A stretch of DNA of 64,000 nt, from assembly GCF_017377795.1 (NCBI RefSeq), contig NZ_JAFRDR010000008.1, positions 1-64,000 on the forward strand, written 5' to 3'. Numbering within the stretch: the first letter of the stretch is position 1; the number at the start of each line of letters is the position of its first letter. Below the pieces are notes generated by a model, which worked only from the letters and a program-made list of their open reading frames with translations, was not told where the DNA came from and ran no database searches. Both the position numbers and the translations under genes were made by a program. This stretch comes from Williamsia soli (GTDB lineage Bacteria > Actinomycetota > Actinomycetes > Mycobacteriales > Mycobacteriaceae). This document shows, piece after piece, positions 1 to 64,000 of the stretch.

Positions 1-160
1 ATTCCAGCGCTCGATGATCCGCTGGGTGTTCATTGCGCCCAATCTAGTGGCACCGGACGCGGTCGCACATCAGACCTGGGGTGGATCTGTATCCCCGGAA
101 TTGGTGGGTTGTGGCGACGCCGACCTGGACGAATGCTCGCCAGAACCCACCACGATCGGG

Positions 161-1321
161 CTAGCGCAGGAGTGCTCGTGACATCACGACGCGCTGGATC
201 TGGTTGGTGCCCTCGTAGATCTGGGTGATCTTGGCATCACGCATCATCCGCTCCACCGGGAAATCACGGGTGTAACCGGCACCACCGAACAACTGCACCG
301 CATCGGTGGTCACCTCCATCGCCACATCCGAGGCAAAACACTTCGCCGCCGCCGAGATGAACCCCAGATTCTTCTCCCCTCGCTCAGCCCGCGCCGCCGA
401 GGTGTACACCATCAGACGAGCAGCCTCGATCTTCATCGCCATATCCGCGATCATGAACTCCACACCCTGAAACGAGCTGATCGACTTCCCGAACTGCTTA
501 CGATCCTTCACGTACGCAATCGTCTGATCCAGCGCCCCCTGGGCAATACCGATCGCCTGCGCACCAATAGTCGGACGCGTGTGATCCAACGTCTCCAGAG
601 CCGTCTTGAACCCGGTACCCGGCGCGCCGATGATCCGATCACCCGGAATCGTGCAATTCTCGAAATACAACTCCGCAGTCGGCGAACCCTTGATCCCCAG
701 CTTCTTCTCCAACGGCCCGACCGTGAACCCCGGATCGTCCTTGTGCACCATGAACGACGAGATCCCGTTCGCACCCTTGTCCGGATCGGTCACCGCCATC
801 ACCGTGTACCACGTCGACTTGCCACCATTGGTGATCCAGCACTTGCTGCCGTTGAGCACCCAGGTGTCACCGTCCTGCTTCGCCCGGGTCTTCATCGACG
901 CCGCATCCGAACCGGCCTCACGCTCGGACAACGCATACGACGCCATCGCCTCACCCGAAGCGATCGAGGGCAGCACCTGCTGCTTCAGCTCCTCCGAACC
1001 CTTCAGGATCAAACCCATCGTGCCGAGCTTGTTGACCGCCGGGATCAGCGACGCCGACGCATCCACCCGCGCGACCTCCTCGATCACAATGCACGCCGCC
1101 ACCGAATCGCCACCCTGCCCATCGAACTCCTCGGGCACATGGATCGCGTTGAACCCCGAAGCGGTCAACGCCGCCAAGGCCTCATCGGGAAACCGCGAAT
1201 TCTCATCCACATCAGCCGCGTACGGCTCGATCTCCTTCTCCGACAGCGCCCGAATCGCCGCACGCAACTCATCGTGCTCCTCACCGAGCTTGAACAAATC
1301 GAAATCGGGGTTGCCGGCCAT
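161..1321 (-). CDS. fadE25: Acyl-CoA dehydrogenase, FadE25 type
   Basis: Flavin-dependent acyl-CoA dehydrogenase (386 aa) that makes the 2,3-trans double bond in acyl-CoA during beta-oxidation; cytosolic. The sequence shows the whole family layout: an N-terminal helical domain, the ACAD signature around ASYALSEREAGSD, a middle beta domain with KCWITNGG, and a C-terminal helical domain with QLFGGAGYTRDFPVER and the YEGTNQIQR region, where the catalytic Glu normally lies. Start chosen at the ATG at 1321 (MAGNPDFDLFKL), which has GAGGAG about 8 nt upstream; an 18-codon upstream extension is possible but has no comparable site. Next to purE/purK it matches the Mycobacterium fadE25 neighbourhood. 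The start region faces the divergent hydrolase gene across a perfect palindrome. Confidence 0.95.
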   Translation of the reverse strand: MAGNPDFDLFKLGEEHDELRAAIRALSEKEIEPYAADVDENSRFPDEALAALTASGFNAIHVPEEFDGQGGDSVAACIVIEEVARVDASASLIPAVNKLGTMGLILKGSEELKQQVLPSIASGEAMASYALSEREAGSDAASMKTRAKQDGDTWVLNGSKCWITNGGKSTWYTVMAVTDPDKGANGISSFMVHKDDPGFTVGPLEKKLGIKGSPTAELYFENCTIPGDRIIGAPGTGFKTALETLDHTRPTIGAQAIGIAQGALDQTIAYVKDRKQFGKSISSFQGVEFMIADMAMKIEAARLMVYTSAARAERGEKNLGFISAAAKCFASDVAMEVTTDAVQLFGGAGYTRDFPVERMMRDAKITQIYEGTNQIQRVVMSRALLR

Positions 1322-1416
1322 CAGAACACTCCTCATATGCGCCAGTGAAAAATCGGACTCCTCGCCCGAGTGCAAAGTCGGGCTCTACGCCCTCAAGCGT
1401 AATACCGCGTCCACAC

Positions 1417-1438
1417 TCAGTTACTGGCGGGTAACTGA
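1417..1438. promoter_or_regulatory. Candidate operator: TTAC-N6-GTAA palindrome
   Basis: Perfect inverted repeat with 8-bp arms, TCAGTTAC and GTAACTGA, separated by six bases. It lies in the 200-bp gap between the divergent fadE25 and dienelactone-hydrolase genes, about 95 bp upstream of one and 85 bp upstream of the other. Its size and position suit a dimeric (for example TetR-type) repressor acting on both genes. The regulator is unknown and no regulator gene is adjacent. Confidence 0.45.
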
Positions 1439-1521
1439 AGATCGCGTACTCCCCACCGCCACGAAATGTGGAAGCTAGCCTTGGCCGCAGACATCCTATT
1501 CTGCCCGAAAGGTGATCGCCC

Positions 1522-2349
1522 ATGAGTCCGAAGACGTCGCCGGCCGAAGCACTCGCCGCCTTCGAGAAGTCAGATTTCACCCATTACGGCCAGACGCGCA
1601 CGATATACCGGCTCGGCACCGGTCCGGCGGTGATCATCATCGCCGAGATACCCGGGATCACCCCCAAAGTTCTCCGCTTCGCGCGCAAGGTCGCCGAGAT
1701 CGGCTGCACCGCGGTGTTGCCGAGCCTCTTCGGTGTCGACGGCCTGGATCCGTTGCACGCCGGGCCGGGCGATGCCCGCAAGATGGCGTCGGCACTGGTG
1801 CCGCGGTGTATCAGCAGCGATTTCACGGTGCTCGCGACCGGGAAGTCGTCGCCGGTTGTCAACTGGTTGCGAGCTCTCGCCGCTTCCGAACACGAACGGT
1901 GCGGCGGCCCGGGGGTCGGGGCGATCGGAATGTGCTTCACCGGAGGTTTCGCACTGGCCATGGCGACCGACGAGCGCCTCCTCGCGCCGGTCGTCGCCCA
2001 ACCGTCGCTGCCGTTCCGGCCGCTGAACGCGCTCGCGGGCAACATCGACATCTCCGCGGAGGAGCTGGAGACGGTGAAGGGCCGGTGCGCCAAAGGCTTG
2101 CAGGTGCTCGGCGTTCGGTTCAAGGGAGACAAACTATCCCCGCCGAAACGCTTCGAGTTCCTGCGCGAACAGCTCGGTGAGGCCTTCGTGGCCATCGAAC
2201 TCGACGACAGCGATGCCGCGCCGTCTCCGTTGCCACCCCACTCCGCCCTGACCGAGCACCTCATCGACGAACCCGGAACACCCACCAGGCAGGCGCTCGA
2301 CGACGTGCTCGATCTGTTTCGGCGGAGGCTGCTGACCGAACCGGCCTGA
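1522..2349 (+). CDS. Dienelactone hydrolase family protein
   Basis: Alpha/beta hydrolase of the dienelactone hydrolase family, 275 aa, no signal peptide. Visible motifs: the nucleophile elbow GMCFTGG with Cys138, an early Glu in EIPGI that fits the family's conserved Glu, Asp203 in RFKGD and a C-terminal His (His240 or His246), giving the expected Cys-Asp-His set. Start ATG has an AAAGGTGAT-like ribosome site. The substrate cannot be read from the sequence; many actinobacterial members are not in chlorocatechol pathways and no such genes are nearby. It is divergent from fadE25 and converges on purE with only 19 bp between stop codons. Confidence 0.85.
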   Translation: MSPKTSPAEALAAFEKSDFTHYGQTRTIYRLGTGPAVIIIAEIPGITPKVLRFARKVAEIGCTAVLPSLFGVDGLDPLHAGPGDARKMASALVPRCISSDFTVLATGKSSPVVNWLRALAASEHERCGGPGVGAIGMCFTGGFALAMATDERLLAPVVAQPSLPFRPLNALAGNIDISAEELETVKGRCAKGLQVLGVRFKGDKLSPPKRFEFLREQLGEAFVAIELDDSDAAPSPLPPHSALTEHLIDEPGTPTRQALDDVLDLFRRRLLTEPA

Positions 2350-2368
2350 CCTCGCGCAGATCCGGCGA

Positions 2369-2893
2369 TCAGCCTCCGAGCAGTTTGTCCTGCAGCGCTT
2401 GATCTTTGGCGAGAACCATATCGGACAGATCGGCCTGGAACTGTTCCATCCGGGTGCGCAGCGCAGGGTCCGAGGCGGCCAGGATGCGAACGGCGAGCAG
2501 TCCGGCGTTGCGGGCCCCGCCGATCGACACCGTTGCCACGGGAACCCCGGCGGGCATCTGCACGATCGACAGCAGCGAGTCCATTCCGTCGAGATACTTC
2601 AGCGGCACCGGCACCCCGATGACCGGCAGCGGCGTTGCCGACGCCACCATCCCGGGCAGATGGGCGGCGCCACCAGCGCCGGCGATGATCACCGAGAGGC
2701 CGCGTCCGGCGGCGTCTGCGGCGTAATCGAGCATGCGTTGCGGAGTACGGTGCGCCGAGACGACCCCCACCTCGAAACGAACCCCGAACTCGGCCAACGC
2801 CACCGCGGCGGCCTCCATCGTCGGCCAGTCGGAATCGCTGCCCATGATCAGTCCGACGAGCGGACCGTTCGTGTTCTCACCCACCGTGCACAT
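2369..2893 (-). CDS. purE: N5-carboxyaminoimidazole ribonucleotide mutase
   Basis: PurE (174 aa) interconverts N5-CAIR and CAIR in de novo purine synthesis. The N-terminal MGSDSDWP motif, SAHRTPQRM and the glycine-rich [13 protein letters not shown] stretch are diagnostic of the catalytic subunit. The ATG at 2893 is used; it overlaps the end of purK by 17 bp, so the two are translationally linked in the order purK-purE. A GTG three codons downstream is an alternative start. The longer upstream frame has no family similarity. Confidence 0.95.
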
Positions 2894-4175
2894 CCCATCC
2901 GTCGGTCCAGACCCCGTGCGACATCCAATGTGCGGCCCGTTCCGCGAGTTCCCGCAGCTGCGCGACGTAGTCCGGGTCGTCGACATCGCCACCCGGCGCA
3001 CCCACGATGTTGACGTGGCCGATCTTGCGGTCGGGCCGTTCGCCCTTCCCGTACAGGTGGACCTTTGCCCGCGGGATTCTCGCGAACAGGTGGTGCAGGC
3101 GTTCGTCCATGGACATCGACGGCGCCTGCTCGGCCCCGAGGATGTTGGCCATCACGGTGGCCGGTGCCAGTACCGAGGTGTCGCCGAGCGGATAGTCCAG
3201 TACGGCCCGCAGATGCTGTTCGAACTGACTCGTGACCGCGCCGTCCATGCTCCAGTGCCCGCTGTTGTGCGGCCGCATCGCGAGCTCGTTGACGAGCAGA
3301 GCGCCGTCTGTCGTCTCGAACAGTTCGACCGCCATGACTCCCACCACGCCGAGTTCACCGGCGAGGAACAACGCGAGCCGCTGGGCAGCTTCGGCGAGTT
3401 CAGCGTCCAGACCCGGCGCGGGCGCGATCACCACCGCACATTGCCCCTTGCGCTGAACCGTCTCGACCACGGGCCACACAGCGCCCTGCCCGAACGGCGA
3501 GCGGCCGACCATCGCCGACAGTTCTCGCCGCAACGCGACCTTCTGCTCGGCCATCAGAGCGGTGCCCGCCGGCGCCTCGTCGACCACCGCCAGAGCCTGC
3601 TCCCGGTTGTCGATCAGCCACACACCGCGACCGTCGTAGCCACCGGTGACCGTTTTCAGGACGATTTCCCAGTGATGTCGCTCACCGAACTCGACGAGCG
3701 CCTCGCGCGGTGAGCTGGACCCCAACTCGACGTAGTCCGGGATCGGAGCGCCCAGCTCGGCGAGCTTGCGGCGCATCCGGAGCTTGTCCTGTGCGTAGAT
3801 CAGGGCGGTCGGCGGCGGGAGCACCTTCACCCCCTCTGTGACCAGTGACTCGAGGTGTGCGACCGGAACGTGCTCGTGGTCGAACGTCAGCGCGTGGGCG
3901 CCCCGGGCGGCCGCACGAAGGTCGTCGAGGTTGGTGTGCGAACCGAACACCACATCAGGAGTGACCTGAGCTGCAGGTTCGTCCGCCGATGCGGCGAGAA
4001 CCCGCAGCCGCTGGCCCAGGGCGATGGCCGCCTGATGGGTCATCCGGGCGAGCTGACCCCCACCGATCATCGTCACCACGGGCATACCTGTTGTTGCGGC
4101 ATCACGGCTGCCGTCGGGCGAATCGGGTGCCGGCGGCACGGTCGGCGCGGGTACCGCGGTCGAATCACTCGTCAC
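2877..4175 (-). CDS. purK: 5-(carboxyamino)imidazole ribonucleotide synthase
   Basis: PurK (about 432 aa) is the ATP-grasp enzyme that carboxylates AIR to N5-CAIR, feeding PurE. Visible: the N-terminal [10 protein letters not shown] motif, the ATP-grasp segments [14 protein letters not shown] and [23 protein letters not shown], and a C-terminal domain ending in [10 protein letters not shown]. The GTG at 4175 is chosen because the frame further upstream has no PurK similarity; the first 30 residues are low-complexity (Pro/Asp/Ala-rich), so an ATG at 4085, directly before VVTMIGGGQ, remains possible. Divergent from the gtrA gene and first in the purK-purE pair. Confidence 0.93.
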
Positions 4176-4279
4176 GGCTATCCATGTTGTCACGATCTGA
4201 GGTGTTCGAATGACACGGGACCGGCCGAGAACGCGCCGGATTAGTTCACCGGCGATGTTTTTTCGTAGACTGCATCCTT

Positions 4280-4840
4280 GTGTCATTCATCGACGGGCTG
4301 ATGGCCCGTACCCCGGCGCCCATCAGGGGCCTGGCGATGAAGCACCACGAGCTCATCAAGTTCGCCATCATCGGTGGTTCGATGATGCTTTTCGACATGG
4401 CGATCTTCTATTCGCTTAGTCTGACGATCCTCGAGAACAAGCCCGTGGTCGCCAAGATCATCTCGGGTGTTCTCGCCACCATCGTCAGCTACGTCCTCAA
4501 CCGCGAATGGGCATTCAAGAATCGCGGTGGACGCGAGACGCACCACGAGGCCCTGCTGTTCTTCGCGATCAGTGGCGTCGGTGTGATCTTGCAGGCCGCG
4601 CCCCTGTTCGTGGCCAACAACATCTTCGACATCCGCAGTTCCGTCGACGTCACCAAGCTCGTCGTCATCGACTTCGTCCTCGGTTACATCATCGGCAACC
4701 TACTGCAGATGGCCTTCCGGTTCTGGGCTCTGCGCCGCTTCGCGTTCCCCGAGTCCGACCTTCGCGGTACCGCGGCCGGTTCCACGGATCCACACCCCAC
4801 TGCCGAAGATCTCGCGGACGAGGAACTCGGCCACAGCTGA
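4280..4840 (+). CDS. GtrA-like membrane protein
   Basis: Small integral membrane protein (186 aa) of the GtrA family, whose members are thought to move polyprenyl-linked sugars across the membrane or to support cell-envelope glycosyltransferases. Four hydrophobic segments are visible at roughly residues 26-50, 58-76, 92-112 and 128-150, with the typical NREWAFKNRG loop between the second and third. The C-terminus is hydrophilic and acidic. Starts at GTG. It holds the position of the gtrA gene next to purK in mycobacteria. Confidence 0.82.
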   Translation: MSFIDGLMARTPAPIRGLAMKHHELIKFAIIGGSMMLFDMAIFYSLSLTILENKPVVAKIISGVLATIVSYVLNREWAFKNRGGRETHHEALLFFAISGVGVILQAAPLFVANNIFDIRSSVDVTKLVVIDFVLGYIIGNLLQMAFRFWALRRFAFPESDLRGTAAGSTDPHPTAEDLADEELGHS

Positions 4841-4850
4841 CGCCGGACCA

Positions 4851-6167
4851 TCAGCGGGGTTCGGGCCCCCTGGGGAGAACGTGATCGGCATCCGGATCGA
4901 CTTCGTGTCGCGGCACCACGATGGCAAAGGTCGGCGGGCGACGCTGCAGCAGGTCGAGTCGTCCTCCGTCGGCCTCGATCAGAGCTCGCGCCAGCGGCAG
5001 ACCGACACCGCTGGACCCGCCCTCGGAGTACCCCCGCTGAAAGACGTGCGGGGCGCTCTTGTCGCTGACACCCGCGCCCTGGTCCGACACCGAGATCCGG
5101 ATCATGCCGCTCCCGGGCAGCTCGCGGGTCTCGATCAGGCAGTCACCCTCACCATGGCGCAATGCGTTGTCCACAAGCACGCTCAAGGCCTCGCGTAGGC
5201 GCGTCGGGGTGACGCGAGCGGCGCACTCTCCCGACGCGACGGCGGAAAGCGTGCGGTTCTGCACGGCGAACGCCTGCCCGTAGTCGGCCACGACCTGGTC
5301 CACCTGCCCGGGCACGGCCACCGGGTCGAGCCGCGCCACCTGCTCACCACGCGCGGCGGTGATCAGTTCATCGAGCTCGCTGGTGAGCCGCTCGACCTGG
5401 GCGAGCGCGGCGTCGGCCTCGTCCACCACGTCCTGATCGGGATGGATGGACAACTCGTCGAGTCGCAGTCTGATGGCGGTCAGTCTGCTCCGGAGCTGAT
5501 GAGAGACCTCGCCGACGATCCGGCCCTCACGCTCGAGACGGACCGTGATCTCACGATTCGCGGTATCGAGCGCCGACGACACCCGGTCGAGTTCCTCGAT
5601 GTCGTAGTGTCTGCCCTCGGTCCCGAAGTCCCCCTGGGCCATGCGCGCCGCTCGCGCGGCGACGTCCTCCAACGGGTCCGCCAGGCGGCCGGCGGTCACC
5701 GCGGCCACGACGAGGCCTGCGATGACCGAGGTCGTCACCACCAGTGACACCACCCCGACGGCCGCCCATTGCCTGCTGCGGACCTGCGAGTAGGGCACCG
5801 ACAGCGTCACCGAGCCCGCCTCGCCGAGGGTCAGCGATTCCGTCACGGGTTCTTCGTCGAACGACGCCCCGATGTCGAGTCTTGCCTGATCTGTGCCGTC
5901 TTCGGACACCACCGGAAAATAGATCTCCAGCCGTCCACCTTCGGGGACGAGCAGCCGGAACTTGTCGCGATCCAGATCGCCGCTGACCGAACCGTCCGGC
6001 CCCTCCTGGTTGAGGAGCTCCGCCGACACGCGTTTGAGTCGATCGTCGAGATCTTGGTGTGCGGTGTCGTCGACCCACCACCAGGCCGTGAACATCAGCG
6101 GCACACCCAGCAGCAGGCCGATGCCCATGACCATGGCCATCATCGACCGCAGGATTCGTCGGCGCAC
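4851..6167 (-). CDS. Sensor histidine kinase
   Basis: Membrane histidine kinase of 438 aa. Order: TM1 at about residues 9-31, a roughly 100-residue extracytoplasmic sensor region, TM2 at 134-159, HAMP at 160-211, the phosphoacceptor helix with His223 in VSHQLRSRLT, then the ATPase domain with N box VDNALRHGEGD, G1 SDQGAGVS and G2 GVGLPLA. The H box has Arg where most such kinases have the helix-breaking Pro (RTPLT becomes RSRLT). The GTG start at 6167 lies two bases after the TAG of the response regulator, so they form one operon. No ligand can be inferred. Confidence 0.9.
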   Translation of the reverse strand: MRRRILRSMMAMVMGIGLLLGVPLMFTAWWWVDDTAHQDLDDRLKRVSAELLNQEGPDGSVSGDLDRDKFRLLVPEGGRLEIYFPVVSEDGTDQARLDIGASFDEEPVTESLTLGEAGSVTLSVPYSQVRSRQWAAVGVVSLVVTTSVIAGLVVAAVTAGRLADPLEDVAARAARMAQGDFGTEGRHYDIEELDRVSSALDTANREITVRLEREGRIVGEVSHQLRSRLTAIRLRLDELSIHPDQDVVDEADAALAQVERLTSELDELITAARGEQVARLDPVAVPGQVDQVVADYGQAFAVQNRTLSAVASGECAARVTPTRLREALSVLVDNALRHGEGDCLIETRELPGSGMIRISVSDQGAGVSDKSAPHVFQRGYSEGGSSGVGLPLARALIEADGGRLDLLQRRPPTFAIVVPRHEVDPDADHVLPRGPEPR

Positions 6168-6169
6168 GT

Positions 6170-6847
6170 CTAGTCGGGGTCGAAACGAAAGCCGACGCCG
6201 CGCACTGTGACGATCCGCTTCTTGCGGCCGGGACGATCGTCCCCGATCTTGCGGCGCAGCCAGGAGATGTGCATGTCCAGGGTCTTGGAGGAGAGCAGAT
6301 CCGGTGTTCCCCACACCTCGGTGAGGATCTCCTCGCGGCTGACCACTTCGCCGCCGCGTTCCATCAGATATCGCAGCAGATCGAACTCACGGTTGGCCAG
6401 GGTCGCGTCCTCGCCGGCCACCAGAACTCGACGCCCGCGAGCGTCGAGATGGATGTCACCGGCCTCGATCACCACGTCGGCACTCTGTTTGCGGCGCAAC
6501 AGCGCCCGCACCCGGGCGAGCAACTCGGCCAGCCGGAACGGCTTGCCGACGTAGTCGTCGGCTCCGGCGTCGAGACCGACGACGAAGTCGACTTCGTCGG
6601 TCCGTGCGGTCAGCATCAGTACCGCGAGCTGCGGACGTACGGCCCGGATGCGCCGGCACACCTCCAATCCGTCCATCTCGGGCAGCCCGAGGTCGAGAAC
6701 CAGGAGCTCGAATCGTCCGCTGCGGGCCATCTCGAGGGCTTCGGTGCCGGTCGTGACGACCTCGCAGCCGTATCCCTCACGGCTCAAGGCGCGGGCGAGG
6801 GGCGTAGCGATGGCTTCGTCGTCTTCGGCCAGCAGAACTTCGGTCAC
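6170..6847 (-). CDS. OmpR/PhoB-type response regulator
   Basis: Response regulator of 225 aa. The receiver domain has the acidic pair Glu8-Asp9-Asp10, phosphoacceptor Asp52 in LDLGLPEMDG, Thr80 and Lys102 in GKPF. The C-terminal winged-helix DNA-binding domain (about residues 125-223) ends in the usual TVRGVGFRFD. It is the first gene of the operon with the downstream kinase. This two-component pair lies between gtrA and the PH-domain gene, where I would not expect it in the mycobacterial order, together with the neighbouring permease. Confidence 0.93.
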   Translation of the reverse strand: MTEVLLAEDDEAIATPLARALSREGYGCEVVTTGTEALEMARSGRFELLVLDLGLPEMDGLEVCRRIRAVRPQLAVLMLTARTDEVDFVVGLDAGADDYVGKPFRLAELLARVRALLRRKQSADVVIEAGDIHLDARGRRVLVAGEDATLANREFDLLRYLMERGGEVVSREEILTEVWGTPDLLSSKTLDMHISWLRRKIGDDRPGRKKRIVTVRGVGFRFDPD

Positions 6848-6978
6848 CTTGCCAACTTAGCCCCGCCGACCCAGACCTGGTCGTGACCGGCACGCACCAC
6901 CAGCGCCCCCGCATCGGTGATGCCCGAAATGGGCGATTTCCCTCGCGGCCTGAGCCACCTCGATGGATCCAGGGACGT

Positions 6979-8652
6979 TCAGGTGCGCCCGCGCTTGGAG
7001 AACTCCCCGTGGGTGTGTCCGTCCCACTTCTCGTACACCTGCTTGACCTTGGGGTTGTCCTGTTCCCGGATCCAGTCGCACAGGTCGGCGTCGGCATTCG
7101 GATTCGTGACGATGATGGTGTGGAGATCTTCGTGCTTCTCGGCGAGTTCTCGGAGTTTCTCGCTGCTCGTCGACGGGTCGGCGGCCTCCAGCGCATCCCG
7201 CGGGTCGAGGAACGGACCGCGCGGCGCGTCGAACCCGCCTCCCCCGACCTCGTCCTCGTCGATCGCGTCCCTGCGCATGGCCGCGGAATTGAACAGCAGG
7301 TTCAGGACGATTGCCGTGAGCGCTCCCGCCGAGATACCTGAATGGAAGATCGTCTGGAACCAGTCTGGGAACTGGTCGTAGAGGTCCAGAGCCACGTCGA
7401 CCGGCGCAGCGCCCAGGTTGCGATCGGTGTAGTACAGCTTGGCTTCGGTCAGCATCGCGACGCCGACGGAGATCGCGACGACCAGGATGTTGGAGTTGTT
7501 GAACTTCACCTTCGACAGGGTTCGCACGCCACTGGCGGCGACCATGCCGAACAGCGCCACACCTGCGCCACCGAGAACCGGCATCGGGATGCCCTCGACG
7601 ATCGCGGCCATCTTGGGCAGCAGTCCGAGGATCACCAGGATGATGCCGGCACAGGTGGCGACGTGACGGGTCTTGACGCCGGTGATGGCGACCAAACCGA
7701 CGTTCTGGGCGAATGCCGTGTACGGGAACGTGTTGAAGATGCCGCCCAGGACGGTCCCGAGGCCGTCTGCGCGCAGGCCGTCCGCCAGTTTCTGTGGGGT
7801 GATCTTCTTGCCGACGATCTCGCCGACCGCCACGGTGTCGCCGGTGGTCTCCGTCATGATCACGATGGCGACGATCAGGAGCGCGAGAATCGAACTGATC
7901 TGGAATGTCGGCGCGCCGAACTGGAACGGTTGTACGAAGCCCACCCAGTCGTAGTGACTCACGTTGTCCCAGGTGGGCATTCCGAACGGGATCGAGATCA
8001 ACGTGCCGGCCACCAGACCGAGCAGGACCGACACCCGGCGCAGCGCGTCCGGAGCGAATCGCTCGATCATGAGGATGATCAACAGGGTCAAAAATCCCAT
8101 GCCGATCGCACTCGGGGCGCCGAAATCAGGTCCCTTCGCGGTGCCGCCGCCGAACCACCCTGCTGCGACCCGCATCAGTGACACCCCGATGATCAAGATG
8201 ATCGTTCCGGTGACCAGCGGAGGGAAGAACCGGATGAGCTTTCCGAACACCGGCGCCATCAGGATCATGAACAATCCCGAGGCGATCACCGCACCGTAGA
8301 TCGCTGTGATGCCGTGTTCGACGCCGATCGTGATCATCGGGGCGACCGCGGCGAAAGTGACGCCCTGCATCAGGGGCAGTCTCACGCCGAAGCGCCAGAA
8401 GCCCACTGCCTGAAGGATCGTCGCGATGCCCGCGACGAACAGATCGGCCATGATCAGGTGCACGATGTCCGACGATTCGAGCTCGCCGGCACTCACCATG
8501 GCGCCACCGACGATGAGTGGGACAGCGACCGCGCCGGCGTACATGGCGAGCACGTGCTGGAGGCCGAGCGGAAGGAGCCGCGTAAGCGGAGGGACCTCGT
8601 CGACGGGGTGTTCGGCGGCGCGACCTCGGGCGATCACGGAGAGGAACGACAT
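6979..8652 (-). CDS. NCS2 uracil/xanthine permease with C-terminal extra domain
   Basis: Nucleobase:cation symporter-2 family permease, 557 aa, with about 12-14 membrane segments covering residues 25-460. Family signatures include LQHVLAMYAG near the N-terminus, MQGVTFAAVAPM, TETTGDTVAVGE (substrate-binding helix) and NTFPYTAFAQNVGL. It probably imports xanthine, uric acid or uracil by ion symport; the substrate is not settled by sequence. Residues from about 468 form a soluble tail ending in LRELAEKHEDLHTII, TNPNADADLCDWI and a final DNPKVKQVYEKW, which resembles the short variant leucine-rich-repeat helices seen in actinobacterial proteins. It is similar to, but distinct from, the fused permease at 32672. 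Confidence 0.88.
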   Translation of the reverse strand: MSFLSVIARGRAAEHPVDEVPPLTRLLPLGLQHVLAMYAGAVAVPLIVGGAMVSAGELESSDIVHLIMADLFVAGIATILQAVGFWRFGVRLPLMQGVTFAAVAPMITIGVEHGITAIYGAVIASGLFMILMAPVFGKLIRFFPPLVTGTIILIIGVSLMRVAAGWFGGGTAKGPDFGAPSAIGMGFLTLLIILMIERFAPDALRRVSVLLGLVAGTLISIPFGMPTWDNVSHYDWVGFVQPFQFGAPTFQISSILALLIVAIVIMTETTGDTVAVGEIVGKKITPQKLADGLRADGLGTVLGGIFNTFPYTAFAQNVGLVAITGVKTRHVATCAGIILVILGLLPKMAAIVEGIPMPVLGGAGVALFGMVAASGVRTLSKVKFNNSNILVVAISVGVAMLTEAKLYYTDRNLGAAPVDVALDLYDQFPDWFQTIFHSGISAGALTAIVLNLLFNSAAMRRDAIDEDEVGGGGFDAPRGPFLDPRDALEAADPSTSSEKLRELAEKHEDLHTIIVTNPNADADLCDWIREQDNPKVKQVYEKWDGHTHGEFSKRGRT

Positions 8653-8783
8653 GGGCGTCCTAACGATGCGATGGAGCGTTGACGATGAGATCGTCGAACT
8701 CGCACATTTCGGACATCTGACCAGGAGGTTTCACCGGTGTTTCGGCCGGCATGCACCGGGCGCCACGGCGGACCTATGCCGGA

Positions 8784-9302
8784 TCAACGGCGGAAGTCGT
8801 CGCCGTCCCGGGTGTCGAACACCTCGTGGTAAAGCAGGGAGTGCACCCGCTCGACGTGCGGGATGTCGTTGAACTCCAATGGATCCTCGGATGCCGATTC
8901 GATGATCAAAGTGCCGGTACGCAGCACTCGGTCGACGAGTCCGTGCCGGAACTCGACCGAGTTGATGCGCTGTACCGGGATGTCGATACCCGAACGGGTG
9001 ACGATCCCGTTCCGGTAGGTCACCCGGCGATCGGTCAATACGAAATGAGTTGTGCGCCAGCTGATGAACGGACGGACGAAAAACCAGATGACGATCACCA
9101 GCCACACCACGGCGATGACTATTCCCACCACGAGTTTGGCGGTGGAGTTGATGTCGGAGGTGGACAGGTACCCACCGGCGACACCGGCGAGGGCCGTACC
9201 GACGATGAACACGAAGGTCGGGAGCAGCAGGCACTTCCAGTGCGGATGGTGATGCAGCACCACCCGCTCGCCCTGGGCCAGGATGCTCTCGGGATACCCC
9301 AT
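8784..9302 (-). CDS. PH-domain membrane protein
   Basis: Membrane-anchored protein (172 aa) of the bacterial PH / YdbS-like family. After a short N-terminus with LAQGERVVLHHHPHW there are two adjacent hydrophobic helices (about residues 25-48 and 57-79), then a PH-like domain with HFVLTDRRVTYRNGIV and IDIPVQRINSVEF, as in this family. The ATG at 9302 has GGAGGGG about 7 nt upstream and begins the conserved sequence. It occupies the place of the Rv3278c-type gene beside birA. Function is unknown. Confidence 0.85.
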   Translation of the reverse strand: MGYPESILAQGERVVLHHHPHWKCLLLPTFVFIVGTALAGVAGGYLSTSDINSTAKLVVGIVIAVVWLVIVIWFFVRPFISWRTTHFVLTDRRVTYRNGIVTRSGIDIPVQRINSVEFRHGLVDRVLRTGTLIIESASEDPLEFNDIPHVERVHSLLYHEVFDTRDGDDFRR

Positions 9303-9463
9303 CGACAAACCCCTCCGACTCGCGCCACGCCTCGCGCGACCGGTGCGCGCGGTTCCACTGCATCGCAATCAAACCAGATGCAGACGTACCGGTGGGCTTC
9401 GGCGAGGATTCGCGCGCCACGGCGCCGCTGGTCAGTAGACTCAGCCGCATAGGGAGGTGCGAG

Positions 9464-10081
9464 ATGTATCCGAACGACCCGAACAAACCGCGTACCGCGC
9501 GTTACGACCGGGGCTATGACCCGGAACCACAGGCGTACAGCCAGTCGTACCCACAGCAGCCGGGCTACGGTCAGGACCAGGGCTACGGGCAGCAACCGCC
9601 CGCGGACCAGTACTACGCGGCCGCGCCGGCGCAGCCGCCGCGCCGCCCCAGGTCGAACCGGCCCCAGGTCAATCCGACCATGTTCATCGGCGGCGTCCTG
9701 GCCACCGCGATCGTCACCGGTCTCGCGGCCTGGCTGGTCGCCTGGTTGATCCGATTGGTGATCGAGCGCGTGAACGAGACCGGCAAGCTGGGTGTCTGGA
9801 ACCCGATGGCCAACGACGAGTACTGGTTCGCCGTCGTCGCCTTCCTGTGTGCGCTCTTCGCAGGAGCTCTCTGGTACGTCCTGCAGTTGGCGACACCCTC
9901 ACCCAACCAGTTCTTCTCGTGGATCGTCGGCTTGCTGATCATTGCAGCTGTGCTGATCCCACTGCTGCTCTCGCGGGATTGGACCACGGGTATCTCGACC
10001 GCGATCATTCACGCGGTGATCGGGCTGCCGATCCTTTTCCTCGTGCCCGCGATGGGCACGAAGAGCATGGAACGGCGCTAG
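9464..10081 (+). CDS. Proline/glutamine/tyrosine-rich membrane protein
   Basis: Protein of 205 aa with a disordered N-terminal 70 residues rich in Pro, Gln, Tyr and Gly (repeats of the type YGQDQGYGQQ and PQQPGYG), followed by four predicted membrane helices at about residues 73-97, 120-138, 149-168 and 176-196. The start ATG has GGGAGGTG directly upstream. I do not recognise a functional family; tails of this kind are common on actinobacterial envelope proteins. Divergent from the PH-domain gene and converging on birA with 9 bp between stops. Confidence 0.75.
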   Translation: MYPNDPNKPRTARYDRGYDPEPQAYSQSYPQQPGYGQDQGYGQQPPADQYYAAAPAQPPRRPRSNRPQVNPTMFIGGVLATAIVTGLAAWLVAWLIRLVIERVNETGKLGVWNPMANDEYWFAVVAFLCALFAGALWYVLQLATPSPNQFFSWIVGLLIIAAVLIPLLLSRDWTTGISTAIIHAVIGLPILFLVPAMGTKSMERR

Positions 10082-10090
10082 CGCAGACCT

Positions 10091-10903
10091 TCAGTCCGCC
10101 AGTCGTAGGTGGGTGACGTCGCCGGCCGCGACGGCGACGTGCTCACCCCCCGCGACGTCGACCACCACTCGTCCGGTGCTGTCGATCGCGGTGGCCACAC
10201 CGACGAGCTCGTCCCCGACCGGCAGTTGCACCCTGACCCGGTGCCCGAGAGTTGCGGACGCGGCGCGATAGTCGTCAGCGACCGCCCCCAGATCGGCGGG
10301 CCACTGATCGAGCCTGTGCGAGAGTGCGATGAGCAGGGCCGCCGCCAGATCGGCTCGGTCGACCTCGGCGCCGGCCAAGCTCAGAGACGTCGCGGTCGGC
10401 ACGGGCAGTTCATCCTCCGACAAGCTGACGTTGATCCCGATCCCGATCACGACGACCGGCCCCGCCGGTCCATGCGTCAATTCCGCCAGGATGCCGGCGA
10501 CCTTGCGGCTGTCGCCGTCGACCGGCAGCAGGACGTCGTTGGGCCACTTGAGTTGCGGTTTCAGATCAGTCACCGCCTCGATCGCCTCGACGACCGCCAG
10601 ACCGGTCAGCAGCGGAAGCCAACCCAGGGCACTCGGCTGATCCGAGGTGTCCGCCGCTGCGGCCACCGAAAGGGCGACCTGCGAGCGAGGCGGACTCGTC
10701 CACGACCGCGAGTGTCTGCCGCGGCCCGCGCTCTGGTATTCGGCGACGAGGACCGAACCCGTGGTGTCACCCGAACCCGACAGCGCAACGAGGTCGGCAT
10801 TGGTCGAACCGGTGTCCTCCACCACCCGGATCGACCGCCACCTGGTGCCTGCCACCTTGGCGATGAGGACGTCGGGATCCAACGGTGCGCGCGTGTCTGT
10901 CAT
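10091..10903 (-). CDS. birA: Biotin-[acetyl-CoA carboxylase] ligase
   Basis: BirA-type biotin protein ligase (270 aa) lacking the DNA-binding N-terminus of the E. coli enzyme (group I). It attaches biotin to carboxylase carrier domains. Visible: VEDTGSTNADL, the biotin/ATP loop AGRGRHSRSW, LKWPNDVLL and KVAGILAEL with GIGINVSL. ATG at 10903. Its substrates are encoded in the same window: AccA3 and pyruvate carboxylase each end with an AMKM biotin site. Divergent from accD5 across 126 bp. Confidence 0.94.
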   Translation of the reverse strand: MTDTRAPLDPDVLIAKVAGTRWRSIRVVEDTGSTNADLVALSGSGDTTGSVLVAEYQSAGRGRHSRSWTSPPRSQVALSVAAAADTSDQPSALGWLPLLTGLAVVEAIEAVTDLKPQLKWPNDVLLPVDGDSRKVAGILAELTHGPAGPVVVIGIGINVSLSEDELPVPTATSLSLAGAEVDRADLAAALLIALSHRLDQWPADLGAVADDYRAASATLGHRVRVQLPVGDELVGVATAIDSTGRVVVDVAGGEHVAVAAGDVTHLRLAD

Positions 10904-11029
10904 GAGGTCACAGCCTAGAGCTGTGACAGCGATTTTATGTGTGTCGAAGAGTACCGGATCAAACATGAGAGAACCCTCAGGTTAGCCCGGTCTGCACCCC
11001 CACCGAGGGCAGTGGATAGCATCAAGGCC

Positions 11030-12658
11030 ATGACGAGTGCCCCCCAGGACGCGGAACCGACGCCGGACATCCACACGACCGCAGGAAAGCTCGCTGACCT
11101 GCATAATCGCCTATCGGAGGCGAAGCACCCGGTCGGTGAGGCAGCGGTCGAGAAGACCCACGAAAAAGGCAAGCTCACCGCACGCGAGCGAATCACCCAC
11201 CTGCTCGACGACGGCTCGTTCGTCGAACTCGATGCCCTTGCGCGTCATCGCAGCACCAACTTCGGGCTCGCCGAACGACGCCCACTCGGAGACGGTGTCG
11301 TCACCGGATACGGCACCATCGACGGCCGCGAGGTCTGCGTGTTCAGCCAAGACGTCACGGTCTTCGGTGGCAGCCTCGGCGAGGTCTACGGCGAGAAGAT
11401 CGTCAAGGTGATGGATCTGGCCATCAAGACCGGCCGCCCCCTGGTCGGGATCAACGAGGGCGCAGGCGCCCGCATCCAGGAGGGCGTCGTCTCCCTGGGC
11501 CTCTACGGCGAGATCTTCCACCGCAACGTCCGCGCCTCTGGCGTCATCCCGCAGATCTCCCTGATCATGGGTGCAGCGGCCGGTGGGCACGTCTACTCCC
11601 CCGCACTCACCGACTTTGTCGTCATGGTCGACAAGACCAGCCAGATGTTCGTCACCGGCCCCGACGTGATCAAGACGGTCACCGGCGAGGACGTGACGAT
11701 GGAAGACCTCGGTGGCGCTCAGACACATATGGCGAAATCCGGTGTGGCGCACTATGTCGCCAGCGACGAGGAAGACGCCCTGGATTACGTCAAGGAACTG
11801 CTGGGCTACCTGCCGAGCAACAACCGGGCTGATCCGCCGCGACTGCCTGTCGCCGAACCGGCCGCCGGATCGATCGAAGACACCCTCACCGAGGAAGATC
11901 TCGAACTCGACACCCTCATCCCGGACTCGCCGAACCAGCCGTACGACATGCACGAGGTCATCCGCCGCATCCTCGACGACGATGAGTTCCTCGAGGTCCA
12001 GGCCGGGCGCGCGACGAACATCATCGTCGGTTTCGGTCGCGTCGACGGTCGCAGCGTCGGTCTGGTGGCCAACCAGCCGACCCAGTTCGCCGGTTGCCTC
12101 GACATCAACGCCTCCGAAAAGGCCGCGCGATTCGTTCGTACCTGCGATGCCTTCAACATCCCGATCATCACGCTCGTCGACGTGCCCGGCTTCTTGCCCG
12201 GCACCGACCAAGAGTTCAACGGCATCATCCGTCGGGGCGCGAAACTGCTCTACGCATATGGCGAGGCGACCGTCGGCAAGATCACCGTCATCACACGCAA
12301 GGCCTACGGCGGCGCCTATGACGTCATGGGGTCCAAGCACATGGGCGCCGACGTCAACCTGGCATGGCCGACCGCCCAGATCGCGGTCATGGGCGCCTCA
12401 GGTGCGGTCGGGTTCGTCTACCGCGGCAAGCTCAAGGATGCTGCTGCGAATGGCGAAGACGTCGATGCCCTGCGGCTGCAGCTGCAGCAGGAGTACGAGG
12501 ACACCCTCGTCAATCCATACGTCGCCGCGGAGCGTGGGTATGTCGACGCGGTCATCCCGCCCTCGCACACGCGCGGCCAGATCGCGACTGCCCTCAAACT
12601 GCTCGAGCGCAAGCTCGTCAACATGCCACCGAAGAAGCACGGGAACATCCCCCTATGA
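11030..12658 (+). CDS. accD5: Acyl-CoA carboxylase beta subunit (carboxyltransferase)
   Basis: Carboxyltransferase subunit (542 aa) of the propionyl/acetyl-CoA carboxylase type; with AccA3 and AccE5 it makes methylmalonyl-CoA, used for branched lipids or for propionate disposal. Two crotonase-fold halves are seen: the N-terminal half with [13 protein letters not shown] and [14 protein letters not shown], the C-terminal half with [14 protein letters not shown] and [21 protein letters not shown]. Length and ending (KKHGNIPL) match mycobacterial AccD5. The ATG at 11030 begins the conserved N-terminus after a non-conserved upstream frame. Overlaps accE5 by ATGA. Confidence 0.96.
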
Positions 12659-12900
12659 GCGACGACACGGTGGCGGAGGCCACGGATACCGCACCGGCGA
12701 AGCCATTTCTCACTGTCGTGAGAGGCAACCCGTCTGACGCCGAGGTCGCCGCGCTCGTAGGCGTTTTCGCGTCCGCCGGCGACTCGGGCGGACCGGTCGA
12801 CAGCGGCCCGCGAAACCTGTGGGGCACCCCATCCGATCGCCTGCGGGCCGCAACCGGCCTGGCTCCGAGCGTGTTCCCGAACCTCGCGTTCGGCTACTGA
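12655..12900 (+). CDS. accE5: Acyl-CoA carboxylase epsilon subunit
   Basis: Small protein of 81 aa starting at the ATG that overlaps the accD5 stop (ATGA). The helix-forming segment [20 protein letters not shown] is the actinobacterial epsilon-subunit motif, preceded by a flexible acidic N-terminus, and the C-terminal [11 protein letters not shown] region is also usual. In mycobacteria and Streptomyces epsilon bridges the alpha and beta subunits and raises activity. The gene order accD5-accE5-maf supports the call. Confidence 0.9.
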
Positions 12901-12928
12901 CTCCCCGTGGACGCGCGGTGAGGTCTCG

Positions 12929-13555
12929 ATGACCCGCTTCATACTGGCATCGGCCTCACCGGCGCGGCGTCGGATCCTGCAGGCAGCCGGACTCGACCCG
13001 ATGGTTCAGGTTTCCGACGTGGACGAGGATGCCCTCATCGCCGAAATCGGTTCGAGCACATCACCCGCGGACATCGTTGCCGCTCTCGCCAGGGCGAAGG
13101 CCGAGAGCGTAGTGGCCGCGCTCGATCCCGGCCTCCGAGACGACGCGGTACTCGTCGGGTGCGATTCGATGCTCCATCGCGGCGGTGCACTCACCGGCAA
13201 GCCGCATACCGCTGCTGCTGCCCGAGCCCAGTGGCACGCGATGCGCGGCACGGAGGCCGAGTTGCTGACGGGCCATTGCCTGGTGCGACTGATCGCCGGC
13301 GAGGTTGCCGCCACCGCGAGCCGGACCGTCACGACCACAATACGTTTCAGCAGTCCGACGGATGCGCAGATCGACGCTTATGTCGCCACCGAGGAGCCGT
13401 TGACGGTGGCCGGGGCATTCACTCTCGATGGCCGTGGCGGCTGGTTCGTCGACGGGATCGACGGCGATCCGTCATCGGTGATCGGCATCAGCCTTCCGCT
13501 GGTACGTAGCTTGCTCGACGATGTCGGAGTGAGCATCACCGACCTCTGGGTGTGA
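12929..13555 (+). CDS. maf: Maf-type nucleoside triphosphate pyrophosphatase
   Basis: Maf family pyrophosphatase (208 aa) that hydrolyses non-canonical or modified nucleotides. The N-terminus LASASPARRRIL is the family substrate-binding motif; VGCDSML holds the catalytic Asp region (usually D-T/S-x), and GKPHTAAAARAQ and GRGGWFVDGIDGDPSSVIG are conserved. GAGGT precedes the ATG. It ends the accD5-accE5-maf run. In the usual order sseA would follow; here about 13 kb of other genes intervene. Confidence 0.92.
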   Translation: MTRFILASASPARRRILQAAGLDPMVQVSDVDEDALIAEIGSSTSPADIVAALARAKAESVVAALDPGLRDDAVLVGCDSMLHRGGALTGKPHTAAAARAQWHAMRGTEAELLTGHCLVRLIAGEVAATASRTVTTTIRFSSPTDAQIDAYVATEEPLTVAGAFTLDGRGGWFVDGIDGDPSSVIGISLPLVRSLLDDVGVSITDLWV

Positions 13556-13592
13556 CGGCCATCGCTCGTCAGGTTCCGCCGGCCACGTCTGA

Positions 13593-14957
13593 TCACCACA
13601 TTCGGTGATCGAGGCCCCACGCAGTCAACTCCTCCCCGATCTGTTTGCGCATCAGATCGGCGTCTCCGAAGTGGTCGGGGTGGATCCCGAAGAACGTGAT
13701 CGTCACCTTGTCCCCGTACTCGACTGCCCACGCCGCCACCGCAGGTCCCAGCGTCCTGCGATGCTGCGGAGGGCGGCCCTGCATGATCGCTCTGATCCCG
13801 AACGACGTCGCCGTCTCTCCGCCGAGTTCGAGCGCAGTCCGAGGCACGACCCCCAGATTCGACACCGTGGTGTCCGGGCCCGGTATCGACTGCATCATCT
13901 TCCCGATCAATCGTTTCGGTAGCAGACGCACAACCGGTTGCAGGTTGTCGGCCACCGCGGCCGCCCCGTTGTTCGCATAGTCGATGAAGGCTTCCTTGCT
14001 CAGCGCTCTGATCTCGCCGAGGCCACGGTCGGGTGTGATCTCCCCGGGCACTCGAATCCACACGCCACCAGATGCATTCGCACGTTCGTCACCGTCGCCG
14101 CGCCTGCTGACGGCGATACACAAACGCATCGCCGGCGCCGGAACGGGATACCCCGAGCGTTGCACCAGGCCGCCGAGTAGCGCGGTGAACAGACTGTTCG
14201 ACGTGCCGCCGTGTTCGGCCGCCCGGGCAATCCACTGCTCCTTGTCGACATCCGCGGTGGCGAGCGTTGTCTCGGGGCCACCACGATCCGGGGTCATTGC
14301 CGCCTTCGGGGACTGTGGTTCCTTCGGGACGCTGTCCACCGATGTGTCTTTGCCGCGCTGCTTCCACAGCGCCGTGGCAAGGAGTGTGCACGACCGGGCA
14401 GCCGCTGCCACCTGTTGCCGGGCATCGGTGAGATCGTCCCGTAACCCAGGCCAGCCGCGCGTCTGATCCAGGGTGGGCAGCGTGTTGGTCGACGCACCTG
14501 CGTGAGCGGCGGCGAGTGCCGCATAGACGCCCTGTCCGTCGGAGACCATGTGCGAGACCAACAGTGACAGCGCGTACCCGCCCGATCCGGTCGGTGCCCC
14601 GTCCAGCTGCCACCCGTGACCGTCCGCCGGTCGCAGCGCCGAACCGCGAACACGTTCGTCCATCCACGCCCCGATCTCGTCGTCGGCGATGGGTGACGGC
14701 GCACACCTCAGATCAGGAACCTCGTCGTGACGGACCCACCGATCGCGGGCCAGTGGTACCCGGGTCCGGCGTACCCGGCGGTTCAGCGACCCGGCTGCCA
14801 GCTCATCACGCAGTCGGACCAGCGCCGCCTCACCGGGGTGTCGGTCGAAGACCCACAGGAACTGGATGGGTGCACCGAGGCCGAAAAGGTCCTCGGCCAA
14901 CAGATAGGATTCATCCGCACCGGTGACCCGATCTGCTTGTATTCCTTGCTCAGACAT
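13593..14957 (-). CDS. HxxxDG acyltransferase (wax-ester-synthase/condensation-like), AT1
   Basis: Protein of 454 aa with the acyltransferase motif SHMVSDG, placing His136 and Asp140 where the catalytic HxxxDG of WS/DGAT and condensation-type enzymes lies. Other cues: LNRRVRRTRVP near residue 60 and a C-terminal half with TSNSLFTALL and a final WGLDHRMW. It is clearly paralogous to the neighbouring AT2 (shared LNRR, GGTSNSLF, AWGL-HR-W). Likely transfers an acyl group from CoA or a carrier to a hydroxyl on a glycolipid, inferred from context. Last gene of a three-gene operon (GT1a-AT2-AT1), 23 bp after AT2; ends 37 bp from the end of maf, tail to tail. Confidence 0.75.
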   Translation of the reverse strand: MSEQGIQADRVTGADESYLLAEDLFGLGAPIQFLWVFDRHPGEAALVRLRDELAAGSLNRRVRRTRVPLARDRWVRHDEVPDLRCAPSPIADDEIGAWMDERVRGSALRPADGHGWQLDGAPTGSGGYALSLLVSHMVSDGQGVYAALAAAHAGASTNTLPTLDQTRGWPGLRDDLTDARQQVAAAARSCTLLATALWKQRGKDTSVDSVPKEPQSPKAAMTPDRGGPETTLATADVDKEQWIARAAEHGGTSNSLFTALLGGLVQRSGYPVPAPAMRLCIAVSRRGDGDERANASGGVWIRVPGEITPDRGLGEIRALSKEAFIDYANNGAAAVADNLQPVVRLLPKRLIGKMMQSIPGPDTTVSNLGVVPRTALELGGETATSFGIRAIMQGRPPQHRRTLGPAVAAWAVEYGDKVTITFFGIHPDHFGDADLMRKQIGEELTAWGLDHRMW

Positions 14958-14980
14958 GAGTTCGTCCTCCGATCAATGCA

Positions 14981-16297
14981 TCACCAGATGCGGTGCGGCA
15001 GTCCCCAGGCAGCGAGTTCGGCAGTGAGCAGGCGGTGCAGTTCCGGCCGGTCGCCGAACCGGGATTCGTCGAATGCCGCCACCGAGAACGTGAGCTGATC
15101 GCCCACCTCGAGTAGCCAGGACTGGACACCCTCGCCGAACCGGTAGGGCTGCGACGGGTCGACCCCCTGCGCAATTCCGCGGAACGCGACACCGGAGGCG
15201 GGTACCCCGCCCAGCTCCGAGAGTTCCGGGGTGAAAGCGCCGAGATTGGATGCGACCGCGTCGGGCATCCCGCTGCCCGAGCTGACCGCCTTGACGATCA
15301 GAGATGTCGGCAGCAACCACATCAGCGGTAGCAGATGGATCATGGCAGGCCTGCGGCCTGCTGCGAGCGCGGTGAAGGCGGCCTTGCACTTTCGCCGGAT
15401 CGGGCCCAGGTCGCCGCCTGCGGCCGGCTCGTCGATCAGGTAGACGGACACCCCTGCGGTCGCGTTGCCTCCCTCGTCATCCGCCGTTCGACTGCTGACG
15501 GGGACCCCCACCTTGATCGGCTCTCCGAGTGGTGCGTAGCCGCTGGTTCGCAACAACCCTGAGATGACGGCCACAAAAAGGCTGTTCGAGGTGCCTCCGT
15601 GCTCCTCGGCGACCTTGCGCCACACGTCGACGTCCACACTGACGATCGCCCACGGGCCGGCGGCAGCGGGCGCCCTGACGTTCATCGGCGGACGGGGTGC
15701 GCGCATCGGGGGTGGTGGTGTCGAGTCGCGGCGCATCGTGGAGATCGTCGCGCGCACGACGCCGTGCGCCGCGGCGACGATCTGGCGAATCGAGTCACCT
15801 GCATCCGCCGCGCCGGCATGCGCCTGAGGACGCACGGACAGGGCGTCTGCTCCCCTGCCTCCGAGCGCGTCTGCGGCGGCCGACACCGTCGCCTTACCGT
15901 CGGCGACCAGATGAAGCGTGGTCAGGGACAGTACGAAGCCGCCGTCGACGGTGGGCGCGCCCCGCAGCCGCCACGACGTTCCATTCTCGGGATCCAGAGG
16001 CGCGGAATACATCTCCCGGGCCGCCCATCTCTCGACCGCGTCGCTCTCGACCGTCGTCTCGTCGAGCAGAAGATCCGGTTCCATCTCGGAGTGGACCCAT
16101 CGCGGGCGCGAAAAGGGAAACGGCGACGTGATCAGGCGCCGATTCAAGGGGCTGGCCGCCAAGCGTGCGTTGACGGCCATGAGCGCGTCGTGGGAGGGCG
16201 GACGATCGAACCTCCACAAGACCTGCAGCACCACCGACCACCTGAAGGCACGGCGCACGAACCAGTAGGTGAAATCTTCGGGGGCCAGTCGCGTCAT
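14981..16297 (-). CDS. HxxxDG acyltransferase (wax-ester-synthase/condensation-like), AT2
   Basis: Acyltransferase of 438 aa, paralogue of AT1. Motif LHLVADG gives His129 and Asp133 of HxxxDG; also LNRRLITSPFP near 52-62, HGGTSNSLFVAVI and the terminal AWGLPHRIW. The open frame extends far upstream, but that part lies antisense-shifted inside the glycosyltransferase gene. The ATG at 16297 (MTRLAPEDF) lies two bases after that gene's TGA and aligns with the paralogue, so it is the start. Its position straight after a glycosyltransferase suggests acylation of the freshly added sugar; substrate and donor are unknown. Confidence 0.77.
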   Translation of the reverse strand: MTRLAPEDFTYWFVRRAFRWSVVLQVLWRFDRPPSHDALMAVNARLAASPLNRRLITSPFPFSRPRWVHSEMEPDLLLDETTVESDAVERWAAREMYSAPLDPENGTSWRLRGAPTVDGGFVLSLTTLHLVADGKATVSAAADALGGRGADALSVRPQAHAGAADAGDSIRQIVAAAHGVVRATISTMRRDSTPPPPMRAPRPPMNVRAPAAAGPWAIVSVDVDVWRKVAEEHGGTSNSLFVAVISGLLRTSGYAPLGEPIKVGVPVSSRTADDEGGNATAGVSVYLIDEPAAGGDLGPIRRKCKAAFTALAAGRRPAMIHLLPLMWLLPTSLIVKAVSSGSGMPDAVASNLGAFTPELSELGGVPASGVAFRGIAQGVDPSQPYRFGEGVQSWLLEVGDQLTFSVAAFDESRFGDRPELHRLLTAELAAWGLPHRIW

Positions 16298-16299
16298 GA

Positions 16300-17589
16300 T
16301 CAGGCCGACAATCGAATCGAGCGCCCCTGCCGGGCGGCGTTCTCGATCAGGTCGACCGTGCCTGCGGCGGCCTGCTCGGCGGGGATGAGGCATGACGCCA
16401 GCGTCGCTGCGCGATCGGTGTACGCCCTGCCGAGTACCAACTCGAGATTCTTCGTCAAAACGTCGACGTCGAGAGTTCTGAGCGGTATCGATGCCCCCAC
16501 GCCCAGCCGCTCGAGTTGCAGCCCCCAGAAGGGCTGGTCCGAACCGAGCCAGCACACCAGTGCCGGTTTGCCCGCCCGGACAGCTGCGGACGTGGTACCC
16601 GCACCGCCGTGATGAACCACCGCCCGGCACCGCGCGAACACGCGTCCGTGGTCGACCGCCCCGACCACGCGCACGTGTTCGCTCGAGGTCCGGCCGAAGT
16701 CGTTCCACCCTGCGCACACCAGGGCGCGCTGCCCAAGCGTTCGGCACGCCTCGTCGATCGCGGCCAACAGAGCGTCCGGATCGGGTACGGGCATACTGCC
16801 GAACCCGAAATAGATGGGAGGATCCCCCTTGTCGATCCAGGTTTCGGTGTCGGGATCCACAGGGTCGGAGCCGATCCGGCCTCGCAGATCCGCCGGGAGA
16901 TCGATGAAGCCGACGAGTGGGCGACCCGGACCCCACACCCGCGTGAGTTCGGGACAGAAGACAGGATCGTATGCCTGGACCTCGACCGCTCCGTAGTCCT
17001 GCATTCGCCGTGCCAGGGGCTGCTTCGCCGGCTCGAGCCCGAGCAGGCGCCGGAGCCGGTTCTCTCGTCCCTTGGTCAGCTGCCAGAACGCCGCCGTCAC
17101 GGCAGCCCAACTGACTGCGTTCACGCGAGCGGGAAGCGTCAGGGGCGCCCCGGGGAACGGCGAGACGAAAGGATTCTCCGTCACTGGTGCATGATGCAGA
17201 ACGAAGAACGGAATGTCGTCTCGTTGCGCGAATGCGAAAACAATTTGGGCCGTGGTGAATCCGGTCACCACCGCGTCGGCACCCACTGCGAGCCCGAACA
17301 TCTCGTCGACCATCTGACTCCATCCGTGATCACGGATCTCTGCGAGCGCACGGAGACGCTTGAGAGGCCCACCGGTGCGCACGCCCTCTCGGATGACGGC
17401 CGAGTTGATGTGGGCCCGGGTGTCGTAGCCGAACGGGCGAGCATCGAGTCCGGCCCCTGCTGCGAACTCGACCAGGTTGGGCGGCGCTCCGAAGACCACC
17501 TCGTGTCCACGTCGCAGCAGTTCCGCACCCAGCACGACCGCGGGTTGGATATCACCACGCGTTCCGTTGAACGCGAGGACAAAACGCAT
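16300..17589 (-). CDS. Family-1 (MGT/GPL-type) glycosyltransferase, GT1a
   Basis: GT-B fold glycosyltransferase (429 aa) of the UDP-glycosyltransferase family that includes the mycobacterial glycopeptidolipid and vancomycin-type enzymes. The N-terminal domain begins with VLAFNGTRGDIQP (acceptor side); the C-terminal nucleotide-sugar domain has VVHHGGAGTTSAAVRAG near residue 327 and GSDQPFWG. Two ATGs are adjacent; the second (17589) sits 5 nt from GGAGG and matches the N-terminus of GT1b, so it is preferred. First gene of the minus-strand operon GT1a-AT2-AT1, divergent from its paralogue GT1b. Confidence 0.88.
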   Translation of the reverse strand: MRFVLAFNGTRGDIQPAVVLGAELLRRGHEVVFGAPPNLVEFAAGAGLDARPFGYDTRAHINSAVIREGVRTGGPLKRLRALAEIRDHGWSQMVDEMFGLAVGADAVVTGFTTAQIVFAFAQRDDIPFFVLHHAPVTENPFVSPFPGAPLTLPARVNAVSWAAVTAAFWQLTKGRENRLRRLLGLEPAKQPLARRMQDYGAVEVQAYDPVFCPELTRVWGPGRPLVGFIDLPADLRGRIGSDPVDPDTETWIDKGDPPIYFGFGSMPVPDPDALLAAIDEACRTLGQRALVCAGWNDFGRTSSEHVRVVGAVDHGRVFARCRAVVHHGGAGTTSAAVRAGKPALVCWLGSDQPFWGLQLERLGVGASIPLRTLDVDVLTKNLELVLGRAYTDRAATLASCLIPAEQAAAGTVDLIENAARQGRSIRLSA

Positions 17590-17720
17590 CATCGCCTCCC
17601 CGCACCGTCTCGGCCCCGACCGCCGTCATTCACATCATCTTAGGTGAGGCGTTAGGGTCGTGCAGGGTCAGCGAATCCACCACCGGGAAGATCGAGCCTG
17701 CTTGGCCGAGACGAGGGGCG

Positions 17721-18989
17721 ATGAAATTTGTACTGGCGTTCAACGGAAGTCGCGGAGACGTGCAGCCCGCGATCGCCCTCGGGAGCGAATTGGCCATGCG
17801 CGGTCACGAAGTCGTGCTCGCAGTCCCACCGAACCTCACCGACTTCGCCAGGGCGTCCGGTCTGCGGGTGCACCGCTACGGGCTCGACACTCGAGAACTT
17901 CTCCGCTCCGAGGTCGTCTCGCGGGACCTCAAGTCCAACAACCCGGTCACCAAACTGCGTGCGGTGTCGGAGATCACGCTCAGGGGCGGGCGGACCATGC
18001 AGCAAGAACTGCTCGACCTCACCGCCGACGCGGACGCCATCATCGGCGGCAGCGCAGGCCAGGAACGAGCACTCAATGTCGCGCTGGTACGTGGTATCCC
18101 TTACATCCCCATCCATCTGTGTCCCATTCGTCGCAACGGTGAGGTGTCACTGCTCACTCAGTTCGGTATCGATCCTCCGCGGCCCGTGGCACGCGCGAGC
18201 TGGACGATACTCGAACAGATCCTATGGCGGGCAACCCGATCGGCAGAAAACGCACTCGGATCCGAGTTGGGACTCCCCGCGGCCGACGCACCCGCGGCCA
18301 CTCGGATCGAAAGGCAAGGAGTGCCGGAGATCCAGGCGTACGACCCCGCGTTGTTCTCCGACCTGACGTCGGAGTGGGGTGCGCGCAGACCTTTGGTGGG
18401 GTTCTTCAACCTCACGCCACAGACCCGAAAGCAGATGAGCGACGGGCACTCCGACGATGAGCTGCAGAGGTGGCTCGACGACGGACCACCACCGCTCTAC
18501 GTCGGATTCGGGAGCATGGCCGTGGCCGATCCCGACCGCTTGGCGAGGGTGATCGTGGCCGCGACCGAGTCCCTGGGGCTGCGGGTTCTACTCGCCACCG
18601 GATGGGGTCGTTTGACGTTCGATGCGCCCGATGATCGGATCTACGCCGTTCCCGCCGTCGACCACGACGCGATCCTGCCCCGGTGCGTCGCGGCCGTCCA
18701 TCACGGTGGCGCGGGCTCCACCGCCGCCTCCCTGCGGGCAGGACTGCCGGCACTCGTCTACTGGCTGGGCGCCGACCAGCCCCTGTGGGGCAGACAGATT
18801 CGTCGCAGCGGCGCCGGATTGAGTTCTCCACTCGCCAACATCGATGTGAACGGATTCCGCAACGCCCTCGCGGAGATACTGACGCCTGATCACACCCGCG
18901 CGGCGCGGGACCTGTCCGCGCAGTTGGTCACGCCTGCCGCAGCAGTCGCCGCAGCAGCAGCGCACGTCGAGCATGCCGTGCGATCGTGA
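17721..18989 (+). CDS. Family-1 (MGT/GPL-type) glycosyltransferase, GT1b
   Basis: Second GT-B glycosyltransferase, 422 aa, closely related to GT1a: N-terminus VLAFNGSRGDVQP, RGHEVVLAVPPNL, and the donor-binding VHHGGAGSTAASLRAG near residue 326 followed by GADQPLWG. GAGGGG precedes the ATG. It probably adds a second sugar to the same aglycone as GT1a, or the same sugar at another position, as paired Gtf enzymes do in glycopeptidolipid loci; this is inference. It stands alone on the plus strand, 131 bp from GT1a, and converges on the GT2 gene. Confidence 0.87.
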   Translation: MKFVLAFNGSRGDVQPAIALGSELAMRGHEVVLAVPPNLTDFARASGLRVHRYGLDTRELLRSEVVSRDLKSNNPVTKLRAVSEITLRGGRTMQQELLDLTADADAIIGGSAGQERALNVALVRGIPYIPIHLCPIRRNGEVSLLTQFGIDPPRPVARASWTILEQILWRATRSAENALGSELGLPAADAPAATRIERQGVPEIQAYDPALFSDLTSEWGARRPLVGFFNLTPQTRKQMSDGHSDDELQRWLDDGPPPLYVGFGSMAVADPDRLARVIVAATESLGLRVLLATGWGRLTFDAPDDRIYAVPAVDHDAILPRCVAAVHHGGAGSTAASLRAGLPALVYWLGADQPLWGRQIRRSGAGLSSPLANIDVNGFRNALAEILTPDHTRAARDLSAQLVTPAAAVAAAAAHVEHAVRS

Positions 18990-19035
18990 TGTACGCGCTA
19001 TCGCTGCTCAGTGATCCGGGGCAACGGATGTCTCG

Positions 19036-19935
19036 TCACGGCATGATCCGATCGTGGGTCGGCCGCAGTACGTTCTTGGCCGCGAACCCGCCGGTTTCTT
19101 TGTCGTAGGCCCGGATCACCACCAGTCGAACGGCATGGAGTGTCGTGACCGTCGGCAGGTACACCAGGGCCGCCAGTGCTGCCCATCCGAACCGCCTGTG
19201 GACCAACAGGGTTCGCGGAAGGCAGATCATATAGGTCACAAACCCCGGCACGCTCGTCTCCATCCGCCGGGGTGAGACACCCACCGTGATGTCCGGCAGA
19301 AAGGCATTTCGTCCGCCAGATTCCTTTACGCAGAGTCCGGTGTCGACGTCCTCGAACAGGTCACGACGCAGGCTGACCCGATCGCGAATCTGCAGCCACG
19401 TCTCACGACGCAGCACCATGTTGGACCCATACAGCACCGGAACGCTCTTGACATCGATGGGCGTGGACGTGCCCGCACGTGATGTCTTCACTCGTCGCGC
19501 GCGCAATGGGCTGAACCGTTCCTTCACATCGCTCAAGGCCGATCCGTAGGGCAGTCCATACGCCTCGCCACGGCCGCACAGCGCCGCCCAGCGGTGTTCT
19601 GTGTCGCTCTGCAGGAACTCGACGATCGTCCGAGCCCAGTGCGGCGGCACGAGTGTGTCGGAATCGATCCTTGCCACCACCGGCCCGCCGCTGGCGTCGA
19701 GACCGGCGTTACGGGCGAAGACGAGTCCCTGCCGGGTCTCGGAGATCATCCTGATCTCCGGATGTCGCTCGGTGAATGTGGCGACGATGTCTGCTGTCTT
19801 GTCGGTCGAGTTGTTGTCGACGACCACGATTTCGAGGATGTGATCGAGCTGGCGGCTCAAGCGTTCAAGACATTCGCCGATCACCTCCTCTTCGTTGAAG
19901 GTGGGGACCACCACCGACAAACACTTCGAATCCAT
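19036..19935 (-). CDS. Family-2 glycosyltransferase
   Basis: GT-A fold family-2 glycosyltransferase (299 aa). Visible: the N-terminal SVVVPTFNEEEVIGECL, VVDNNSTDKT, the metal-binding DxD in ARIDSDTLVP, and a later FEDVDTGLCV that fits the ED motif. Near the C-terminus (about 230-270) there are one or two hydrophobic stretches (FGWAALAALVYLPTVTTLHA), suggesting membrane attachment and a polyprenyl-linked donor or acceptor. ATG at 19935 has AAGGAGA upstream; an upstream in-frame start at 19962 is less likely. Last gene of the operon drrA-like, drrB-like, GT2. Confidence 0.85.
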   Translation of the reverse strand: MDSKCLSVVVPTFNEEEVIGECLERLSRQLDHILEIVVVDNNSTDKTADIVATFTERHPEIRMISETRQGLVFARNAGLDASGGPVVARIDSDTLVPPHWARTIVEFLQSDTEHRWAALCGRGEAYGLPYGSALSDVKERFSPLRARRVKTSRAGTSTPIDVKSVPVLYGSNMVLRRETWLQIRDRVSLRRDLFEDVDTGLCVKESGGRNAFLPDITVGVSPRRMETSVPGFVTYMICLPRTLLVHRRFGWAALAALVYLPTVTTLHAVRLVVIRAYDKETGGFAAKNVLRPTHDRIMP

Positions 19936-19989
19936 GACTCTCCTTCGACGTCGAGTTCGCACAGATCGATCCGCTCCCTGACAGATCGG

Positions 19990-20826
19990 TCAGGTCTTGC
20001 GCATGTACACCCGCAGGGTCAGGGGTGCAAAGATGGCGAGCACCACCAGAGCTCCGATCAGCGACCAGGCGATCTGCGGACCGAAATGTCCGTCGACGGC
20101 CAGTTCTCGTACCGCGGAGACGAGATGCGAGACGGGATTGACCGACGCGAAAGACTGCATCCACCCGGGCAACGTCGTGACGGGCACCAACGCGTTCGAC
20201 ACGAAGGTCAGCGGCATCAGGATCAGCATCGAGACCCCCTGCACCGTGGATGCCTTGTTCATCAGGACTCCCATCAGCGCAAATATCCAGCTCAACGCGA
20301 ATGCCACGACGATGACGAGCAGACAGCCGGCAAGAAGCCCGGCGATACTTCCGGGGCGGTATCCCATCGCGAATCCGACAAGAACCGTCACCCCGGTCGC
20401 CACCACATAGCGCACCACATCCGCCAGCAGCGAACCGGCCAGTGGTGAGATCCGGGCGATGGGAAGAGATTTGAAACGATCGAAGACGCCCTTGTCGAGA
20501 TCCTCGCGCAGTTGCACACCGGTGGTCACCGACGCCGCGACGGCGACCTGGACCAGCACACCCGGGATCAGCAGCGGAAGATACGCGTTGACGTTGCCGG
20601 CGATGGCTCCACCGAAGATGCTCGAGAACAACACCGTGAACACGATCGGCAGGATGACCACGTCGAACAGCTGTTGCGGATTGTGCTTGATCTTGAGCAA
20701 CCCACGCTCGGCCATGGTCAGTGCCTGCGAGACCGATCTGCCCATCGAGACGTGTTTCGGGATGTGCCGGTCGGCAAGCAACGCAGCGACTTCGGGATCG
20801 AACGGGATTCCGGTACCCGCGGTCAT
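19990..20826 (-). CDS. ABC-2 type transporter permease, DrrB-like
   Basis: Permease of 278 aa with six membrane helices (roughly 55-75, 86-106, 132-155, 162-188, 194-214, 249-270) after a long cytoplasmic N-terminus, and the ABC-2 family segment VSNALVPVTTLPGWMQ with NPVSHLVSAVREL. This layout is that of DrrB/OleC5-like exporters; in mycobacteria the closest known role is phthiocerol dimycocerosate export by DrrABC. The start overlaps the ATPase stop by ATGA. Only one permease gene is present, so the exporter is probably an ATPase plus homodimeric permease. The likely cargo is the glycolipid of this cluster (inference). Confidence 0.87.
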   Translation of the reverse strand: MTAGTGIPFDPEVAALLADRHIPKHVSMGRSVSQALTMAERGLLKIKHNPQQLFDVVILPIVFTVLFSSIFGGAIAGNVNAYLPLLIPGVLVQVAVAASVTTGVQLREDLDKGVFDRFKSLPIARISPLAGSLLADVVRYVVATGVTVLVGFAMGYRPGSIAGLLAGCLLVIVVAFALSWIFALMGVLMNKASTVQGVSMLILMPLTFVSNALVPVTTLPGWMQSFASVNPVSHLVSAVRELAVDGHFGPQIAWSLIGALVVLAIFAPLTLRVYMRKT

Positions 20827-21797
20827 GCGGCGTCCTCCCGGATCTCGGGTACCTCCGTGGGCTGCCCGGTGATGGTGAAGAACACCTCGTCGAGGCTGGG
20901 CTTCTGAACATTGATCTCCCGAAGCTCGATGCCCGCCGCTCGCAGCGCGAACAACAGCTCCGGTAGGAGCGAGAGATCGTCCAATGGTGCGGCGACCCCT
21001 CCGTTGCCGGACACGGTGGCCTCCGTGCGTGTGTAGCCGGCGACAATGCCCGCCGCCTCCCCGGCCGCCGTCGGATCACTCAGGGCCAGGCCGAGCGTCG
21101 AGGACCCGACGGCAGCCTTCAGGTCGTCCGCGGTTCCGTCCGCGACGAGCCGGCCGTTGTCGATCACCGCGATACGATCGGCCAACTGATCGGCTTCCTC
21201 GAGATACTGCGTGGTCAGCAGCACGGTGGAACCTGCGGCGACCAGCGCTCGGATCGTGGTCCACATCTGCGCGCGGGTCCGCGGGTCGAGTCCGGTGGTC
21301 GGTTCGTCGAGAAACAGCAACGGTGGGCGCGAGATCAAGCTGGCCGCGAGGTCGAGGCGCCGACGCATACCACCGGAGAAGTGCCGCAGAGACCTGTCGG
21401 CCGCGGCTTCCAGGCCGAACTCCTCGAGGAGTTGAGCCGCTTTGGATTTCGCCGCAGTCCGCGACAAGCCGAGGAGCTTGCCGAAGATCATCAGGTTCTC
21501 GGCCGCGGTCAGATCTTCGTCTACGGACGCATACTGACCCGTCACCCCGATCAGGGATCGCACGGCCGTGGCATCGCGGACGACGTCGTAACCGAAGACC
21601 GCCGCATGTCCGGCGTCGGGCCGAAGCAGTGTGGCGAGCATGCGCACGGTGGTGGTCTTGCCGGCACCGTTGGGCCCGAGCACGGCATAGACGATGCCCG
21701 CAGGTACTGCGAGGTCTATGCCATCGACTGCACGAAAGGTGCCGTAGCTCTTCACGAGTCCGGTCGCCTCGATCGCCAGCGGTGATCGGTTGCCCAT
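20823..21797 (-). CDS. ABC transporter ATPase, DrrA-like
   Basis: ATP-binding subunit of 324 aa. Walker A GPNGAGKTTT, signature FSGGMRRRLDLA, Walker B LLFLDEPTTGLDPR and the H loop in LTTQYLEEADQL are all intact. The C-terminal DrrA-type extension includes VQKPSLDEVFFTITG. Start at ATG 21797 (MGNRSPLAIEATGLVKSYG), which has AGGAGGAG upstream; the longer frame is rejected. First gene of the exporter-GT2 operon; its promoter must lie in the AT-richer 21798-22361 gap shared with the divergent acyltransferase operon. Confidence 0.92.
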   Translation of the reverse strand: MGNRSPLAIEATGLVKSYGTFRAVDGIDLAVPAGIVYAVLGPNGAGKTTTVRMLATLLRPDAGHAAVFGYDVVRDATAVRSLIGVTGQYASVDEDLTAAENLMIFGKLLGLSRTAAKSKAAQLLEEFGLEAAADRSLRHFSGGMRRRLDLAASLISRPPLLFLDEPTTGLDPRTRAQMWTTIRALVAAGSTVLLTTQYLEEADQLADRIAVIDNGRLVADGTADDLKAAVGSSTLGLALSDPTAAGEAAGIVAGYTRTEATVSGNGGVAAPLDDLSLLPELLFALRAAGIELREINVQKPSLDEVFFTITGQPTEVPEIREDAA

Positions 21798-22361
21798 CGC
21801 GTTTCTCCTCCTAATGGACACCGCTTCTGGTCGCCCCGTTTGGATCACATTTCGCTACCTGGCCATTTCCCTATCCGGCCACGACGCCAACATATAGGGC
21901 AGAAGAAATATCGAACGACGAATGTATTCCGTCGAGCATTTACCCCACAGCCGAAGGTTAGTCCCTGCCAACGAATTCCCGCAAGAGTGGCACACGGTCC
22001 GGCGACTTTTCGTTTCCCATCAAAGCGACTGTAAGCCAACTTATTTCACATCGATGTCACATGACGGACACCAACTCGCAAAAAGTACGCGACTACGCCA
22101 TGCAGACGCTGCCCCGCCACTCGTACCGCGCCTGACAAAATGCCAGTTAGGAGATTGTTTTCAGCGATTGGACAACCGTTTCACGCACTTCCGAAGAACT
22201 GTGTTGTCCGACTGTTTGCAACGCTAAACGTGATGAACAACACTTTATCCTCGCGACGAAATCGCGTGAGTTCAGCCATACGATTGGGAAGCGCAGTCAG
22301 AACCTCTCCGACGATCAGCGATCTCAATCACACGTCATCACCGGAAACCGGATGCGGGACT
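21798..22361. promoter_or_regulatory. Long divergent intergenic region of lower GC
   Basis: A 564-bp gap between the divergent exporter operon and the AtA-AtB-AtC acyltransferase operon. By eye it is near 50% G+C against about two-thirds in flanking genes, with short A/T runs not seen in the coding DNA. An open frame crosses its right half from 22140, but the base composition and the lack of similarity to the paralogous acyltransferase N-termini argue that it is not translated. It probably holds both promoters and regulator sites. No clear palindrome was found by eye. Confidence 0.6.
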
Positions 22362-23840
22362 ATGGAATTCACTGAACTTGCAGATTATCCGCTGCCCTCG
22401 GGCAGTCTCACCGAGTGGATACCCACGACCGGGGCCGACGGCGCATGCTGGTCCGTGGACTCCCGCCCTCTCACCTACGACCACGAAGACCATTACACGC
22501 GCGGGCTGTCGGGTGAACCGTCAAACGGCCAATCTGCTTGGCTTGGGTCAGCTTTCGAGATTCACCTGCCGTTTGATGCCGACGCCGTCAGGCGAACGCT
22601 CCGGGCGTGGATGCTCCGACACGAGGCATTCCGAACCACGGTGACCAAAACTGTTGACGCGCAGGGTCGTACCCACCTCGCCCGGCTCACCAGCTCCGGC
22701 GAGGTGCTGGAGGTGGCTCCCCATTCCGTCGGTCGACTCGGGAACGGGGCTCACGTACGTGCACACCTGGTCGACCTGTTCGACACCCAGATCTCACCGC
22801 TGACGTGGCCGCACTGCCTGGTGGCAACCATCTCCGACGCCGACGCACCGATTGCCGGCAACGGCTTCCTCGTGGTCTTCGGAGCCGACCACTCGGTGAT
22901 GGACGCGTATTCGATGCTGCTGGCCATCAGCGAGATCCAGCGCTTGTACGCGTACGAACTCCACGGAATCGATCCCGCTCTGTCCGAGATCGGCAGTCAT
23001 GTCGACTTCAGCGCGAACGATCGCATCATCGGCGGCGGGCTCACCGCTGAGCATCACGCGGTCGAGAAGTGGCAGCGATTTCTCGACGCGGGAGACGGGC
23101 AGTTCCCCCGTTTCGGACTGCCGGTCAAACCCGAGGGCATCAACCCACATGCGGGCCGGCAGCAGAACGGGATGTCCACGTGGCTGCTGTCGACGGAGGA
23201 GGTCAACCGAGTCAACGCCAACTGCCGCGAACTCGGGCACAACATGCAGTCGGCCGTACTCGCGTCGCTCGCGCTGGCGCAACGCGAACTCGTGGGCGAG
23301 TCCACGCTGCGATTCGTGATGCCGATGCACACCCGTCACGAGTCACAGTACGTCGAATCGGTCGGCTGGTACGTCGGCATCATCCCGGTCGAGGTGGACA
23401 TCACCGCCGCCGAGACCTTTGGTGACTGCATGGGGGCGAGCGCGGAAGCGGTGGCCGCCACCAAGAGCTTCGCCCGCTATCCCTACCCTCGCATCGCCCA
23501 ATTGCTCGGAAGGCACGCAGTCCCACAGTTCGTGGTCTCCTACCTCGACGTGAGATTCGTGCCCGGGGCGGCGGAATGGGAACGGTGGCGCGCACGCACC
23601 CTGCGCAGCGGCACATTCTCGGACGACGAGGTGTACCTGTGGATCGCCCGGACCCCGGTCGGCATGACGGTGTCGGCCCGCTTTCCTGCAACCGAGGTCG
23701 CCGACACAGGAGTACGACGTTTCATCGATGCCCTCGGTGAACTACTGCTCGGGTTCGCCCGCGACGGTGACCATCCCACCGCCGGTCGTTCACCGACCTC
23801 GCTCACGATCCACTACTCGCAAGACAAGTTCCCGGCCTAG
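22362..23840 (+). CDS. Condensation-domain/PapA-like acyltransferase, AtA
   Basis: Stand-alone condensation-superfamily acyltransferase, 492 aa. Motif ADHSVMDAYS gives His177 and Asp181 of the catalytic HxxxD; the LRHEAFRTT segment (residues 85-93) is the usual early condensation motif. The C-terminal half has VGWYVGIIPVEV and VVSYLDVRFVPG, resembling the DFGWG-side region of PapA proteins. Start set at ATG 22362 (MEFTELADYPLPSG) because three paralogues begin with the same pattern (a short strand, then PGG-L-EW). First of three tandem genes, 44 bp before AtB. Presumably esterifies an acyl chain onto a sugar or alcohol. Confidence 0.8.
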   Translation: MEFTELADYPLPSGSLTEWIPTTGADGACWSVDSRPLTYDHEDHYTRGLSGEPSNGQSAWLGSAFEIHLPFDADAVRRTLRAWMLRHEAFRTTVTKTVDAQGRTHLARLTSSGEVLEVAPHSVGRLGNGAHVRAHLVDLFDTQISPLTWPHCLVATISDADAPIAGNGFLVVFGADHSVMDAYSMLLAISEIQRLYAYELHGIDPALSEIGSHVDFSANDRIIGGGLTAEHHAVEKWQRFLDAGDGQFPRFGLPVKPEGINPHAGRQQNGMSTWLLSTEEVNRVNANCRELGHNMQSAVLASLALAQRELVGESTLRFVMPMHTRHESQYVESVGWYVGIIPVEVDITAAETFGDCMGASAEAVAATKSFARYPYPRIAQLLGRHAVPQFVVSYLDVRFVPGAAEWERWRARTLRSGTFSDDEVYLWIARTPVGMTVSARFPATEVADTGVRRFIDALGELLLGFARDGDHPTAGRSPTSLTIHYSQDKFPA

Positions 23841-23884
23841 ACCGGTTCAGCGGGACGACTTCCCGGTACAGAGAGGCGCTCAAC

Positions 23885-25348
23885 GTGATCATCACCGCGA
23901 TGGATTGGTGGACCCCGGCCGGTGGCACCCTGCTCGAGTGGCATCCGACGGCGACCGCGCGGGTACGCGCGGCAGCGGCAACCCAGGACGCGGGCCCCCT
24001 GTCTTTCCTGCAGGAGAATCACATCAAGGCATGCCATGTCGCTCGGCAGGGCGGCGGTGACCACAAGGCCTATCTCGGCTCGGGCACCGACATCGACGGT
24101 GATCTCGATCGCAGTGCCCTGACCCGGGCATTGCGCAGTTTCGTACTACGCCATGAGGGTCTGCGAACCTGGTTCGACACCGACGGGGTCGCGATCACCC
24201 GATACCTCCTCGATCCCGAGGCTGTCGACTTCGAGGTCGGGGTGGTCGGAGAGTTCACCGAGTCCGAGCAATTCCGGGAGTACCTCCACCACCGCTTCGG
24301 GAATGAAGCGGTGGCGACGAGCTGGCCGGGATTCGCATTCGGGGCGATCAGCCGTGCCGGCAGCTTCACCCTGTACTACGGGTGCGACCACGCGCTGAGC
24401 GACGGGGCCTCCCAGGCTCTGGCGCTCGCCGAGATCGCGGAGTTGTACGACGCCGAGATCACCGGAAACGCGCCGGCCCACTTCGCGAGCGCACCCACCG
24501 GCAGTTTCGTCGAGTACGCGCGGCTGGAGAATCAACTCGCCGCCGGTTTTACCGCCGACTCCACCGAGATCGTCGAGTGGCGCGACATCTTCGATTCACA
24601 TGGCGGATCCATGCCGGGATTCCCCCTGGACCTGGGCCTGGCGCCAGGTGAGACGGCCCCGGTCCGCCCGGTCGAACTCAACCTGCTCGACGCCGACGGC
24701 ATCGCCCGGTTCGAGCGCATCTGCACGGAGGCCGGCGGCACCTTTTTGTCGGGGATCTACGCCGCGGTTGCACTCACGGAGTACGAACTGGCCGCCCGCG
24801 CCGACTATTTCGGGATCTCGGTACTCGCGACGCGGCTCGTCGCCGACTTCGGGATGTCCCAGGGCTGGTTCTGCAACTTCGCCCCGGTCGCGTTCGGCGT
24901 CGAAGGCGCACGATCGTTCACCGATCTGGTGCCGGCCGCGTTGGCCGGCTACACCAGGGCGAAACGTCTCGCCGCCGTTCCCGCACAGAGCGTCATCGCC
25001 GCGCTGCTGACTTCGGGCGCCTCGCCCGCCGATGTCGCGGCAAGTCCCAACCTCCTGTCATACATCGATTTTCGCCGTTTCCCCGGATACGGAGGGCAAG
25101 CCTATGACCGCGGCGTGCTCTTCACCGGAGAAGGCCGGACCGCAAATGCCTCGATGTGGTTCAACCGCGACGACGATCGTCTCTACCTCGGCAGCCAGAC
25201 CCCGGACACCACTCTGGCCCAGCTTCAGGTCAAGCGGTATCACGAACACCTGTGGTCGGTTTTCGATCGGGTCGTCACCGGCGGGGACTACGCTGTACCG
25301 AGTCCGGGACCCACGGGATGTGCGACGGAAGAGATGTCTCTGCCATGA
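23885..25348 (+). CDS. Condensation-domain/PapA-like acyltransferase, AtB
   Basis: Second tandem paralogue, 487 aa, GTG start with GAGAGGCG upstream. Catalytic motif CDHALSDGAS with His169 and Asp173; early motif LRHEGLRTWFDTDG; later region with QGWFCNFAPVAF and LLSYIDFRRFPGYGG. Spacing and length agree with AtA, but sequence divergence is wide, so the acyl donor or acceptor probably differs. Placed 23 bp before AtC. Soluble, with no signal peptide, so it should act on the cytosolic face before export. Confidence 0.8.
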   Translation: MIITAMDWWTPAGGTLLEWHPTATARVRAAAATQDAGPLSFLQENHIKACHVARQGGGDHKAYLGSGTDIDGDLDRSALTRALRSFVLRHEGLRTWFDTDGVAITRYLLDPEAVDFEVGVVGEFTESEQFREYLHHRFGNEAVATSWPGFAFGAISRAGSFTLYYGCDHALSDGASQALALAEIAELYDAEITGNAPAHFASAPTGSFVEYARLENQLAAGFTADSTEIVEWRDIFDSHGGSMPGFPLDLGLAPGETAPVRPVELNLLDADGIARFERICTEAGGTFLSGIYAAVALTEYELAARADYFGISVLATRLVADFGMSQGWFCNFAPVAFGVEGARSFTDLVPAALAGYTRAKRLAAVPAQSVIAALLTSGASPADVAASPNLLSYIDFRRFPGYGGQAYDRGVLFTGEGRTANASMWFNRDDDRLYLGSQTPDTTLAQLQVKRYHEHLWSVFDRVVTGGDYAVPSPGPTGCATEEMSLP

Positions 25349-25371
25349 ACATCGGATCGAGGTAACCGCGC

Positions 25372-26715
25372 TTGCACGTCACCACCATTGACCGCTACCT
25401 ACCCGATCCCGGCAACCTGATGCAGTGGACGGTCGACTCCGGCGCCGTTCAACCTGTCGCCTCGCCGGTACCGCCCTCGTTCAACCAAGGTTTCCACCTG
25501 AGTGGAACCGAAGGCGAAAGCGTCTGGCTTGCAGCAGCATTCGATATCGAAGGGCGGGTCGACGACAAAGCACTCGAACGCGCCTATCGACTGCTGATCG
25601 CACGCCACGGCACGTTGCACAGTGCATTCGTGCGACGCGACGGCGAGATCGAACGGGAACTCTACGACCCCGCCGAGCTGATCCTGAAGCAGGAGCCCAT
25701 GGTCCGAACGGACTCACCTGTTGGATTGCGGGATCTGCTGTGGAGCACGTTGAACACGGCGTGCCACCCGTTCGGTTTTCCCGCCTACCTGTTGGCCGCA
25801 ATCGATCGGGCCGAGCGCTCGACCGTCTTCTGTGGCTTCGACCACGCCCATGTAGACGCGTACTCGATGTCGATCATCATCGACGACCTCTATCAGCTCT
25901 ATCGCGGTTGCCTCACCGAACCCGGCGGATTCTTCGCCGACACGATGCCGATGGCGGGCAACTTCGTCGATTACTGCGCCGCTGAAGCAGAGGCCGCGAT
26001 CATCGGCCCCCGTGACCCGCGGATGCGTGCCTGGCTGAAGTTCTTCGACGAGCACGACAACACCCCTCCGGGTTTCCCGCTCGACCTCGGACTGCCTCCC
26101 GGTCAGTCGGCACCTCAGGCGGTGGACCTGCGCGACCTGCTCGATGCAGGCACCACCGCCGCTTTCGAGGTGTTCTGCCGGCGCAATGGTGCATCCGTGT
26201 TCGCGGGCATGCTCGCCGCGATGGCACGGTGCGTCCGGGTTCTTGGGGGCGGCCCACAGATGTCACTGCTGTTCCCACTGCACACCCGCCGCTCCGAACA
26301 GTGGCGCGGTGCGGTCGGCTGGTTCACGACCAACGCACCGATCAACGTGGCCGCGACCGAGGACTTCAACGAATCCGTTCAGCGTGCGGGTCCGGCGCTG
26401 CGCACGGCGGTCTCCCTCGGCGAGGTGCCCGTCCCACACGTCCTCGCGGCGATGGGAGGCCTCAACCATCAGCGAAGTGACATCTTCATGGTCTCGTTCG
26501 TCGACTACCGCGGACTCCCCGGTGGGTCCGCGCACGAGGACATCGGGGCGCACCACGTGTCCAACGTGACCACCGCCGACGACGCGCAATTCTGGATTTC
26601 GCGGACCGAGCGTGGGCTCGCCCTGCGCAGCCGGTATCCGGGCACCGATGCCGCCGAGCCGGTCATCTCATCGTTCCTCGGTGAACTCTCCCGGTTCCTG
26701 CGGCAACCCTGGTAG
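25372..26715 (+). CDS. Condensation-domain/PapA-like acyltransferase, AtC
   Basis: Third tandem paralogue, 447 aa. Motif FDHAHVDAYS gives His158 and Asp162; early motif IARHGTLHSAFVRRDG; later VGWFTTNAPINV and MVSFVDYRGLPGG. Start is a TTG at 25372 with GAGGT 8 nt upstream; the protein then begins with a strand and PGNLMQW as in the paralogues, which supports the rare start codon over the ATG 16 codons later. It is shorter than AtA, AtB and AtD by 37-45 residues. Last gene before sseA, 76 bp away. Confidence 0.78.
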   Translation: MHVTTIDRYLPDPGNLMQWTVDSGAVQPVASPVPPSFNQGFHLSGTEGESVWLAAAFDIEGRVDDKALERAYRLLIARHGTLHSAFVRRDGEIERELYDPAELILKQEPMVRTDSPVGLRDLLWSTLNTACHPFGFPAYLLAAIDRAERSTVFCGFDHAHVDAYSMSIIIDDLYQLYRGCLTEPGGFFADTMPMAGNFVDYCAAEAEAAIIGPRDPRMRAWLKFFDEHDNTPPGFPLDLGLPPGQSAPQAVDLRDLLDAGTTAAFEVFCRRNGASVFAGMLAAMARCVRVLGGGPQMSLLFPLHTRRSEQWRGAVGWFTTNAPINVAATEDFNESVQRAGPALRTAVSLGEVPVPHVLAAMGGLNHQRSDIFMVSFVDYRGLPGGSAHEDIGAHHVSNVTTADDAQFWISRTERGLALRSRYPGTDAAEPVISSFLGELSRFLRQPW

Positions 26716-26791
26716 CTCCACGAGCTCCTCCCGCGCACTACGCTCGTGAGGTATTCGCCCCCGCAACGCCCAGCCGATTTGGAGCAAACCC

Positions 26792-27688
26792 GTGACCGTG
26801 GAGATCGACAACAACCCCGGCTTTGCCGAGTACGTTCACCCCGAGCGCCTGGTCAGTACCGAGTGGCTCAGCGCCCACCTCGGCACCGACGGTCTCAAGA
26901 TCGTCGAATCCGACGAAGATGTGCTCCTGTTCGACATCGGGCACATCCCGACCGCGCAGAAGGTCGATTGGCATCTGCACCTCAACGACCCGGTGACCCG
27001 CGACTACATCTCCGGCGAACAGTTCGCGGAGCTGATGCGCAGCAAAGGAATTCGCCGCGATGACACCGTGGTCATCTATGGCGACAAGAGCAACTGGTGG
27101 GCCGCCTACGCTCTGTGGGTGTTCACGCTGTTCGGCCACGAAGACGTCCGCTTGCTCGATGGTGGCCGTGACGCCTGGTTCTCCGAGGACCGCGACATCA
27201 CCTTCGATGTACCCGACTACCCCGAGTCCGACTATCCGGTCGTGCAACGCGATGACTCGCAGATCAGAGCATTCGCCGACGAGGTGAGGGCCGGCATCGG
27301 CACCGAACCACTCATCGACGTCCGGTCACCGCAGGAGTACTCCGGTGAGCGCACCCATATGCCGGAGTACCCACAGGAAGGTGCGCTGCGCGGCGGCCAC
27401 ATCCCCACCGCGGTGTCGATCCCATGGGCAAAGGCCGCGGCCCCGGACGGGCGGTTCAAACCGGCCGCGGAGCTGCGCGAGCTGTACTCGGACTTCGCCC
27501 CCGACCAGTCGACCATCGTCTACTGCCGCATCGGGGAGCGCTCGTCGCACACCTGGTTCGTGCTCACGCATCTGCTCGGTTTCGACAAGGTCCGCAACTA
27601 CGACGGCTCCTGGACCGAATGGGGCAACGCGGTGCGGGCGCCGATCGTCACCGGCGACGAACCGGGCACCGCGAGTGGCACGCGGTGA
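26792..27688 (+). CDS. sseA: Thiosulfate sulfurtransferase (tandem rhodanese)
   Basis: Two-domain rhodanese, 298 aa, GTG start with TTGGAG upstream. The N-terminal domain has [17 protein letters not shown], where the Cys is absent as usual; the C-terminal domain has [23 protein letters not shown] and the catalytic loop [12 protein letters not shown] with the active Cys. It moves sulfane sulfur from a donor to cyanide or, more likely in the cell, to a partner protein. The GTGA overlap with sufE suggests the two work together in sulfur trafficking. The order sseA-sufE-accA3 is that of mycobacteria. Confidence 0.93.
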
Positions 27689-28101
27689 CCGCGGCGCTCG
27701 ACGAGATCATCGAGGACTTCGCCGCCCTCTCTGACTCGGAGAAGATCCAGCTGCTACTCGAGTTCTCCGACGAACTCCCCGAATTGCCGGACGACCTCGC
27801 CGAGGCGGCGATGGAACCGGTGCCCGAGTGCCAGTCACCGTTGTTCCTCTCGGTGGACGACAGCGACCCCGACTCGATCCAGCTCTTCTTCAGCGCTCCA
27901 CCACAGGCGCCGACCACCCGCGGATTCGCATCCATTCTCCATCAGGGGCTCAACGGGGCCAGCGCAGCGGAGATACTGGCGGTACCCGGAGACTTCTACA
28001 CCAGCCTCGGCCTCGACTCCGCGATCAGCCCGCTGCGACTTCGCGGGATGGCGGCCATGCTGGCCCGCATCAAAGCGCACCTGGGCCCGACGGGTCGATG
28101 A
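27685..28101 (+). CDS. sufE: SufE-family sulfur acceptor protein
   Basis: SufE-like protein of 138 aa. The core [13 protein letters not shown], then [12 protein letters not shown] with the conserved Cys that accepts persulfide, [17 protein letters not shown], and [23 protein letters not shown] are the family hallmarks. The GTG start overlaps the sseA stop (GTGA), and its own stop overlaps the next acyltransferase start (ATGA). It probably receives sulfur from SseA or a cysteine desulfurase for Fe-S assembly. Confidence 0.92.
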
Positions 28102-29552
28102 AGTTCATCCAGATGATGGACCAGCCCGTCGAACCGGGCGGGCTGGTCGAGTGGTCGCCGTACACCGACGGCGGATTGGCGCACTGGAAGGCCGATTCCC
28201 GGCCCACGTCCCACAATCACGAGCAGCACCTGCGCTCGGCATTCGAGTACCGGCTACGCCACCGCCGTGAAGGCGGACGCGAATCCTGGCTCGGGCTGGC
28301 CATCGATTTCGACGAGCCCCTGTCCATCCCTGCGATCCGCTCCACCTTCTCGATGTGGATCGACCGGCACGAGGTGCTGCGCAGTCATGTGGTCATCTGG
28401 GCCGACCGCCTGGCCCGGATGACGACGCCCCCCGGCTCGGTGAAACTGAAAATGGGCAAGGTCGGCTGGTACGGCGAACCGGGACCACTCCTGGACCAAC
28501 TCAGCGGCACCTTCGACCGGGCGACCGCGCCATTGCAGTGGCCCGCATACCTTTTCGCGACGGTCGCCCGCGAACGTTCATTCACGCTGCTGTTCGCGGC
28601 CGACCATTCGCTGGTCGACGGTTACTCGCTGATCATGGCCCAGCACGAGTTGGTGTCGCTCTACGCAGCGAGCCGCCGCAAGGTCCAACCCGACCTTCCC
28701 GCCGTGGGTTCGTACGTCGATTTCAGCGCGTACCAGCGCCGTGAGGCGGACGCGGCAGGCTCCGATCACGAGGCGATCGCAGTGTGGTCGGACTTCCTGC
28801 GCGACACCGGAGGGAAGCTCCCGGGCTTCGAACTCGGCGGTGACGCCGAACCTGCCCAGGTCGAGCCCGGCCACGAGTCCGGGGCGGACGAGCACGCCGA
28901 ACTCACCCCGCAAGGGTCGATCACCGCCGAGCTGCTCGACGACGAACAGACCAACAGATTCACCGCTGTGTGTTCGGCGGCAGGCGGCTCGCTTTTCGCC
29001 GGCGTCATGGCGGCGCTCGGCGCGGTGTATGCCGACCTCGGTGGTGGCCCGGTGATGCGGTGCGTCATCCCCCGCCACACTCGGGGCGACCAGCAGTGGT
29101 TCGGGGCCCTCGGCTGGTTCGTGGCGACCGTCCCGTTCCGGCTCGACAGCTCCCAGCCGGCCGATTTCGGCCAGGCGATCGGACGTGCCACCGAGGAACT
29201 GCGGCGGGTCCGTAAAGCATCGAGTCTGCCGTTCCTTCGCGTCGGGCAGATCCTCGGGCAGGAGTTCGACTTCCCGGAGCCGAAATTCGTGGTCTCGTTC
29301 ATAGATCTGCGGTTCGCCCCCGGTAACGCCGAGGCCGACGCCGGCCGGGCACGGGTTCTGCGCAGCCACAACTATTCGGCAGACGAGGTGTACATCTGGA
29401 TCAACCGCACGGCGTCGGGGCTGCGCATCTCGGCCCGCTTCCCCTCGCACGGTCGAACCCACAATCAGGTCGGCCGTTTCCTCGGTGCATTCGGCGATTT
29501 CCTCACCGCGATCGGCGACCAGAGCACCTACGGAAAAGTTACCCGCGAGTAG
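28098..29552 (+). CDS. Condensation-domain/PapA-like acyltransferase, AtD
   Basis: Fourth PapA-like protein, 484 aa. Motif [10 protein letters not shown] gives His170 and Asp174; early motif [13 protein letters not shown]; later [12 protein letters not shown] and [13 protein letters not shown]. It resembles AtA most (shared SRPTSH / SRPLTYDHE-type N-terminal segment, [13 protein letters not shown] against SDDEVYLWI). The ATG overlaps the sufE stop, so a lipid-assembly gene is translationally joined to the sseA-sufE pair; the conserved order would have accA3 directly after sufE. The longer upstream frame is the sufE region in another frame. Confidence 0.82.
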
Positions 29553-29729
29553 GAAAACCGCACCGAGCGAGCGATCTGTGGGTTGGGGTCGAGCCCGGAG
29601 AACGAGGTGCTTAGACTCCATTGAGTGCTGCCGACCACGACCCGTGGCCGCGGCGGCCCACGTACCGAGACATCGATACCCGAGACAATGTCGCCGACGC
29701 TCATCCACCAGCGCCCAACAGGAGATCAA

Positions 29730-31520
<1,791 letters not shown>

Positions 31521-31874
31521 GACAGCACCATCGAGGCTGTCGAGATCAACGCAGGCGCGTGGTATCTGCGCGCCCTGCGTGATGACGACCGGGTGACCGA
31601 CCGGCCGGCGCTCGCGCTGGCCGGTGTCACCGACCCCGACTACGTGCGTGCGTGCGAACGCGGGTGGGATGACGAGACGCGATTCACCTGGGCCGTCTGT
31701 GAACCCACCACCGGCGAGATGCTCGCCGAGATCGCGATCGAACCGCTGGGCGACGAAGGCGAGGCCTGCCTGACCGGTTACGCGCGCGAGGGGTACGACG
31801 AACCCCTCGCCGCGGCACGCCCGGTGGTCCGCAGATTCGCCGAGGGCGCACTCGGTTACAGGATCGTCGGTTAG
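31521..31874 (+). pseudogene. Truncated GNAT-like acetyltransferase frame
   Basis: The frame runs straight on from the accA3 TAG in the same register. Codons from 31521 read through AWYLRALRDDDRVTDRPAL, TWAVCEPTTGEMLAEIAI and a motif-A-like REGYDEPLAAARPVVRRFAEGALGYRI before a stop. This follows the N-terminal two-thirds of a GNAT acetyltransferase but ends where the last strand and helix should begin, and the usual Q/RGxGxG/A acetyl-CoA loop is degraded. No ATG precedes it; the first usual start is GTG at 31593, which would give 93 aa. It may be a remnant, or a short protein read after re-initiation. Its end meets the opposite-strand nucleotidyltransferase gene. Confidence 0.5.
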
Positions 31875-32467
31875 AGACCGGGCCCTGGATAGTCGTGATC
31901 GAGGCCGGTGCCGAGGTCGCCGCACTCGACGTCGATGACGTCCACCCGGCCGGCGAAGAAGGCCCCTGCGCCGCGATCACCCATCAGTGAATCGAGTACG
32001 GCGCCAAAGTGATCGGCACCGATGTACGCCGGATGCCCGATCTGCCCAAGGTGGGTCGCGCGCGCCAATGCCTGTGCCGCAGGGCCTGCCGCGGCCAGCA
32101 GTCTCTCGACCTGAGCTGCCGAGACATCGGGAATGTCAACAACGTGTAAAACAACCCCGACCACACCCTGGCAGTCGCGGGCGCGAAGAAGCCCGGCGCG
32201 CACCGACTCACTCAGTCCTTCACGCCACATAGGGACCTGCACGGCCTCGGCCCCCTGGGGCATCGTCGCTGCTGCGGCACCCACCGTGACGAACACCCTG
32301 CAGCAGCCTCCTGCCAACAGTGCTGCCACGCACCGGCGTAGCCATTCACCTTGTTCTGCAAGGATCTTCGGCATTCCGTATCGCGTTCCCCCACCCGCGG
32401 CGAGCAGCACGCCCACGACCGTCGGAGTTCCGTCGACCGAGACACGTTCCTCGGGCAAACCCTTCAC
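31871..32467 (-). CDS. MocA-like NTP transferase (molybdenum cofactor cytidylyl/guanylyltransferase family)
   Basis: MobA/MocA-like nucleotidyltransferase of about 198 aa. The N-terminal loop GVLLAAGGGTRYGMPK binds the nucleotide; VVDIPDVS matches the metal-binding DxP-type motif, and GHPAYIGADHFGAVL the later conserved part. It would mature the molybdopterin cofactor for a xanthine-dehydrogenase-type enzyme, consistent with the divergent urate operon. GTG at 32467 is preferred because GGAGG lies 5 nt upstream; the long open frame beyond it is not conserved. Stop codons of this gene and the GNAT remnant overlap tail to tail. Confidence 0.72.
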   Translation of the reverse strand: MKGLPEERVSVDGTPTVVGVLLAAGGGTRYGMPKILAEQGEWLRRCVAALLAGGCCRVFVTVGAAAATMPQGAEAVQVPMWREGLSESVRAGLLRARDCQGVVGVVLHVVDIPDVSAAQVERLLAAAGPAAQALARATHLGQIGHPAYIGADHFGAVLDSLMGDRGAGAFFAGRVDVIDVECGDLGTGLDHDYPGPGL

Positions 32468-32671
32468 AGCCACCTCCCAGACACTGTCCGGCCGACGAGT
32501 GACAATGGCGAGTTCATCGCATGGCACTGCCTGTCGGCGACGATATATTGCGTTTTCTCGCCCTGCGGACAAGTCGAGTTGGGGTGATCCTTTCTCTGAG
32601 CAATACGGTCGATCCGCAAAGTGTCGACCGCTGTGCGCCCTATAGGACCCTTTCTTCCAAGAGGTATCACG

Positions 32672-34672
32672 ATGAGTAGCGAACCCGAGGCCGACTCCAC
32701 AGCCACTCCCCCCGTTCTGCCTGTCAGAAAGAAGCGGGTTCATCCTGTCGACGAGGTCCCGCCGGTCGGCAAACTCGCGGTTCTGGGCTTCCAGCACGTC
32801 ATCGCGTTCTACGCGGGCGCAGTGCTGGTCCCGCTCATCATCGCCGGCGCCATCGGCCTCGACGGCGACGCACTCACGATGCTCATCACCGCCGACCTCT
32901 TCACCTGTGGTATCGCTTCCATCCTGCAGGCGGTAGGCATCTGGAAGATCGGCGTCCGGCTTCCGCTGCTACAGGGCATCACGTTCGCCGCACTCGCGCC
33001 GGTCATCAAGATCGCCAACGACAACGGCGGAGAACGCGTGGGCCTGCTGACCGTCTACGGCGCCGTCATCTGCGCGGGCGTCTTCACCTTCCTGATCGCA
33101 CCGTTCTTCGCCAGACTGATCCGGTTCTTCCCGCCTGTCGTGACCGGAACCATCATCACGATCATCGGAATCGCGCTGCTGCCTGTCGGCATCGGGGACG
33201 CAACCACAGATCCCGCCACCCACACCTCGGACGCAGGCAACGGTCGCTGGCTGCTGTACGCGGTGGGCACCATCTTCCTGATCGTCCTCATGCAACGCTT
33301 CTTCCGTGGCTTCTGGGCGACCATCGCGGTGCTGCTGGGCCTGGTGGTCGGGACCATCGTCGCCTGGATCCTCGGCGACACGAACTTCAGCGCTGTCGGC
33401 GACGCCGACTGGGTCGGATTCACCCCGCCCTTCGCATTCGGTGCACCACGCTTCGACCTCATCGCCATCGTGATGATGATCGTGGTCATGATGATCATCG
33501 CCGTGGAATCCACCGGTTCGGTGTTCGCAACCGGTGAGATCGTCGGCAAACGCATCAAGAAGGAAGACATCGCGGCCACCGTTCGAGCGGACGGCCTGGC
33601 CACCGTGATCGGCGGCATCTTCAACTCGTTCCCCTACACCGCGTTCTCCGAGAACGTCGGGCTCGTGCGCCTCACCGGCGTCAAGAGTCGCTGGGTGGTT
33701 GCCGCAGCCGGCAGCATCATGATCCTGCTGGGCCTGCTTCCCAAAACCGCCAAGATCGTCGAAGCCATCCCCACGCCGGTGCTCGGCGGTGCCGCGATGA
33801 CCTTGTTCGCCACGGTCGCGGTGGTCGGCATCCACACCCTCGGGAAAGTCGACTTCACCGACCACCGGAACCTGATCATCGTCAGCACGTCACTCGCCAT
33901 GGGTCTGTACGTGGAGTTCAGCCAGTCCTCGACACCGTCGGAGGTCATCGTCGACGGCAACGTGGTCGAGGTACCGGGTATGTCCGGCGTCGATCAGGCC
34001 GTGCCCGGGGTTCTGCTCCAGATCCCGTTCGGGGCCGGAATCACCATGGGTGCCATCACCGCGTTGCTGCTGAACCTGTTGTTCTTCCACACCGGCAGTC
34101 GCGGTGTCGCGATCGCAGGTGGCGGCTCGATCCGCTTGGCCGAGATCAACAAGATGAGCCTGGAGAAGTTCCGAGAGACCTTTGGCGGGCTGGTACAGAA
34201 CGTGACGTGGGTCGTCGACGCGGCGTACGAGCAGCGTCCGTTCGACAATGCCCATGACCTGCGGGCTTCCTTCCAGGACGCGCTCCTCACCGGCAGCGAC
34301 GAGCAGCAACTGGAATTGATCCGGGCGTTCCCCGATCTCGACGCCGAGGACGAGGTCGGCGACATGATCGCCTCAGATCACACCGCGTTGTCCAATCTCG
34401 AAGAGGAAGAGCACGATAACATCGTCGAGTTGGCAAAAGCCTATCGTCAGCAGTTCGGTTTCCCGCTGGTGATCTGCGCCAGAGAGACCGAGCGGTATGA
34501 GCGCGTACTCCGGAATGGCTGGACTCGCATGGACAATGCAGCAGGCAGCGAGAAGTCGTTTGCGTTGATCGAGATAGCGAAGATCGCGAACTACCGATTC
34601 GACGATCTCGTGGCAGACGCCAATCCCATTGTGTCGGCGCGGTTCAACCGTTTCCAAGACGTGATGGGCTGA
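32672..34672 (+). CDS. NCS2 purine permease fused to a degenerate OHCU-decarboxylase-like domain
   Basis: Fusion of 666 aa. Residues 25-495 are an NCS2 xanthine/urate-type permease: LQHV-type FQHVIAFYAGAVLVP, LLQGITFAALAP, VESTGSVFATGEIVGK and NSFPYTAFSENVGLVRLTG. Residues 496-666 follow the OHCU decarboxylase fold: FGGLVQNVTWVVDAA, QRPFDNA, LELIRAFPDLD, YRQQFGFPLVI and ALIEIAKIANYRFDDL. The catalytic His of HPDL is Phe here (about residue 553), and the SxxEQ Glu is not found at its expected place, so the domain is probably not a decarboxylase. ATG 32672 with GAGGT upstream. First gene of the urate operon, 20 bp before uraD. Confidence 0.85.
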   Translation: MSSEPEADSTATPPVLPVRKKRVHPVDEVPPVGKLAVLGFQHVIAFYAGAVLVPLIIAGAIGLDGDALTMLITADLFTCGIASILQAVGIWKIGVRLPLLQGITFAALAPVIKIANDNGGERVGLLTVYGAVICAGVFTFLIAPFFARLIRFFPPVVTGTIITIIGIALLPVGIGDATTDPATHTSDAGNGRWLLYAVGTIFLIVLMQRFFRGFWATIAVLLGLVVGTIVAWILGDTNFSAVGDADWVGFTPPFAFGAPRFDLIAIVMMIVVMMIIAVESTGSVFATGEIVGKRIKKEDIAATVRADGLATVIGGIFNSFPYTAFSENVGLVRLTGVKSRWVVAAAGSIMILLGLLPKTAKIVEAIPTPVLGGAAMTLFATVAVVGIHTLGKVDFTDHRNLIIVSTSLAMGLYVEFSQSSTPSEVIVDGNVVEVPGMSGVDQAVPGVLLQIPFGAGITMGAITALLLNLLFFHTGSRGVAIAGGGSIRLAEINKMSLEKFRETFGGLVQNVTWVVDAAYEQRPFDNAHDLRASFQDALLTGSDEQQLELIRAFPDLDAEDEVGDMIASDHTALSNLEEEEHDNIVELAKAYRQQFGFPLVICARETERYERVLRNGWTRMDNAAGSEKSFALIEIAKIANYRFDDLVADANPIVSARFNRFQDVMG

Positions 34673-34692
34673 TACGAAAGGCAGGAGAATCC

Positions 34693-35232
34693 GTGCGACG
34701 AGTCGACTGGCGCGGTGTCGAGAGCTTCAACGAACTGAGCGACCGCCAAGCCATCCACGCCCTCTACGAGTGCTGCACCTCGCGGATCTGGGCGATCCGG
34801 GTTGCGGCAGGGCGGCCGTTCACCGACGACGAAGCACTGTTCGAGCGTGCGGATCTGATCTTGGCCGAGCTCACCGAATCCGATCTCGACGAGGCCCTCG
34901 ACGGGCACCCACGCATCGGTGACCGTGCCGACAACCCGTCGTCGGCCGACGAGCAATCTGGGGTCGTTGGTGCCGACGCCGCGACCATCGACGAGCTCAA
35001 GAAGTGCAACGCCGAGTACGAGAGCAAGTTCGGTCACGTCTATCTCGTGTTCGCCAATGGCAGACCGGCAGCCGAGTTGCTGTCCATCCTCAAAGAGCGG
35101 ATGGGCAACGACCCGCAGACGGAACGACGGGTCATGCGAATGGAACTGGGGAAGATCAACCGTCGGCGGTTGCGAGTGATGCTCGAGCCCGCGGTCCATT
35201 ACGTCGACGAGGAGGAAGGTGCTCGCCCGTGA
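34693..35232 (+). CDS. uraD: 2-oxo-4-hydroxy-4-carboxy-5-ureidoimidazoline (OHCU) decarboxylase
   Basis: OHCU decarboxylase, 179 aa, GTG start with AGGAG upstream. It makes S-allantoin from OHCU, the last step of the urate pathway. The catalytic set is present: His72 in GHPRIGDR, Glu87 in SADEQSG and the Arg in the terminal ELGKINRRRL. FGHVYLVFANGR is typical of the actinobacterial subgroup. It follows the permease fusion and overlaps the hydrolase gene (GTGA), so the operon encodes an intact decarboxylase in addition to the degenerate fused domain. Confidence 0.93.
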   Translation: MRRVDWRGVESFNELSDRQAIHALYECCTSRIWAIRVAAGRPFTDDEALFERADLILAELTESDLDEALDGHPRIGDRADNPSSADEQSGVVGADAATIDELKKCNAEYESKFGHVYLVFANGRPAAELLSILKERMGNDPQTERRVMRMELGKINRRRLRVMLEPAVHYVDEEEGARP

Positions 35233-35555
35233 CCGGCTTGAGCACCCACGTCCTCGATGCGGTCACCGGACTTCCCGCGCCTGGGTTGACCGTCACACTG
35301 CATGACGATGCCGGAGTCGAATTGGCCTCGGCGATCACCGATTCCGACGGCCGCATCGCTTCGGTGACCGGAGGTGACCTCGCCGAAGGAATCTATCGCC
35401 TCACGTTCGACACCGGTTCATGGTTCAGCGCGAGGGAGATCGAGAACTTCTATCCGGAGGTGACCATCGCGTTCGCCGTCGTGGACACCACGCGGCACCA
35501 TCATGTACCGCTGCTGCTCAGCCCGTTTGCATATTCCACCTACCGCGGCAGCTGA
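35229..35555 (+). CDS. uraH: 5-hydroxyisourate hydrolase (transthyretin-like)
   Basis: HIU hydrolase of 108 aa, transthyretin fold. It opens 5-hydroxyisourate made by uricase to OHCU. Diagnostic parts: the N-terminal LSTHVLDAVTGLPAPGL with the catalytic His, FFPEVTIAF-like NFYPEVTIAFAV, HHHVPLLLSPFAYSTYRGS with the C-terminal YRGS signature. GTG start overlaps the uraD stop by GTGA. Placed between uraD and uricase, the order of pathway genes in many actinobacteria. Confidence 0.95.
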   Translation: MTGLSTHVLDAVTGLPAPGLTVTLHDDAGVELASAITDSDGRIASVTGGDLAEGIYRLTFDTGSWFSAREIENFYPEVTIAFAVVDTTRHHHVPLLLSPFAYSTYRGS

Positions 35556-35581
35556 TAAAAGGGAAAGAGACTAGAAGCACC

Positions 35582-36490
35582 ATGGGCATCATTCTGGGCG
35601 AGAACCAGTACGGCAAAGCCGAGAACCGCGTCGTTCGGATCTATCGCGATACCCCGCGACACGAGATCAAGGACATCAACGTCGGCAGTGCACTGCGCGG
35701 CGACTTCTCCGCCGCCCACACCGACGGTGACCAACGGAAGGTCCTGCCGACCGACACCCAGAAGCAGACGGCCTACGCCTACGCCAAGGAAAAGGGCATC
35801 TCGAGTATCGAGCAGTACGGCCTCGACCTCGCCCACCATTTCGTCGATGACAACGATCCCGTCGACGGGGCCCGTATCGAGATCGAGGAGTACGCCTGGG
35901 AACGAGCGGTGGTGGACGGCAAGGAACACAACCACACGTGGGTTCGCAAGGGTCAGGAAATCCGCACGGCCGACATCACCGTCGAAGGCAAGGGCGATGC
36001 CCAAAAGACCTGGGTCATCGGAGGTCTGAAGGATCTGGTCGTCCTGAAGTCGACGGGATCGGAGTTCCACGACTTCCTCGAAGACGAGTACACCATCCTG
36101 CAACCGACCACCGACCGCGTGATGTCGACATCCCTGGTCGCAAAGTGGCGCTTCACGACCACCGACGTCGATTGGGAAGCGATTTATCCCGCCATCAAGC
36201 AGATCATCGTCGACAAGTTCGCCACGGTCCAGTCATTGGCGTTGCAGCAGACGCTGTATCAGATGGGCAAGACCATCCTGGAGACGTACGACTACATCGC
36301 CGAGGTCAAGTTGTCCGCTCCGAACATCCATCATTTTGTCTACGACCTCTCCCCTTTCGGCGTCGAGAACAACAAAGAGGTGTTCAACGCCGACGACCGT
36401 CCCTACGGTTTGATCCAGGCCACCGTCACCCGCGATGATGCTCCCGACGCAGGTCCGTCGTGGACGCAGCAGATGGCTTGGCTCGGCTAG
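35582..36490 (+). CDS. uox: Urate oxidase (uricase)
   Basis: Cofactor-free uricase of 302 aa that oxidises urate to 5-hydroxyisourate. Two tunnelling-fold (T-fold) repeats are present; the signature VLPTDTQKQTAYAYAKEKG holds the catalytic Thr, preceded by Lys-containing NRVVRIYRD; VLKSTGSEFHDF and the C-terminal NIHHFVYDLSPFGVENNKEVF are conserved. ATG at 35582 with GGGAAAGAGA upstream; 26 bp after uraH. Last gene of the urate operon, followed by a strong stem-loop shared with the convergent amidase gene. Confidence 0.95.
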   Translation: MGIILGENQYGKAENRVVRIYRDTPRHEIKDINVGSALRGDFSAAHTDGDQRKVLPTDTQKQTAYAYAKEKGISSIEQYGLDLAHHFVDDNDPVDGARIEIEEYAWERAVVDGKEHNHTWVRKGQEIRTADITVEGKGDAQKTWVIGGLKDLVVLKSTGSEFHDFLEDEYTILQPTTDRVMSTSLVAKWRFTTTDVDWEAIYPAIKQIIVDKFATVQSLALQQTLYQMGKTILETYDYIAEVKLSAPNIHHFVYDLSPFGVENNKEVFNADDRPYGLIQATVTRDDAPDAGPSWTQQMAWLG

Positions 36491-36496
36491 CCCCCT

Positions 36497-36563
36497 CCCG
36501 ATGATGGGTCGTTTTGGGGAACAAAACCGCAGGTGGGGTTCGCCAAAACAACCCATTATCGGG
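36497..36563 (+). terminator. Stem-loop with 21-bp stem and conserved 25-nt loop, copy A
   Basis: Arms 36497-36517 and 36543-36563 pair over 21 positions with one G-U wobble and one C-A mismatch (left arm CCCGATGATGGGTCGTTTTG). The 25-nt loop contains GAACAAAACC, then CAGGT. It lies 6 bp after the uricase stop and overlaps the end of the convergent amidase gene, so it can terminate both transcripts. The loop, not the stem, is shared with the element at 46877. Confidence 0.75.
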
Positions 36564-37179
36564 GAGTCAGCTGGGATAGCGCGTCGACGAGACCGAGCAC
36601 GTCCGCGTACTTCGCCTGCAGGTCGAGAAGATTCGCATCGTGCAACTGCGGTTCCCGGTCTCCGCAGGCGTCGGCGACCACCAGTGGCCGGAATCCGTGT
36701 TGCAACGCGTCGGTGGCGCTGGCGCGGATGCAACCGGAGGTGCTCAGACCACAGATGTAGAGCGTGTCGATGCCGGCCGCGGTCAGGGTCGCGGCCAGTG
36801 ATGTCCCGAAGAAGGCGCTGGCATACTGCTTCGTGATCACCGTCTCCCCTGGCTCGGGACGAGGATCGGGGACGAACTCCGCAAGCGGTGACCCCTCCTC
36901 GAACACCGTCAGAGCCGGTATCTTCCGCACGAACAATCCGCCGTCGAGTCCGCCGGGCTGATAACTGACGCGAGTGAAGATCACCGGGATCCCCGCCGCG
37001 CGAGCCGCGCCCACCAGTGCCGCCGACGCTGCTACCGCATCGTCGACCGGCGCCCGCAGCGGCGAGGAGTCGTCCAGATAGGCCATCGCCAGATCGATGG
37101 CCAGCACTGCCGGACTGCGGCCCGGCCCGAGCTGTCCGGCGAACCCTGACTCGTGGTAGGACGCGAGCGTATCGCTCAC
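36556..37179 (-). CDS. Isochorismatase-fold amidase (N-carbamoylsarcosine amidase-like)
   Basis: Cysteine hydrolase of the isochorismatase superfamily, 207 aa. The catalytic triad is Asp29 (VLAIDLAMAY), Lys117 (TVITKQYASAFFG) and Cys150 (GLSTSGCIRAS); the TSGCIRAS form is that of N-carbamoylsarcosine amidase and related ureido/amide hydrolases. It probably removes the carbamoyl group released by the upstream HyuAB. GTG at 37179 overlaps the hyuB stop (GTGA), so it is the last gene of that operon. The true substrate is not shown by the sequence. Confidence 0.82.
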   Translation of the reverse strand: MSDTLASYHESGFAGQLGPGRSPAVLAIDLAMAYLDDSSPLRAPVDDAVAASAALVGAARAAGIPVIFTRVSYQPGGLDGGLFVRKIPALTVFEEGSPLAEFVPDPRPEPGETVITKQYASAFFGTSLAATLTAAGIDTLYICGLSTSGCIRASATDALQHGFRPLVVADACGDREPQLHDANLLDLQAKYADVLGLVDALSQLTPR

Positions 37180-39065
37180 GCCCGCACCGCCTTCCGTACG
37201 TTCACCGGCGGTCGCGGTGCCGGCAGACCGGTCTCGGCCTCGCACCGCTCCAAGATCTCGGGAATGGACGGACCCATGTCAAAGGTTTGGAGTTCACCGC
37301 GCTCCGAACGGATCGACTGACGCTTCGCCTCTGTAGCTCCGGTGTCGATCTCGCCGGCGTCATCACACACGACGCCGTACCCGTCTGCTGCTCCGGCCAC
37401 GCTGACCAGCCCGCGGCGAACCTCGAGCGCAACGAGCTCTGGTTCGCGTGCGAGCGGATCACCCCAACCGCCACCGCCCCAGGTGATGAAGTGCAGTACG
37501 TCGCCCCGCGCGACCTCGACGTCGTGGATCTTGCTGGGCAACACCTCGATCTCGCCGGAAGCCCGTTTGATCCACTTGGTGCCGCGTGCGCCGGGTTGGC
37601 CGCCGTTGACACCCCAGGGATAGGTGAGCCAGCGATCATCGTGAATCGCGATGGTGCCCGGCTCCTCGAAGTAATACGCGACGTCGACGCCATTGCCTCC
37701 GCGATGAAGTCCGGCACCCCCGGTGTCGGTGATCGTCTCCCACCGTTCCACGCGCAGCGGGTAGTACGACTCCAAGTACTCACACGGGATGTTCACGAAC
37801 GACGGCCAGAGCGAGTGCCCGTCCGGGCCGTCGCCGATCGGCCGGCCGGGGATGCCCCCGAATCCGATCGAGTACAGCTGGAACCACTCGCCGTCGCGCG
37901 GACCACCGTCGTAGTATCCCGAATACATGAAGTGCGGCGACGACGAGAACCCCGCCGCATTGAGGATTTCCGGGTTGTTCTGTCCCAGAAGGCCGCCGAA
38001 TAGGTCGAAGACCCGCCCGATGCCGTGATTGCGACCGTTCAGGGCTGCGGGGAAGCGCGGCTTCCAGAACGAGTCGTCGGGGATCGTGACGTCGATCAGT
38101 GGATAGAAGCCGTCATTCCAGAGGATCTGCGGATCGGCGATGGTGATCACGTAGATCCCGAAGAACATCCGGACGAGGTTCTCGTTGATGAAGTAGTTGA
38201 TCGGGCCGACCGCCTGCGCGGCATCTGCGCTGAAGTCGAGGTGGATCTTCTCGCCGTGTCGCGTCAGTTTGATCGTGAGCTTGTAAGGGCCGTAGCCACA
38301 GCCGTCGTCGCAGATGTAGTCGCTGAACTCGATGGTCTCGCCATCGACGAACAACGTTGCCAGAAGCACTTTCATGGCCTGGTAGTTGCGATCGAGGAGC
38401 GCGTCGAGCGCCGAGAGATAGACATCGACGCCGAATCGATCACACAGTTCGACGATGCGGCGCGACGCCGTGGTGCACGCCGCGACCAAACCGTTGAGAT
38501 CGGCGCGGTTCCAGTCGGGCATCCGGACCTGGTTCAGGATGATGTCGAGAGCGGTGTCGTTGAGTTCGCCCTTGTCGTAGAGCTTGAAGGGCGGGATGAT
38601 CACGCCTTCTTCGTAGATCGTGTGGGCGTCGGCCGGCATGGACGACGGCGTGCTACCGCCGACGTCCGACATGTGCCCGAACATGGACGACCACCCGACC
38701 ACGCGTCCGCTGTGGAAGATCGGCAACACGATGAGCCAGTCGTTGGCGTGACTGATCGCGGCGCCGCAGGCGTACGGGTCCGAGGTGAGAAGGATGTCGC
38801 CTTCACCGACCGTGCCGTCGAAGTTGTCGAGGAAGTCGGGGACGGACAGACCGAACTGTCCGACGACCATCTTGCCGCTCGGGTCGGCGATCAGCGGGAA
38901 CTCGTCGTGCTGTTCACGGATGCCGGGCGAGAGTGCGGTGCGGAACAGTACCTCGTCCATCTCGTACCGCGCGTTGCGGAGCGCGTTCTCGATGATGTCG
39001 AGGGTGACGGGGTCGACGGGGACTGTGTTCACCGGCGTGGTGGTCGTTTCGATGATGGTGGCCAT
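37176..39065 (-). CDS. hyuB: Hydantoinase/oxoprolinase B subunit
   Basis: HyuB-family subunit, 629 aa, of the ATP-dependent N-methylhydantoinase / acetone carboxylase / oxoprolinase superfamily. Visible: DPVTLDIIENALRNARYEMDEVLFRTA, VGEGDILLTSDPYACGAAISHANDW, FGHMSDVGGSTPSSMP and the Gly-rich TDTGGAGLHRGGNG. AGGAG 6 nt before the ATG. It partners the A subunit 63 bp upstream. Reaction type is ring opening or carboxylation with ATP; the adjoining amidase favours hydantoin or N-methylhydantoin-like cyclic ureides (inference). Confidence 0.92.
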   Translation of the reverse strand: MATIIETTTTPVNTVPVDPVTLDIIENALRNARYEMDEVLFRTALSPGIREQHDEFPLIADPSGKMVVGQFGLSVPDFLDNFDGTVGEGDILLTSDPYACGAAISHANDWLIVLPIFHSGRVVGWSSMFGHMSDVGGSTPSSMPADAHTIYEEGVIIPPFKLYDKGELNDTALDIILNQVRMPDWNRADLNGLVAACTTASRRIVELCDRFGVDVYLSALDALLDRNYQAMKVLLATLFVDGETIEFSDYICDDGCGYGPYKLTIKLTRHGEKIHLDFSADAAQAVGPINYFINENLVRMFFGIYVITIADPQILWNDGFYPLIDVTIPDDSFWKPRFPAALNGRNHGIGRVFDLFGGLLGQNNPEILNAAGFSSSPHFMYSGYYDGGPRDGEWFQLYSIGFGGIPGRPIGDGPDGHSLWPSFVNIPCEYLESYYPLRVERWETITDTGGAGLHRGGNGVDVAYYFEEPGTIAIHDDRWLTYPWGVNGGQPGARGTKWIKRASGEIEVLPSKIHDVEVARGDVLHFITWGGGGWGDPLAREPELVALEVRRGLVSVAGAADGYGVVCDDAGEIDTGATEAKRQSIRSERGELQTFDMGPSIPEILERCEAETGLPAPRPPVNVRKAVRA

Positions 39066-39128
39066 CAGAGTCTCCTACGGATGGGGTGGGTCTCGGTGGG
39101 ATGGGTGACGAGGTCAGAGCATCGTTGT

Positions 39129-41183
39129 TCAGACCGGGCGGATGAGAAGGCTGGCACTGGTATGGACGGTTGCGGCGTGACCGGAGAGAACGAGTGTGGT
39201 CGAGTCCATCTCGGTGATGACCGCAGGACCGGTCACCACATTTCCGGCAAGCAACTTCGACCGGTCGTAGATACCCGCCGACACGTACGCGCCGTCCATC
39301 CACACCTCGGTCGTCTTCACCAGGGCTGCCGCCGGATCGGCATTTCCTTGCGCCAGTTCCTTCCACGCGACCTCGGGGCGCGGACCACTGACGGTGACAC
39401 GCAGGTTGATGACTTCCCGCTCGTTCTTGAGGAGAAATGAGAAGAGCCGCTGGTGTTCGGCATCGAATGCCTCGCCGAGTCCGGCGAGCACCTCACCGCT
39501 CTCGAGGACCGCCGGATCGAGATCGACGGGGATCTCGAACCCCTGACCGTGGTACCGCAGGTCCACCTGATACTTGGCCGTCTGCTGTTCCGCCGGAACT
39601 CCCTCGGCCGCCAGACGCCCCGCTGCCGATTCAGCGAGTTCTGCCAACGCCGTACACAATTCGGAGTCGGTGGTCTCGGAGAACGCGCGGATCAGAGTGC
39701 GGGCACTCTCATCCCGCAGACACGTCGTCGCGTCGCCGTACGCACACAGGACGCCTGGCGACGGTGGCACGATGACCGGCCACGAGCCGGTGAGTTTGCC
39801 GAGTGCGTTCGCGTGCAGTGGACCGGCTCCACCGAACGAGACCAACGCGAAGTCGCGGGGGTCGAAGCCCTGCTGGACACTGACCAGGCGCAGCGCGCCG
39901 AACATGTTCTCGTTGACGATGTCGACGATCCCCGCGGCCGCGACCTCGGGGCTCGCGAGTCCCATGGCGTCGGCCACGGTGGCAACGGCCGTCCGCCCGG
40001 CCTCGACGTCGAGACTGACCTCACCGCCGGCCAGTTCACTGGGCAGATAGCCCAGGACCACATTGGCGTCGGTGACGGTCGGTTCGGTACCGCCAGCGCC
40101 GTACGCCGCCGGACCGGGGTCGGCACCCGCCGACTGCGGCCCCACACGAAGCGCTTTCGTCAGTTCGGGGACGTGGGCGATCGAACCCCCACCCGCACCG
40201 ACGGTGCGAACGTCGACGCTGGTCGCGCGGACCGACAGGTCACCGACCTTGGTCTCGCGACCGATCCGGGGCTCGCCCTTGAGTACCAGCGCGACATCGG
40301 TCGACGTGCCGCCCATGTCGAAGGTGAGGAAGTCGGTGAACCCGGCCTGCTCCGCGAACCAGACCGCTCCGGTCACCCCGCCGGCCGGCCCCGACAGCAG
40401 GAGCGACACCGGGTCCTCGGCGGCCTTGGCCGACTGCACCAGGCCGCCGTCACTCCGCAGGATCGACAGCGGCGCCTCGATCCCCTTCTCCCGCAAGGAG
40501 TTGTCGAGGTTACGCACATAGCGCGACACCTCCGGTTGGACGTAACTGTTGGCGACCGTGGTCAACGTCCGCTCGTACTCCCGCATCTCGGGGAGGACGT
40601 GGCTGGAGATCGACACCGGGATGCCGGGCAACTCCTCTTCCGCCCAGGCCGCGACCTGCTTCTCGTGGGCGTTGTTCGCGTAAGAATTGATCAGCGAGAT
40701 CGTCAGCGCCTCGATGCCGTTACCCGCCAGGGAACGCAACGCCGCCCGCGCCTGGTCCTCGTCCAGGGCCGTCACCTCCGAGGCGTCGGCCCCGATCCGG
40801 CCGATCACCTCGACCGTGTCCTCGAGCTTGGCCAGCGGTTCGGGTTTGGGCCAGATGATCCAGCCGGCCAGCCCGCCCGGTACGAACGAGCGGGCAATCT
40901 GCAGAACCTGACGGAATCCGTCCGTCGTCACCAGACCGACCTTGGCGCCCTTGTTCTGCAGGATGGCGTTGGTCGCCACCGTGGTGCCATGGAGGACCTG
41001 CCCGACTTTGGACAGGTTGATGCCCGCCTCGGCGCAGACTTTGGTCACGCCGTTGAGCACACCGATGGATTGGTCGGCGGGCGTGGACGGCGTTTTTGCC
41101 CGGAACGTGGTTCCGGAGGTCTCTTCGAGCAGCAGCACGTCGGTGAATGTGCCGCCGACGTCAACTCCGAGCCGGTATCGCAT
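39129..41183 (-). CDS. hyuA: Hydantoinase/oxoprolinase A subunit
   Basis: ATPase-like A subunit, 684 aa, of the hydantoinase/oxoprolinase family. N-terminal LGVDVGGTFTDVLLLEE is the actin-fold phosphate loop; HGTTVATNAILQ, the central FDMGGTSTDVALV and the C-terminal LVSFGGAGPLHANALGKL are conserved. Length is normal. GGAG precedes the ATG. Order in the operon: gntR, CoA transferase, hyuA, hyuB, amidase, all on the minus strand with short gaps or overlaps. Confidence 0.93.
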   Translation of the reverse strand: MRYRLGVDVGGTFTDVLLLEETSGTTFRAKTPSTPADQSIGVLNGVTKVCAEAGINLSKVGQVLHGTTVATNAILQNKGAKVGLVTTDGFRQVLQIARSFVPGGLAGWIIWPKPEPLAKLEDTVEVIGRIGADASEVTALDEDQARAALRSLAGNGIEALTISLINSYANNAHEKQVAAWAEEELPGIPVSISSHVLPEMREYERTLTTVANSYVQPEVSRYVRNLDNSLREKGIEAPLSILRSDGGLVQSAKAAEDPVSLLLSGPAGGVTGAVWFAEQAGFTDFLTFDMGGTSTDVALVLKGEPRIGRETKVGDLSVRATSVDVRTVGAGGGSIAHVPELTKALRVGPQSAGADPGPAAYGAGGTEPTVTDANVVLGYLPSELAGGEVSLDVEAGRTAVATVADAMGLASPEVAAAGIVDIVNENMFGALRLVSVQQGFDPRDFALVSFGGAGPLHANALGKLTGSWPVIVPPSPGVLCAYGDATTCLRDESARTLIRAFSETTDSELCTALAELAESAAGRLAAEGVPAEQQTAKYQVDLRYHGQGFEIPVDLDPAVLESGEVLAGLGEAFDAEHQRLFSFLLKNEREVINLRVTVSGPRPEVAWKELAQGNADPAAALVKTTEVWMDGAYVSAGIYDRSKLLAGNVVTGPAVITEMDSTTLVLSGHAATVHTSASLLIRPV

Positions 41184-41221
41184 ACGGATCTCCAGTGATG
41201 GTTGGTGTGGAAGGGCTGGTG

Positions 41222-42433
41222 TCAGATGGTGCCGCGCTCGACGAGCGCGGCCTGGTCGGAGTCGGTGAGTCCGAGCAGCGCGCCGTAGATGTCAGCGTTG
41301 TGCTCACCGAGTGCGGGGCCGGCGTGCCTGACGGCGCCGGGGGTCTTGCTCAGCTTGGGGAACACCCCGTGCATGGGGAACTCACCGAAGTCCGGGTGGG
41401 CCAGCTTCACAATTGCCTCACGCGCCGCGAAGTGCGGATCGGCGAACATGTCGCTCGCGGTGTAGATCCGCCCGGCCGGGACCCCCGCCTCGTGGAGCAA
41501 CTCCAGCAGTTCCTCGGTGCCGCGCTCGGCGGTCCAGGACGCGATCAACTCGTCCAATTCGTCCATGTTGACCCCGCGAGAGGCGTGGTCGCGGTACCGC
41601 GGGTCGTCGATCAGATCGGTCCGGTCCATGGCGGTCGCCAAACGCCCGAACACGCTGTCCTGGTTGGCCGCGACCAGGATCATGCTGTCCTCCTTGGTCG
41701 GATAGACGTTGCTCGGTGCGATGTTCGGCAGGACCGAACCCGTCCGCTCGCGCTGATAGCCGCCGATGGCCCATTCGGGCAGAAGCGACTCCATCATGGC
41801 GAGCACAGCCTCGTAGATGGCCGAGTCGACGACCTGCCCGACACCTGTCTTCTCTCGATGGTGAAGGGCGGCCAGGACACCGATCGTCGCGAAGACCGCT
41901 GCCAGGGAATCACCGAGTGAGATCCCGGCGCGGGACGGGGCGTTCGTCGGATCGCCCGTCACATAACGGATCCCACCCATCGCCTCGCCGATCGAACCGA
42001 ACCCGGCCCGGGCGGAATACGGACCACTCTGGCCATACCCGCTGACCCTGGCGATGATCAGCCCCGGATTGATCTCGTGCAGTTCTTCGACACCGAGGCC
42101 CCATCGTTCGAGTGTCCCCGGCCGGAAGTTCTCGACGACCACGTCGGCCTCGGCAATGATCTGACGGGCCAGATCCTGGCCTTCGGGACTTCGGAGATTG
42201 CAGGTGACCGACTTCTTGCCGCGGGCGACGACCGGCCACCACAGCGACTTGCCGTGTGCCTTCTCGCGGCCCCACTGTCTCATCGGGTCACCCACCCCCG
42301 GTGATTCGAGTTTGATCACCTCCGCACCGAAGTCGGCCAGCAGCTGACCACAAAACGGCCCGGCCAACAGTTGACCCATCTCGACGACCCTGAGGTCGGT
42401 CAACGGTCCGGCGGGTGCGTCTGCAGTTGTCAT
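41222..42433 (-). CDS. CaiB/BaiF family CoA transferase
   Basis: Class III CoA transferase of 403 aa. Visible: VVEMGQLLAGPFCGQLLADFGAEVIKLE, VVVENFRPGTLERWGL and the catalytic Asp in RAGISLGDSLAA; C-terminal GVPAGRIYTASDMFADPH is typical. It moves CoA between carboxylic acids, often from succinyl-CoA or acetyl-CoA. The start overlaps the gntR stop by ATGA. Because an HMG-CoA-lyase-like gene is divergent from this operon, a plausible role is activating a 3-hydroxy acid for retro-Claisen cleavage (inference). Confidence 0.9.
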   Translation of the reverse strand: MTTADAPAGPLTDLRVVEMGQLLAGPFCGQLLADFGAEVIKLESPGVGDPMRQWGREKAHGKSLWWPVVARGKKSVTCNLRSPEGQDLARQIIAEADVVVENFRPGTLERWGLGVEELHEINPGLIIARVSGYGQSGPYSARAGFGSIGEAMGGIRYVTGDPTNAPSRAGISLGDSLAAVFATIGVLAALHHREKTGVGQVVDSAIYEAVLAMMESLLPEWAIGGYQRERTGSVLPNIAPSNVYPTKEDSMILVAANQDSVFGRLATAMDRTDLIDDPRYRDHASRGVNMDELDELIASWTAERGTEELLELLHEAGVPAGRIYTASDMFADPHFAAREAIVKLAHPDFGEFPMHGVFPKLSKTPGAVRHAGPALGEHNADIYGALLGLTDSDQAALVERGTI

Positions 42434-43122
42434 GGCATGAACTCCTCACTCTGCCGGGCATCGACGACCGGCTCGGTATCTACTGTGAGCGCTTGTAACA
42501 GCACGGATTTGGCGGCCCGTACGTGTGCTCGCATGACTGATTCGGCCCACACCTCGTCGCGATTGCGCAACGCCGCCACCAGATCCCGATGGTGAGCACA
42601 GCTGCGGGTGAGATCTTCGGGGGCATACCGATGGAACGTGCGCATGACCAGCGGCAGCTGGATGACGGCCCCGAGCATGGTGGTGAGCCGGTTGCTGGCA
42701 GCGGCGGCCCGCACGATGGCGTGGAACTCGTCGTTCAGCTGGGCGACGAGGTCGAGACGTTGCCGGGGTCCGGGAACTGCGGCGACCTCCATCAGGTCAC
42801 ACAGTTCGGTCATACGATCGAGGTCCTTACCGTCGATACGGCTCGCGGCGCGGACCGCGGCCATGGCCTCCAGCGTCATCCGGAGGTCGTAGATCTCCTC
42901 CAGGTCATCGGCCGTCCACTCGTAGACTCTTGCACCGCGGTGGGGCAAGACCTCGACCAATCCCTCCATCTCCAGGCGGCGTAGAGCCTCACGTACCGGC
43001 GTCCTGCTCGCATCGGTCAGCTCTGCGATCTCGACCTCGCCGAGGCGCGCGCCAGGCTGGTAACGACCATCGACGATGGCATCCCGGATGTGCGCGTACA
43101 CCCGGTCGACAGCACGAGTCAT
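42430..43122 (-). CDS. GntR-family regulator (FadR/FCD type)
   Basis: Regulator of 230 aa: N-terminal winged helix (VYAHIRDAIVDGRYQPGARLGEVEIAELTDASRTPVREALRRLEMEGLV) and an all-helical FCD effector domain from about residue 85 with metal-site-like residues DEFHAIVRAAA and HHRDLVAAL. FCD regulators usually sense small organic acids. First gene of the five-gene operon; very likely controls itself and the divergent lyase through palindromes in the gap. Confidence 0.92.
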   Translation of the reverse strand: MTRAVDRVYAHIRDAIVDGRYQPGARLGEVEIAELTDASRTPVREALRRLEMEGLVEVLPHRGARVYEWTADDLEEIYDLRMTLEAMAAVRAASRIDGKDLDRMTELCDLMEVAAVPGPRQRLDLVAQLNDEFHAIVRAAAASNRLTTMLGAVIQLPLVMRTFHRYAPEDLTRSCAHHRDLVAALRNRDEVWAESVMRAHVRAAKSVLLQALTVDTEPVVDARQSEEFMP

Positions 43123-43142
43123 TGATATCTCCGCATCTTCGT

Positions 43143-43154
43143 ATTGTTCACAAT
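43143..43154. promoter_or_regulatory. Candidate GntR operator 1 (ATTGT-N2-ACAAT)
   Basis: Perfect 5-bp inverted repeat ATTGTTCACAAT, 21 bp upstream of the gntR start in an AT-rich gap. FadR/FCD regulators commonly bind short palindromes with TNGT...ACNA half sites, so this fits autoregulation. Not tested against other copies. Confidence 0.45.
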
Positions 43155-43216
43155 CTAGGTAGCAAAAATAGTTTTGTCCCGCGTTTGAGTGTTAATTTTT
43201 TATTTCGTGAGGGCTA

Positions 43217-43226
43217 TTGCATACAA
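43217..43226. promoter_or_regulatory. Candidate GntR operator 2 (TTGCATACAA)
   Basis: TTGCATACAA differs by one base from the perfect palindrome TTGTATACAA, a form typical of FCD-type GntR sites. It lies 26 bp before the ATG of the HMG-CoA-lyase-like gene, where a bound regulator would block transcription. Confidence 0.4.
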
Positions 43227-43251
43227 CTAGGCCCGTGGGCAAAATGGACCA

Positions 43252-44148
43252 ATGACTGCGACAACGCTGGTGGAGGTCAGCCCCCGCGACGGGCTGCAGA
43301 ATGAGCAGACCCTGCTCTCGGTGGACGAGAAGGTCGAGTTGGTCAACCGCAGCGTTGCCGCGGGGGTCCGACGTATCGAGGCCGTCAGTTTCGTCAACCC
43401 CAAACGGGTGCCGCAGATGGCCGGCGCCGAAGAGGTCATGGCGCAGGTCCCCCGGTCACCCGACGTCTCCTACATCGGCCTCGTGCTCAATCGGCGTGGC
43501 CTCGAACGAGCACTGGCTGCCGGTGTGGACGAGGTGAACGCGGTTGTCGTCGCGACCGACGAGTTCAGCAGGCGTAACCAGGGTTGCACTGTCGACGAAG
43601 GCATTTTGGCCTGGGATGACATCGCCGCCGACGCCAAGGCCGCTGGGGTTCGCACCACCGTCACGATCGCCGCGTCCTTCGGTTGCCCGTTCTCGGGCGA
43701 CGTCGACCCCACCCGGGTGATCGAGCTCGCCGATCGACTTGCCCAGGCGGGTCCGGACGAGATCGCGCTGGCCGACACCATCGGCGTCGGCGTACCCCAG
43801 CAGGTCCGCATCCTCGCCGACGGACTGTCCCGAGTGGCACCGGGGGTCGCGCAGCGATGGCACTTCCACAACACCCGCAACACCGGATACGCCAACGCGC
43901 TCACCGCACTCGAGACCGGCGCCCACGCTCTGGACTCCAGCATCGGCGGATTCGGTGGCTGCCCGTTCGCGCCGGCGGCGACCGGCAACATCGCCTCCGA
44001 GGACTTGGTCTACGCCCTCAACCGATCCGGGGTCACCACCGGGGTGTCCCTCGAAACGCTCACCGAGACCGCGGCGTGGCTCGGGCAGCGCCTCGCCAAA
44101 GAGGTTCCTGCGCTTCTGGGCAGGGCGGGCAACTTCCCCACCGTGTGA
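43252..44148 (+). CDS. Hydroxymethylglutaryl-CoA lyase-like protein
   Basis: HMG-CoA lyase family TIM-barrel enzyme, 298 aa, in the DRE-TIM metallolyase group. VEVSPRDGLQNEQ is the catalytic N-terminal strand, RIEAVSFVNPKRVPQMAGAEEV, the metal-binding HFHNTRNTGYANAL, and GGFGGCPFAPAATGNIASEDLVY with the catalytic Cys loop. It cleaves a 3-hydroxyacyl-CoA by retro-Claisen reaction. Substrates in the family include HMG-CoA and related citramalyl-type CoA esters. Divergent from the gntR operon; its partner CoA transferase lies there. Confidence 0.88.
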   Translation: MTATTLVEVSPRDGLQNEQTLLSVDEKVELVNRSVAAGVRRIEAVSFVNPKRVPQMAGAEEVMAQVPRSPDVSYIGLVLNRRGLERALAAGVDEVNAVVVATDEFSRRNQGCTVDEGILAWDDIAADAKAAGVRTTVTIAASFGCPFSGDVDPTRVIELADRLAQAGPDEIALADTIGVGVPQQVRILADGLSRVAPGVAQRWHFHNTRNTGYANALTALETGAHALDSSIGGFGGCPFAPAATGNIASEDLVYALNRSGVTTGVSLETLTETAAWLGQRLAKEVPALLGRAGNFPTV

Positions 44149-44184
44149 ATTGCGCCCAGACCGCCAGGGGTTAGACTCGCCGGT

Positions 44185-44430
44185 GCAGTTGGTTTGACGA
44201 CATCCAGGTCTGGTGCGGAGCCCCGCGGTGACCGACTGTCGTCAGAGAAGCGCCGAGTAACGGCGTGAGAGGGAACCCGGTGAGAATCCGGGACTGTCCC
44301 GCAGCGGTATACGGAAGCGACCGCCGTCAGAGCACTGGGGAAATCCCTGGGAAGCGACGGTCAGTAGGTTCGGCAGGTGCGCCCATCGTGGCGCAGGCCG
44401 AGTGCCGTGAGTCCGAAGACCTGCCCGCTG
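44185..44430 (+). ncRNA. Cobalamin riboswitch upstream of metE
   Basis: Untranslated leader with the cobalamin-riboswitch landmarks in order: GGGAACCCGGTGAGAATCCG at about 44271-44290, then GGACTGTCCCGCAGCGGTAT, a variable paired region, and the 3-prime B12 box GTCCGAAGACCTGCC at 44411-44425. Followed at 44432-44452 by GCCGGACA / TGTCCGGC, an 8-bp hairpin that may serve as the expression platform. It sits on the coding strand of metE and should lower metE when cobalamin is present. The 5-prime edge is approximate. Confidence 0.93.
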
Positions 44431-44431
44431 T

Positions 44432-44452
44432 GCCGGACACGCCGTGTCCGGC
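44432..44452 (+). terminator. Hairpin after the B12 box (possible expression platform)
   Basis: Perfect 8-bp arms GCCGGACA (44432-44439) and TGTCCGGC (44445-44452) with a 5-nt loop, just after the riboswitch B12 box. No T-run follows, so it may act as a Rho-linked or translational control element rather than a classic intrinsic terminator. About 140 bp of further leader separates it from the metE start; I see no gene there. Confidence 0.5.
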
Positions 44453-44594
44453 GGCTTGCTGCCTCGTGGAATGGGCGGGTTGCCGGAGACAAGCCATTGG
44501 GCGGAGCTGTACCCACCCGTGGCGGCTTTGGGCTTCTTCGGCTGTCCGTCTTCAGGTGGCGACCATTCCGTCGCAATTTTGGAGGACGTCCATC

Positions 44595-46868
44595 GTGACT
44601 GCCGAACTCTTCACCACCACCATCACCGGCGCCGCCCGGATCGGGCCGAACCGGGAACTCAAGCGCGCCACCGAGTCCTATTGGGCCGGACGAATCGACC
44701 GCATCGAACTCGACGGGGTGGCCGCCGGTCTGCGCCGCGACGCCTGGACTGCACTGAGCAATGCGGGACTCGACTCGGTGCCGGTCAACACCTTCTCGTA
44801 TTACGACCAGATCCTCGACACCGCTGAGCTCCTCGGCGCGCTGCCGACGCGATATGCCGGTATCGACGATGACCTCGACCGCTACTTCGCCGCCGCCCGC
44901 GGGACCAGCAACCTCGCTCCATTGGAGATGACCAAGTGGTTCGACACGAACTACCACTATCTCGTTCCCGAGATCAGTGACGAGATCACGTTCACCCTGC
45001 ATCCGCAGAAGGTTCTCTCCGAGCTCGAAGAAGCTCGTGCTCAGCGTGTTCCGGCCCGGCCGGTCATCATCGGGCCGATCACGTTCCTGTTGCTGGGCAA
45101 GGCTGTGGATGGCGGAGTCCCACCCATCAACCGGGTGGATGAGTTGACGCCGCTGTATGTCGATCTCCTCGGTCGGCTCGAGGACGCCGGCGCCTCCTGG
45201 GTCCAGTTCGACGAGCCCGCTCTGTGCACCGACCTGAGTCCGGAGGTTCTTGCCGCGGTCAGCCGGGTGTACAAGGCGATCGCCGCCGACTACAGCCGGC
45301 CGGCCATCATGGTCACGAGTTACTTCGGCGACCTGCGTGAGGCCTTGCCGGTGCTGGCCAAGACCAGCGTCGAAGCCCTCGGTCTCGACCTCGTCAGCGC
45401 TGATCCCGACGCCATTGCGGCGGTTCCGGAGCTCCGGACCAAGCACGTCGTCGCCGGCGTGGTGGACGGCCGCAACATCTGGCGCACCGATCTCGACAAG
45501 GCGCTCGCCACCCTGGGCACGCTTCTCGGCTCAGTCGGTTCGCTCGCCGTTTCGACATCGTGCTCGACCCTGCACGTGCCCTACAGCCTCGACCCCGAGG
45601 ACGAACTGGACGACGAGTTGCGGAGCCGGCTCGCCTTCGCTGCGGAGAAGGTCTCCGAGGTGGTGACGCTGTCGCGGGCGTTGCGCCATGGACGCGACAC
45701 CGTGCGTGAGGAGTTCGCTGCATCGGCCGCGGTACAGGCTTCACGTGAGGCCGATCCTCGGCTGCGCAACAACGACATCCGCGCGCGGTTGTCGTCGGTG
45801 CTCTCCGGTGGCGTGACCCGCGGTCCGGCGGCGGAACGCCTGGTCGAACAGACCCGGCGACTGGGTCTGCCCGCGCTACCGACCACCACGATCGGGTCGT
45901 ATCCGCAGACGTCGGCGATCCGGGTCGCCCGCGCGCAGCGCCGGTCCGGCGAGATCGACAACGCCGAATACCAGCGGCGCATGCGGTCTGAGATCGCCGA
46001 TGTCATCACGCTGCAGGAAGAGCTCGGGCTGGACGTGCTGGTTCACGGTGAACCTGAACGCAACGACATGGTGCAGTATTTCGCCGAGCAGCTCGACGGG
46101 TTCTTCGCAACAGCGAACGGTTGGGTGCAATCGTACGGAACCCGTTGTGTGCGACCACCGATCCTCTATGGCGACGTCGCACGCCCGACTCCCATGACCG
46201 TCGACTGGATCACCTACGCACAATCTCTGACCAGCAAACCGGTCAAAGGCATGCTGACAGGTCCTGTGACCATCCTCGCGTGGTCGTTCGTCCGCGACGA
46301 CCAGCCGCTGGCCGACACCGCGAATCAGATCGCCCTGGCGATCCGTGACGAAACGGTGGACCTGCAGTCGGCCGGTGTGGCCATCATCCAGGTCGACGAG
46401 CCCGCATTGCGAGAGTTGTTGCCACTGCGATCATCCGACAAACCCGGCTACCTGCAATGGGCCGTCCGTGCATTCCGGCTGTCGACATCCGGGGTTGCGG
46501 ACTCGACGCAGATCCACACCCACCTGTGCTACTCGGAGTTCGGTGAGGTCATCGGTGCAATCGCAGATCTCGACGCCGATGTGACCTCGATCGAGGCCGC
46601 CCGGTCACGCATGGAGGTGCTCGAAGACCTCAACGGCATCGGGTTCTCGAACAGCGTGGGTCCCGGTGTCTACGACATCCATTCACCTCGGGTCCCGTCG
46701 ACCGACGAGATCACCGAGTCGCTGCGAAGTGCCCTCAAGGCAGTTCCGGCGCAACGACTGTGGGTGAATCCCGACTGCGGACTCAAGACCCGCGGGCCGA
46801 TCGAGGTCAAGGAATCTCTCCGAAATCTTGTGGCTGCCACCGCGGCGGTCCGGGCCGATCTCGGCTAA
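44595..46868 (+). CDS. metE: Cobalamin-independent methionine synthase
   Basis: MetE, 757 aa: transfers a methyl group from 5-methyltetrahydropteroyl-triglutamate to homocysteine. Two TIM-barrel halves; the zinc site is visible as His and Cys in [12 protein letters not shown] and Cys in [11 protein letters not shown], with conserved [11 protein letters not shown] and [16 protein letters not shown]. The GTG at 44595 has GGAGG upstream and matches the MetE N-terminus (an upstream frame crosses the riboswitch and is not coding). Controlled by the cobalamin riboswitch. Converges on the tetR gene across a stem-loop. Confidence 0.97.
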
Positions 46869-46876
46869 ACCGATAG

Positions 46877-46927
46877 TGTGCCCTTCTGGTGGACGCGACC
46901 TGGGGTTTTGTTCGCCAGAAGGGCACA
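46877..46927 (-). terminator. Stem-loop with 13-bp stem and conserved 25-nt loop, copy B
   Basis: Perfect 13-bp arms, TGTGCCCTTCTGG (46877-46889) and its complement (46915-46927), around a 25-nt loop, 8 bp after the metE stop and 22 bp after the tetR stop. Read on the minus strand the loop has GAACAAAACC then CAGGT, matching copy A at 18 of 25 positions while the stems differ. Serves as a shared terminator for two convergent transcripts. Confidence 0.75.
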
Positions 46928-46949
46928 GTTACGGAGCCGGTGGATCGGT

Positions 46950-47597
46950 TCAGGATCCGCTCTGGAGGACTCCGTCCAGCGCATACGCGGTGTAGGTGTC
47001 GGCGAGCGCCTCGACATCCTCGCCGTCGTGTAGCCACCAGCTGATCCCGTTCATCATGTCCAACACCGCAACTGCCGCCTGGTGCGGGTTAACGGCATGG
47101 AACTCGCCGGCGGCCACGCCGGCGGCGATCACGTCCCGCACTCGCCGCTGGTAGTACTTGCGGATGTCGGTGATCTCTGCAAGATGCTCCGGTGTCAACG
47201 CCGTCTGCTCTCGCAGGCTCACGAGGTGTTCGGTCTGGTGTTCGGCCAGGCTGAGGATGTGGGCCCGAATCAGATTCGCAAGCCGTTCCCGTGGCGTCCC
47301 CGCTGCATCGAGCAGGGGCATGTGCTGATCCTGCAGTTCGCGGGTCATCCGTAGCGCGATCGCGTACATGATCTCCTCCTTGCTGGAGAAGTGGTTGTAG
47401 AGACTCGCACCCCGGATGCCCACCGCTTCAGCGATTTCCCGCATTCCGACCGTGTGGTAGCCATGCTCGGCGAAGAAGTCCGCCGCCGCTGAGACGATCT
47501 CGCCGCGCCGGCCCTCACCGCCGCCCCGCGGGCGCGTCCGACCATCTGACAGTGAGACGACGGTGCCGTCGTCCCCCGACTTCGGAGACACCGGCAC
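46950..47597 (-). CDS. TetR-family regulator
   Basis: TetR regulator of 215 aa: helix-turn-helix at about residues 35-75 (AADFFAEHGYHTVGMREIAEAVGIRGASLYNHFSSKEEIMY) after a disordered Gly/Arg-rich start, then an all-helical ligand domain. GTG start shares one base with the stop of the acyl-CoA ligase gene. It most likely regulates its own operon (nitroreductase, ligase) and the divergent monooxygenase, with an acyl-CoA as a possible effector (inference). Confidence 0.9.
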   Translation of the reverse strand: MPVSPKSGDDGTVVSLSDGRTRPRGGGEGRRGEIVSAAADFFAEHGYHTVGMREIAEAVGIRGASLYNHFSSKEEIMYAIALRMTRELQDQHMPLLDAAGTPRERLANLIRAHILSLAEHQTEHLVSLREQTALTPEHLAEITDIRKYYQRRVRDVIAAGVAAGEFHAVNPHQAAVAVLDMMNGISWWLHDGEDVEALADTYTAYALDGVLQSGS

Positions 47598-49180
47598 TAC
47601 GCATTCACCTGCCCGTGGAGGCGTCGGAGTTCGCGCTTGAGCAGCTTGCCCTGCGGGTCGACCGGTAGGTCGGTCACCAGGTGGATCTTCTTGGGGGCCT
47701 TGAAACTCGCGATCGACTGTTTGCAGTGGTCTACGAGCGCAGCCGCATCAGCGTCCGAACCCTCGCGGACGATCACGAACCCGGTCACCACTTCGGACCA
47801 GTAGTCGTCCGGGAGACCGACGACCGCGGCACGGATCACGTCAGGATGACTCTGCAACGCTCGCTCGACTTCCTGCGAAGAGACATTCATGCCACCGGTT
47901 TTTATCATGTCCTTGCTCCGGTCGAGAAAGAACAGGTTGCCATCGTCGTCGCGGCGCACGATGTCGCCGGTGTGCACCCAGCCGTCCCGAAGAACCTGTG
48001 CGGTGCGCTCAGGGTCTCGGAAGTACCCCGACATCACCGACGGCGACCGACAGATGAGCTCACCGCTGTCAGCCGGCTGCCCGTCGGCGTCGACGATCTC
48101 GATCTCCAGATGTGAGACCGGCTTCCCGATCCAGGTGGGGTCACCGTCCGGGATGTCCTCGAGATGCCGGAACCAGCCGACGCTACCCAGCTGAGACAGT
48201 TCGGACTGGCCCCAGTACGTCCCCCAGGTGATACCCGGAGCCGAGTCGGCCCAGGCCTTGATCGCGTGGGGTGACACCTGACCTCCATAGGTCATGCACC
48301 GCTGGACAGTTCCGACCGATTCGGGGCCGAAGTCGGGATGGTTCGACAGGCCGATGTAGAACGTCGGGGTCTGCGCGAGAACCGAGATCTTCTCATCACG
48401 GATCATTCGCAGCGACGCCCCCGCCTCCGTCGTGGCCGGAAGGACCAGCGTCGCCCCCATCATCGTCAGCGTCGTCATCGACCCGATGCCGGCGATCGTG
48501 TGAAAAGGCATGACGTACAACCAGATGTCGTCGGGTTGGGTACGCAGACCCCAACTCCACGCCGGACCCGTGGAGATCAGGTAGTTGCGATGGGTGATCA
48601 TCACGCCCTTGGGAGCCGCTTCGGTGCCGCTCGTATAGACGATCATCGCGAGATCGTGTTCATCGACCTCACAGTCAGGCTCCACCGGGTCCGCGCTGTG
48701 GAGCTGCTCGTCGAACGGCATCCAGCCGTCGACCCCCTCGCCGCCGAAGACGAGGTGGTGGTCGATGGCGAGATCGCCCCGCACGGCATCGACCACTGCG
48801 GTGAACTCGGCACCGGCCAGCACCACCTTGGGTTCGAGGTGCGAGAGCTGCTGGTGCACCTCGGTCGCTCCGAACATGACGTTGATCCCGGAATAGGCCG
48901 CACCTATCTTGAGCGCTCCGTAATAGGCGACAACGGTGTCCACGTGGTTACGCGCGATGACTGCGACCCGATCTCCCCGACCGACACCCAGCGCCAGCAG
49001 GGCGTTGGCGCATCGGTTGGCGCGTTGGTCCAGCTCGGCATAGGTGCACACATCACGGGCACCGGAGGTGTCATAGCTGATGAAAGCCGGCTTCGTGGGC
49101 AGCGACTTCGCATGGCGGCGAAGCTGATCACCGAGCGTGGCACGCCCCAATGCGGTGGTGTGGATTGCGTTCAAAGACAT
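47597..49180 (-). CDS. AMP-dependent acyl-CoA synthetase/ligase
   Basis: ANL-superfamily ligase, 527 aa. The P-loop IVYTSGTEAAPKGVMITH (TE instead of the common TT), TYWGQSELSQ at A5, GWVHTGDIVRRDDDGNLFFLDRSKDMIKTGGMNVSSQEVE at A7-A8 and the A10 Lys in PQGKLLKREL are present. It activates a carboxylic acid to its CoA thioester; substrate unknown. Middle gene of the nitroreductase-ligase-tetR operon; 56 bp after the nitroreductase gene. Confidence 0.9.
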   Translation of the reverse strand: MSLNAIHTTALGRATLGDQLRRHAKSLPTKPAFISYDTSGARDVCTYAELDQRANRCANALLALGVGRGDRVAVIARNHVDTVVAYYGALKIGAAYSGINVMFGATEVHQQLSHLEPKVVLAGAEFTAVVDAVRGDLAIDHHLVFGGEGVDGWMPFDEQLHSADPVEPDCEVDEHDLAMIVYTSGTEAAPKGVMITHRNYLISTGPAWSWGLRTQPDDIWLYVMPFHTIAGIGSMTTLTMMGATLVLPATTEAGASLRMIRDEKISVLAQTPTFYIGLSNHPDFGPESVGTVQRCMTYGGQVSPHAIKAWADSAPGITWGTYWGQSELSQLGSVGWFRHLEDIPDGDPTWIGKPVSHLEIEIVDADGQPADSGELICRSPSVMSGYFRDPERTAQVLRDGWVHTGDIVRRDDDGNLFFLDRSKDMIKTGGMNVSSQEVERALQSHPDVIRAAVVGLPDDYWSEVVTGFVIVREGSDADAAALVDHCKQSIASFKAPKKIHLVTDLPVDPQGKLLKRELRRLHGQVNA

Positions 49181-49236
49181 ACGTTTCAGATCTCCGAGGT
49201 GAGGAAGCCGACGAGATGATGTTGTTGCCGCCGCGG

Positions 49237-49875
49237 CTACCGGAACATCGGTGCGTCGAACTCGTCGATAGAGACGATGTCCTCGACCGGACTCCGGGTC
49301 AGCTTGGTCGGGAAGTGATCGCGCGGGTATCCGACAGCGATGTGTGCGGCGGTCAAGTACCCCTCCGGAATCCCCAGCAGTTCGTTGACGGCCGGCTCCT
49401 CATGGCAGAGAAGGGTCGTCACGGCAGTCGCGACGCCTTGCTCACGCAGCGCCAGACACAGATTCTGCATCGTCGGATAGATCGACGCCCCACCGACGAC
49501 ACTGAGTCTGTCGAGTTCGGCGTCAGTCGGATGCAGGCCGGCGAGTTCGGCGACCACCACGATCAAGACCGGGACCGAAGCCAGATTGTGGGCGAACTCG
49601 TTGGCGCTGCGGATGGTCTTGGGCACCGCTCCGACGTCTTTCGTGCCATCGCTGATCGCGGCGTAGTACGCCTCCCAGTACGGGAGGTAAAGATCGGCGA
49701 GAGCCTTCTTCTTGGCCTCGTCCCGAACCACGATCCACCGGACCGGCTGGCGGTTGCCACCCTGCGGCCCGAAGCGTGCGACGTCGAAGGCGTCGTACAG
49801 GACTTTGTCGGGGACCGGCTCGTCGGAATAGTGCCGACAGGTGCCGGTGGTCCGCATCGCCTCGGATAGCTCCAT
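49237..49875 (-). CDS. Nitroreductase-family flavoprotein
   Basis: FMN-dependent oxidoreductase of the nitroreductase family, 212 aa. N-terminal TCRHYSDEPVPDKVLYDAFDVARFGPQGGNRQPVRWIVV gives the FMN-phosphate Arg and the usual second helix; C-terminal GVATAVTTLLCHEEPAVNELLGIPEG and VGYPRD are typical. ATG at 49875 with AAGGAG upstream; the longer frame is rejected. With a monooxygenase and acyl-CoA ligase nearby it may act as an ene- or nitro-reductase in a catabolic route; the substrate is unknown. Confidence 0.86.
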   Translation of the reverse strand: MELSEAMRTTGTCRHYSDEPVPDKVLYDAFDVARFGPQGGNRQPVRWIVVRDEAKKKALADLYLPYWEAYYAAISDGTKDVGAVPKTIRSANEFAHNLASVPVLIVVVAELAGLHPTDAELDRLSVVGGASIYPTMQNLCLALREQGVATAVTTLLCHEEPAVNELLGIPEGYLTAAHIAVGYPRDHFPTKLTRSPVEDIVSIDEFDAPMFR

Positions 49876-50030
49876 CAAAACTCCTTGATAACCAGGGCGG
49901 CATGACTCAGCCTCACATTTTGACTGACAGCCGTTAGCGTGATTGCAGTCACAGCATTCCTGTCGGTAAACGACTCTGTCAAGCCTCCCGGCCGAATCCG
50001 GCCCCATCCGACAGCTACTGAGAATTGGGC

Positions 50031-50061
50031 TTGCGCAATCTGAACTATCCGTGGTTAGTCT
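50031..50061 (+). promoter_or_regulatory. Candidate promoter for a leaderless monooxygenase mRNA
   Basis: TTGCGC (50031-50036), 19 bp spacer, then TAGTCT (50056-50061), ending six bases before the GTG of the monooxygenase. This places the transcription start at or next to the start codon, and no ribosome-binding site is seen, which would fit a leaderless transcript. Based on spacing and weak consensus only. Confidence 0.35.
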
Positions 50062-50067
50062 TTCAAG

Positions 50068-52014
50068 GTGAACCATCAGCCCATCGCGTCCTCACCCTCG
50101 GATGACGTGGACCCTGCTCGGTTGAGACGGGCCGTTGTCGCCGCGAACATCCCGACCCTCGTCGCGGTGCTCTACCAGTTGACCGCCGACCGGCGCTGGC
50201 TCGCCGAGCGCTATCGACCCACCCGTAGCCGCGGCATGGACGACAACATGACCGGAGGGCTCCCGGACGAGGTCCAAGACGAGATCCGCGCAGCGACTGT
50301 CGACGCGGTCCTCGAATGGAACCGGGGTGCCGCGCCGGCCAACGAGACCCTCGACCTCGGCGCGCTGATGGAGGTCATGGAGTTCACGATGGGTGAACCC
50401 GTTCCCCACGAGTTCGGCCCCATGATGAGTGAGGTCCTGGGCTTCGACGACACTCCCGCACCCCGTCCGCGCCGCGAGGTGCCCAGCGATTTCTCAGTGG
50501 TCGTCATCGGGGCCGGAATCGCCGGGATGCTCTCGTCGGTGCGCCTGACCCAGGCAGGCATCACCCACGTCGTGCTGGAGAAGAACGCCAACGTCGGCGG
50601 ATCCTGGTGGGAGAACACTTATCCCGGCGCCGGTGTGGACACACCCAGCTACCTGTACTCGCTCTCGTTCTTTCAGCATCCCTGGTCGACGCACTTCGGA
50701 AAACGCGACGAGGTGCAGGACTACCTCGAGAAGTTCGCCGACGCCTACGATCTGCGATCGAAGATCCGGTTCGGCACCGAGGTCGAGAGCGCGATCTACA
50801 ACGAGTCCGAGCAGAACTGGACCATCACCGCACGTGACGCCGAGGGCTCCCCGATCACCCTGTGCGCCAACGCAGTCATCAGTGCTGTCGGTTTGCTCAA
50901 CCGCCCGAAGACACCGGCGCTTCCCGGCATCGAATCGTTCACCGGCGAACTCTTCCACTCGGCGCGGTGGCCATCGGGTATCGACCTCCGCGGCAAGCGC
51001 GTGGCGATCGTCGGCGCCGGCGCGAGCGCCATGCAGATCGGCCCCGCGATTGCAGATGTCGTCGACGACTTGACGATCTTCCAGCGTTCCCCGCAGTGGA
51101 TCGCGCCCAACGACGTCTACTTCTCCGAAGTGGGCGACGATGTCCACTGGTTGATGGACCACGTGCCCTACTACCACGAGTGGTATCGCGTCCGACTGTC
51201 CTGGATTTTCAACGACAAAGTCCACCCGACACTGACTGTCGATCCGGAGTGGTCCGAGCCGAGGCTGTCGATCAACGCGACCAATCACGCACACCGCGGT
51301 TTCTACACCCGCTACCTCGAAGACGAACTCGAGGGCAGACCCGATCTCGTCGACAAGTGCCTACCCGACTACCCACCTTTCGGTAAGCGAATGCTGCTGG
51401 ACAACGGTTGGTACCGGATGTTGAAACGTCCTGGGGTCGAGCTGATCACAGAAGGCGTCGCCGAGATCACGCAGTCGGGACTCAAGGACGCCGATGGTCA
51501 CGGGTACGAATTCGATGTCATCATCATGGCGACCGGCTTCCACACCGACCGGTTGCTGTATCCGATGGACGTGATCGGCCGCTCCGGCGCGACAACCCGG
51601 GAGGCGTGGGGCGAACACGATGCCCGCGCGTATCTCGGTATCACCGTGCCCGATTTTCCGAACCTTTTCATCATGACCGGCCCCAACACGGCACTGGGCC
51701 ACGGCGGTAGCTTCATCACGATGCTCGAGTGCCAGGTCCGCTACATCATGGATGCACTGAAGCAGATGATCGATGACGACCTAGGCGTGATCGAGTGCCG
51801 CAGAGACGTTTACGACGATTACAACCGTGCCGTCGACAACGCACACAGCACAATGGTGTGGACTCACCCGGGGATGAGCAATTGGTATCGCAATGCCGAC
51901 GGCCGCGTGGTCGCGGTGCTGCCGTGGCGGATCATCGACTACTGGACGATGACCCGCCACGCAGATCTCGCGGACTACGTGACCGAGACCGCGTTGACCA
52001 CCACTCAGCACTGA
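50068..52014 (+). CDS. Baeyer-Villiger-type flavin monooxygenase (HAPMO-like)
   Basis: Class B flavin monooxygenase, 648 aa, with an N-terminal extension of about 140 residues as in 4-hydroxyacetophenone monooxygenase. FAD site VVVIGAGIAGMLS (about 148-160), then the Baeyer-Villiger signature FTGELFHSARWP, NADPH site VAIVGAGASAMQIG and the later MATGFHTDRLL. It inserts oxygen next to a ketone carbonyl to give an ester or lactone. GTG start. Divergent from the nitroreductase-ligase-tetR operon, which suggests one pathway: ketone oxidation, hydrolysis, CoA activation. Confidence 0.9.
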   Translation: MNHQPIASSPSDDVDPARLRRAVVAANIPTLVAVLYQLTADRRWLAERYRPTRSRGMDDNMTGGLPDEVQDEIRAATVDAVLEWNRGAAPANETLDLGALMEVMEFTMGEPVPHEFGPMMSEVLGFDDTPAPRPRREVPSDFSVVVIGAGIAGMLSSVRLTQAGITHVVLEKNANVGGSWWENTYPGAGVDTPSYLYSLSFFQHPWSTHFGKRDEVQDYLEKFADAYDLRSKIRFGTEVESAIYNESEQNWTITARDAEGSPITLCANAVISAVGLLNRPKTPALPGIESFTGELFHSARWPSGIDLRGKRVAIVGAGASAMQIGPAIADVVDDLTIFQRSPQWIAPNDVYFSEVGDDVHWLMDHVPYYHEWYRVRLSWIFNDKVHPTLTVDPEWSEPRLSINATNHAHRGFYTRYLEDELEGRPDLVDKCLPDYPPFGKRMLLDNGWYRMLKRPGVELITEGVAEITQSGLKDADGHGYEFDVIIMATGFHTDRLLYPMDVIGRSGATTREAWGEHDARAYLGITVPDFPNLFIMTGPNTALGHGGSFITMLECQVRYIMDALKQMIDDDLGVIECRRDVYDDYNRAVDNAHSTMVWTHPGMSNWYRNADGRVVAVLPWRIIDYWTMTRHADLADYVTETALTTTQH

Positions 52015-52028
52015 CCAGATTCGAGCGG

Positions 52029-55000
52029 TTACTCGAGTTCGATGAGGAGGTCGCCGCCTTCGACGCTCGAGACCGAGGAGATGGCAACGCGTTTGACGGT
52101 GCCACCGGCCGGTGCGGTGATCGCGGCTTCCATCTTCATCGCTTCGATGGACCCGATCGCAGCGCCGGCGGCAAGTTGTTCCCCGGGTTCGACAACGATG
52201 GTCACCACGCCCCCAAACGGTGCAGCGATGTGCTTGGGATTACCCGCCTCGGCCTTCTCGGCAACGGCCTCAACGGCATCGAGCGACCGGTCCCGAACCT
52301 GCACCGGGCGCAGTTGTCCGTTGAGGATGCACATGACCGTCCGCATCCCCCGCTTGTCGGGTTCACTGATCGCCTCCAACCCGATCAAGAGTTCGACGCC
52401 GGGTTCGAGTTCCACGCGATGCTCATCGCCGTACCGCAGACCGTAGAAGAACTGGTTCGCCGACAACCTCGAGGTGTCCCCGTACGCCTTCTGGTGCTCC
52501 TCGTACTCACGGGTGGGACCGGGGAACAACAACCGATTCAACGCCGCCCGCCGCACCCTCTCCTCAGGCGACTCCAACTGCTCGGTGTCCTCATCAGACA
52601 GCGCCACCACCGGTTTGGGCTCAGCCCGACCCTCCAACGCACGACTGCGCAGGGGTTCAGGCCAACCACCAGCCGGGTCGCCGAGCTCCCCGCGCAGGAA
52701 CCCGATCACCGAATCAGGAATGTCATAGGCGGTGGGATCAGTGGCAAACTCCGTCGCCGAGATCCCCCGACCCACCAGGGTGAGAGCGAGGTCCCCGACG
52801 ACCTTCGACGACGGGGTGACCTTGATCAACCGCCCGAGCATGTGGTCGGCGTCGGCGTAGGCGCCTTCGACGTCTTCGAACCGGTCCCCCAACCCCAACC
52901 CGATGGCCTGCTGCCGCAGGTTCGACAGCTGCCCACCGGGGATCTCGTGGGTGTACACCCGACCCGTCGGCGCCGGGAGGCCGGACTCGAACGGCGCGTA
53001 CACCTTCCGCAACGCCTCCCAGTACGGCTCGATATCGCACACCGCCGCCAAATCCAGACCGGTGTCGAACTCGGTGTGCGCGGTCGCAGCCACAATCGCC
53101 GACAACGCCGGCTGGCTGGTGGTGCCGGCCATCGCCGCCGAGGCGCCGTCGACCGCATCAGCACCGGCCTGCCACGCCGCCAAATACGTCGCGAGCTGCC
53201 CGCCGGGAGTGTCATGGGTGTGCACATGCACCGGCAGATCAAAGTTGCTCCGCAACGCCGACACCAGAATCGACGCCGCCTGCGGCCGCAACAGCCCGGC
53301 CATGTCCTTGATCGCCAGGATATGCGCCCCCGCCTCCACGATCTGCTCAGCCAACCGCAGGTAGTAATCCAGCGTGTACAGGTCCTCAGCCGGATTCGAC
53401 AGGTCCCCCGTATAACTCAGTGCCACTTCGGCGATCGTGGTGCCGGTCTCACGGACCGCGTCGATCGCCGGCCGCATCTGATCAACATTGTTCAGGGCAT
53501 CGAAGATCCGGAAGATATCGATACCCGTCGCGGCTGCTTCCTTCACGAACGCGGTCGTCACCGATTCCGGATACGGGGTGTACCCGACCGTGTTACGGCC
53601 CCGCAGCAGCATCTGCAAGTTGATGTTCGGCATCGCCTCCCGCAGCTCCGCCAGGCGCTCCCACGGGTCTTCCTTCAGGAACCGCAGCGCCACATCATAG
53701 GTCGCGCCGCCCCAGCACTCCACCGACAACAACTGCGGCGTCAGTGCCGCCACATACGGCGCCACCGCGACCAGGCCGCTGGTCCGCACTCGCGTCGCCA
53801 GCAAGGACTGATGAGCATCACGGAACGTGGTGTCGGTGACCCCCAACGCTGTTGACGCCCGCAAATCAGCCGCGAACCCGGCGGGGCCGAGCGTCAACAA
53901 ACGTTGCCGCGAGCCATCGGGCGGCGTGGAGATGTCGACATCAGGGAGCTTGTCGCGGGGGTAGACCGTCGCCGGGCGCTCCCCGTGCGGCTTGTTCACC
54001 GTCACATCAGCCAAATAGTTCAGGATGCGGGTGCCGCGGTCCGCCGACACCCGCGAGGTGAGTAGTTGGGGTCGTTCTTCGATGAACGAGGTGGTGACCC
54101 GGCCGTCGCGGAAGTCCGGATCATCCAGGACCGCTTGCAGGAACGGGATGTTGGTGGCGACACCGCGGATCCGGAACTCGGCCACCGCCCGCCGGGCTCG
54201 CGCGACCGCCGTCTCGAAATCGCGGCCACGACAGGTGAGTTTGACGAGCATCGAATCGAAATGCGCCGACACCTCCGCACCCAACGTTGCGCCACCATCG
54301 AGCCGCACCCCCGCACCACCGGGGGTGCGATAGGCAGTGATCCGCCCGGTATCGGGGCGGAACCCGTTCGTCGGGTCTTCGGTGGTGATACGGCACTGCA
54401 ACGCCGCACCCCGAATCTGCACCGCCTCCTGCGACAAACCCAGATCGGACAAGCTCTCGCCGGAGGCGATCCGCATCTGCGACTGCACCAAATCCACATC
54501 GGTGATCTCTTCGGTCACCGTGTGCTCCACCTGAATCCGCGGGTTCATCTCGATGAACACATGCCGGCCCTCACGGTCGACGAGGAACTCGACCGTCCCG
54601 GCACACGTGTAACCGATCTTGCGCGCGAACGCGACCGCATCAGCGCAGATCTTCTCCCGCAACCCCGGCGGCAGATTCGGCGCCGGCGCCAACTCGATCA
54701 CCTTCTGATGACGACGCTGCACCGAACAGTCGCGTTCGAACAAATGCATCACATTGCCATGTTGGTCGGCCAGGATCTGCACTTCGATGTGACGGGGTTC
54801 GATGACGGCTTGTTCGAGGAACACCGACGGATCACCGAACGCCGAATCAGCCTCCCGCGCCGCGGCCTCGATCGCCTCCCGCAGACCCTCGATCGTCTCC
54901 ACCCGACGCATCCCGCGACCACCACCACCGGCGATCGCCTTCACGAACACCGGGAACGTCATCGATTCGGCCGCCGCCATCAACTCGTCGACATCGGCCG

Positions 55001-55412
55001 AGGCGTCCGACGAGGCGAGTACTGGCAGACCGGCCTCGCGGGCCGCGGCGATCGCCCGCGCCTTGTTACCCGTCAACTCCAAAATCTCCGACGACGGTCC
55101 GACGAACGTGATCCCGGCGTCAGCGCACGCCGCCGCCAAGTCCGGGTTCTCCGATAGGAAGCCGTAGCCCGGGTAGATCGCGTCCGCACCCGCCCGCTGG
55201 GCGGCGGCGATGATCTCGGGCACCGACAGATACGCCCGCACCGGATGCCCGGGCTCACCGATCTGATATGCCTCATCAGCTTTCAACCGGTGAACCGAAT
55301 TGCGGTCCTCGTACGGATACACCGCGACCGTGCCCGCACCCAGCTCATACGCCGCACGAAACGCCCGGATCGCGATCTCGCCACGATTGGCCACCAACAC
55401 CTTGCGAAACAT
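52029..55412 (-). CDS. pyc: Pyruvate carboxylase
   Basis: Single-chain pyruvate carboxylase, 1127 aa, which makes oxaloacetate from pyruvate. Order: biotin carboxylase (start MFRKVLVANRGEIAIRAFRAA; KAIAGGGGRGMRRVE; EMNPRIQVEHTVTEEI), carboxyltransferase from about residue 520 (TDTTFRDAHQSLLATRVRT), allosteric linker, and the biotinyl domain at the end (GSIEAMKMEAAITAP). ATG at 55412 has GGAGGAG upstream; the 42-residue longer frame is rejected. Next to the methylcitrate operon but with a 167-bp gap, so probably its own promoter. Confidence 0.97.
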   Translation of the reverse strand: MFRKVLVANRGEIAIRAFRAAYELGAGTVAVYPYEDRNSVHRLKADEAYQIGEPGHPVRAYLSVPEIIAAAQRAGADAIYPGYGFLSENPDLAAACADAGITFVGPSSEILELTGNKARAIAAAREAGLPVLASSDASADVDELMAAAESMTFPVFVKAIAGGGGRGMRRVETIEGLREAIEAAAREADSAFGDPSVFLEQAVIEPRHIEVQILADQHGNVMHLFERDCSVQRRHQKVIELAPAPNLPPGLREKICADAVAFARKIGYTCAGTVEFLVDREGRHVFIEMNPRIQVEHTVTEEITDVDLVQSQMRIASGESLSDLGLSQEAVQIRGAALQCRITTEDPTNGFRPDTGRITAYRTPGGAGVRLDGGATLGAEVSAHFDSMLVKLTCRGRDFETAVARARRAVAEFRIRGVATNIPFLQAVLDDPDFRDGRVTTSFIEERPQLLTSRVSADRGTRILNYLADVTVNKPHGERPATVYPRDKLPDVDISTPPDGSRQRLLTLGPAGFAADLRASTALGVTDTTFRDAHQSLLATRVRTSGLVAVAPYVAALTPQLLSVECWGGATYDVALRFLKEDPWERLAELREAMPNINLQMLLRGRNTVGYTPYPESVTTAFVKEAAATGIDIFRIFDALNNVDQMRPAIDAVRETGTTIAEVALSYTGDLSNPAEDLYTLDYYLRLAEQIVEAGAHILAIKDMAGLLRPQAASILVSALRSNFDLPVHVHTHDTPGGQLATYLAAWQAGADAVDGASAAMAGTTSQPALSAIVAATAHTEFDTGLDLAAVCDIEPYWEALRKVYAPFESGLPAPTGRVYTHEIPGGQLSNLRQQAIGLGLGDRFEDVEGAYADADHMLGRLIKVTPSSKVVGDLALTLVGRGISATEFATDPTAYDIPDSVIGFLRGELGDPAGGWPEPLRSRALEGRAEPKPVVALSDEDTEQLESPEERVRRAALNRLLFPGPTREYEEHQKAYGDTSRLSANQFFYGLRYGDEHRVELEPGVELLIGLEAISEPDKRGMRTVMCILNGQLRPVQVRDRSLDAVEAVAEKAEAGNPKHIAAPFGGVVTIVVEPGEQLAAGAAIGSIEAMKMEAAITAPAGGTVKRVAISSVSSVEGGDLLIELE

Positions 55413-55579
55413 CAACGCTCCTCCACGCTCACGGACACTGAACAACCTCACCACGACTTCACCCGGCGCGGTGCAGCGAATCGCAGATTGCGACCACAAC
55501 CTCAGGCGGTCGAGGTCGTCTCCGCTGGTTCCCTGCACGGCCTGACAACTCTACGACCGGACGTAGAACTCACAGAGGG

Positions 55580-56698
55580 TCAGGCACTGAGTGTGCGTTG
55601 CACGGGACCGCTGTAGTCGCTCAGAGGGCGGATCAGCGCATTGGCTCCTTCCTGCTCGATGATGTGTGCGGTCCACCCCGTGATGCGGCTCATCACGAAG
55701 ATCGAGGTGAACGACTCGATCGCGAAACCCATCAGGTGATATGCCGGGCCGGTCGGGAAGTCCAGGTTCGGTTTGATACCGGTCGCGGCGACCATGAGCT
55801 GTTCCAACTCATCCGAGATGGCCAGCCAACGGCCTCCATCGGATGTTGTAGTCGCACTGGCGACGTCGGCAAGAGCCGCCTTCATCGTGGGAACGCGCGA
55901 GTCGCCGTGCTTGTAGACACGATGGCCGAAGCCCATGATCTTCTCGTCGTTCGCGAGCTTGGTCTCCAGCCATTCTCGCGCCCGCTCCGGCCTGTCGATC
56001 TCGATCAGGTCATGCATGACGGCCTCGTTCGCACCACCGTGCAAAGACCCCTTGAGTGCCCCGATGGCCGCCGTGACCGCGCTGTAGATATCCGACCGGG
56101 TCGAGGTGACGACGCGGGCGGCGAAGGTGGAGGCATTGAAGCCGTGCTCGGCGTAGAGCACCATGGACTTCTCGAAGGCCCGCACGATGACGGCGTCGGA
56201 GACCTCGCCGAAACACATGTTGAGGAAGTTCTCGCTGTAGCCGAGGCTGTTGTCGGGCGCGATCGGGTCGAGTCCCCGGCGGCGGCGCATGTCGGCCGCG
56301 ACAATGGTCGGGAGCACCGCCATCATGCGCAGCGACTTGTCGGGGTTCTCCGAGGCGTTGTCCTCCTCGGGGTCTTCGGCACCGAGGAAGCTGATCGCCG
56401 TCCGCACCACATCCATCGGATGGCAATTGTCGGGGATACGGGTCAACAGGCTCAGCAGTGACCGGTCCGCGCGACGATAGGACCGCTCCCGTTGGGTGAA
56501 CAGTGCCAGCTGATCGGCGTCGGGTAGCTCGCCGTTCCAGAGCAGGTAGGCCACCTCCTCGAAGCTGCAGTGTTGGGCCAGATCCTGTACCGGATAGCCG
56601 CGGTAGGTCAGCGAATTCGTCTCCTGGACCACCTTTGAGATCGCGGTGGTGTCGACCACGACGCCGGTCAGACCCTTGTGAATCGTGGGTGTACTCAT
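55580..56698 (-). CDS. prpC: 2-methylcitrate synthase
   Basis: Citrate-synthase family enzyme of 372 aa; in this operon it condenses propionyl-CoA and oxaloacetate to 2-methylcitrate. Catalytic residues: the His in GALKGSLHGGANEAVM, the His in IMGFGHRVYKHGDSR and the Asp region in LDFPTGPAYHLMGF. The ATG overlaps the prpB stop (ATGA). Third gene of prpD-prpB-prpC. Could also act as a citrate synthase in part, as some actinobacterial homologues do. Confidence 0.94.
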   Translation of the reverse strand: MSTPTIHKGLTGVVVDTTAISKVVQETNSLTYRGYPVQDLAQHCSFEEVAYLLWNGELPDADQLALFTQRERSYRRADRSLLSLLTRIPDNCHPMDVVRTAISFLGAEDPEEDNASENPDKSLRMMAVLPTIVAADMRRRRGLDPIAPDNSLGYSENFLNMCFGEVSDAVIVRAFEKSMVLYAEHGFNASTFAARVVTSTRSDIYSAVTAAIGALKGSLHGGANEAVMHDLIEIDRPERAREWLETKLANDEKIMGFGHRVYKHGDSRVPTMKAALADVASATTTSDGGRWLAISDELEQLMVAATGIKPNLDFPTGPAYHLMGFAIESFTSIFVMSRITGWTAHIIEQEGANALIRPLSDYSGPVQRTLSA

Positions 56699-57615
56699 GG
56701 AGTCCCTCCCGGGATGGTGAAGTCGAAGATGCTCTGATCGAAGCTGTTGTAGTCGGCGTAGCGCAGGAGGTCGTAAAGTCTGCTGCGGTGCTGCATGGTG
56801 TCGAGAATCCCGGATTGAGTCCCCGTGGAATCGATCTCGCGCAGCCCCTGCTCGATGGCGAACATCGCCAGTCGCAACGTGGTGACCGGGTAGATCACCG
56901 CGTTGAATCCCAGGTCCTCGAGCTGTGTGGCGGAGAGCAGCGTGCTCTTGCCGAACTCGGTCATGTTCGCCAGCAGCGGGACGTCCACCGCCTTACGGAA
57001 GGCCTCGAACTCCTCCGGACCGGTGAGTGCCTCCGTGAAGATCAGATCGGCACCCGCGTCGGCATAGGCCTTCGCGCGCTCGATGGCCGCGTCCAACCCC
57101 TCGATGGCGCGAGCATCGGTCCGGGCGCAGATGACGAAGCTCTCGTCCCGCCGCGCCGAGACAGCCGCCTTCACCCGACCCAGCATCTGTTCTGCGGGCA
57201 CGACCGCCTTGCCATCGAGGTGTCCACAACGCTTCGGGTTGACCTGATCTTCGAGGTGGCAGCCTGCCAGGCCGGCGTCCTCGAGGGCCGTGATGGTACG
57301 AGCCGCGCTCATGGGCTCGCCGAATCCGGTATCGGCGTCGATCAAGGTCGGCAGATCGGTGGCGCCGGCGATCTGCCTGCCCCGATCGGTCACCTCCGTC
57401 AGGGTCGTCAGGCCGATATCGGGCAGCCCGAGGTCGGCGGACAGCGCCGCTCCGGAGACGTACACGCCTTCGAAGCCGATATCGGCGACCAGTTTCGCGA
57501 CCAGGGGCGAGAATGCCCCCGGCATCCGGACTATCGACCCGCTGGTCAGCCCCGCTCGCAGCGCCTTGCGCCGATCGGTCGGGCTGACGTCGGTCCCGAG
57601 AAGGTGGTCGCCCAT
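56695..57615 (-). CDS. prpB: 2-methylisocitrate lyase
   Basis: PEP-mutase/isocitrate-lyase family enzyme of 306 aa that splits 2-methylisocitrate into pyruvate and succinate. The signature NPKRCGHLDGK with catalytic Cys, LIDADTGFGEP and ICARTDARAIEGLDAAIERAKAY mark the lyase. ATG shares a base with the prpD stop (TGATG). Having a dedicated PrpB differs from M. tuberculosis, where isocitrate lyase does this step. Confidence 0.95.
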   Translation of the reverse strand: MGDHLLGTDVSPTDRRKALRAGLTSGSIVRMPGAFSPLVAKLVADIGFEGVYVSGAALSADLGLPDIGLTTLTEVTDRGRQIAGATDLPTLIDADTGFGEPMSAARTITALEDAGLAGCHLEDQVNPKRCGHLDGKAVVPAEQMLGRVKAAVSARRDESFVICARTDARAIEGLDAAIERAKAYADAGADLIFTEALTGPEEFEAFRKAVDVPLLANMTEFGKSTLLSATQLEDLGFNAVIYPVTTLRLAMFAIEQGLREIDSTGTQSGILDTMQHRSRLYDLLRYADYNSFDQSIFDFTIPGGTP

Positions 57616-59120
57616 CAGAAGATCCCGCTCGGGATGACCGGCGCCCGATCGAGAACTGACGGGCAGACCAGGACATTCAGCTCACCGAGGTTGCCGGCCG
57701 GCAGGTCCGCGACACCGGCGACCGCGGACAGGAACCGTTCCTGCTCGGCGGAGTCGATCACGTCTGCAGCCAGATCGCTGAACTTGGCCTCATACTGCTC
57801 ACGCGCGAACGGTCGGGCACCTTGAGGATGCGCATCGGCGACCGCGAGTTCATCGGTGATGACCTCACCGTTCGTCAACGTGATCACCGCACGGGCACCA
57901 AACGCCCGCTTCTCCGGATCCGGATCGTGGTAGCGCTCAGTCCATTCGGCATCTTCGACCGTCGAGATCTTCTTCCACAGCTCGATCGTGTCGAGACGGT
58001 TCGCCCGTTCGGGTGCATAGGAGGTCTCGTGGTGCCAGACGCCGTCCTGCAGAGCGACCGCGAAGATGTACATGACCGAGTGGTCGAGGGTCTCACGAGA
58101 AGCGTTGGGGTCGAACTTCTGTGGATCATTCGAGCCGGTGCCGATGACGACGTGGGTGTGATTGCTGGTGTGCAGGACGATGGATTCGATCCGCGCCGTG
58201 TCTCCGACACGGTCGCGCAGCCGGCGAGCGAGATCGATCGGGGCCTGGCTCTGGTATTCCGCCGAATGCTCTTTGGTATAGCTGTCGAGGATGGCTCGTT
58301 TGGCTTCACCGCGCGCGGGCAACGGCACTTCGTAGAAGCCGTCGGGTCCGTCGAGCAGCCAGGCGATCACACCGTCTTCCCCTTCCCAGATCGGCGACGG
58401 GGCGCCCTCGCCGCGCATCGCGCGGTCGACGGCCTCGACGGCGACCTTGCCGGCCTGCGCCGGGGCGAAAGCCTTCCAACTGGAGATCGAGCCCTTCCTC
58501 GACTGCCGGGTGGCGGTGGTCAGGTGCACGGCCTGTCCCACTGCCTGGTAGATCGTCTGCTCGTCGAGGTGCAACATGGTGCCGAGACCGGCCGCGGCCG
58601 AGGCTCCGAGATGCGCGACGTGGTCGATCTTGTGCTTGTGCAGGGAGATTCCGCGCACGAGGTCGATCTGGATCTCGTAGGCGGTGGCCAGACCACGGAT
58701 GAGGTCGGCGCCGCTGACGCCGAGATGCTGTCCGACCGCGACCAATGCGGGGATGTTGTCTCCGGGATGCGAATACTCGGCTGCGAGGAAGGTGTCGTGG
58801 TAGTCGAGTTCACGTACCGCGACACCGTTCGCCCACGCGGCCCACTCCGGCGAACAGCCGCCGGCAACACCGAACACACCGGCGCCGCCACAGCTGACCG
58901 GGTGTGCGAGCGCCTGCGCACGGGCGACCGTCGCCGGACGGCGGACCACCGATGCTGCACTGACCGCAGCGTTGTCGATGATGCGATTGCGCACCATCTC
59001 GGCCGTCTCTTCCGGGACCGCAACCGGGTCTGCGGCAACCTCGGCGATCTTCTGCGCCAGGTGCTCAGAGCGCGGGAACTCGTCGGCGCTACGACGGGTC
59101 CGAACGATGTGTTTGATCAT
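57615..59120 (-). CDS. prpD: 2-methylcitrate dehydratase
   Basis: MmgE/PrpD family dehydratase, 501 aa, which turns 2-methylcitrate into 2-methyl-cis-aconitate. Visible: [75 protein letters not shown] at 59120 ([20 protein letters not shown]) is the natural N-terminus; the frame upstream runs antisense into the prpR leader. First gene of the operon; divergent from prpR across 119 bp containing PrpR boxes. Confidence 0.94.
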
Positions 59121-59198
59121 GGTTCGCACAGTACGCAGAGCCACTACCGCCACAAAAGGCCTTGCTGAGGCGTATTTTTGCGTATTTCGAGCAACGCG

Positions 59199-59216
59199 TT
59201 TGCGAACTTTGCAAAC
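59199..59216. promoter_or_regulatory. PrpR binding boxes
   Basis: Tandem TTTGCGAAC and TTTGCAAAC in the prpD-prpR gap. The near-palindromic TTTGCAAA core is the site known for the mycobacterial PrpR regulator. It lies about 80 bp upstream of prpD and overlaps the region where the prpR promoter should be, allowing activation of one and autoregulation of the other. Confidence 0.7.
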
Positions 59217-59226
59217 ATCGACCCGG

Positions 59227-59232
59227 TACTGT
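59227..59232 (+). promoter_or_regulatory. -10 element of prpR (leaderless start)
   Basis: TACTGT matches TANNNT and ends seven bases before the GTG at 59240, implying that transcription begins at the start codon. No ribosome-binding site precedes the GTG. Supports choosing GTG 59240 over the ATG at 59234. Confidence 0.45.
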
Positions 59233-59239
59233 GATGGCC

Positions 59240-60673
59240 GTGCCCAAGATGTTTGTCGGCGCCAAGATGCGTCGTCTGCGTGAAGAGCGAGCATTGACCC
59301 AGGCGGCGCTGGCGCAGGGACTCGGGTTGTCGACCAGTTACGTCAATCAACTCGAGAACGACCAGCGGCCGCTGACCGTCGCGGTGTTGCTCCGGCTCAC
59401 CGACACCTACGACCTGCCGGCACACTTTTTCTCCGCTGACACCGACGCCCGATTGATCGCCGACCTCGGGGAGGTCCTCGGTGAATACTCCGAGGCAGCC
59501 GACATCGGACAGGCCGAACTCGACGAACTGGTCGCGCGGATGCCCACCGTCGGACGCACAGTGATCGGCCTGCATCGCCGACTCCACGCGGCCCAGACCG
59601 AGCTCGAGACCTACCGGGCGGGGGCGGCACCCGACCAGACGGAGAACTCGGGAGTCGTGTTCCCGGCCATGCCCTTCGAAGAGGTCCGCGACTTCTTCTA
59701 CGACCGTCGCAATCACATACCCGAACTGGACCGGGCCGCCGAGAGGACATTCGAGGCCCAGGGGTTGCGAGTCGGCGAACTGGACTCCCAACTGGCGGAT
59801 CTCCTCTCTCGCGAACACGACGTGCGGGTCGTCATCGACGACGGCGACGGCGAGATCGGCTCTCGTAAAAGGGTGTTCGACTCGGAAGCACAGGTGTTGC
59901 GCGTCGCGCGACGACTCGATGCCGGGCAGCGTGCATTCCAGATGGCCACCCAGTTGGCGTTTCTTGAGCATGCCGAACGCATCGACTCGATCCTGGCGCA
60001 CGACAACACGCTCAGCGAACAATCGCAGCCGGTGGCCAGGATCGGGCTCGCCAACTACTTCGCCGGCGCCCTGTTGCTGCCCTACGAGAAGTTCCGGTCG
60101 GCGGCCGAGACGGAGCGCTACGACGTCGACAGACTGGCACTGCGCTTCCAGGTCGGATTCGAGACGGTCTGCCACAGGCTCTCCACCCTGCAGCGTCAAC
60201 GTCAGCGTGGCGTTCCCTTCATCTTCGTCAGGATCGACCGTGCCGGGAACATCTCGAAGCGGCAGTCGGCCACAGCATTTCACTTCTCACGGGTGGGGGG
60301 CAGTTGTCCGTTGTGGGTCGCGCACGAAGCTTTCGCGCGGCCGGACAAGGTGCTGACACAGGTGGCCCAGATGCCCGACGGCAGGACCTATCTCTGGATT
60401 GCGCGGACAGTGCGATCGGCGTCTGCGGGCTACCTGGCGCCAGAGAAGATGTTCGTCGTCGCCCTCGGTTGCGACATCGCCTACGCCGACAGGCTCGTCT
60501 ACTCGACGGGTATCGCGATGGACGATCCCACCATCACCGTGCCGATAGGGGCCGGTTGCAAGGTGTGCGATCGTCCATCGTGTCCACAGCGCGCATTCCC
60601 CCAGCTCGGCCGACCGGTGCTGGTCGACGAACGCCAGAGCAGCGACCTGCCGTACCCGGCGACCATCCGCTGA
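59240..60673 (+). CDS. prpR: Methylcitrate-operon regulator, PrpR/RamB family
   Basis: Regulator of 477 aa. N-terminal Cro/CI-type helix-turn-helix ([32 protein letters not shown]), a central ImmA/IrrE-like region without an intact HExxH, and a C-terminal short-chain acyl-CoA-sensing domain ending with [12 protein letters not shown], the Cys cluster reported to hold an Fe-S centre in mycobacterial PrpR. The GTG at 59240 ([14 protein letters not shown]) puts the HTH at the family distance from the start and follows a -10 element; ATG at 59234 is the alternative. Activates prpDBC in response to propionyl-CoA (family knowledge). Confidence 0.92.
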
Positions 60674-60693
60674 CCAGATACCCAGGACTCGGC

Positions 60694-62175
60694 TCACCTC
60701 GCCGGGGTGTCGTCGTTCTCGAGTGCTGCAGCGTCTTCGAAGCCGGTCCCCCGGTCCTCCATCCGGTTGACGAGGTACGTCACGCCCCACAGGACCACGC
60801 CCAGCAGCAGCATGACTCCTGCGATCTTGTACTGGATCATCTGGGTGTCGGTGCGGGCCCAGGGACCGGCGAGGAACAGACAGAGCACCGCGCCGAGCAC
60901 CGGAATCCAGACCGGGGCCCGGAAGAACGTCTTGTCCTGGCCCCGTTTGAGGACCAGGCAGGCGACATTGACGACCGCGAACACACAGAGCAGCAGCAAA
61001 CCGGTGGTACCCGACAGCGCCGCAACGACGTCGTTGTCGGACAACTGGTTCACGACGATGATGAGCGCGAACGAGAGGACCGTCGTGAAGATGATCGCGG
61101 TCCAGGGTGAGCGGCGATTCGGCAGCACCTTGCCGAGCGACCGTGGCAGGACCCGTTGTCTGGACATTCCGTAGATCAACCGGCTGGCCATCAGCATGTT
61201 GATCAGGGCTGTGTTCGCGACGGCAAACACGGTCAGGTACGGGAAGATCTCATCGATCGGGACCGACGGTGCACCGATACGCACCACGTGCAACAGGATG
61301 CCTTCGTCGCCGGAGTCGTAGTCGAGCGGCAGCACCGCGATCACGGCGACGACGACGAGGACGTAGATCAGACAGGCGAGTCCGAGACCCGAGAGCATCA
61401 TCTTGGGGAAGATCTTCTGCGGTTCTTTGACCTCCTCGACCATGTTCACCGAGTCTTCGAACCCGACCATGGCGAAGAACGCGATGGTCGTCGCGATGGT
61501 GGTTGCCAGGAACCAGCCCTTGTCGTTGGCGTCTTCGAAGACGACGAGGTTTCCGATGTCGCCTTCACCGGTACCGCGACCGGCCGCCACGAAGCCGATC
61601 ACGATCACGATGATGAGCGCGAGCATCTCGACGAGGGTGAGAACCACGTTGAAGCGAACCGATTCCCCGACGCCGCGCAGATTGATCACGGCCAGCAAGA
61701 CCATGAACGCCAGAGCCACGAACAGTTGCGCGCCGGTTCCGGTCGGCACGTTGAACCAGCCGAGCCCGTCGGCGTCACTGAACGATTCGTGCAGGCCCTC
61801 GAGAAGGTTGCCCGCAACGACATTCGACGACGTGGAGGCGCTCGTGATGCCCGAACACACCACGGCGAAGGCCACCAGAAACGTGACGAAGTGGATGCCG
61901 AAAGCCTTCTGGGTGTACAGGGCTGCACCTGCACACTGGGGGAATTTGGTCACCAGTTCCAGATAGGAGAAGGCCGTCAAGGTCGCCACGGCAAAGGCGA
62001 GGATGAACGGCAACCACGCCATGCCACCGACGTTGTCGATCATCTGGCCGGTCACGGCGTACACACCGGCACCGAGGATGTCACCGACGATGAACAGCAG
62101 GAGCAGGCGTGGACCCATCACCCGCTTGAGTTCTGGTTCGGCCTTGGGTGGCGGATTGACTGTCGCTTGCGTCAT
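60694..62175 (-). CDS. APC-family amino acid/polyamine permease
   Basis: Secondary transporter of 493 aa with about 12 membrane helices. N-terminal helix 1 motif VGDILGAGVYAVTGQMID is the APC substrate-binding unwound Gly region; helix 6 AFFAMVGFEDSVNMVEEVKEP is the family signature. Short hydrophilic tails. ATG at 62175 has AAGGAT upstream. Divergent from the 8-oxoguanine-deaminase-like gene, so a purine-related or amine substrate is possible, but sequence does not decide. Confidence 0.88.
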   Translation of the reverse strand: MTQATVNPPPKAEPELKRVMGPRLLLLFIVGDILGAGVYAVTGQMIDNVGGMAWLPFILAFAVATLTAFSYLELVTKFPQCAGAALYTQKAFGIHFVTFLVAFAVVCSGITSASTSSNVVAGNLLEGLHESFSDADGLGWFNVPTGTGAQLFVALAFMVLLAVINLRGVGESVRFNVVLTLVEMLALIIVIVIGFVAAGRGTGEGDIGNLVVFEDANDKGWFLATTIATTIAFFAMVGFEDSVNMVEEVKEPQKIFPKMMLSGLGLACLIYVLVVVAVIAVLPLDYDSGDEGILLHVVRIGAPSVPIDEIFPYLTVFAVANTALINMLMASRLIYGMSRQRVLPRSLGKVLPNRRSPWTAIIFTTVLSFALIIVVNQLSDNDVVAALSGTTGLLLLCVFAVVNVACLVLKRGQDKTFFRAPVWIPVLGAVLCLFLAGPWARTDTQMIQYKIAGVMLLLGVVLWGVTYLVNRMEDRGTGFEDAAALENDDTPAR

Positions 62176-62314
62176 TTCGGATCCTTCCATTGCCTGGAAC
62201 AGATTCCAGCTAGCCTGTACCCGAATTGCCCGACTCGCAAATGGTAGGACTCCGAGGTGGTCCGCCGTGGCCGGTTGTCATTTTTTTGTAACTCCGTCGT
62301 CGTACGGTGGCGCC

Positions 62315-63670
62315 ATGAGCACAATCATCGAGAACGCCTACATCGTGACGATGGACGCGGGGCGACGTGAGCTGCGCGGCGGATCGGTGGTCGTCGTCGG
62401 CAACACGATCTCGGCGGTGGTCGACGGCGCTGTCGACGATGAGCTCAGAGACACCGCTGAGGTGATCGACGGCACCGGATGCATCCTGACCCCGGGGCTG
62501 ATCAACACCCATCACCACCTGTACCAGTGGATCACCCGTGGTCTGGCGGCCGATCACACCCTGTTTCAGTGGTTGACCACCCTGTACCCCATCTGGGCGG
62601 GCATAGACGAAGAGGCCGTGAACGTCGCTGCCACAGGCGCACTCGGCTGGCTCGCTCTCTCGGGATGCACCACCAGCACAGACCATCACTACGTCTTTCC
62701 CAAGGAAGGCGGTGACCTCCTGGCAGCGGAAATCCTGGCCGCGCACGCTGTCGGTGTGCGGTTTCACCCGACACGCGGGTCGATGGACCTCAGCGAGAAG
62801 GACGGTGGTTTGCCACCGGACAGCGTTGTCGAGACGATCGATCAGATCATGACCGCGAGTTCGGCCGCCATCTCGCGGTGGCACGACCCGTCCCCTGACG
62901 CCATGATCAAGATCGCCCTCGCGCCCTGCTCCCCGTTTTCGGTGACAGCCGACCTGCTGCGCGCCACCGCAGAACTCGCGCGGGAGCGCAACGTCCGACT
63001 GCACACGCATCTCGCCGAGACGGTTGACGAATCCGACTACACAGCAGAGCACTTCGGTTGCACCCCCCTCGAGTACATGGAGACCGTCGGCTGGGTCGGT
63101 CCCGATGTCTGGTTTGCGCATGGCGTGCACTTCGACGACAAGGCCATCGCCACCCTGGCCGCCACCCAGAGCGCTATCGCGCACTGCCCCACCTCCAATG
63201 CCCGGCTCGGCGCCGGGATTGCACGTACCCGGGATCTGCTCGCGGCGGGGGTCCCGGTCGGCCTCGGCGTCGACGGCTCGGCATCCAACGAGTCGTGCCG
63301 ACTACTCGAAGAAGCGCACCAAGCCGTCATGATGGCGCGGGCTGTCGGCGGTCCGACCGCGTTGACCACGAGAACCGCTCTCGAGCTGGCGACGCTCGGC
63401 GGCGCCGAGGTGCTGGGCTACGGCAACCTCGGATCCATCGAACCCGGCAAGCTTGCTGACCTGGTGCTGTGGCGTCTCGACGGTCTCGGTCACAGTGGTA
63501 TCGCAGATCCGGTGGCGGCGCTGGTCTTGGGTGATGTACCACCTATCGAGCGTTCCTGGGTCAACGGCGAGGTCGTCGTCAGCGGAGGCCGGCTGACGCG
63601 CGTCGACGCCGAGGTGATCGCGGCCCAGGTGGCCGCAGCTCACTCGGCCTTGATCGCGAAGGCCGGCTGA
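62315..63670 (+). CDS. 8-oxoguanine deaminase-like amidohydrolase
   Basis: Metal-dependent amidohydrolase (ATZ/TRZ group), 451 aa. Metal and catalytic residues: LTPGLINTHHHLYQW, the later LHTHLAETVDE, WFAHGVHFDD and GLGVDGSASNES. This pattern with HHHLYQ and SASNE is that of 8-oxoguanine deaminase (8-oxoguanine to urate) and hydroxyatrazine-type enzymes. A role in urate formation fits the urate operon in this window and the xanthine-dehydrogenase-type subunit that overlaps its stop (TGATG). ATG 62315; the upstream frame is antisense to the permease. Confidence 0.87.
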   Translation: MSTIIENAYIVTMDAGRRELRGGSVVVVGNTISAVVDGAVDDELRDTAEVIDGTGCILTPGLINTHHHLYQWITRGLAADHTLFQWLTTLYPIWAGIDEEAVNVAATGALGWLALSGCTTSTDHHYVFPKEGGDLLAAEILAAHAVGVRFHPTRGSMDLSEKDGGLPPDSVVETIDQIMTASSAAISRWHDPSPDAMIKIALAPCSPFSVTADLLRATAELARERNVRLHTHLAETVDESDYTAEHFGCTPLEYMETVGWVGPDVWFAHGVHFDDKAIATLAATQSAIAHCPTSNARLGAGIARTRDLLAAGVPVGLGVDGSASNESCRLLEEAHQAVMMARAVGGPTALTTRTALELATLGGAEVLGYGNLGSIEPGKLADLVLWRLDGLGHSGIADPVAALVLGDVPPIERSWVNGEVVVSGGRLTRVDAEVIAAQVAAAHSALIAKAG

Positions 63671-64000
63671 TGGACCTGCACACCATCGACTCGGTCACGA
63701 CGCCGCGGACCCGCTCAGATCTCGCCGACCTCTGCGCGACGGACGGATTGATGGCGGGCGGAACCTGGTTGATGAGTGAACCTCAGCCGCATCTGCGCCG
63801 GATCGTCGACCTGAGCGGGATGGACTGGCCCGACCTGACGATCACCGAGGCAGGGCTCGACATCGCGGCGACCTGCAGCATTTCCTCACTCGTGGCGGCA
63901 ACCCATCCCGCGGAGTGGGCCGCCACCAGCGTGTTCCGGCAGGCCGCGCAGGCGTTGCTCGCGTCGTTCAAGATCTGGCAGAACGCCACCGTCGGCGGCA
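63670..64000 (+). CDS. FAD-binding subunit of a molybdopterin dehydrogenase (partial)
   Basis: Start of a gene that runs past the window; 110 complete codons are visible. The ATG overlaps the stop of the deaminase gene. Translation gives MDLHTIDSVTTPRTRSDL, then LMAGGTWLMSEPQPHL and VDLSGMDWPDL, then FKIWQNATVGG at the edge. The AGGTWL and QNATVGG motifs are those of the FAD-binding medium subunit of xanthine dehydrogenase / CO dehydrogenase-type enzymes. The molybdopterin and Fe-S subunits would be expected further right. With the deaminase it would supply urate from purines. Confidence 0.82.
   Translation, partial: MDLHTIDSVTTPRTRSDLADLCATDGLMAGGTWLMSEPQPHLRRIVDLSGMDWPDLTITEAGLDIAATCSISSLVAATHPAEWAATSVFRQAAQALLASFKIWQNATVGG

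Follow-up and report, generated by a model that had tools for sequence, protein, structure and literature searches.

What does the ten-gene interval between maf and sseA of Williamsia soli make, and how did it come to lie among carboxylase genes? The window, the whole stretch of 64,000 nucleotides that was analysed, holds this interval together with its neighbours on both sides. We suggest that the cassette directs the formation of an acylated oligosaccharide lipid, most plausibly on a trehalose core.

Gene content of the locus

Genes in the window were called from reading frames together with Pfam and NCBIfam scans, while the names of accD5, accE5, maf and accA3 rest on sequence and gene order, see Table 1. 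The interval between maf and sseA consists of atA, atB, gt1A, gt1B, gt2, drrB, drrA, pap1, pap2 and pap3. A sequence-only reading had listed for 13593-29552 three glycosyltransferases (two GT1, one GT2), a DrrAB exporter and five HxxxD acyltransferases between maf and sseA, with a sixth between sufE and accA3, and this content is confirmed. Its neighbour order omitted the histidine kinase and the permease between gtrA and birA.

Table 1. Features of the window, with position, strand and the evidence for each assignment.
Feature	Position	Strand	Basis
acyl-CoA dehydrogenase	161-1375	-	reading frame + Pfam/NCBIfam
purE	2369-3001	-	reading frame + Pfam/NCBIfam
purK	2877-4286	-	reading frame + Pfam/NCBIfam
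gtrA	4280-4840	+	reading frame + Pfam/NCBIfam
histidine kinase	4851-6314	-	reading frame + Pfam/NCBIfam
xanthine/uracil permease	6979-8652	-	reading frame + Pfam/NCBIfam
small protein	9467-10081	+	without Pfam match
birA	10091-10966	-	reading frame + Pfam/NCBIfam
accD5	10937-12658	+	sequence + order
accE5	12655-12900	+	sequence + order
maf	12929-13555	+	sequence + order
atA, HxxxD acyltransferase, WS/DGAT/condensation-like fold	13593..14957	-	AlphaFold2 model + Foldseek
atB, second WS/DGAT-like HxxxD acyltransferase	14981..16297	-	weak TIGR02946 + motif
gt1A, GT1 glycosyltransferase	16300..17592	-	PF06722 + PF03033 over cut-off; GT1 tree
gt1B, GT1 glycosyltransferase	17721..18989	+	PF06722, PF03033, PF00201
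gt2, GT2 glycosyltransferase	19036..19935	-	PF00535 E 6.8e-28; profile A1
drrB, ABC-2 permease	19990..20826	-	PF01061; TIGR00025 DrrB family below cut-off
drrA, ABC exporter ATPase	20823..21797	-	TIGR01188 drrA 354.9 bits, cut-off 312.45
divergent intergenic region, 564 bp	21798..22361	.	52.7% GC; conserved blocks
pap1, PapA-type acyltransferase	22362..23840	+	PF00668 E 1.5e-18
pap2, PapA-type acyltransferase	23900..25348	+	PF00668 E 7e-14
pap3, PapA-type acyltransferase	25378..26715	+	PF00668 E 8.8e-15
sseA, rhodanese-type sulfurtransferase, core neighbour	26792..27688	+	PF00581
sufE, core neighbour	27685..28101	+	PF02657
pap4, PapA-type acyltransferase, between sufE and accA3	28098..29552	+	PF00668 E 3.6e-18
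accA3	about 29757-31520		sequence + order

A 780-aa frame (14981-17323) overlaps gt1A; the atB acyltransferase proper ends at 16297. For pap1, the start at 22362 is preferred over 22140, because homology to the orthologues begins there. The divergent region between drrA and pap1 contains blocks conserved in three close relatives and is probably a promoter region. No PKS, FAAL or multidomain NRPS was found between maf and accA3, where all genes are accounted for, and the condensation-family matches there are stand-alone acyltransferases of 445-492 aa. With a GC of 0.616-0.683 against 0.648 for the window, the cassette genes are not foreign-looking. Nor is the gene set a product of chance, because the genes and their order come back in other genera.

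In translation, each of the window's six acyltransferases has the HxxxD motif followed by G or A; over the loci compared, HxxxD[GA] is absent from the pap2 of L077 and from an atB fragment of L115. atA has no Pfam match. The top Foldseek match of its AlphaFold2 model (mean pLDDT 90.3) is 8s6l (AzeD, titled dehydratase, E 1.4e-18), followed by the wax ester synthase/DGAT 6chj (E 1.5e-16, TM 0.55-0.62) and, below it, NRPS condensation domains. At TM values of about 0.5-0.66 the matches are therefore of the same fold class and not close kin, and the model places atA in the HxxxD acyltransferase/condensation fold. Orthologues of atA account for 39 entries in the scan of named loci. The HxxxD motif and a weak match to TIGR02946 (acyl_WS_DGAT, E 9.9e-11, well short of the curated cut-off; scanned as 14981-16318) point to a WS/DGAT-like acyltransferase for atB.

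The nearest solved relative of pap4, the one pap gene searched in this way, is the trehalose-2-sulfate acyltransferase PapA2 of M. tuberculosis (6aef, E 1.6e-19), with the next solved structure ten orders of magnitude behind (E 5.5e-9); we count this in favour of a trehalose core. In the pap tree, pap1 forms its own clade, the pap2 and pap3 clades have supports of 96 and 100, and pap1 and pap4 fall in one clade (support 99). The tree groups 59 of the 60 pap2 rows, and one pap2-labelled row falls with pap3. The match of pap4 to PapA2 and the pap1/pap4 clade thus relate these acyltransferases to known trehalose acyltransferases, and by the tree pap1-4 are separate, old paralogues. The pap genes between sufE and accA3 form a Williamsia/Gordonia/Tsukamurella-type and a Rhodococcoides/Rhodococcus-type clade, the orthology of which has a support of 9. 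Moreover, pap4 occurs more widely than the cassette and is present in many genomes that do not have it, and in Millisia (L081, L088) pap1-3 lie away from the slot without any pap4. Given these two patterns, pap4 may be part of another pathway.

Distribution and age of the cassette

Within the genus of the window (Williamsia-like), the full cassette occupies the same place in seven of nine genomes, the window's own included. The two other congeners (G003 and G005, loci L064 and L066) keep pap3 and pap4 there, and lack the glycosyltransferases and the rest of the cassette. Among 301 genomes drawn evenly over the family, an orthologue of gt2 (E<=1e-90) occurs in 37, from 9 of the 31 genera. A profile search with gt2 gave 43 named loci; pap genes adjoin gt2 in 39 of these, the four others being from Tsukamurella. 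The pap-bearing loci come from Williamsia, Gordonia, Nocardia, Rhodococcus/Rhodococcoides, Millisia, Antrihabitans and one record labelled Kitasatospora, and by hand assignment 20 adjoin the sseA-accA3 block and 19 lie elsewhere. Complete cassettes away from the carboxylase genes are found in Gordonia, Nocardia, Millisia and Antrihabitans. In the Gordonia amarae cassette (L105) pap3 was not found.

The cassette is not core, since empty and partial slots exist; the comparison of synteny and presence across genera, which the sequence-only reading had proposed, thus separates it from the genes common to all relatives. In G019 (L084) and G035 (L088) the slot has neither the insert nor pap4, and the carboxylase gene order is kept. 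In G014 the maf-sseA slot is empty, pap4 is present and the cassette is on a different contig, while G017 has pap4 alone and the slot of G028 is filled by many ORFs, a condensation domain among them.

A cassette tree was built from seven joined proteins and has 36 rows, i.e., 35 of the 43 named loci and the window; it left out the four Tsukamurella loci, which have no pap genes, and four divergent-cassette Gordonia loci (L112, L113, L114 and L116). The tree follows the genera for the most part. Millisia and Williamsia sterculiae nest within Gordonia, which suggests transfer. The state on or off the locus, assigned by hand, changes only twice over the 36 rows of this unrooted tree, and the slot is therefore an old home of the cassette. 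The word 'inserted' in the sequence-only reading finds no support if it means an event peculiar to this genome, and a recent insertion as the simple story is rejected, given the recurrence in congeners and the nearly genus-wise tree. Repeated insertion into the same slot is possible; compare the three-GT loci of Rhodococcoides, where the cassette lies between accD5 and maf and not between maf and sseA, and the contents of the G028 slot. It had also been proposed that accD5, accE5 and accA3 link lipid supply to the cassette. We reject this coupling, given the empty slots with intact carboxylase order (G019, G035) and the off-locus cassettes, and the link is positional only.

One-GT and three-GT loci and the known lipids

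Cassettes with different numbers of glycosyltransferases (GTs) occur in Rhodococcoides, the GTDB genus of G013, where 37 genomes were searched with cut-offs of E<=1e-90 for a cassette-type GT1 and E<=1e-130 for a gt2 orthologue. Of these, 24 have exactly one cassette-type GT1 and lack a gt2 orthologue (16 of the 24 have gt2 paralogues at 1e-61 to 1e-76), seven have two GT1s and gt2, and six have neither. pap1 is present in all 31 GT-bearing genomes and in none of the six others, and pap4 occurs alone in five of the 37. Loci were mapped in 20 genomes (14 one-GT, two three-GT and four with neither). All 14 mapped one-GT genomes, of the 24, share the layout maf-at-gt1-at-pap1-pap2-pap3-sseA-sufE-pap-accA3. 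Their single GT1 groups with gt1A in the GT1 tree, i.e., an orthologue of gt1A is the sole GT of the R. fascians-type locus, while gt2, by profile A1, is the marker of the three-GT cassette. DrrAB is absent from the mapped Rhodococcoides loci except in R. trifolii. The three-GT carriers are, by name, R. corynebacterioides (two strains, L121 and L123), R. kroppenstedtii, R. trifolii, Rhodococcus sp. Leaf247 and UNC23MFCrub1.1.

According to the available text of PMC4365757, 'Nocardia corynebacteroides' SM1 makes a pentasaccharide succinic octaester, and Rhodococcus sp. / R. fascians NBRC 12155 a trisaccharide succinic tetraester that carries succinate, two acyloxyacyl groups and a single C6 attached to its third sugar. 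In both chemotypes the GT count equals the number of sugars minus two (one GT for three sugars, three for five), a match over two chemotypes only, without statistics, in which strain identity is partly inferred and the name of SM1 may not match the type strain. By our own count from the same text, the ester bonds of the trisaccharide lipid number six, as do the HxxxD genes of the fascians-type locus, a match that is suggestive only; the eight esters of the pentasaccharide lipid exceed the six acyltransferases unless some act twice. Tsukamurella contradicts a simple GT-count rule: the text reports tri- and tetrasaccharide trehalose lipids from it (PMC4365757), and a PapA search of four genomes of this genus found a pap4-type gene at sufE-accA3 in all four, plus two remote PapA homologues and no other pap, with no pap genes beside the GT2 homologue. 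Other cassettes, whose chemistry is not known, have two to four GTs.

Succinic esters of di- and trisaccharides, bearing 3-hydroxyacyl chains, are the products of Rhodococcus sp. I2R, whose contig 9 carries four papA genes and whose nearest named species by 16S are R. yunnanensis, R. cerastii and R. fascians (PMC8396431, as far as available). The stop-to-stop distances of these papA genes, from the published positions, are 1448/1407/2995, compared with 1450/1398/2991 and 1448/1404/2964 in two one-GT genomes (G069 and G063) and with a third distance of 3917 and 3923 in the three-GT layout. The I2R spacing thus fits the one-GT layout and not the three-GT layout; an exact match to I2R was found in none of 16 genomes tested. 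Its authors proposed that the four papA genes, trehalose genes and SucT serve lipid biosynthesis; the papA genes have only about 30% similarity to TlsA, the one gene with published evidence, which in Rhodococcus sp. SD-74 is a PapA-like putative acyl-CoA transferase required for succinoyl trehalose lipid (PMC8396431). In the available part of that paper, the maf-sseA locus, its GT and the WS/DGAT-like genes do not belong to the description. The present analysis adds the locus itself, the GT and the pair of WS/DGAT-like genes in it, and the contrast between one and three GTs.

Proposed product and its alternatives

It is rather probable, in our judgement, that the cassette builds and exports a trehalose-cored, multiply acylated oligosaccharide lipid of the biosurfactant or cell-envelope glycolipid class. 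We infer trehalose as the acceptor, the order of steps and the export. gt1A would transfer a third sugar from a nucleotide sugar onto trehalose (or acyl-trehalose), and gt1B and gt2 would add the fourth and fifth. The six HxxxD enzymes would load acyl groups from acyl-CoA, i.e., medium-chain 3-hydroxyacyl groups, secondary chains on their hydroxyls, short chains and perhaps succinyl, and DrrAB would export the product. On the GT count, the three-GT cassette of the window would give a pentasaccharide-type lipid. Against this reading stand the lipids of Tsukamurella, the eight esters of the pentasaccharide lipid, the lack of DrrAB in most mapped Rhodococcoides loci, the occurrence of pap4 and the cassette apart from each other, and the low similarity of the I2R papA genes to TlsA.

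The gene families thus support the glycosylated, multiply acylated and exported lipid of the sequence-only reading. It had known of no described product, and here a plausible class can be named, oligosaccharide lipids with a trehalose core and succinyl groups from Rhodococcus and 'Nocardia corynebacteroides' (PMC4365757, available text). What is known of the succinoyl oligosaccharide and trehalose lipids of Rhodococcus (isolate Q, BS-15, R. fascians and I2R) and of the SM1 pentasaccharide octaester is their chemistry; the likeness lies in the GT count, the number of acyltransferases and ester bonds, and the papA spacing of I2R. An identical characterised locus was not found in the open-access literature that was searched.

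PapA-type acyltransferases, GT1s and DrrAB also recur in the PDIM/PGL, sulfolipid, polyacyltrehalose and glycopeptidolipid systems of mycobacteria, and the cassette could be a locus of that type. In the sulfolipid-1, polyacyltrehalose and trehalose polyphleate loci, PapA enzymes act on a trehalose core, and PapA2 is the nearest relative of pap4; however, no PKS, FAAL-type FadD or MmpL is found among the genes from maf to accA3, and the cassette has GTs and DrrAB instead. PDIM/PGL loci have Pps/Mas PKS, DrrABC and PapA5, whereas this locus has a DrrAB-type exporter only and no PKS. GT1 glycosyltransferases adjoin acyltransferases in the glycopeptidolipid locus of M. smegmatis and M. avium as well, next to Mps NRPS and MmpL4, but the cassette carries four PapA genes and has no multidomain NRPS, MmpL or methyltransferase. 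With these defining genes missing, a mycobacterial-type locus is very improbable.

Another lipid acceptor, such as a hydroxy-carotenoid, menaquinol, a sterol-like or phenolic lipid, or a peptidolipid made elsewhere, could be decorated by the GTs and the glycoside then acylated. GT1s of this type use aglycones, the nearest solved structures of gt1B being GtfB (1iir, 7.9e-26), then GtfA and sterol 3-beta-glucosyltransferases, and NRPS condensation domains are abundant in the genome (50 matches, four in the cassette region). Yet genes that would tailor such an acceptor are missing from the cassettes, the GTs are accompanied by four PapA genes, PapA2 is the nearest solved relative of pap4, and the lipids known from the one-GT and three-GT lineages are oligosaccharides of trehalose (PMC4365757, available text), so we regard this acceptor as unlikely. 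Alternatively, the PapA genes might serve an acyl-trehalose pathway (trehalose di- to tetraester) and the GTs a separate envelope glycan. The persistence of pap4 alone in Tsukamurella, G017 and some Rhodococcoides, the pap3 and pap4 genes without GTs in G003 and G005, and the listing of the cassette-bearing Gordonia amarae as a trehalose-lipid producer (PMC9009618, available text) would agree with such a division. It becomes distinctly improbable, however, as gain or loss of the GTs goes with that of pap1-3, down to the shared presence of pap1 and a cassette GT1 in 31 of 31 Rhodococcoides genomes and in none of the six others.

For the trehalose-cored lipid, a broader view can be speculated, which we hold only tentatively and think less likely true than false. 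The cassette would be a modular locus, resident since before the split of Williamsia, Gordonia and Rhodococcoides, for a family-wide class of acylated trehalose oligosaccharides, in which the GT set determines chain length and the acyltransferase set the ester pattern, and the product could be read from the genome; a tandem cassette with Ag85-type esterases would stand for a second, unknown lipid of the class. If this is true, gt1A would lead to a trisaccharide, gt1B and gt2 to five sugars, and the extra GT1s of Gordonia to six. Oligosaccharide lipids based on trehalose act as potent biosurfactants, and antiviral activity has been reported for them. Their chemistry is known but their biosynthesis is not worked out, and is poorly understood according to the I2R authors (PMC8396431, available part). 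The locus is a candidate gene set for it, suggests a stepwise order of GTs and lets product size be predicted in dozens of strains with sequenced genomes.

The maf-sseA slot and related loci in other genomes

In one genome of another genus (G028, loci L078-L079), the slot between maf and sseA, which holds the main cassette in Williamsia soli, instead contains two very long open reading frames of 6042 and 2030 aa. A condensation domain was detected in a piece of the second of these, and therefore a non-ribosomal peptide synthetase seems to fill the slot in this genome. In G016 (L072), an ISL3-type transposase and short ORFs are found there, and the acyltransferase gene pap4 is present at its usual site; this slot is decayed or reoccupied.

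The locus in a record titled Kitasatospora arboriphila NRRL B-24581 (L094) is almost the same as that of Williamsia muralis, and it looks as if either the label is wrong or the genome is contaminated.

Intergenic region, other genes of the source genome and regulators beside cassettes elsewhere

The region between the divergent exporter and pap operons contains blocks that are identical across three close relatives, and it is likely a regulatory region common to both operons.

Features in the window
Feature	Position	Length	GC
Divergent intergenic region	21798-22361	564 bp	52.7%
Xanthine/uracil permease fused with an OHCU decarboxylase domain	32621-34672		
Another permease of the same family	6979-8652		

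Elsewhere in the source genome, contig C18 carries another PapA-like gene at about 707-711.5 kb, along with a piece that weakly resembles a condensation domain. The cassettes of Antrihabitans and Gordonia oryzae (L095, L112), situated away from the sseA-accA3 block, are adjoined by BTAD-type (SARP-like) regulators.

A divergent second cassette

In a Williamsia sp. 1138-type genome (G001), a divergent second cassette combines pap1-pap2-pap3 with a gene for an Ag85-type esterase (L061:1234-9948); such cassettes also occur at L073, L097, L098, L107, L109, L125 and L126. The esterase, assigned by PF00756 in a scan of four ORFs from these loci, adjoins drrAB or an additional GT1/acyltransferase. 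The main and the divergent cassettes mostly occur in tandem. The divergent cassette probably makes an additional lipid that belongs to the same class as the product of the main cassette.
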